From a virus, in the IMG/VR virus record IMGVR_UViG_3300025687_000432, positions 1 to 20,357 of that record: a DNA stretch of 20,357 nt; one strand, written 5' to 3'. Shown in pieces: positions 1 through 20,357 of the stretch (position 1 is its first letter; each line of letters opens with the position of its first letter). The notes under the pieces were generated by a model. The model ran no database searches, was not told the DNA's origin, and was given only the letters and a program-made list of their open reading frames with translations. Position numbers and translations under genes: made by a program.

Positions 1-159
1 TACCACACGGATAACATGGGGTCGGCGAAGTTTGATCCCGTTTGGGAGAAGGAGCAGAACATGAAGTTCAGGAAGAAGCAGAACATGGAGTTGAAGAAGG
101 AGTTGATCATCGTGGGATACGACGGAAATTACTACACCCGTCCCAACAAGGTGGCGTGA
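1..159 (+). CDS. C-terminal end of a hypothetical protein (partial, start outside window)
   Basis: An open frame enters from the left edge and ends at TGA 157-159, giving the last 52 residues of a protein. The visible part is very rich in Lys, Glu, Gln and Asn. It has two similar short stretches, each Lys/Glu-rich and followed by QNM, then a more ordinary C-terminal end around VGYDGNYYTRPNKVA. I recognise no domain. Base composition matches the G+C-rich gene at 403-669 and differs from the A+T-rich right half. The frame is supported only by being open, by codon-like composition and by ending just before the tRNA block. Confidence 0.55.
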   Translation, partial: YHTDNMGSAKFDPVWEKEQNMKFRKKQNMELKKELIIVGYDGNYYTRPNKVA

Positions 160-168
160 TACAGTAGT

Positions 169-206
169 CTTAACAGTAGGGATTAGTGATAGTCCCTACG
201 ATTAAG
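169..206 (+). other. RNA hairpin ahead of the tRNA genes
   Basis: The outer stem is CTTAA (169-173) with TTAAG (202-206). A 2x2 internal loop follows, then a perfect 7-bp stem GTAGGGA (176-182) with TCCCTAC (193-199) around a 10-nt loop. No T-tract follows, so it does not look like an intrinsic terminator. It lies between the upstream stop codon and the first tRNA, so it could be a processing or stability element for the tRNA transcript. That role is inference. Confidence 0.45.
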
Positions 207-212
207 GTTACT

Positions 213-288
213 CTCCCAGTAGCTCAATGGATAGAGCAATAGCCTTCTAAGCTATTGGTTGCAGGTTCGAATCCTGTCTGGGAGGCCA
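213..288 (+). tRNA. tRNA-Arg (anticodon UCU)
   Basis: The full cloverleaf can be folded by hand. The 7-bp acceptor stem is CTCCCAG (213-219) with CTGGGAG (278-284). It has a D arm containing AGCTCAATGGATAGAGC, an anticodon stem with loop CTTCTAA (244-250) and anticodon TCT at 246-248, and a T arm with GGTTCGAATCC. The discriminator is G285 and CCA is encoded at 286-288. The total is 76 nt with no intron. Its cognate codon AGA is frequent in the A+T-rich genes of the right half, which would explain why the phage carries it. Confidence 0.96.
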
Positions 289-295
289 ATCAATT

Positions 296-371
296 GCCCT
301 GTTAGCTCAGTGGTTAGAGCAAGCGGCTCATAACCGTTAGGTCCAAGGTTCGAATCCTTGACGGGGCACCA
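296..371 (+). tRNA. tRNA with CAU anticodon (elongator Met or Ile2)
   Basis: The 76-nt cloverleaf has acceptor GCCCTGT (296-302) with ACGGGGC (361-367), including one U-G wobble. The anticodon loop is CTCATAA with anticodon CAT, the T arm has GGTTCGAATCC, the discriminator is A368 and CCA is encoded at 369-371. The G1-C72 pair argues against initiator tRNA. A CAU tRNA may be elongator Met, or Ile2 whose C34 is converted to lysidine by host TilS to read AUA. The D-arm and anticodon-arm sequence looks closer to the Ile2 type by memory, but identity cannot be settled by eye. It lies 7 nt after tRNA-Arg, so the two are probably co-transcribed. Confidence 0.94.
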
Positions 372-402
372 GTTCTTTCACTGTCCTAAAGGAGGACACA
401 TC

Positions 403-669
403 ATGGCCAAGCAATATGTTCAACTGACTCGCCGCTCCACCTCCAAGATCTTTCGTCTGGAAGATCTGGTGTCTCACTACAACGGGAAGGATCCCATCCG
501 CGCCCGTCACACGGGTGAGGAACTGAGGAACGGTAAGCGGTTCGAGAGTAAGAGCAAGGAGGATAAGGGGCAGTGGTTCCTGTTCAAGGGGATCTCCGAT
601 CAGTGGAGTATCCGTGATCGCAAGCCCGTGTTGTTCGGGCTGGATGATCTGGTAGAAGTTTGGATGTAG
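403..669 (+). CDS. Hypothetical phage protein, 88 aa
   Basis: The start is ATG 403, with GGAGGA at 391-396 as a strong ribosome binding site. An upstream in-frame ATG at 358 lies inside the CAU tRNA and is therefore rejected. The 88-residue product is basic (many Lys and Arg in the first 60 residues), has no Cys or membrane segment, and ends in a hydrophobic/acidic stretch LFGLDDLVEVWM. I recognise no family. G+C content is about 53% in one hand-counted 60-base line (421-480). It is followed directly by an intrinsic terminator, so it is the last gene of the tRNA transcript. Confidence 0.75.
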   Translation: MAKQYVQLTRRSTSKIFRLEDLVSHYNGKDPIRARHTGEELRNGKRFESKSKEDKGQWFLFKGISDQWSIRDRKPVLFGLDDLVEVWM

Positions 670-677
670 GATCAACT

Positions 678-699
678 GCCCAAGGATGGGCTTTCTTTT
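678..699 (+). terminator. Intrinsic terminator after the 88-aa gene
   Basis: Stem GCCCA (678-682) pairs with TGGGC (687-691) around the tetraloop AGGA, followed by TTTCTTTT (692-699). This is a compact, classical rho-independent terminator nine bases after the stop codon. An in-frame ATG at 686 for the next gene lies inside this hairpin, which supports the later start at 719. Confidence 0.82.
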
Positions 700-700
700 A

Positions 701-721
701 ACTAGTGAGGTGAATGAGATG
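701..721 (+). repeat. Repeated translation leader, copy 1
   Basis: ACTAGTGAGGTGAATGA (701-717) is identical to 1130-1146. In each copy it is followed by one variable base and then the ATG of the next gene (719 here). It contains the ribosome binding site GTGAGG. The second copy is at 1130-1150. Confidence 0.7.
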
Positions 722-1129
722 GTGAATATGTCTAAGAAGTATCGTACAGATGGGGGTTTTCATATTACCCTCTTTACAACCAGTGCAAGGGGTCCGTTTC
801 CAGTTGTAGGATTGATCCACAAAGAGGTAGATGATGTTCTTGAGAGGTGGAGACTCAACGCTGATGAGAGTGGGGAGCTTGTGGAGATTAAGCCTTGGGA
901 TAATCTCAAACCTCTTGACCCTTGTAGGGTTCGACATAAAAAGGAAGACAAATGGAGTTATCGAGTTTATGCAGGAATTCGTAATGGGTACCCTACCACA
1001 CTAGAGTATTTTTATGATGACTTTAGGGTAGAGTCCCCGGAGAATCTGTGTATTGTAAAGTGGAATTACTGTGAACCACTATCAGCTACTGATGTGGAGC
1101 TGTTGAGTATTTCTGGTGTAACTAACTAG
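719..1129 (+). CDS. Hypothetical protein, 136 aa
   Basis: Start ATG 719 is chosen because GTGAGG lies 8-13 bases upstream and the same leader precedes the next gene's ATG at the equivalent place. ATG 728 is an in-frame alternative, and ATG 686 falls in the terminator loop. The product begins with a basic stretch and continues with the hydrophobic strand-like segments FHITLFTT and FPVVGLIH near residues 14-33. It then alternates charged and aromatic segments (WSYRVYAGI, TTLEYFYDDFRVES). It has no signal peptide and no recognised motif. It is probably a cytosolic phage accessory protein of unknown role. Confidence 0.75.
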   Translation: MVNMSKKYRTDGGFHITLFTTSARGPFPVVGLIHKEVDDVLERWRLNADESGELVEIKPWDNLKPLDPCRVRHKKEDKWSYRVYAGIRNGYPTTLEYFYDDFRVESPENLCIVKWNYCEPLSATDVELLSISGVTN

Positions 1130-1150
1130 ACTAGTGAGGTGAATGAAATG
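1130..1150 (+). repeat. Repeated translation leader, copy 2
   Basis: The same 17-base leader as 701-717 occurs at 1130-1146, one base before ATG 1148. Over 21 bases the two copies differ at one position. Confidence 0.7.
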
Positions 1151-1366
1151 AACTTTGTTGTGCGTAATGATGACACCATGCCCGAGTATCGGGAGCGTAA
1201 TCGGTATCCCTTCAAGGAGATGTCTGTTGGATCTTCCTTCTCCTTCCCGAAGGATCTCCGAAACAAGGTAGCTGTTGCAGCATACAACCATGGCAGGGCT
1301 TATGGTAAGAAGTTTGCTGTGCGTACCATCGGTGAAGGGTTGTGTAAGGTATACCGCATTGGATAA
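1148..1366 (+). CDS. Small conserved-type phage protein, 72 aa
   Basis: Start ATG 1148 matches the position of ATG 719 in the duplicated leader; GTG 1139 is a less likely alternative. The layout is a segment like RYPFKEMSVGSSFSFP, then a run of small residues with basic side chains (VAVAAYNHGRAYGKKFAVRT), then GEGLCKVYRI. From memory, many phages carry 60-80-residue proteins with this order: a YPF.EM.VG.SF.vP start, an alpha-helical middle and a final GxxVxR strand. They are annotated as hypothetical. Function is unknown. The basic helix would suit nucleic-acid binding, but that is inference. Confidence 0.8.
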   Translation: MNFVVRNDDTMPEYRERNRYPFKEMSVGSSFSFPKDLRNKVAVAAYNHGRAYGKKFAVRTIGEGLCKVYRIG

Positions 1367-1373
1367 GTGGAAT

Positions 1374-1478
1374 GTGTTTGTAACAATCCACTGGTTCTTA
1401 ACTGGACAGAGGATTGTTAGTGAGTCAAAGCACCCTCTTACCTATCCACTATATTACAAGTTTGTAAAGTGGCTATGA
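1374..1478 (+). CDS. Possible 34-aa peptide (weak)
   Basis: A GTG-started frame runs 1374-1478 and encodes an aromatic-rich peptide ending YYKFVKWL. Its TGA overlaps the ATG of the next small frame (ATGA, 1475-1478), which is how many real genes here are joined. No convincing ribosome binding site precedes it, and two stem-loops run through it, so a non-coding interpretation is at least as likely. Confidence 0.2.
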   Translation: MFVTIHWFLTGQRIVSESKHPLTYPLYYKFVKWL

Positions 1479-1522
1479 ATGACCAAGAGTTTGAAGGCAC
1501 CCTTTGGGGTGTCTTTCTTTTT
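1381..1522 (+). ncRNA. Candidate structured small RNA ending at a terminator
   Basis: Between the stop at 1366 and ATG 1561 there are three successive stem-loops. Hairpin 1 is a perfect 9-bp pairing of TAACAATCC (1381-1389) with GGATTGTTA (1411-1419) around 21 nt. Hairpin 2 pairs CCACT (1446-1450) and TTACAA (1454-1459) with TTGTAA (1462-1467) and AGTGG (1468-1472), with a 3-nt bulge. Hairpin 3 is the intrinsic terminator at 1494-1522. This is the usual form of a bacterial or phage small RNA, or of a structured 3' end. I see no clear dedicated promoter, so it may be processed from the upstream transcript. Its 5' end is a guess. Confidence 0.35.
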
Positions 1523-1549
1523 GGTATCATCCTGATTCTTTTCCTTTGA
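1475..1549 (+). CDS. Possible 24-aa membrane peptide overlapping a terminator (weak)
   Basis: ATG 1475 to TGA 1549 would encode a short acidic head (MNDQEFEG) followed by an uninterrupted hydrophobic tail (LWGVFLFGIILILFL), a plausible single transmembrane helix. It overlaps the preceding tiny frame by ATGA. The same DNA forms a good terminator hairpin with a T-tract, and a T-rich tail read in this frame automatically gives Phe and Leu codons. The hydrophobicity may therefore be accidental. Confidence 0.22.
   Translation: MNDQEFEGTLWGVFLFGIILILFL
1494..1522 (+). terminator. Intrinsic terminator
   Basis: Stem GGCACCC (1496-1502) pairs with GGGTGTC (1507-1513), with one G-U pair and loop TTTG, flanked by A/T pairs. 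It is followed by TTTCTTTTT from 1514. It would end the transcript carrying the genes at 719-1366 and any small RNA in the gap. Confidence 0.7.
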
Positions 1550-1560
1550 GGTACAAGGGT

Positions 1561-1857
1561 ATGAAGAACTTCACTACATACAGGTGTACATGTAGTGTTA
1601 GGAATGACAACCACTTGGTTGACTTTCCTTTCACATTTGGTGAGTGTGAACCTATCTTTACATATGAGAATATTGCGTATCAGATTGTGCGTAATGTTCG
1701 TAACATGGAATACTCTGAAAAACAACAGCACTCTGCTATGTCCTATTGGGCAGGGTATGTGGCTGGGCTCGATGAGGGGGGAAACTTATGTAACAAAGAT
1801 GCCGGTGACCTTCTGGAACTGATCGATTCTTTTTACTTTGGAGTATTGTTCAAATGA
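1561..1857 (+). CDS. Hypothetical protein, 98 aa
   Basis: Start ATG 1561 has AAGGG a few bases upstream and TGAGGT a little further away. An earlier in-frame start would lie inside the terminator hairpin. The product has a Cys-rich N-terminal part (YRCTCS near residues 7-12), a segment FPFTFGECEPIFTYE, and a probable helix around NIAYQIVRNVRNMEYSEK. The C-terminal part is acidic, ending SFYFGVLFK. I recognise no family. Its stop overlaps the next gene's ATG (ATGA at 1854-1857), so translation of the two is probably coupled. Confidence 0.72.
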   Translation: MKNFTTYRCTCSVRNDNHLVDFPFTFGECEPIFTYENIAYQIVRNVRNMEYSEKQQHSAMSYWAGYVAGLDEGGNLCNKDAGDLLELIDSFYFGVLFK

Positions 1858-1970
1858 AATGTAACCTGCTGTCCTGTTCTGCTGCACTTGCTGTTCTGAT
1901 TCCTATTGTATTCATGGTATACCTGGGGATGTATATGGTAGGGGTATACCTGATCTCCATGTTCTACTGA
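1854..1970 (+). CDS. Small hydrophobic membrane protein, 38 aa
   Basis: ATG 1854 overlaps the previous stop by four bases and the frame ends at TGA 1970. After MKCNLLSCS, nearly the whole 38-residue product is hydrophobic: AALAVLIPIVFMVYLGMYMV, then GVYLISMFY. It is long enough for one long or two short membrane-spanning helices. There are two Cys near the N-terminus but no clean lipobox. Tiny early membrane peptides of this kind often act on host membrane functions or superinfection, but nothing here shows which. Confidence 0.65.
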   Translation: MKCNLLSCSAALAVLIPIVFMVYLGMYMVGVYLISMFY

Positions 1971-1982
1971 GAGGGTAAACAA

Positions 1983-2114
1983 ATGTACGGATTTGAATAT
2001 GTTCCTTACGACTCCGTGTGTTACGACTACGGGGTTGATGAAGAAGACTGGTATTCATACGAAGACTATGACATCAACGAATACACCTATGAAAAGGAGA
2101 ATGAAAATGTCTAA
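1983..2114 (+). CDS. Acidic, tyrosine-rich small protein, 43 aa
   Basis: The sequence GAGAGGG at 1969-1975 is a good ribosome binding site for ATG 1983. The 43-residue product is strikingly acidic and aromatic: about a third of residues are Asp or Glu, and Tyr is the next commonest (segments DYGVDEEDWYSYEDYD and EYTYEKENENV). It has almost no basic residues. Such composition is seen in DNA-mimic inhibitors and flexible tails, but there is no family match I can name. It overlaps the next gene's start by 8 bases in another frame. Confidence 0.65.
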   Translation: MYGFEYVPYDSVCYDYGVDEEDWYSYEDYDINEYTYEKENENV

Positions 2115-2340
2115 GCAAGTTATGTCGTATGATGGGGAACTGGCACGCCTGATTTCCAAGAAGAAGATTACAACTCCGCTTGAGATTAAGCGTGTTGTCA
2201 ACAAGTTTCCATATACCTTTGTGGAACTGAAGATTCCTGGTGGTAAGGTGTATGGGTTTAGTAAGTGTTCTCCCAAGGATAAGTATGACCCTTGGGTTGG
2301 GTTTAGTATCGCAGCATCCCGTGCTCTGAGTGAGGTATAG
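2107..2340 (+). CDS. Hypothetical protein, 77 aa
   Basis: ATG 2107 has AAAAGGAG at 2091-2098, correctly spaced. ATG 2101 is in frame but too close to that site. The product begins MSKQVMSYDGEL, has a Lys-rich helix (LISKKKITTPLEIKRVVNKF, residues 15-34) and then beta-like segments FVELKIPGGKVYGFSKCSP, ending SIAASRALSEV. A small alpha-beta fold with a basic helix could bind nucleic acid, but I recognise no family. Confidence 0.75.
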   Translation: MSKQVMSYDGELARLISKKKITTPLEIKRVVNKFPYTFVELKIPGGKVYGFSKCSPKDKYDPWVGFSIAASRALSEV

Positions 2341-2345
2341 ATCTA

Positions 2346-2546
2346 ATGAACAAAGAAGAGGTTGTAGTTGTTGCCCACCCTACCGCAATGGTAAGTGGTT
2401 GCAAGTGTGAGAGTCATGGGCAAGATAAGCTACATGGTAAGAATCAACGTGTCTTCAATCTCACTAGAAAGGGGGATCCCAAGCAAGGGTCATATGTCTA
2501 CCGTTGTACTGTGTGTAGTGCGTTGAAGAATACCAAGACTAAGTAA
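2346..2546 (+). CDS. Small putative zinc-binding protein, 66 aa
   Basis: GAGGT lies 8-12 bases before ATG 2346. Cys19, Cys21 and His24 (CKCESH) and a C-terminal CTVC (Cys54, Cys57) could together hold one zinc ion, making this a small zinc-ribbon-like protein. The central part is basic (GKNQRVFNLTRKGDPK) and the C-terminus ends in KNTKTK. A nucleic-acid or protein-adaptor role would be typical for such a fold. No specific family is recognised. Confidence 0.72.
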   Translation: MNKEEVVVVAHPTAMVSGCKCESHGQDKLHGKNQRVFNLTRKGDPKQGSYVYRCTVCSALKNTKTK

Positions 2547-2562
2547 GAAGGAGAAAGGACAG

Positions 2563-2715
2563 ATGAAACCTCATCATGTATTCATACTAGCCTTTATTGT
2601 TTTATTGTGGATAACCATGTTTGGTTTCTACCTGTCCTTTACTCTCAATAAGGGTAAGTCTTGTTGTTGCTGTATGTATAAGGACGGCAAGACTTACTAC
2701 TCAGTCCCTTTATAG
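2563..2715 (+). CDS. Single-span membrane peptide with tetracysteine cluster, 50 aa
   Basis: The strong site AAGGAGAAAGG precedes ATG 2563; the frame ends at TAG 2713-2715. Residues 6-27 (VFILAFIVLLWITMFGFYLSFT) form a clear transmembrane helix after a short MKPHH head. The tail begins NKGKS, has four consecutive Cys (34-37), then MYKDGKTYYSVPL. The positive charges after the helix suggest that the tail faces the cytoplasm. The Cys cluster could be palmitoylation-like, metal-binding or disulfide-forming. I cannot tell which and recognise no family. Confidence 0.72.
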   Translation: MKPHHVFILAFIVLLWITMFGFYLSFTLNKGKSCCCCMYKDGKTYYSVPL

Positions 2716-2724
2716 GTATTTGAA

Positions 2725-3393
2725 ATGATCTACATTACCGGAAATGTTAGTGATGTCAAGGGGGTGTACCTCTCATTTGATGCCTGCATCGCAGGCTTTA
2801 AGTATAGGATGGATAAGATAGATGATATCTATATCATCCCTGATTGGAGATGGAATCCTGTCGATGGGTACCAAAATAGACATGAGTATAGAAATGATGT
2901 AGACATGTTCTTCTCTGACATTAAGAACAGAACTACTATCTTTCCTTTCGCTTCACGGTTTATCGCGAACGACGATCTGTTTAGAATAACCAGGGATTCG
3001 ATTAAGGATTTCAAATTACAATATTATGGTGTGTTGTGGTATCTAAACTATGTGAGGTTTGCTTGGGAGAGGCCTCACCTTCTTCGCTATTGGAAAAAGA
3101 TTAGGAAAGAGTATACTGACTTTGATGTTGGAATGTTACTGCTTTCTTTTATGGGGGTAGATGGAAAGCTAAGTAATTTCAGTCCATCATGTGGACACAC
3201 AGCATTCTCTCACCTTGAAACAACAAGGTTCGGTGCTGTCTTCGATATCATTAAGGAGTGTGGGTATTATAACAATCAGCTATTAACCAATAAACAAATA
3301 AGAGTTGAGCATTATCCAGAGTTCTCTGGTATGCGTGGAAATCTTGAGTTTAGTAATGTGTATAACACTATCAAAGAAAAGATTGGGAGATAA
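2725..3393 (+). CDS. Hypothetical protein at the head of the amidoligase operon, 222 aa
   Basis: ATG 2725 lies nine bases after the previous stop, with ATAGG as a weak ribosome binding site. The product is soluble and rich in aromatic residues. Notable segments are IYIIPDWRWNPVDGY (about residues 35-49), a Trp/Tyr-rich helix YYGVLWYLNYVRFAWERP (about 100-117), and a Cys/His segment SPSCGHTAFSH. I do not recognise the fold. It ends 3 bases before the class I amidotransferase gene, so it is probably co-transcribed and may belong to the same pathway. That is inference from position only. Confidence 0.78.
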   Translation: MIYITGNVSDVKGVYLSFDACIAGFKYRMDKIDDIYIIPDWRWNPVDGYQNRHEYRNDVDMFFSDIKNRTTIFPFASRFIANDDLFRITRDSIKDFKLQYYGVLWYLNYVRFAWERPHLLRYWKKIRKEYTDFDVGMLLLSFMGVDGKLSNFSPSCGHTAFSHLETTRFGAVFDIIKECGYYNNQLLTNKQIRVEHYPEFSGMRGNLEFSNVYNTIKEKIGR

Positions 3394-3396
3394 GAA

Positions 3397-4035
3397 ATGA
3401 AAGAAACTAATGTGATGGTACTCGACAGTATCAACTCTGACTATGCAGCATACTTCAAAGAGAATGGGTATAGTTTGATTGATCCAATGGATAATACTCA
3501 ACCTATCCCTGATTTGATTGTATTTACAGGTGGTACTGACATCTCTCCTTCTCTTTATAAGGAGAAGAAGATACGTCAAACTCAAAAGTCTGATAACAAA
3601 AGAGATGAGTTTGAGATTCAGATGTATAAGCGAGGTGTGTTTCTGAATATCCCAATGATTGGGATTTGTCGTGGAGCACAGTTCCTTAATGTAATGAATG
3701 GAGGGACATTGATCCAGCACATCACTGGTCATACATCTGGTCATGATGTCACCACTTACAGTGGTAAGAAGTTTAAGGTGACTTCATCTCACCATCAGAT
3801 GATGATCCCTCTTGGTAAATATGAGGTGCTTGCTACATCTAGCACTCTACTCAGTGAGAAATACTTAACTGGTGAGGGAGAAGCACATCCACAATTTGAG
3901 TATGAGTGTGTGTATTATCCCAAGACTAATAGCTTGTGTGTTCAGTGGCATCCTGAATGGATGTCTGATGAAACTGATGGGTATACCTACCCACTTGAAC
4001 TGTTGAAGAAACTAATCGAAGAGACGGAGGTTTAA
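3397..4035 (+). CDS. Class I glutamine amidotransferase-like / gamma-glutamyl hydrolase (peptidase C26)
   Basis: This 212-residue protein has the full class I glutaminase triad: nucleophile Cys91 in GICRGAQ, and His185 and Glu187 in QWHPEW. The oxyanion strand is FTGGTDISPS (43-52), and TSSHHQ (129-134) is typical of the peptidase C26 / PuuD branch. That branch cleaves gamma-glutamyl amides, while other members deliver ammonia to a synthetase partner. It has no fused synthetase domain. Sited directly upstream of an ATP-grasp ligase, it may trim gamma-glutamyl intermediates or feed ammonia. The length is slightly short for the family (about 230-250). The family is secure; the substrate is unknown. 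Confidence 0.93.
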   Translation: MKETNVMVLDSINSDYAAYFKENGYSLIDPMDNTQPIPDLIVFTGGTDISPSLYKEKKIRQTQKSDNKRDEFEIQMYKRGVFLNIPMIGICRGAQFLNVMNGGTLIQHITGHTSGHDVTTYSGKKFKVTSSHHQMMIPLGKYEVLATSSTLLSEKYLTGEGEAHPQFEYECVYYPKTNSLCVQWHPEWMSDETDGYTYPLELLKKLIEETEV

Positions 4036-4036
4036 C

Positions 4037-4855
4037 ATGGCTAATTATATTTATCGTATTCGTAAGGGTGTCCCTGGTGTCGGGCGTCGTCTTGCTAAAG
4101 CACTCAACTTGATTGAGTTAACAAGTAAGAAACCCCTGGAAAAAATCCAACTACCAGCTATCGTAATTAACTATGGAAGATCTGTAAATCCTGAATGGAT
4201 GCAGAATGGTATTATAGGATTGAATGCCCCGGATGCAGTTGCTCTTGCTGTTGATAAGATTAAGACATTGAATACTCTTCATGAAATGGGTCATGAATAT
4301 TGTCTTCCTTTTACTACTGAAAAGGAAGTTGCTCTTAAGTGGTTGGAAGAAGATGGCTCAGTGGTAGTACGCAAGACTGTTAAGGGTAAGAAGGGTAATG
4401 GTCTTATCATTGCTACTACTGAGGATGAGGTAGTAGATGCACCCCTCTACACCAGACACTTTAAGAAGACACATGAGTTCCGTGTTCATATCTTTTTGAG
4501 TGAGGTGATCGATTATGTACAGAAGAAGAAGATGTCCAAGGCAAAGCTTGAAGCGATGGGCATTGAACAGGTTAACATGGATGTACGTAACCACATGCGT
4601 GGTTGGGTATTTGCAAGGAAGGATATCATAGACAGTGTCTTCATTAAACAGATTGCAGTAGATGCTGTAGATATGTTGGACCTAGACTTTGCTGCTGTTG
4701 ATGTTCTTGCAAGGGTAGAACATGGTAAGGTTGTAGGTGCTGTAGTGTGTGAAGTTAACTCTGCCCCTGGTATGAGTGATAAGAATACTTTCAATGCTTA
4801 TACAAAAGCAATGAAAGGCTTCATTGATTTTATTGATAACACTCATGGAGACTAA
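4037..4855 (+). CDS. ATP-grasp carboxylate-amine ligase (RimK-like)
   Basis: ATG 4037 follows the previous stop by one base, with GGAGG at 4026-4030. The 272-residue protein shows ATP-grasp landmarks. These are a hinge KIKTLNTLHE (74-83), the nucleotide-binding stretch VVVRKTVKGKKGNG (109-122), HEFRVHIF (146-153), LDFAAVDVL, and the Mg-binding end CEVNSAPGM with Glu239 and Asn241. This order is that of RimK/glutathione-synthetase-type ligases, which form an acylphosphate and join it to an amine. Substrates cannot be read from sequence. It lies between an amidotransferase and an amidoligase, so it probably makes one amide bond of a multi-step product. N-terminal residues 5-45 look like the pre-ATP-grasp domain. 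Confidence 0.9.
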   Translation: MANYIYRIRKGVPGVGRRLAKALNLIELTSKKPLEKIQLPAIVINYGRSVNPEWMQNGIIGLNAPDAVALAVDKIKTLNTLHEMGHEYCLPFTTEKEVALKWLEEDGSVVVRKTVKGKKGNGLIIATTEDEVVDAPLYTRHFKKTHEFRVHIFLSEVIDYVQKKKMSKAKLEAMGIEQVNMDVRNHMRGWVFARKDIIDSVFIKQIAVDAVDMLDLDFAAVDVLARVEHGKVVGAVVCEVNSAPGMSDKNTFNAYTKAMKGFIDFIDNTHGD

Positions 4856-4859
4856 CAGA

Positions 4860-5699
4860 ATGAAACTCTTCTCTATTGGTACTGATACTGAGGTTTCTTT
4901 ATACAAGGATGGTATATACAAGTCAGCAATTGGTCGTGTTCCTGGGACCAAGGACGCTCCCTGTCCTACTGAGCATGGTTGGATTCAGCAAGATGGGGTG
5001 AGTGTTGAGTTCAATACCCCTCCTGTATTCTCTCATGTTGAGAATCCAAAGGAGTTGTTTATCAAGTCTGTTAACCTTGCAATGAAGGATGTTCTCAAGG
5101 TTGCTTCTGAACAAGATATGGAAGTTAAGATTGTTCCTCAAGCAATCTTCTTTGATGATGAGCTTGCACACCCTCTTGCAAGGATTGCAGGATGTGACCC
5201 TGACTTCTGTGTGTATGATCTGGAACAGAACCCAGCACCTGACATCTCTGCCACTCCGATGCGTACCTTTGGTGGGCATATTCATGTAGGTTATGAAGAC
5301 TCTGGATCAAACTATGACCAAGGATTCAATATTGTTAGGGGATTGGATTGTACCCTTGGTATGCTATCTCTTCTCTTTGATAAGGAAGGTGAACCACGTC
5401 GTTCTTTGTATGGAAAAGCAGGAGCATTCCGTCCAAAGCCTTATGGTATTGAGTATCGTACCTTGTCTAACTTCTGGATTAAGAGTGATAAGTTTATTGG
5501 ACTTGTGTATGATACGGTAGATTTTATTATGAATAACCTTGATCTCTTTGAAAAAAGTGCTAATGGATTCTTTCTAAATCGGGTTAGGGTGATTAACAAT
5601 CCAACTATTGCATCGGATGATACTGTTCGTAGTATGATTGGACAGGTTCCTAACTACATTAATGTTCTTAAAAAGAATGAGGTGAGTCTCTATGTATAA
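4860..5699 (+). CDS. phiEco32-type COOH-NH2 ligase (amidoligase, glutamine-synthetase fold)
   Basis: ATG 4860 has GGAG at 4847-4850. An earlier in-frame ATG at 4824 lies within the ATP-grasp gene. The 279-residue protein carries the acidic metal-binding strand IGTDTEVSL (6-14), a second acidic strand DGVSVEFNTPP (45-55), the His strand GGHIHVG (138-144) and a C-terminal arginine block with FRPKPYGIEYRTL (190-202). These match the amidoligase group first noted in phage phiEco32 (COOH-NH2 ligase type 2, PF14395 by memory). The fold is that of glutamine synthetase and gamma-glutamylcysteine synthetase, so it should couple ATP to amide formation. The substrate is unknown. The next gene starts 8 bases before its stop. 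Confidence 0.88.
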   Translation: MKLFSIGTDTEVSLYKDGIYKSAIGRVPGTKDAPCPTEHGWIQQDGVSVEFNTPPVFSHVENPKELFIKSVNLAMKDVLKVASEQDMEVKIVPQAIFFDDELAHPLARIAGCDPDFCVYDLEQNPAPDISATPMRTFGGHIHVGYEDSGSNYDQGFNIVRGLDCTLGMLSLLFDKEGEPRRSLYGKAGAFRPKPYGIEYRTLSNFWIKSDKFIGLVYDTVDFIMNNLDLFEKSANGFFLNRVRVINNPTIASDDTVRSMIGQVPNYINVLKKNEVSLYV

Positions 5700-6324
5700 G
5701 AAAACAGCAGATGACTTACGTATTGAGTATTCAGATACAATCGTAAGCTACAGGAAAGTAGCTCATCAGATTGGAGACGTTGAGTTTAAAGGTGGGAAGC
5801 CTTACTTTAAAATGGTTAATCTGGAGAACAGTAAGATTGCAACAGTATCTATAGATGATGAGGATCTTATCCTAAAGTTCCCATCTACTGGGTGGTTTAA
5901 CTTCTCGGATGGATTCTCTTTGTATATTAACAGGCTTGATAAGAGACAGTGGAGGAGAACATTATGTAATTCTAATGTATATATCTCTGAGCACTTCTCT
6001 GAAGAGAGGGCTTATGTAAGGGCTCCAAGCATTACAGATGGTAAGAAGTTAATTCCATATGCACTATACAGTGAAATCTTTAATCCAAAATACTTTCAAT
6101 GGGAGGAGGCAGTAGAATCCCTTCGGTCTGGTGAGAGGGTTGCTGCTGCTATTAATAATAATATCCTTATAGGATATAAGAAGATATTTAGACATCCCAT
6201 CTTGTTCTACAATCAGCATGCTGTTGCTGAAGTAGTCAACAAGTCAGTGAAAATTACTGAACACAATCTTGCTTTGAGAGAATCTTTGGACGACAACGGG
6301 ATTAAATACCATGAAGCTATCTAA
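5692..6324 (+). CDS. Hypothetical protein between two amidoligases, 210 aa
   Basis: The gene starts inside the preceding stop region (8-base overlap), with AATGAGGTGAG as ribosome binding site. The product is a soluble alpha-beta protein. Segments that stand out are PSTGWFNFSDGFSLYINRLDKRQWRR (residues 65-90), PYALYSEIFNPKYFQWEEAVESL and a helical C-terminus. I recognise no catalytic motif or family. Being flanked and overlapped on both sides by ligases (14-base overlap with the next) strongly suggests a role in the same system: a partner, a carrier or a substrate protein. Confidence 0.82.
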   Translation: MYKKTADDLRIEYSDTIVSYRKVAHQIGDVEFKGGKPYFKMVNLENSKIATVSIDDEDLILKFPSTGWFNFSDGFSLYINRLDKRQWRRTLCNSNVYISEHFSEERAYVRAPSITDGKKLIPYALYSEIFNPKYFQWEEAVESLRSGERVAAAINNNILIGYKKIFRHPILFYNQHAVAEVVNKSVKITEHNLALRESLDDNGIKYHEAI

Positions 6325-7432
6325 CTTCTATCCTATTAAGGATAACTCTTTTGTTTATAATACCTGCCCTGAGTTTCCTACTAAGGATAAGGTTGGTATT
6401 GAGGTTGAACTTGAAGGACTTCCCTACTCTAAGTCCATAGCTATTGGTGACTACTGGGAACTGAGTAAAGACCCTAGTCTTAGAGACTATGGAGTTGAAT
6501 TCAGAACTCGTGATGGACTGTGGGGTGAAGATCTTCTTCTAGCCTTGAAGGGTCTTGATAAGTATATCGAGAATTATGAGAAGAAGTTTAATAAAATCTC
6601 TGTATCAGAGAGATGTTCTGTTCATATTCACCTTGGTATGGAGAACTGTGAGACATGGACTCTCTACAACATGACAGTTCTCTTCATTATCTTTGAGAAG
6701 ATGTTGTTTAACTTTGGGGGTAAGGATAGACGTGACCTTGCTTACTGTATCCCATTAACAGAACTTAATTCTCTTCATAGTATTCTAGATGCTATGAAGT
6801 GGGGAAGGAATGGAGAAGACTACCCTGCTAATGCTTGTCATACTTCAAAGTATTCTTTCTTTAATACACTCTCTCTTACTAACCATGGTACTATTGAGGT
6901 TCGGAATCTCTCTGGTACTAAGGATCCACTAATCATCTTCAAGTGGATTAAGATCCTACTGGCTATCAAGGCTTATGCCATTTATCTTGGCAAAGATTTT
7001 AACATGGAACTTCTTCCTTCTCGTGTAAGTCAGGAGGGTTTGGTTCCCTTTGTTGATAAGATCTTTGGTACATTTGCTGAAGATCTGATGTATCCTGGTT
7101 GGAGTAAGGATCTCTTAACTTGTATCCGTGAACTTCAACCCTTCCTTCTTAATAAAGTTGAGATCCTTCATAATTTTGAAAGAGTCAAAACCCGTCCACT
7201 TGGACTCTTTAGGTATAAGAAGTTACATCAAAAGGTTGAACCTGTATTTCAAGTTCAAAACCTCTTCGATGTTAATCCTGTTCAGTATGAGGAACCACTT
7301 AATGAGGTCTTTGTACATGCTCATCCAGTCCCACAAGGACAAGAAAACTTTATAAATATTGATGAACTTCTTAACCATGAAGGTGATGAAGATGATGATG
7401 AACCTGAATATGATCCTGACGATCACGGCTAA
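6311..7432 (+). CDS. Second amidoligase (Amidoligase_2-type, glutamine-synthetase fold)
   Basis: This 373-residue protein has the amidoligase pattern: acidic strand GIEVELEG (29-36), DYGVEFRT (59-66), His strand SVHIHLG (103-109) and the arginine strand GTIEVRNLSGT (193-203). The order matches the PF12224-like family, a different branch from the ligase at 4860. The catalytic domain ends near residue 240. A helical region follows, then a low-complexity acidic tail (EGDEDDDEPEYDPDDHG) that is not needed for the fold and may be a docking or modified tail. No clear ribosome binding site precedes it, so translation is probably coupled to the previous gene. The substrate is unknown. Confidence 0.88.
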   Translation: MKLSNFYPIKDNSFVYNTCPEFPTKDKVGIEVELEGLPYSKSIAIGDYWELSKDPSLRDYGVEFRTRDGLWGEDLLLALKGLDKYIENYEKKFNKISVSERCSVHIHLGMENCETWTLYNMTVLFIIFEKMLFNFGGKDRRDLAYCIPLTELNSLHSILDAMKWGRNGEDYPANACHTSKYSFFNTLSLTNHGTIEVRNLSGTKDPLIIFKWIKILLAIKAYAIYLGKDFNMELLPSRVSQEGLVPFVDKIFGTFAEDLMYPGWSKDLLTCIRELQPFLLNKVEILHNFERVKTRPLGLFRYKKLHQKVEPVFQVQNLFDVNPVQYEEPLNEVFVHAHPVPQGQENFINIDELLNHEGDEDDDEPEYDPDDHG

Positions 7433-7443
7433 GGAGATATGAC

Positions 7444-8742
7444 ATGTGTGGATTGATTGGTATTATCAATAACGAAAGCAACTTTCAACAAAAGAAGAAG
7501 CTTGGCAATCTCTTCTCCCAACTGATGTGGGTAGGAGCATTGAGAGGTTTTGATTCTACTGGTGTTGCTCTTTGTAAAACTGAAGATAAGAAGTTGGTAG
7601 ATGTTGCGTCATATAAAAGAGCCTTGTGTTCTACTGACTTCCTTGCTACTAAAGGGTATGAGAGGTTGTTAAGGGATTTTGGTGAGTATAAGTATATCAT
7701 TGGTCATAACAGAGCAGCTACTAAAGGTTCTGTTATTGACATGTACTCTCATCCCTTTGAGTTTAATAACCTGATTGGTGTACATAATGGTACATTGTAC
7801 AATCATAACTCATTGAACAAGGAAACCTTTACAAGTGACAGTGAAGCTCTTTATCATGCAATGAATGAAGGTGATGCTGTTAAAGTCTTGGAGAAAGCTG
7901 ATGGTGCATATGCTCTTATCTGGTATGATAAGAATGACTCTAAGCTCTATCTTGCTCGTAATAAAGAGCGCCCTTTATACTTAACTACTACAAAGGACAA
8001 GAGTGTTTCTGTATTAGCATCTGAATACCAGATGGCAGAATGGATTCTTAATCGTAATGGATATCCTGTAGAAAAGAGTTGGGAGATTCCTGTCGGAAAG
8101 ATCATGTACATTAATGATGATGATCCCGATACACTGAATGAAGTGGCTACCTTCAAGCCATACGAGAAACCCAATTTCCCTATGACCAACTATACTGGTA
8201 ACAGTTATGGAGGATATACTAGTAAGCGTACCAAGTTTCGTCACCGCTACAAGACAAATCATAAAGTCTATGTTCAAGTAACAAACGTAGAGATCATTGG
8301 AAGGTCTAAGAGGGTTGAAGGTTATGTCTTAGATGATTTGTTTATCCCAGTGTGTAGGGTTTGGCTTACTGAATCTCATCCTGCTTATGAGACAATAGCT
8401 CCTGGTATGGTGTTTACTTCAATCTGCAACAGTTCTCTATACACTGAAGGTTCTCTAAAGTTAGAGATCTATGTTAACTCTTCAGACACTACTGTAATCC
8501 CTGACTATTATACTGATGATGAGCCAGTTCTTACTGATGAGGAGCATGAGGTTTATGAAGATGTAGTACTAGGTCCAAATAACAAGCTACTCTCTAAAGA
8601 AGAGTGGGAGAAGGCTAGTCCTTGTTGTTGTGTATGTTCTTCTCCTATCCCATGGGATGATGCTGAAGAAGTTATTTATCTACATAATGATGAACCTATG
8701 TGTCAAGGTTGTGTAACCTCTCACCACGATTGGATGATGTAA
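7444..8742 (+). CDS. Class II (Ntn-hydrolase) glutamine amidotransferase with zinc-knuckle tail
   Basis: AAGGAG precedes ATG 7444. The second residue is the Ntn nucleophile Cys2 (MCGLIGI). Other class II glutaminase landmarks are LRGFDSTG (33-40), GHNRAATKG (87-95), HNGT (114-117) and Asp132 in SDSEAL. The glutaminase domain ends near residue 240. Unlike asparagine synthetase, GlmS or PurF, no known synthetase domain follows. Instead there is a basic linker, a beta-rich segment that could be an OB-like barrel (about 265-345), an acidic linker, and a Cys-rich tail with CCCVC (394-398) and CQGC (420-423). It therefore probably supplies ammonia or a glutamyl group to a separate ligase in the operon. 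Confidence 0.92.
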   Translation: MCGLIGIINNESNFQQKKKLGNLFSQLMWVGALRGFDSTGVALCKTEDKKLVDVASYKRALCSTDFLATKGYERLLRDFGEYKYIIGHNRAATKGSVIDMYSHPFEFNNLIGVHNGTLYNHNSLNKETFTSDSEALYHAMNEGDAVKVLEKADGAYALIWYDKNDSKLYLARNKERPLYLTTTKDKSVSVLASEYQMAEWILNRNGYPVEKSWEIPVGKIMYINDDDPDTLNEVATFKPYEKPNFPMTNYTGNSYGGYTSKRTKFRHRYKTNHKVYVQVTNVEIIGRSKRVEGYVLDDLFIPVCRVWLTESHPAYETIAPGMVFTSICNSSLYTEGSLKLEIYVNSSDTTVIPDYYTDDEPVLTDEEHEVYEDVVLGPNNKLLSKEEWEKASPCCCVCSSPIPWDDAEEVIYLHNDEPMCQGCVTSHHDWMM

Positions 8743-8767
8743 AATGCTACACATTAAAGAAGATAAC

Positions 8768-9817
8768 ATGTCTGCACTTTCTGAAATCACACAAACTCAC
8801 AACCACCGTTATGCTTTTGTTAGAGAGATGAAGCCAGGAGAGTATACACAGATCCATACTCATGTTAAGTGTAAGGATTTCCTTAGTGATGTACTAGTAT
8901 CAAACTATCTTGATAATTATAATCACTTCCCTATCTATGGATTTGACTACCATCCAGAAATTTACTCTGAATCTGAAAAGTTTCTGGTTGATACTGAACG
9001 AACTCTGATTTCTGTTCGTCCAACCAAAGATTTTTGGATTAATAATATTGAAAAGCTTAATGAATTTGAAAGAGAAATTGGATTTAGTGAATCTAAGATT
9101 CTGTTGGAACATAAATTTCGTTCCAAGATGCCTTGGTATGTGGTTGAAGGTGATAAAAGATGGATGATGAATTACATTTTCCTTGGTATCTATACTCTCT
9201 TCTTAAGACTACTGAACTACAAGAGCGTTAATCTTTTAAACCTATCTGGTATCGCAGAAGGTACTGATAGTAGTATTACAAAGCGTCTTGATCCTAATGC
9301 TATCCTTTGGATGCTGAAGAACTGGGATACAGAATTTAAATCTGTACCGCCAACTGGTAATAGAAACCTTTCATGTGTCAGGGGTGTGTATGATGGTATT
9401 AGACCATACATTCATGAGTATGGTGTGCTTAGTACACTTGAACATGCAAATCAAATCTCCTTTGGTTTTAATAAAGAAGACTATAGTTCTGAGATAACTC
9501 AGATCCTTGTTGAGAAATACTATAAGCCTAAGTGGGGGATGGTTAAGAAGTTTAGGGTTCCTCCTTTTATTGTGGATAGAATCAAACCAATCTATTCATG
9601 GAATAAGTATGAGTTCAAATATAACTCTATAATCTTTACTAAGGGTACAGACAGTCTACATCTTCCAGTAAAATCTGAAATAGATAAGGACTACTTTGTA
9701 TTTTCTGTAGTTGTAATCTCAAAGGATAATGTTCAAGATCTAGAAAAGATAATGGCAGAGTATTCATTATATGCTGATGATTCAGATGAGATTACTACTT
9801 ACTTATATAAAGGATAA
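8768..9817 (+). CDS. Hypothetical protein closing the amidoligase operon, 349 aa
   Basis: ATG 8744 is in frame one base after the previous stop but has no ribosome binding site. ATG 8768 (MSALSEITQ) is preceded by AAAGAAGAT and is preferred, though the choice is uncertain. The product is a large soluble protein with His-rich MKPGEYTQIHTHVKCKDF near residue 22. It also has a hydrophobic helix around NYIFLGIYTLFLRLLNY, the segment LSGIAEGTDSSITKRLDP, and an alpha-beta C-terminus with KDYFVFSVVVISKDN. I recognise no family. Its place immediately after the class II amidotransferase suggests that it acts in the same pathway. Confidence 0.8.
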   Translation: MSALSEITQTHNHRYAFVREMKPGEYTQIHTHVKCKDFLSDVLVSNYLDNYNHFPIYGFDYHPEIYSESEKFLVDTERTLISVRPTKDFWINNIEKLNEFEREIGFSESKILLEHKFRSKMPWYVVEGDKRWMMNYIFLGIYTLFLRLLNYKSVNLLNLSGIAEGTDSSITKRLDPNAILWMLKNWDTEFKSVPPTGNRNLSCVRGVYDGIRPYIHEYGVLSTLEHANQISFGFNKEDYSSEITQILVEKYYKPKWGMVKKFRVPPFIVDRIKPIYSWNKYEFKYNSIIFTKGTDSLHLPVKSEIDKDYFVFSVVVISKDNVQDLEKIMAEYSLYADDSDEITTYLYKG

Positions 9818-9824
9818 TATAATA

Positions 9825-9974
9825 ATGACAACAGAAGATGATATCCTAGATCAGGAAGATGAAGAGTATCTACATTGGATTGATGTTGAACCTGAAAGAG
9901 AACTTGACTTTAACTATGAACCTGTGAGAGAATATGAACCTGACTTTGAAGATTATATCGACTGGGATGAATGA
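9825..9974 (+). CDS. Very acidic small protein, 49 aa
   Basis: AAAGG at 9809-9813 precedes ATG 9825 by a longish gap. The 49-residue product has only two basic residues apart from one His and is about 45% Asp plus Glu. It shows a loose repeat of the type (E/Y)-E-P-(V/D)-R/F-E and ends DFEDYIDWDE. No fold is predicted by eye. It may be a DNA mimic, an unstructured linker protein, or a substrate of the upstream ligases. The composition resembles the 43-residue protein at 1983-2114. Its stop is overlapped by the next gene's start. Confidence 0.62.
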   Translation: MTTEDDILDQEDEEYLHWIDVEPERELDFNYEPVREYEPDFEDYIDWDE

Positions 9975-10326
9975 AGCGGAGAATTCAGAACATGAACAAT
10001 ATAGAGTCGGCGCTGTTGTCTTTAGGAAAAGAACTGTCATCTCGTGTGCATCTAATTCTAGAGTTAAGACACATCCTCTCCAGTCTAGGTTGGCATATAG
10101 AAAAGGCATCTACTCAAACGGGAGACTACACGCAGAAGTCGCAGCAATTATTAGAGCTAGGGGTAGAGGAGATGCAATCTTTGTGTGCAGGATTGGAAAG
10201 TCTGGAGACGCAAGACTTGCTAAACCGTGTCCAGCTTGTGAAGAAGCTATTAGAGAAGCTGGAATTAAGCACGTATGGTACACTGATAGCGAAGGAGGGA
10301 TAAGTTATTATGCTGTGGATAGCTGA
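9967..10326 (+). CDS. Cytidine/deoxycytidylate deaminase-family protein
   Basis: ATG 9967 overlaps the preceding stop; an earlier in-frame ATG at 9934 has no ribosome binding site. The 119-residue product has both zinc-site motifs of the deaminase superfamily. These are HAE (His55, Glu57), with Glu57 as proton donor, and PCPAC (Cys88, Cys91) as the other zinc ligands. The core strand QYRVGAVVFRKRTVISCASN lies at 11-30. It is shorter than T4-type dCMP deaminase (about 190). With ThyX, MazG and ribonucleotide reductase downstream, making dUMP from dCMP for thymidylate synthesis is the most economical role. Free cytidine, RNA or DNA cytosine are alternatives. Confidence 0.85.
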   Translation: MNEAENSEHEQYRVGAVVFRKRTVISCASNSRVKTHPLQSRLAYRKGIYSNGRLHAEVAAIIRARGRGDAIFVCRIGKSGDARLAKPCPACEEAIREAGIKHVWYTDSEGGISYYAVDS

Positions 10327-10753
10327 CATAGAGGCCAATGGATTAGATGATGCTACACAAATTCATTGTATTGTACTTAAACAATACAAAGGAGATAAGT
10401 GGGTTAAACTTTACGGTGATTCCTTAAAAGATATCTCTAAGTATAAAGATGATATTTTTGTATTTCATAATGGGATTACGTATGATATCCCATTAATAAA
10501 TCGTCTTCTTGATGTTACAATTGGAGAATGTATTGATACATTGATCCTTAGTAAGATGTGTTTTCCACTAAGACCAACACACAATCTAAATGACTGGGGT
10601 GAATACTTTGGTATAGAAAAACCAAAGCATGAAGACTGGTCTACATTCTCACCAGAAATGCTTCATAGATGTGAAGAAGATGTAAAGATAACTGAACTGT
10701 TGTATGAACATCTCATGAAAGAGACTGGACCTTTCTATGAAACTAGAGGTTAA
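10310..10753 (+). CDS. DNA polymerase 3'-5' proofreading exonuclease (separate DEDD subunit, T7-like)
   Basis: This 147-residue protein corresponds to the N-terminal exonuclease domain of T7 gp5. Exo I is DIEANG (Asp6, Glu8), Exo II is FHNGITYDIP (Asp59) followed by CIDTLILSK, and Exo III is RCEEDVKIT (Asp124). The Exo III position usually occupied by Tyr (YxxxD) is Arg120 here. The polymerase domain is not fused but is encoded by the next gene, which starts 17 bases before this stop in the +1 frame. The two proteins presumably assemble into one proofreading polymerase. Start ATG 10310 overlaps the deaminase gene, with GGAGGG a few bases upstream. Confidence 0.93.
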   Translation: MLWIADIEANGLDDATQIHCIVLKQYKGDKWVKLYGDSLKDISKYKDDIFVFHNGITYDIPLINRLLDVTIGECIDTLILSKMCFPLRPTHNLNDWGEYFGIEKPKHEDWSTFSPEMLHRCEEDVKITELLYEHLMKETGPFYETRG

Positions 10754-12149
10754 CTGGAACTTACCAATAAAGATAGAACATGAGATACATAAAATTCAAT
10801 ATCAACAGGAGAAAGATGGATGGCAATTCGATGTAGATAAAGCTGTTGAGTTCTGTACATATCTTGAAACTAAACGTAAAGATATATACGACAGTATACG
10901 TCCTCACTTATGTAAGGTAGTTCAGGTAAAGTATAAACTACCTATATCTAAACCATTTAAAAAGACAGGAGGGTATACTAAATCAGTTATTGATTGGTAT
11001 GGGAATGTTGATGAGGATTACATAGGTGGTCCTTTCTCAAGAGTAGAATTTGTAGAACCTAATCTTGATTCAGATCAACAGTTAAAGGATCAGCTACTTC
11101 GTATAGGGTGGAAGCCTACCCAGTGGAACTTCAAGAAGGAAGGTAAGAGAGTGGTGTATGGTCCTGATAACAAACCTATCAAGACCTCACCTAAGATTAC
11201 TGAGGATTCTTTTGATTCTTTGTCTGAAGGTATTGGACCATCTATCAAAACCTTCCTGATATATGGCCATAGACTCTCACAGATTACAGGATTTCTAAGA
11301 AACGTCAGACCTGACGGTACTATCCAAGCCAAGGCTAATCCCTGTGGTACACCTACCGCTAGATACACACATTCTGTGGTGGTTAACGTACCTAAAGCTG
11401 ATCCTAAAGTTGTCTTTGGTAAGGAAGTACGGTCACTGTTTATTGCTAGACCAGGTAGAGTTCTGGTTGGCGGTGATGCTTCAGGTCTAGAAGCTAGGGT
11501 TGGTTCTCATTGGACCTATAAACTAGATGGAGGTCAGTATGCTAATGATGTATTGAATGGAGACTGGCATAGTAAGAATGTAAAGCAAGTGTATTACGTT
11601 GAAGAAACTAAAGACTTAGATACACATTCACCAACCTTTGGATCATACAGATCTAGAGGAAAGAACGGATCATATGCTCTGATGTATGGAGCACAACCAC
11701 CTAAGCTTGCTGAGACTCTTGGTATACCAGTATCAAAAGCTAAAAAGATCTGGGATTTATTCTGGGAAATTAATATTGGATTAGGTAAATTAAAAGCAAG
11801 ACTTGAATGGTACTACAGAAATCATGGTTATATTGTTGCTATTGATGGGAGGAAGATATATGTAAGAAAAGAAAGTGACTTGATTAATTATTTGTTTCAA
11901 AGTACTGGAGCAATCATTATGAAGGTAGCTAAGATCATTCTAGTTTCTTGGATTAAAAGATATAACCTAGATGCGATTATAGTTGGTGACTTTCATGATG
12001 AGTTCCAGTTGGATTGTCATCCAGATGATGCACATAAAGTAGGAGCATTGATTGTGAGAGCTATTCGTAATGCTGGTGAGTTCTTTGAGTTAGCAGTACC
12101 ACTAGATGGTGAGTATAAGATCGGAAAGAACTGGGCAGAAACCCATTGA
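10737..12149 (+). CDS. Family A DNA polymerase, polymerase domain (T7 gp5-like)
   Basis: This 470-residue protein has the three polymerase motifs. Motif A is GGDASGLEARVGSHW with catalytic Asp247. Motif B is the O-helix R305-x3-K309-x3-Y313-x3-YG. Motif C is VGDFHDEFQL with His420, Asp421 and Glu422. The template-binding segment CGTPTARYTH (203-212) is also present. Tyr313 is at the place of T7 Tyr526, which by known work on the family predicts ready acceptance of dideoxynucleotides. The first ~170 residues correspond to the thumb and tip region. With the separate exonuclease the total is 617 residues, compared with 704 in T7 gp5. Its TGA is part of the -35 box of the next promoter. Confidence 0.96.
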   Translation: MKLEVNWNLPIKIEHEIHKIQYQQEKDGWQFDVDKAVEFCTYLETKRKDIYDSIRPHLCKVVQVKYKLPISKPFKKTGGYTKSVIDWYGNVDEDYIGGPFSRVEFVEPNLDSDQQLKDQLLRIGWKPTQWNFKKEGKRVVYGPDNKPIKTSPKITEDSFDSLSEGIGPSIKTFLIYGHRLSQITGFLRNVRPDGTIQAKANPCGTPTARYTHSVVVNVPKADPKVVFGKEVRSLFIARPGRVLVGGDASGLEARVGSHWTYKLDGGQYANDVLNGDWHSKNVKQVYYVEETKDLDTHSPTFGSYRSRGKNGSYALMYGAQPPKLAETLGIPVSKAKKIWDLFWEINIGLGKLKARLEWYYRNHGYIVAIDGRKIYVRKESDLINYLFQSTGAIIMKVAKIILVSWIKRYNLDAIIVGDFHDEFQLDCHPDDAHKVGALIVRAIRNAGEFFELAVPLDGEYKIGKNWAETH

Positions 12150-12174
12150 CATACCACTTCAAGTGTGGTATAAT
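12146..12174 (+). promoter_or_regulatory. Perfect sigma70 promoter before the SSB-like gene
   Basis: TTGACA (12146-12151), a 17-base spacer and TATAAT (12169-12174) match the consensus at all 12 positions. TGG directly before the -10 adds an extended -10 (TGn). The start of transcription should be near 12181, about 22 bases before ATG 12204. The spacer holds the palindrome CACTTCAAGTG (12155-12165), flanked loosely by TACC and GGTA, which could be an operator. The -35 overlaps the polymerase stop codon. Confidence 0.9.
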
Positions 12175-12203
12175 TCAGACTTTAATATAAAAGGAAAACA
12201 TAA

Positions 12204-12818
12204 ATGAAACTAAAAACTCAAGCAAAAAGTAATAAGAAGTTCCAAGCTCCTGAAGTAAAGGCCGGATCATATTTTGGTCGTGTAGTTCAGATCATTGACC
12301 TTGGTGTACAGAAACAAACTGATTGGCAGACTGGTGCTGAGAAGGATCCTCAGCGTAAGCTGATGATCTCTGTTGAAGTACCCAAGCTAACCTACGAGGA
12401 TAAGGATCATAATAAAATTCCTCGTTGGTTCTATAAGGAGATCACATTCTCTAGTAATGAGAAGAGTAGCATGTACTCCATCTTCTCTGACATCCTTGGG
12501 TATGATCAGAATGATTGGAACAACAACGATATTGATCTATTTGATGCACTATCACTACCTGTAATGGTACAGATTGGACATACCAATACAGGTAATCCAA
12601 AGGTACTCAACATTGTTTCCGCTCCTGAAGGGGTAGAGGTACCTGAACCTAAGTTTGGTAGTTCAGGATTTGATTATGACTTTCCAAACTTCGGTGTATT
12701 CAAATCCCTCCAACCATGGATGCAAGAAAAACTGAAGAGTGCCCTTAACTATAAGGGCAGTAAGCTTGAAGCTCTCATCCTATCGGATGAACTTCAGGAT
12801 GATGACATCCCATTCTAA
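12204..12818 (+). CDS. Single-stranded DNA-binding-like protein
   Basis: AAAAGGAAAA precedes ATG 12204. The 204-residue product starts with a basic tail, then has strands GSYFGRVVQIIDLGVQ (21-36) and KLMISVEVPKL, followed by PRWFYKEITFS. These look like an OB-like barrel of the kind in phage SSB or recombination accessory proteins. The C-terminus is acidic and ends DDDIPF, the hallmark tip that SSBs use to recruit partner proteins. Placement between polymerase and primase-helicase, its own strong promoter and a downstream terminator fit a protein needed in large amounts. I assign SSB by tail, fold impression and context rather than by a secure family match. Confidence 0.8.
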   Translation: MKLKTQAKSNKKFQAPEVKAGSYFGRVVQIIDLGVQKQTDWQTGAEKDPQRKLMISVEVPKLTYEDKDHNKIPRWFYKEITFSSNEKSSMYSIFSDILGYDQNDWNNNDIDLFDALSLPVMVQIGHTNTGNPKVLNIVSAPEGVEVPEPKFGSSGFDYDFPNFGVFKSLQPWMQEKLKSALNYKGSKLEALILSDELQDDDIPF

Positions 12819-12826
12819 CACCTGCC

Positions 12827-12845
12827 AGGCCAAGGATGGCCTCTT
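12827..12845 (+). terminator. Probable intrinsic terminator after the SSB-like gene
   Basis: Stem AGGCCA (12827-12832) pairs with TGGCCT (12837-12842) around the tetraloop AGGA, followed by CTTT. The loop is the same as in the terminator at 678-699. The T-tract is short, so termination is probably partial, which would let some transcription continue into the helicase gene. Confidence 0.65.
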
Positions 12846-12859
12846 TAATAGAGTAAATA

Positions 12860-14551
12860 ATGAGGCAATTAGATAAGACACATATACCATGTCCTTCATG
12901 TAGAGATAAAGGTCATGATGAAGCTGGTGATAACTTAGCTTTATTTGAAAATAAAGATGGTACTATCACTGGCTATTGTTTTAAAGAAGATAAGTACTTT
13001 AAAAACCCATTAGAAAATGATTATGAAGAAATGGAAATACAAGAACAACATAAATATATTGATTTAGAATTTATTAATAAGCTACCAACAAAAGGATTAT
13101 CTGACAGAGGTATATCAAAAGAAGCGACTGAGAAGTTTGGAGTAAAGGTTCTTATTGATGAGACTACTGGTGAACCTACTACTCACTATTATCCATACTA
13201 CATTGATGGTAAGGTATCTGGGTACAAAGAAAGAAAGGTTGCAAATAAAGAGTTCCATGTAGTAGGAAACATTAGAGGGTGTGAACTCTTTGGCCAACAC
13301 TTAGTTAATGGCAAGAACTTTCTTATCATTGTAGAAGGAGAGTGTGATGCACTAGCCACATATGATTTACTTAAACGCTCTAATAAAAACTATAATGTAG
13401 TTTCTCTTATCAATGGTGCTAATAAAAGATCAATACAAAACAACCTAGAGTTTGTTGAATCATTTGAATCTGTTGTATTAGCATTTGATAATGATGAACC
13501 TGGCAACAAAGCAGCTAGACAGGTAGCTGATCTCCTATCCCCTGGTAAAGCTAAGATAGCTTCCCTCCCTTGTAAAGATCCCAATGAATGCTTAAAGGAA
13601 AACAAGACTCATGAGTTCCTACGATCAATCTTCAACGCGAAAGAACATAGACCCGATGGTATTATCAGGCTTTCTCAAGCATACGATGAATTATTTCGGG
13701 ATGACAGCATTGAATCTATCCCTTATCCATGGGAAGGGCTTAACCGTAAGCTGTATGGAATCAGGCCGAGAGAGATTGTTACTATCACATCAGGATCTGG
13801 GATGGGAAAGTCAGCAATCGTTAGAGAAATAGAGCATTGGTTATTTAAAAAGACAAAAGATAATATAGGAGTCTTAGCTCTTGAAGAATCTATTGGGAGA
13901 ACTCAGTGGGGTATACTCTCGATTCAAGCAAATCTTCCCTTACATATTAGGGAAGAGAGGAAAGAAGTCCCTAGAGATAAGATCAGATCTTGGTGGGATG
14001 AAACTATTGGTACAGGAAGATTCATATCGTATGATCATTTTGGATCAACAAATGAAGACAACCTCATCAATCAAGTACGATATCTTATTAGGGGTATGGA
14101 CTGTAAGTGGATCATTCTCGACCATCTCTCAATCGTTGTATCATCAATGGACGAAGGTGGAGATGAAAGAAAGACTATAGACTCCATCATGACTAAGCTT
14201 CGTACTCTTGTTGAAGAGACTGGAGCTGGTCTGATTCTTGTATCACATCTACGTAGACCATCAGGAGATAAAGGACATGAGATGGGCGCTACTGTTACTC
14301 TATCTCAACTTCGTGGATCTCATTCTATCGCTCAGTTATCTGATGCTGTTATTGGTTTAGAAAGAAATCAACAAGCTAAAGATGAGAGGGAACAGAACTT
14401 AACTAAGGTCACTGTATTAAAGAACAGATACTCAGGGTATACAGGGTTAGCTACTAGTTTATTCTACAATAGAGAAACAGGTAGACTATATGAAGTAGAA
14501 GATCCTGAAGGATGGTTCCTCGGTGAAGTTGAAGAGAGGTTACCGCAATGA
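12860..14551 (+). CDS. Primase-helicase (T7 gp4-like)
   Basis: This 563-residue protein is nearly the length of T7 gp4 (566). It has an N-terminal primase zinc module (Cys11, Cys14, Cys40) and a TOPRIM domain with IIVEGECDAL (156-165, Glu159) and LAFDNDEPG (207-215). A RecA-like hexameric helicase follows, with Walker A SGSGMGKS (311-318), EES (342-344), Walker B KWIILDHLSIVVS (416-428), and later motifs SHLRRP and LRGSHSI. It would unwind DNA and make primers for the split polymerase. The zinc module has CPSC but only one Cys in the second half (GYCFKED), where T7 gp4 has two. The start is weakly marked (GAG at 12851). Its stop overlaps the next start by ATGA. Confidence 0.96.
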   Translation: MRQLDKTHIPCPSCRDKGHDEAGDNLALFENKDGTITGYCFKEDKYFKNPLENDYEEMEIQEQHKYIDLEFINKLPTKGLSDRGISKEATEKFGVKVLIDETTGEPTTHYYPYYIDGKVSGYKERKVANKEFHVVGNIRGCELFGQHLVNGKNFLIIVEGECDALATYDLLKRSNKNYNVVSLINGANKRSIQNNLEFVESFESVVLAFDNDEPGNKAARQVADLLSPGKAKIASLPCKDPNECLKENKTHEFLRSIFNAKEHRPDGIIRLSQAYDELFRDDSIESIPYPWEGLNRKLYGIRPREIVTITSGSGMGKSAIVREIEHWLFKKTKDNIGVLALEESIGRTQWGILSIQANLPLHIREERKEVPRDKIRSWWDETIGTGRFISYDHFGSTNEDNLINQVRYLIRGMDCKWIILDHLSIVVSSMDEGGDERKTIDSIMTKLRTLVEETGAGLILVSHLRRPSGDKGHEMGATVTLSQLRGSHSIAQLSDAVIGLERNQQAKDEREQNLTKVTVLKNRYSGYTGLATSLFYNRETGRLYEVEDPEGWFLGEVEERLPQ

Positions 14552-14799
14552 ACAATAACAACGTAACACATCCAAGTCATTATCAATTTAATAAACCTTG
14601 TGCTGAAGTTAGGGATGTAATTAATGATAGAGTTGGCCAAGGTTATTATAGTTTACCACAACACACAGTCTATGACTACAGTAATGCTATCAAGTATCTT
14701 CTACGTGCTCCATTTAAGAGTGGACTAGAAGATTTCAAGAAAGCAGCATACTGCATCCAATGTATCATCGAGAAGTATACCAATGAAAGCTCTGATTGA
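14548..14799 (+). CDS. DUF3310-family protein
   Basis: This 83-residue protein begins with the family's hallmark VTHPSHYQ (6-13), continues with the segment EVRDVI, and ends with a conserved helix pair (YSNAIKYLLRAPFKSGLEDFKKAAYCIQCII). DUF3310 proteins are widespread in phages, are sometimes labelled nucleotide kinase by transfer, and usually lie among replication or nucleotide genes as here. The biochemical role is not established. ATG 14548 overlaps the helicase stop by four bases, and its own stop is overlapped by the next start. Confidence 0.86.
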   Translation: MNNNNVTHPSHYQFNKPCAEVRDVINDRVGQGYYSLPQHTVYDYSNAIKYLLRAPFKSGLEDFKKAAYCIQCIIEKYTNESSD

Positions 14800-15622
14800 T
14801 GGAGATTTGTGCGTTTATCGGCCAGGTTTTGCAAGTCAGCATACTATGTGGAGGGTCTATATCAAGGGAGAGGAGAAGGATGGTTTTTTGGCCAGTTTTC
14901 GATATAAAAATAAAGCGATCGAGTGGGCTACATACTGGGGTCAAGAAGATTTTATCTTAGTACCAGAGTTAGAACTAGAACCATACGGTATTGCGCTCTA
15001 CAATGCTAGAGCTTTCGTCAATACTATCTTAGATACTTTACATCCAAGTGAATATGTGTTATACTTCTCTTCTGCTTCAAACTTTAGGGTAGAAGCAGCT
15101 ACTATCCTACCATACAAGGGACACAGGAAGGAAGAGGATAAGCCCAAGTACTACGATGATATCAAGAAGCACTTGCAATCTAAGTACAAATATGATATAA
15201 TCGAAGACATTGAAGCAGATGATGCAATGAGTATAGGATTATGGAATGACATAGAGAATACAATTATTGTAACACAAGATAAGGATTTAAACATGGTTCC
15301 TGGATGTCACTATAATCCAGTAACTAAAGAACAGTATGATATCACACCACTAGAAGGATGTAGAAACTTCTATAAACAAATCATTACTGGAGATCCAGTA
15401 GATAATATTCCTGGACTGTATAAGTGTACAGGTACTATGGTAAATAAAAAGAAATACCTGGATCCATTTAATGAGATGATTGGTGAGAATGAGATGATAG
15501 ATTTTGTGAATGAAGTATATGATTATAACTATGAAGTGATCAATGAGATAGGTACTTTACTTTGGATGCTTCAATCAAAGAATCAAGTATTTAAGTTTGG
15601 AGAAGAATACTATGCAATATAA
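14783..15622 (+). CDS. 5'-3' exonuclease / flap endonuclease (T7 gp6-like)
   Basis: This 279-residue protein has the FEN/PIN-like acidic sites: IDGD (5-8), EADD (144-147), TQDKDL (164-169) and TGDPVDNIPG (202-211). YKGHRKEEDKP (111-121) is the arch or helical-gateway segment typical of the phage exonucleases. It should bind two metal ions, cut 5' flaps and RNA primers, and may also degrade host DNA. Residues about 14-65 form an insertion with many aromatic residues before the core resumes. The length is slightly under T7 gp6 (about 300). It overlaps the DUF3310 gene by 17 bases, pointing to coupled translation. Confidence 0.92.
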   Translation: MKALIDGDLCVYRPGFASQHTMWRVYIKGEEKDGFLASFRYKNKAIEWATYWGQEDFILVPELELEPYGIALYNARAFVNTILDTLHPSEYVLYFSSASNFRVEAATILPYKGHRKEEDKPKYYDDIKKHLQSKYKYDIIEDIEADDAMSIGLWNDIENTIIVTQDKDLNMVPGCHYNPVTKEQYDITPLEGCRNFYKQIITGDPVDNIPGLYKCTGTMVNKKKYLDPFNEMIGENEMIDFVNEVYDYNYEVINEIGTLLWMLQSKNQVFKFGEEYYAI

Positions 15623-15764
15623 ACTAGTAGTCGTAAGACACCCTGAAAATCTAGAGAAGGAAGTTAATCGTTGGTTAGCTGAAGATTGGAAACCAATGGG
15701 TGGTGTAGCTACCAGTTCATTCGGTCATGTGATGCAAGCATTAGTGAAGTATGGAAATGAGTAA
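15612..15764 (+). CDS. DUF1737-like small protein, 50 aa
   Basis: ATG 15612 lies within the end of the exonuclease gene (stop 15622). The product follows the DUF1737 plan: QYKLVVV strand, ENLEKEVNRWLAEDWKPMGGVATSS, and HVMQALVK at the end. That is one small beta-alpha-beta unit of about 50 residues. Function is unknown in the literature I recall; the family occurs in phages and bacteria. Its stop is overlapped by the following start. Confidence 0.78.
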   Translation: MQYKLVVVRHPENLEKEVNRWLAEDWKPMGGVATSSFGHVMQALVKYGNE

Positions 15765-15942
15765 CACATATAAAGATAGAAATGTAGCTTTAGTAACAGA
15801 CGATAGATGGAAGTTTAAAGGAGGACCACTACCAGTGAAGAAAGATAATCCACCAAGGATTTGTTATGAGTGTGAGGGTACAGGATACTATGAAGATCTT
15901 CCTTGTACTCGGTGTGATGGTGAGGGTGTGATCTATGACTGA
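15757..15942 (+). CDS. DnaJ-type zinc-knuckle small protein, 61 aa
   Basis: ATG 15757 overlaps the previous stop; ATG 15751, two codons earlier, is an alternative. The C-terminal third carries two CxxCxGxG-like units: CYECEGTG (Cys36, Cys39) and CTRCDGEG (Cys50, Cys53). This is the four-Cys arrangement of the DnaJ central zinc domain, so it should bind one zinc ion. The N-terminal half is basic and unstructured by eye. Such proteins are common phage accessories of unknown role, possibly protein or nucleic-acid adaptors. Confidence 0.75.
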   Translation: MSNTYKDRNVALVTDDRWKFKGGPLPVKKDNPPRICYECEGTGYYEDLPCTRCDGEGVIYD

Positions 15943-15965
15943 ATATAACTTTGAAGATTGGGAAT

Positions 15966-16313
15966 ATGTCAACTACACAACAGAAAAAACAAAAAGGAAG
16001 GACACTCCAGCAGTGGATGAGAAAGAAGCTGATAGAGATATTGGATCTAAAGGAGGACGACGTAATTTCTCGGAGCATGGGAAGTCCAGGCGAAGATATA
16101 ATTCTCTCTTATTCGGCTAAACAATCCTTCCCCTGTAGTATAGAATGTAAGAATCAAGAAACAGCTAAGATGGTATACGATTGGTTAGATCAAGCTAAAT
16201 CAAATGCAAATGGACTTGAACCAATCGTAGTATTCAAAAGAAATTATAAACAACCAGTGGTGATTGTAGATGCTACCTACTTCATTAAGCTCTTTGCTAA
16301 CCGAGTTGAATAA
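15966..16313 (+). CDS. PD-(D/E)XK nuclease, resolvase-like
   Basis: From ATG 15966 the product is 115 residues. After a basic start (MSTTQQKKQKGR) comes a helix LQQWMRKKLIEIL with Glu24, then SRSMGSPGED (Asp44) and SIECKN (Glu60, Lys62). This is the Glu-Asp-ExK pattern of PD-(D/E)XK nucleases such as phage Holliday-junction resolvases or small endonucleases. The TYFIKLF segment closes the domain. It probably processes branched DNA during replication or packaging. The start is weakly marked by GGGA, and upstream in-frame TTG 15951 is possible. The length is typical of such phage enzymes. Confidence 0.8.
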   Translation: MSTTQQKKQKGRTLQQWMRKKLIEILDLKEDDVISRSMGSPGEDIILSYSAKQSFPCSIECKNQETAKMVYDWLDQAKSNANGLEPIVVFKRNYKQPVVIVDATYFIKLFANRVE

Positions 16314-16461
16314 ACTTGACACTAAGTTAAAACTTTTAGACTGGAAGTTAGAAGAGTTAATTAAAGCACTTCCATTTATAGATCTTGGTGAGGACATTAA
16401 TGAAATCTTGGAGGGTATTGAATATAAAATTATAGAGTGTAGAAAGATATTAAAAGAATAA
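16270..16461 (+). CDS. Small helical protein, up to 63 aa (start uncertain)
   Basis: The frame from ATG 16270 overlaps the nuclease gene by 44 bases. An in-frame TTG at 16306 would shorten it to 51 residues and overlap by only 8. Neither has a good ribosome binding site. The common part is Leu/Ile/Lys/Glu-rich with heptad-like spacing (LDTKLKLLDWKLEELIKAL, then INEILEGIEYKIIECRKIL), suggesting a short helical or coiled-coil hairpin. No family is recognised. Confidence 0.55.
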   Translation: MLPTSLSSLLTELNKLDTKLKLLDWKLEELIKALPFIDLGEDINEILEGIEYKIIECRKILKE

Positions 16462-16477
16462 GTAGGAGAAGAGTAAG

Positions 16478-16687
16478 ATGGAAACATTAATTTGTACAGT
16501 TTGTAGTGAACTTGTAAATGAAGGAGAAATTCATGAAGACCATGTTGGAAGGATTGTATGCGAGAATTGCGGGGATATTAGAGTATTTACAATCGATGAG
16601 ATTTCAGACATTGTTAACGACTATATCGAACGTAGGAGAAAGAATGAAAACTATATGGAACTCATTCAAGCGTTGAAGGAAGAGTGA
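16478..16687 (+). CDS. Small zinc-ribbon protein, 69 aa
   Basis: TAGGAGAAGAG precedes ATG 16478. Residues 6-31 form a four-Cys zinc ribbon (CTVC at 6-9, CENC at 28-31) with an acidic/His-rich loop between. The C-terminal half is a predicted amphipathic helix (IVNDYIERRRKNENYMELIQALKEE). The layout suggests a zinc-anchored adaptor or transcription-type ribbon. No specific family is recognised. Its TGA overlaps the next gene's ATG. Confidence 0.75.
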   Translation: METLICTVCSELVNEGEIHEDHVGRIVCENCGDIRVFTIDEISDIVNDYIERRRKNENYMELIQALKEE

Positions 16688-17478
16688 TGAGTATACTTGT
16701 AGTGGGTGATCCACATACTGAACCTAATCAAAGTTTAGAACGGTTTGATATACTAGGAGAGTTTATAGTTAAGCACAAGCCTGAAACCATCATCATGATG
16801 GGAGACTTCCTAACCTTAGACTCTCTCTCAGACTATGATAGAGGTAAACCAGGAAAGTTAGAAGGACGTAGACTATCTGCTGAACTTCATGCAGGATACG
16901 ATGCTATTCTAAGAACAGAAGGACCAATGAGAGAATACAATCTCTCTCAGAAAAAGAAAAAAGGTAAGCAATACCATCCAACTAAAGTTTATTTAGAAGG
17001 TAATCACGAGTACAGGTGGAAGAGATACCTTGATGTTCATCCAGAGATGAAGGATACTTTGTACATCTATGAACAGATTGGTTTGTATGATTATGATCCA
17101 TGGAATATAATTAAATTCAGAGAATATTATGGGATGACAGACATTCAATTCACCCATATACCGATGAATTCAATCAACCGTCCAATCTCTGGTGTAAGGG
17201 TAGTGCAAACAGCCCTGGCTATGCACGATGATAGTGTAGTTTTTGGGCATACTCACAACCTGGAGTATGCATCCAATACCAGACTGTGGGTTGATAAAGG
17301 TAGGCGTATTTTTGCATTAAATTGTGGGTGGTTTGGAGAGGATATTCCAGAGTATGCAGTTGGGTCTTATGGATCAAGTAACTGGTGGTCTGGTCTTGTA
17401 GTTCTAGAAAGGTCTGGTCTTAACATGTATGATATTAATACATACTCAATGGAAAAATTACGTAGAGGTAATTTCTAA
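16687..17478 (+). CDS. Calcineurin-like metallophosphoesterase
   Basis: ATG 16687 (preceded by GAAGGAAGAG) is preferred over GTG 16684. The 263-residue product has the ordered metal-site motifs: VVGDPH (Asp8, His10), MMGDFLTL (Asp40), LEGNHEYR (Asn106, His107), AMHDD and VFGHTHN (187-191). This is the classical dimetal phosphoesterase fold, and in place of the usual GDxxD there is GDFLTLD. In phages such enzymes are proposed to act on DNA ends, nucleotides or RNA, and the substrate cannot be told here. It stands just before MazG in a run of overlapping genes. Confidence 0.93.
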   Translation: MSILVVGDPHTEPNQSLERFDILGEFIVKHKPETIIMMGDFLTLDSLSDYDRGKPGKLEGRRLSAELHAGYDAILRTEGPMREYNLSQKKKKGKQYHPTKVYLEGNHEYRWKRYLDVHPEMKDTLYIYEQIGLYDYDPWNIIKFREYYGMTDIQFTHIPMNSINRPISGVRVVQTALAMHDDSVVFGHTHNLEYASNTRLWVDKGRRIFALNCGWFGEDIPEYAVGSYGSSNWWSGLVVLERSGLNMYDINTYSMEKLRRGNF

Positions 17479-17804
17479 TGACAATTGATGAGTATCAACA
17501 GTGGACAATCAACACAGCTATCTACCCTGGAGCAGGTAAAGGAGGATTAGATGAGCTTCTATACCTTGCTCTTGGTTTAAATGGTGAAGCTGGAGAAGTA
17601 GCAGAGAAAGTAAAGAAGTTATTCAGAGACGGTACGTTTGATACCGAGTTATTTATTAAGGAACTTGGAGATGTGATTTATTATTGGGCTAGGTTATGTG
17701 AAGCTGTGAATGTTGATGCATCAGAAGTTATTTTAGAGAACCAATGGAAGTTGAATTCAAGACTAGAACGTGGTAAAATCCAAGGCTCTGGAGATGAACG
17801 ATAA
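17478..17804 (+). CDS. MazG-like NTP pyrophosphohydrolase
   Basis: TAATG joins it to the previous gene (1-base overlap). The 108-residue product has the all-alpha MazG metal motif: EAGEVAEKVKKLF (37-49; Glu37, Glu40) and KELGDVIYYWARL (61-73; Glu62, Asp65), that is ExxE...ExxD. It should convert NTPs or dNTPs to monophosphates and pyrophosphate. In phages MazG-type enzymes are thought to shape the nucleotide pool or alarmone levels, and here it lies with ThyX and ribonucleotide reductase. Single-domain length is as expected for phage forms. Confidence 0.93.
   Translation: MTIDEYQQWTINTAIYPGAGKGGLDELLYLALGLNGEAGEVAEKVKKLFRDGTFDTELFIKELGDVIYYWARLCEAVNVDASEVILENQWKLNSRLERGKIQGSGDER
17751..17779 (+). 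promoter_or_regulatory. Possible weaker sigma70 promoter
   Basis: TTGAAT (17751-17756), a 17-base spacer and TAAAAT (17774-17779) match the consensus at 9 of 12 positions, with TGG before the -10 as in the two perfect promoters. It lies inside the mazG-like gene and points at the genes from 17794. The match could be chance in A+T-rich DNA. Confidence 0.35.
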
Positions 17805-17997
17805 AGTCATGAGTGTTAAAACATACGAAGACGGCATCAGTTATACTAAACTTACTACTAGGGATTATGAAAAACTATTAGAAGATTCCAGATTCTTAGA
17901 GTGTCTTGAGATGTGTAATGTAGTCTACTGTGATCAGTATAATAAAGCAGTAGACTTGATGATGAAAAGATATCCAGAGTATAGTTACGATGGCTAG
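17794..17997 (+). CDS. Hypothetical protein, 67 aa
   Basis: ATG 17794 has AAGG about 8 bases upstream; ATG 17809 is an alternative. The product is mixed helical (TTRDYEKLLEDSRFLECLEMC, then DQYNKAVDLMMKRYPEY) with two Cys in the middle. I recognise no family. It overlaps MazG upstream by 11 bases and the next gene by 8, so it belongs to the same operon. Confidence 0.68.
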   Translation: MNDKVMSVKTYEDGISYTKLTTRDYEKLLEDSRFLECLEMCNVVYCDQYNKAVDLMMKRYPEYSYDG

Positions 17998-18172
17998 TTT
18001 TAAATTGGCAATAGCTCAGAAATGTAAAGACTGTATCTACGATCCTCTAGATAAAGGTACTTGGAGACAACAAGTAGAAGCTTGTACCAGTACTGACTGT
18101 GCTCTCTATCAACTACGTCCTATAACAACAACAAAAAAGGATAACAACAATGGCAATCATAACGTCAATTGA
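17990..18172 (+). CDS. Small four-cysteine phage protein, 60 aa
   Basis: The conserved-looking core has Cys12, Cys15, Cys32 and Cys37 in KCKDCIYDPLDKGTWRQQVE followed by ACTSTDCALY. Phage proteins with this CKDCIYDP...GTWRxQVExCxxxxCPLY pattern are familiar to me as unannotated small proteins, and the spacing suits a single zinc ion. The C-terminal TTTKKDNNNGNHNVN is low-complexity and overlaps the next gene by 23 bases. Role unknown. Confidence 0.78.
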   Translation: MASFKLAIAQKCKDCIYDPLDKGTWRQQVEACTSTDCALYQLRPITTTKKDNNNGNHNVN

Positions 18173-18383
18173 AGGTGGTAAGGGTAAGGTATCTCATGTA
18201 ACTGTCTACGAGATCTTCTATAATAATAACGAAGTAGAATATCTTGAAGCAACATCTATTGGTTCTCCTGATGATGGGGTTCTTGATGCAATCCTCTTCT
18301 TTAATGAAGAAAACCTAGTTAAGATTGTACCAACAAGTGGTATACATCATATCAATATCTCTTATAGAGTAGTGAAGCAATGA
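18150..18383 (+). CDS. Hypothetical protein, 77 aa
   Basis: ATG 18150 is preceded by AAAAAGGATAACAAC, a usable ribosome binding site. The product reads as alternating beta strands (VSHVTVYEIFYNNNEVEYLEA, then NLVKIVPTSGIHHINISYRVV) with one helix. I recognise no family. Its stop shares ATGA with the ThyX start, so expression is probably coupled to ThyX. Confidence 0.72.
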   Translation: MAIITSIEGGKGKVSHVTVYEIFYNNNEVEYLEATSIGSPDDGVLDAILFFNEENLVKIVPTSGIHHINISYRVVKQ

Positions 18384-19213
18384 CAATAGAAGTAAAGTTA
18401 ATTGAATTTAGTAGAAATACAGATGGAGAGGAGCTTGCTACACTACAGTTGAGGTATCCTAGATTCATTCATTCTGAGTTCATGACTCATAGAATGTTCT
18501 CAAGGAATGCATCCTCATCAAGAGCTAAACCATTCTATCGTTGGGTTGATGAGATTAAAAATGACTTAGCATTTCCAGAAGAGATATTTGAGAATATTCC
18601 AGGAATGCAGGGAGGAAAAAAGCTTCTTGATAAAGAGTTTGATCTAGTAAAGAAATATATACAGTATCTAGCCTCTGATACAATAGAAGATTTAGAAAAT
18701 ATTAATGATTTGTTTTATCCACACAAGCAGTTCATCAATAGATATCTAGAACCATTTACACATATTGATGTAATTGTAACTTCAACTGAATGGAAAAACT
18801 TCTTTAAACTAAGAGATCATCCTGATGCTGATCCTACAATACATGCTCTAGCATCTAAGATGAAAGAGGTTTTGTCTAATGCTAAATATAAATTATTAAA
18901 GAGAGGAGAATGGCATCTGCCATACGTATTACAAAATGAAAGAGAGCAATTTACCAGAGAAGTGTTATGCAATATTAGTGCTGCTAGGTGTGCTCGTGTT
19001 TCTTATTCTAACCATGATGGGACTAACCCTGTTATAGCTGGAGATTTACAACTAGCTAAAACGTTAAGAGAAGCAGGGCATATGTCTCCATTTGAGCATC
19101 AAGCTACCCCACTCCTGGATAGAGATCAAGACGGATTCACACATAAAGATAAGTACAGAGATCTTTGGAGTGGTAACTTTAGAGGGTGGGTACAATACAG
19201 AAATGTTATTTGA
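18380..19213 (+). CDS. thyX: Flavin-dependent thymidylate synthase ThyX
   Basis: This 277-residue protein carries the ThyX signature as THRMFSRNASSSR (36-48), matching RHRxxSxNxxSxR with the first Arg replaced by Thr. Further on are REVLCNISAARCARVSY and the SPFEHQATP segment (dUMP/FAD site). It methylates dUMP to dTMP using methylene-tetrahydrofolate, FAD and NADPH, without consuming the folate ring as ThyA does. The middle (100-190) is longer than in minimal ThyX proteins. It forms a dTTP route with the deaminase (9967) and the ribonucleotide reductase (20165). Confidence 0.95.
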   Translation: MTIEVKLIEFSRNTDGEELATLQLRYPRFIHSEFMTHRMFSRNASSSRAKPFYRWVDEIKNDLAFPEEIFENIPGMQGGKKLLDKEFDLVKKYIQYLASDTIEDLENINDLFYPHKQFINRYLEPFTHIDVIVTSTEWKNFFKLRDHPDADPTIHALASKMKEVLSNAKYKLLKRGEWHLPYVLQNEREQFTREVLCNISAARCARVSYSNHDGTNPVIAGDLQLAKTLREAGHMSPFEHQATPLLDRDQDGFTHKDKYRDLWSGNFRGWVQYRNVI

Positions 19214-19301
19214 ACAAGCAGTATGTGTGGCTATTGGAATTGTAATTGGACTGTGTATTACAATTTTTATATTGCTTGTACAACATTTAATGGGTAATTG
19301 A
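19203..19301 (+). CDS. Single-span membrane peptide, 32 aa
   Basis: ATG 19203 lies in the end of the ThyX gene (11-base overlap). After MLFEQ comes one continuous hydrophobic stretch, VCVAIGIVIGLCITIFILLV, and a short HLMGN tail. This is a clear single transmembrane helix with nothing else. There is no strong ribosome binding site, so translation coupled to ThyX is likely. The role is unknown. Confidence 0.6.
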   Translation: MLFEQAVCVAIGIVIGLCITIFILLVQHLMGN

Positions 19302-19303
19302 TT

Positions 19304-19477
19304 ATGAATCTAGGAGATAAGATATTTGTATTGACAGTGGTAGTATTTTTTGGTATAATACCCTGGTTGACGGTTGATAAACCAACGCACTGTAATGCTG
19401 ATCCTATCATGCATTATCATTTGATGATACCTCCACCAGTCTTTAAAGATAAAGACAACAACCAGTTCTCATATTAA
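19304..19477 (+). CDS. Small membrane or exported protein, 57 aa
   Basis: ATG 19304 follows the previous stop by two bases. Residues 7-24 (IFVLTVVVFFGIIPWLTV) make a signal-anchor-like helix. The rest (DKPTHCNADPIMHYHLMIPPP, then VFKDKDNNQFSY) is hydrophilic with a His-rich, Pro-rich segment, and could lie outside the inner membrane. The helix codons also contain a perfect sigma70 promoter (19331-19359), so this DNA may serve two purposes. No family is recognised. Confidence 0.6.
   Translation: MNLGDKIFVLTVVVFFGIIPWLTVDKPTHCNADPIMHYHLMIPPPVFKDKDNNQFSY
19331..19359 (+). promoter_or_regulatory. Perfect sigma70 promoter upstream of the ribonucleotide reductase genes
   Basis: TTGACA (19331-19336), a 17-base spacer and TATAAT (19354-19359) match the consensus 12 of 12, again with TGG before the -10. 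Transcription should start near 19366 and cover the genes at 19487, 19708, 20014 and 20165. It lies inside the 57-aa frame at 19304-19477, so its transcript would have a leader of about 120 bases. Confidence 0.85.
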
Positions 19478-19486
19478 GGAGATGTA

Positions 19487-19690
19487 ATGGCTAAAGAATA
19501 TCTAACATCAGAGGAGTTCTTAAACTCAAAGATTTCATTACTTATAAACAACGCTGTGTATTCTTATAAGAATGATGAGAAGTTAACCCCACTCACACTC
19601 ACCGTTTTAGGAAACGATGATGTGTATTATGAAATTGAGATGCTAGTTAATGTGAGTATTGTAACTCCAGAAGATAATGCAATCCACTAA
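19487..19690 (+). CDS. Hypothetical protein, 67 aa
   Basis: AAGGAGAT ideally precedes ATG 19487. The product starts with a helical part (TSEEFLNSKISLLINNAVYSYKN) and ends with beta strands (LTLTVLGNDDVYYEIEMLVNV). I recognise no family. It is the first well-marked gene after the promoter at 19331. Confidence 0.72.
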   Translation: MAKEYLTSEEFLNSKISLLINNAVYSYKNDEKLTPLTLTVLGNDDVYYEIEMLVNVSIVTPEDNAIH

Positions 19691-19707
19691 GAATTGGAGA
19701 AGTTAAG

Positions 19708-20007
19708 ATGAAGATTTTTGTAATCGGTAGTAATCAAGTGAACGATCGTAAGGATGTGTTTCGTTCTCTAGATGATTCACGCTTTCATATTACTGATGTA
19801 TTCACAGCAGTACCTAACAAGGTAACCTACTATGCAGAGCAATGGGCAATGTTTGAGATGCTTAATCTAAAACGACTACCACATAACAAAGTCCCTAAGT
19901 TTGTAGATGGAGTGATTATGATTTGGGAAAGCCAAGAGAATCTACCTGAAGAGTTAATCAATCAAGTTAATGGACTGAAGATACCTTTCGAGATTCATCT
20001 AGTATGA
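19708..20007 (+). CDS. Hypothetical protein with Rossmann-like start, 99 aa
   Basis: TTGGAGAAG precedes ATG 19708. The opening MKIFVIGSNQVNDRKDVFRSL resembles the first strand-loop-helix of nucleotide-handling SLOG or deoxyribosyltransferase-like folds. YYAEQWAMFEMLNLKRLP and VDGVIMIWESQ follow, consistent with a small alpha-beta sandwich. I cannot assign an enzyme: the usual acidic catalytic residues are not obvious. Position before the ribonucleotide reductase hints at nucleotide metabolism, but this is only context. Confidence 0.7.
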   Translation: MKIFVIGSNQVNDRKDVFRSLDDSRFHITDVFTAVPNKVTYYAEQWAMFEMLNLKRLPHNKVPKFVDGVIMIWESQENLPEELINQVNGLKIPFEIHLV

Positions 20008-20013
20008 GTGTCT

Positions 20014-20172
20014 ATGGAAAGTCCTTGTGTAAGGGTATGTAAACTAAACAAAGAGGATATCTGTATAGGTTGTAAAAGAACTAGAGAAGAGATAGGACAG
20101 TGGATGTCCTATTCTTCTTTACAAAGAGAAATAATAATAAAGAAGTTAAAAGAGAGGATAGTCAATGAGTGA
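20014..20172 (+). CDS. DUF1289-family Cys-rich protein, 52 aa
   Basis: ATG 20014 begins MESPCVRVCKL, followed by CIGCKRTREEIGQWMSYSS, the signature of DUF1289 proteins, with Cys5, Cys9, Cys17 and Cys20. The family is often called Fe-S or metal-binding by its Cys spacing; its activity is not established. The C-terminal helix is basic. A different-frame ATG at 20004 is not its start. It overlaps the ribonucleotide reductase start by 8 bases. Confidence 0.83.
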   Translation: MESPCVRVCKLNKEDICIGCKRTREEIGQWMSYSSLQREIIIKKLKERIVNE

Positions 20173-20357
20173 TCTTGAGTTTGGAGCAGTTTCAAATCCA
20201 GAGTATAGTAGGTTTATACAACTATCTAGATATAGTAGATGGTTATCAGATAAACAAAGACGTGAAACATGGGACGAAGTAGTTGGAAGAGTGATGGACT
20301 TTTGGGAGGATAAGTTTCCAGAAGAATTAAAAGAATGGAGAAAGCTTCTAGAAGAAT
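20165..20357 (+). CDS. N-terminal part of a probable B12-dependent (class II) ribonucleotide reductase (runs off the window)
   Basis: Only the first 64 codons are present. The segments SRYSRWLSDKQRRETWDEVV and VMDFWEDKFPEE resemble the N-terminus of monomeric adenosylcobalamin-dependent ribonucleoside-triphosphate reductases, where RYSRWL..K.RRETW.E.V is characteristic. The enzyme would reduce NTPs to dNTPs independently of oxygen. Catalytic cysteines lie beyond the window, so the class is inferred from this N-terminal pattern only. AAAGAGAGG upstream is a good ribosome binding site. It sits downstream of the promoter at 19331. Confidence 0.75.
   Translation, partial: MSDLEFGAVSNPEYSRFIQLSRYSRWLSDKQRRETWDEVVGRVMDFWEDKFPEELKEWRKLLEE

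Follow-up and report, generated by a model that had tools for sequence, protein, structure and literature searches.

A phage operon of predicted amide-bond-forming enzymes and the conserved proteins that accompany it

Gene content and catalytic sites of the operon

This locus raises the question what a phage builds with several ATP-dependent ligases and glutamine- or glutamyl-cleaving enzymes encoded side by side. It lies in a virus record of 20,357 bases, referred to here as the window, which is probably a fragment, and more distant genes are outside view. The original prediction had described eight tightly spaced genes, and the ORF calls agree with it: eight genes occupy positions 2725-9817 on one strand (+), with spacings of 3, 1, 4, -8, -14, 11, and 1 bases. 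DNA polymerase parts and a primase-helicase follow downstream at 10310-14551.

All the families for which an HMM search had been proposed were matched (C26, RimK, PF14395, PF12224, and GATase_6), and the three independent ligases that had been called were borne out. The RimK-like ATP-grasp ligase (4037..4855) matched PF08443 (E=1.9e-5) and the PHROG RimK-like family (E=1.6e-53), and among solved structures it is closest to S6-L-glutamate ligases (E=5e-11). The phiEco32-type COOH-NH2 ligase of the GS/GCS superfamily (4860..5699) matched PF14395 (E=5e-10) and its PHROG (E=2.8e-58); its start was taken as the ATG at 4860, the TTG at 4824 being likewise open. The second GS-type ligase, Amidoligase_2 (6311..7432), matched PF12224 (E=3.6e-8) and PHROG 7469. 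Neither GS-type ligase matched a solved structure by sequence, so that glutamate is assigned as their substrate by superfamily precedent. The glutaminase (7444..8742) is a class II Ntn enzyme with Cys2 as nucleophile (PF13522 GATase_6, E=1.9e-17); PDB matches span only the first ~190 residues, no known synthase domain was found in the chain, and the C-terminal part, which had no Pfam match, carries a conserved CxxC...CxxC arrangement (C395/C398/C420/C423) that is probably zinc-binding.

The original prediction had also called two unrelated glutaminases, and this holds for the class II enzyme and not for the supposed class I enzyme at 3397. The latter (3397..4035; PF07722, E=6e-25) belongs to C26 and its nearest solved structures are Lin1909, 7d4r, and PuuD (6vtv), where 7d4r, named 'probable glutamine amidotransferase', is presumably the Pseudomonas gamma-glutamylpolyamine hydrolase SpuA. 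It thus resembles the PuuD-type gamma-glutamyl hydrolases most closely, and not a glutaminase subunit, and is a predicted hydrolase of that kind.

The catalytic motifs had been described as intact in all five enzymes and this was confirmed in alignments of 127-154 distinct relatives per enzyme, in which the residues found in the window are those that are nearly or fully invariant. In the ATP-grasp ligase the nucleotide-binding lysine, the catalytic arginine, and the Asp/Glu/Asn metal site (K74/R149/D222/E239/N241) are present and conserved. The acidic, histidine, and arginine active-site motifs of the COOH-NH2 ligase (D9/E11/H140/H142/E198/R200) are likewise present and conserved, and the residues E31/E33/H105/H107/E196/R198 of Amidoligase_2 are invariant among 152 relatives. 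The C26 triad C91/H185/E187 is invariant among 127 relatives. The glutaminase has the N-terminal Cys and the Ntn motif (C2/R34/N115/G116/D132), with C2 invariant among 154 relatives.

Distribution of the cluster and its accompanying proteins

In the window the COOH-NH2 ligase, Amidoligase_2, the class II GATase, and the RimK-like ATP-grasp stand together on one strand, and this is a common arrangement in phages. The neighbourhood comparison that had been proposed traced the cluster to about 310 records of cultured phages (LUZ24/PaP3, phiEco32/SU10, PA11, CW02, crAss-like phages, and others) and showed that the gene set is conserved in 145 distinct loci, where the core genes share a strand. About 310-340 phage records matched each core enzyme, and because four separate enzyme searches gave nearly the same organism counts the association exceeds chance. 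The cluster is almost missing from bacteria, replication genes adjoin it in most loci, and among the matches listed every named host of the COOH ligase is Gram-negative. Across the loci examined, we recognised no constant component that would synthesise a precursor, mediate export, or serve as a carrier protein. Viral contigs scanned with the COOH ligase, X, and Z as single sequences yielded no relatives; to detect relatives there, alignment-based queries were needed.

The idea of an operon of amide-bond enzymes with a multi-step product is therefore well supported by conservation. The further suggestion that the pathway might be undescribed did not hold, since the window is a further copy of the known phiEco32/LUZ24-type cluster, for which Iyer et al. 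in 2009, as cited in PMC10580990, predicted cell-wall modification or a metabolite. In the literature covered, where Iyer et al. 2009 is represented by that citing paper, we found neither a product ascribed to the cluster by experiment nor an activity measured on one of its phage proteins. The window shares with the phiEco32/LUZ24-type cluster the four core enzymes and Y on one strand next to replication genes, but it has C26 and no GGCT in its visible part, its ATP-grasp precedes the COOH ligase, and it carries both X, of family T, and Z. The Zobellviridae (PA11, CW02, CVT22, and T5S1) have C26, the glutaminase, the COOH ligase, Y, Amidoligase_2, and the ATP-grasp, with T upstream as in the window; their order, however, is T-C26-GATase-ligase-Y-amidoligase-ATP-grasp and their proteins share only about 15-40% identity with the window proteins.

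The enzymes of the set had been named correctly in the original prediction but X and Y had been missed as conserved parts of it. Y (5692..6324; PHROG 11055) has no Pfam family, yet it was found in 124 of the 145 distinct loci. Of 123 distinct full loci, 112 place it, as the window does, with one GS-type ligase on either side. This recurrent placement is reported here for the first time. The Y of the window matches the LUZ24/phiEco32 version (97.5%, HHalign), and no recognisable Y was found in crAss-like members. The confident model of Y (pLDDT 92.6) predicts a fold of the SH3-like barrel type, for which Foldseek returned weak matches to EF-P, HEX-1, and Tudor structures. A basic motif lies around R81-R88. 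Y is probably a non-catalytic partner of the cluster.

The first gene, X (2725..3393, 222 aa), also without a Pfam family, had no tblastn relative in cultured phages. By iterated HMM search it joins the phage family T (E=4.9e-20), an assignment that is new here and is made at the level of sequence profiles. The family evolves fast; one Cys and one Arg are invariant (Cys21 and Arg111 in X), and His158 of X belongs to a common GH motif. A member from another locus (L184) was modelled with a pLDDT of 90 and a pTM of 0.89 and had no PDB fold match in Foldseek. The last gene, Z (8744..9817), had two weak tblastn matches in cultured phages and no relatives in a scan of viral contigs with its alignment. 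Its HMM family comprises 16 loci, and as T was undetected in all 15 of the others, Z seems to stand in for family T in other phages; that Z is itself a distant T was not supported by HHalign. A LysW- or Pup-type carrier role was considered for Y and T and rejected: the C-termini of both lack conservation in the alignments and no Lys, Cys, or acidic position of Y is invariant, and therefore neither resembles such a carrier.

Predicted gamma-glutamyl removal and the possible products

All of the 68 whole records tallied carry C26, GGCT, or both, and the window carries C26 at 3397. This, together with the likeness to PuuD, points to a gamma-glutamyl bond that is transient in the pathway. Replacement of C26 by GGCT had a one-sided Fisher p of 7e-5 with kinship ignored and was not significant with kinship considered, there being only 4-5 independent pairs; on the ligase tree the GGCT-only state requires at least 4 changes and the labels switch often. 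The StenR_269 'L-glutamine synthetase' (L018), considered as a PuuA-type replacement of the COOH ligase, had no Pfam match and clusters with an adjoining uncharacterised protein, and was dropped.

GS-type ligases usually produce gamma-glutamyl amines. In the Puu pathway PuuA is such a ligase and PuuD a C26 hydrolase, and in butirosin synthesis BtrJ and BtrG provide a protective gamma-glutamylation. By either logic the phage could draw on the host pool, for example on its polyamines, to make a small amine or oligopeptide that bears a gamma-glutamyl group, as a metabolite of its own or in order to neutralise a host amine. Like the Puu operon the window joins a GS-superfamily ligase to a PuuD-type C26 enzyme, the hydrolase is nearest to PuuD and 7d4r, and there is precedent for phage proteins that change putrescine levels (JBD44, PMC11898732). 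However, the window ligase is of PF14395 and not of the glutamine synthetase family of PuuA, the Puu-route oxidase and dehydrogenase are absent from the window and not a constant part of the cluster, and the window has two extra ligases, the class II glutaminase, and T/Y. The butirosin cluster resembles the phage cluster in having an ATP-dependent ligase and a gamma-glutamyl-removing GGCT, but the phage cluster is without acyl carrier protein or aminoglycoside genes. Since three ligases exceed the need and the wide retention of T and Y is left unexplained, we regard a small metabolite as possible but doubtful. It is distinctly improbable that the genes simply help the phage to grow by managing nitrogen from glutamine and glutamate and make no special product. 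All parts are predicted to act on glutamate, glutamine, or ammonia and reports class the genes as auxiliary metabolic genes, but a glutaminase together with ligases would make a futile cycle, in which the strict ligase-Y-ligase order, T, and Y would be superfluous.

The 2009 proposal for phiEco32, as cited in PMC10580990, is that peptidoglycan or other polymers of the host envelope are modified so that superinfection is blocked, and the named hosts of the COOH ligase, all Gram-negative among the matches listed, agree with it. In PaP3, however, the expression of ORF32-48 peaks at 10-30 min (PMC4707531) and orf48 is the ligase, which means middle and not early expression, and no secretion or envelope partner was recognised as a constant part; this makes envelope modification quite unlikely. 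A modified base, one of the products originally suggested, would protect phage DNA, and the adjoining replication genes and the Gordonclarkvirinae, which resist restriction systems from a cause not known (PMC11990801) and carry the cluster (matches in Bas86, Bas87, and Bas94), speak for it. Nevertheless, Rembedalsseter carries the whole cluster with all its parts and its native DNA was read by nanopore with no modification motif detected (PMC11780129), the DNA of phage tf is cut by RsaI, HpaI, EcoRV, SmaI, and HaeIII (PMC3517423), and a base-forming enzyme is not a constant part. These published data on relatives disfavour a modified base for the LUZ24 group, and we consider it very improbable overall.

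A putative assembly line for glutamate-derived amide bonds

From these observations we infer the reactions, their order, the acceptor, and the roles of X and Y as follows. With a probability of roughly 0.4, the operon forms glutamate-derived amide bonds by an assembly line that is specific to phages and works in the middle phase with dedicated partner proteins. The COOH-NH2 ligase would activate the gamma-carboxylate of glutamate and join it to an amine of the acceptor, Amidoligase_2 and the RimK-like ATP-grasp would add further residues, and an amidation would draw its ammonia from the class II glutaminase. The C26 hydrolase, or GGCT in other phages, would then take off a gamma-glutamyl group, which would make that group a temporary protecting or activating one. 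Y most likely has no catalytic role and serves as an adaptor, keeping both GS-type ligases at the acceptor, and X/T would serve the pathway as its dedicated phage protein, perhaps as a Cys-dependent enzyme. Expression would fall in the middle, or replication, phase. In favour of such an assembly line, T and Y are retained across phages despite little shared sequence, and the ATP-grasp has its nearest kin in the RimK enzymes, glutamate ligases whose substrate is a protein, ribosomal protein S6, although the phage sequences form a group apart. ATP-grasp, glutaminase, and GGCT proteins are present in SU10 preparations (PMC4281155). A protein is a somewhat more likely acceptor than a free metabolite.

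A more specific and in our view unlikely form of this is a protein-tagging system unlike pupylation or ubiquitin, in which the SH3-barrel protein Y unites the GS ligases and, with the RimK-like ligase and the Cys-containing T, a gamma-glutamyl or amide tag is both attached and edited while replication proceeds, on proteins of the host or of the phage. If this were true, the unexplained restriction resistance of the Gordonclarkvirinae might perhaps be accounted for as well. For the cluster predicted in 2009, the recognition of Y and family T as constant members, the C26/GGCT pattern, and the data that speak against DNA modification narrow the search for a product to gamma-glutamyl or amide conjugates, whether of proteins or of small amines. 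Among the many phages that carry it are some that infect laboratory strains of E. coli and P. aeruginosa, and these are tractable systems for testing.

Composition and spread of the cluster

The original prediction, made from the sequence alone, was of an amide-bond operon at 2725-9817, and all eight of its genes were verified at their coordinates on the + strand, with intergenic gaps of -14 to +11 bases. The enzyme calls were borne out by Pfam and PHROGs, namely a C26 hydrolase (3397-4035), a RimK-like ATP-grasp (4037-4855), a COOH-NH2 ligase (PF14395; 4860-5699), an Amidoligase_2 (PF12224; 6311-7432) and a class II glutaminase (7444-8742). The nearest relatives of the ATP-grasp are S6-glutamate ligases. 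No solved relative of either GS-type ligase was detectable by sequence and therefore their substrates were inferred from the superfamily. In the glutaminase the domain is followed by a stretch that ends in CxxC...CxxC and has no Pfam match.

When 50,697 phage records were searched, each core enzyme was found in about 310-340 with nearly identical organism lists (Pseudomonas about 120, Escherichia about 92, Vibrio 22, Aeromonas 9-11, and others). In the annotated neighbourhoods of 22 phages the cluster was seen in LUZ24, phiEco32, SU10, Rembedalsseter, PA11, CW02, CVT22, LAh_9, Privateer, Slicky01, and Rhizobium and crAss-like phages; the locus of StenR_269 has no recognisable COOH ligase. IMG/VR added 159 loci, and in all 145 distinct loci the core genes are on a single strand. 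The window cluster is of an already known kind. The ligase family looks phage-specific because a scan of 84,980 prokaryote species, one genome per species, gave only 18 matches, every one in a metagenome-assembled genome.

The window is an entire IMG/VR record of 20,357 bases, probably a piece of a larger phage genome, and it has no close DNA relative in the phage collection except at one tRNA gene. It carries tRNA-Arg(TCT) and tRNA-Met(CAT) at 213-371, of which the former shares >90% identity with tRNA genes in phages of Salmonella, Escherichia, Shigella and Proteus. A split DNA polymerase, with separate exonuclease-like and PolA parts, is followed by a Toprim/DnaB-type primase-helicase (10310-14551); LUZ24 and phiEco32 likewise have an exonuclease part annotated on its own. 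Nucleotide metabolism is represented by a dCMP deaminase-like protein (9934-10326) and a ThyX-like thymidylate synthase (18380-19213), which are not constant members of related clusters. A Calcineurin-like phosphoesterase (16684-17478), a MazG-like pyrophosphatase (17478-17804) and a DUF1289 protein (20008-20172) are also present. In Aeromonas LAh_9 (L010, 16006-18720), Slicky01 (L011, 1982-4263) and Leptolyngbya Lbo-JY46 (L015, 2748-6957), NAD salvage genes for PRPP synthetase and nicotinate/nicotinamide phosphoribosyltransferase adjoin the cluster.

Predicted gamma-glutamyl hydrolases and partner proteins

The nearest relatives of the window C26 are Lin1909, 7d4r and PuuD. In whole-record searches C26 only, GGCT only (the other predicted gamma-glutamyl-bond hydrolase) or both were found in 20/20 named phages and 48/48 viral records, including L037, which was scored as C26 on a partial copy at the contig end, and no record had neither. 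In the shorter +/-10 kb loci both were missing from 3/123, which may be due to truncation or distance. The replacement of C26 and GGCT by each other gave a Fisher p of 7e-5 with kinship ignored. A 68-ligase tree showed 17 changes of label and needed at least 4 changes for the GGCT-only state, but since there are just 4-5 independent pairs the replacement is suggestive and not proven.

Y (5692-6324) lies between the COOH ligase and Amidoligase_2 in 112 of the 123 distinct loci that have all four core enzymes, and the LUZ24/phiEco32 protein in its place is homologous to it (HHalign, 97.5%). The crAss-like members have no recognisable Y, and their Amidoligase_2 proteins are longer. The predicted structure of Y (pLDDT 92.6) gave weak Foldseek matches (E >= 0.007) to the SH3-like barrels HEX-1, EF-P, eIF5A and Tudor; only the matches to single barrels had a high probability. 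At its conserved positions Y has glycines or basic side chains (G67, R81, R85, R/K88) and no catalytic pattern, which argues that it would be an adaptor rather than an enzyme. In one IMG/VR contig (L026, 7022-8803) Y is part of a fusion protein with a long N-terminal segment (about 370 residues) of no recognised kind. CVT22 and Asterion (L012, L017) have many small ORFs (60-80 aa) interspersed with their cluster genes; there are none in the window cluster.

X (2725-3393), the first gene, was joined by iterated HMM search (E=4.9e-20) to family T. Members occur in 121 loci, 83 when only the 145 distinct loci are counted, and most lie upstream of the enzymes. Identity within the family is mostly 10-25%, but a single Cys and a single Arg never vary, and a GH motif recurs in many members. 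The model of the member in L184 is confident (pLDDT 90, pTM 0.89) and places Cys48 directly before a short helix (residues 50-54). It has no fold match in the PDB (best E 0.2), and the predicted viral structures include matching proteins from CW02, CVT22, LAh phages, GAP52 and 3H10_20 and a weakly matching one from EP335, by which family T extends towards Kuravirus relatives. For PaP4, of the LUZ24 group, the structural match was unconvincing. Z (8744-9817), the last gene, is present in 16 loci, and among these T was detected in the window only.

Expression, restriction and the proposed pathway

It has been reported that PaP3 ORF32-48 peak at 10-30 min and are classed as middle genes (PMC4707531), and this set includes the ligase, which is orf48. 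In SU10 phage preparations the ATP-grasp, the glutaminase, GGCT and a 23.3 kDa protein were detected (PMC4281155), and the mass of the latter agrees better with Y than with the gene number given there. DNA polymerase was found in the same preparations (PMC4281155) and hence the detection shows expression and not virion location.

Rembedalsseter has all the core parts of the cluster, yet its native DNA yielded no DNA modification motif (PMC11780129). Phage tf DNA is cut by five restriction enzymes (PMC3517423). The Gordonclarkvirinae resist restriction systems, the cause being unexplained (PMC11990801), and amidoligases are apparently unmentioned in that paper by text search. Members of this group (phiEco32, SU10, Bas86, Bas87, Bas94) carry the cluster, and a link between it and their resistance is possible.

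What fits most of the evidence is that the cluster would be an assembly line for amides with a transient gamma-glutamyl group, working with phage-specific partner proteins. We infer the order of its reactions and also its acceptor, for which a protein is only slightly favoured over a metabolite.
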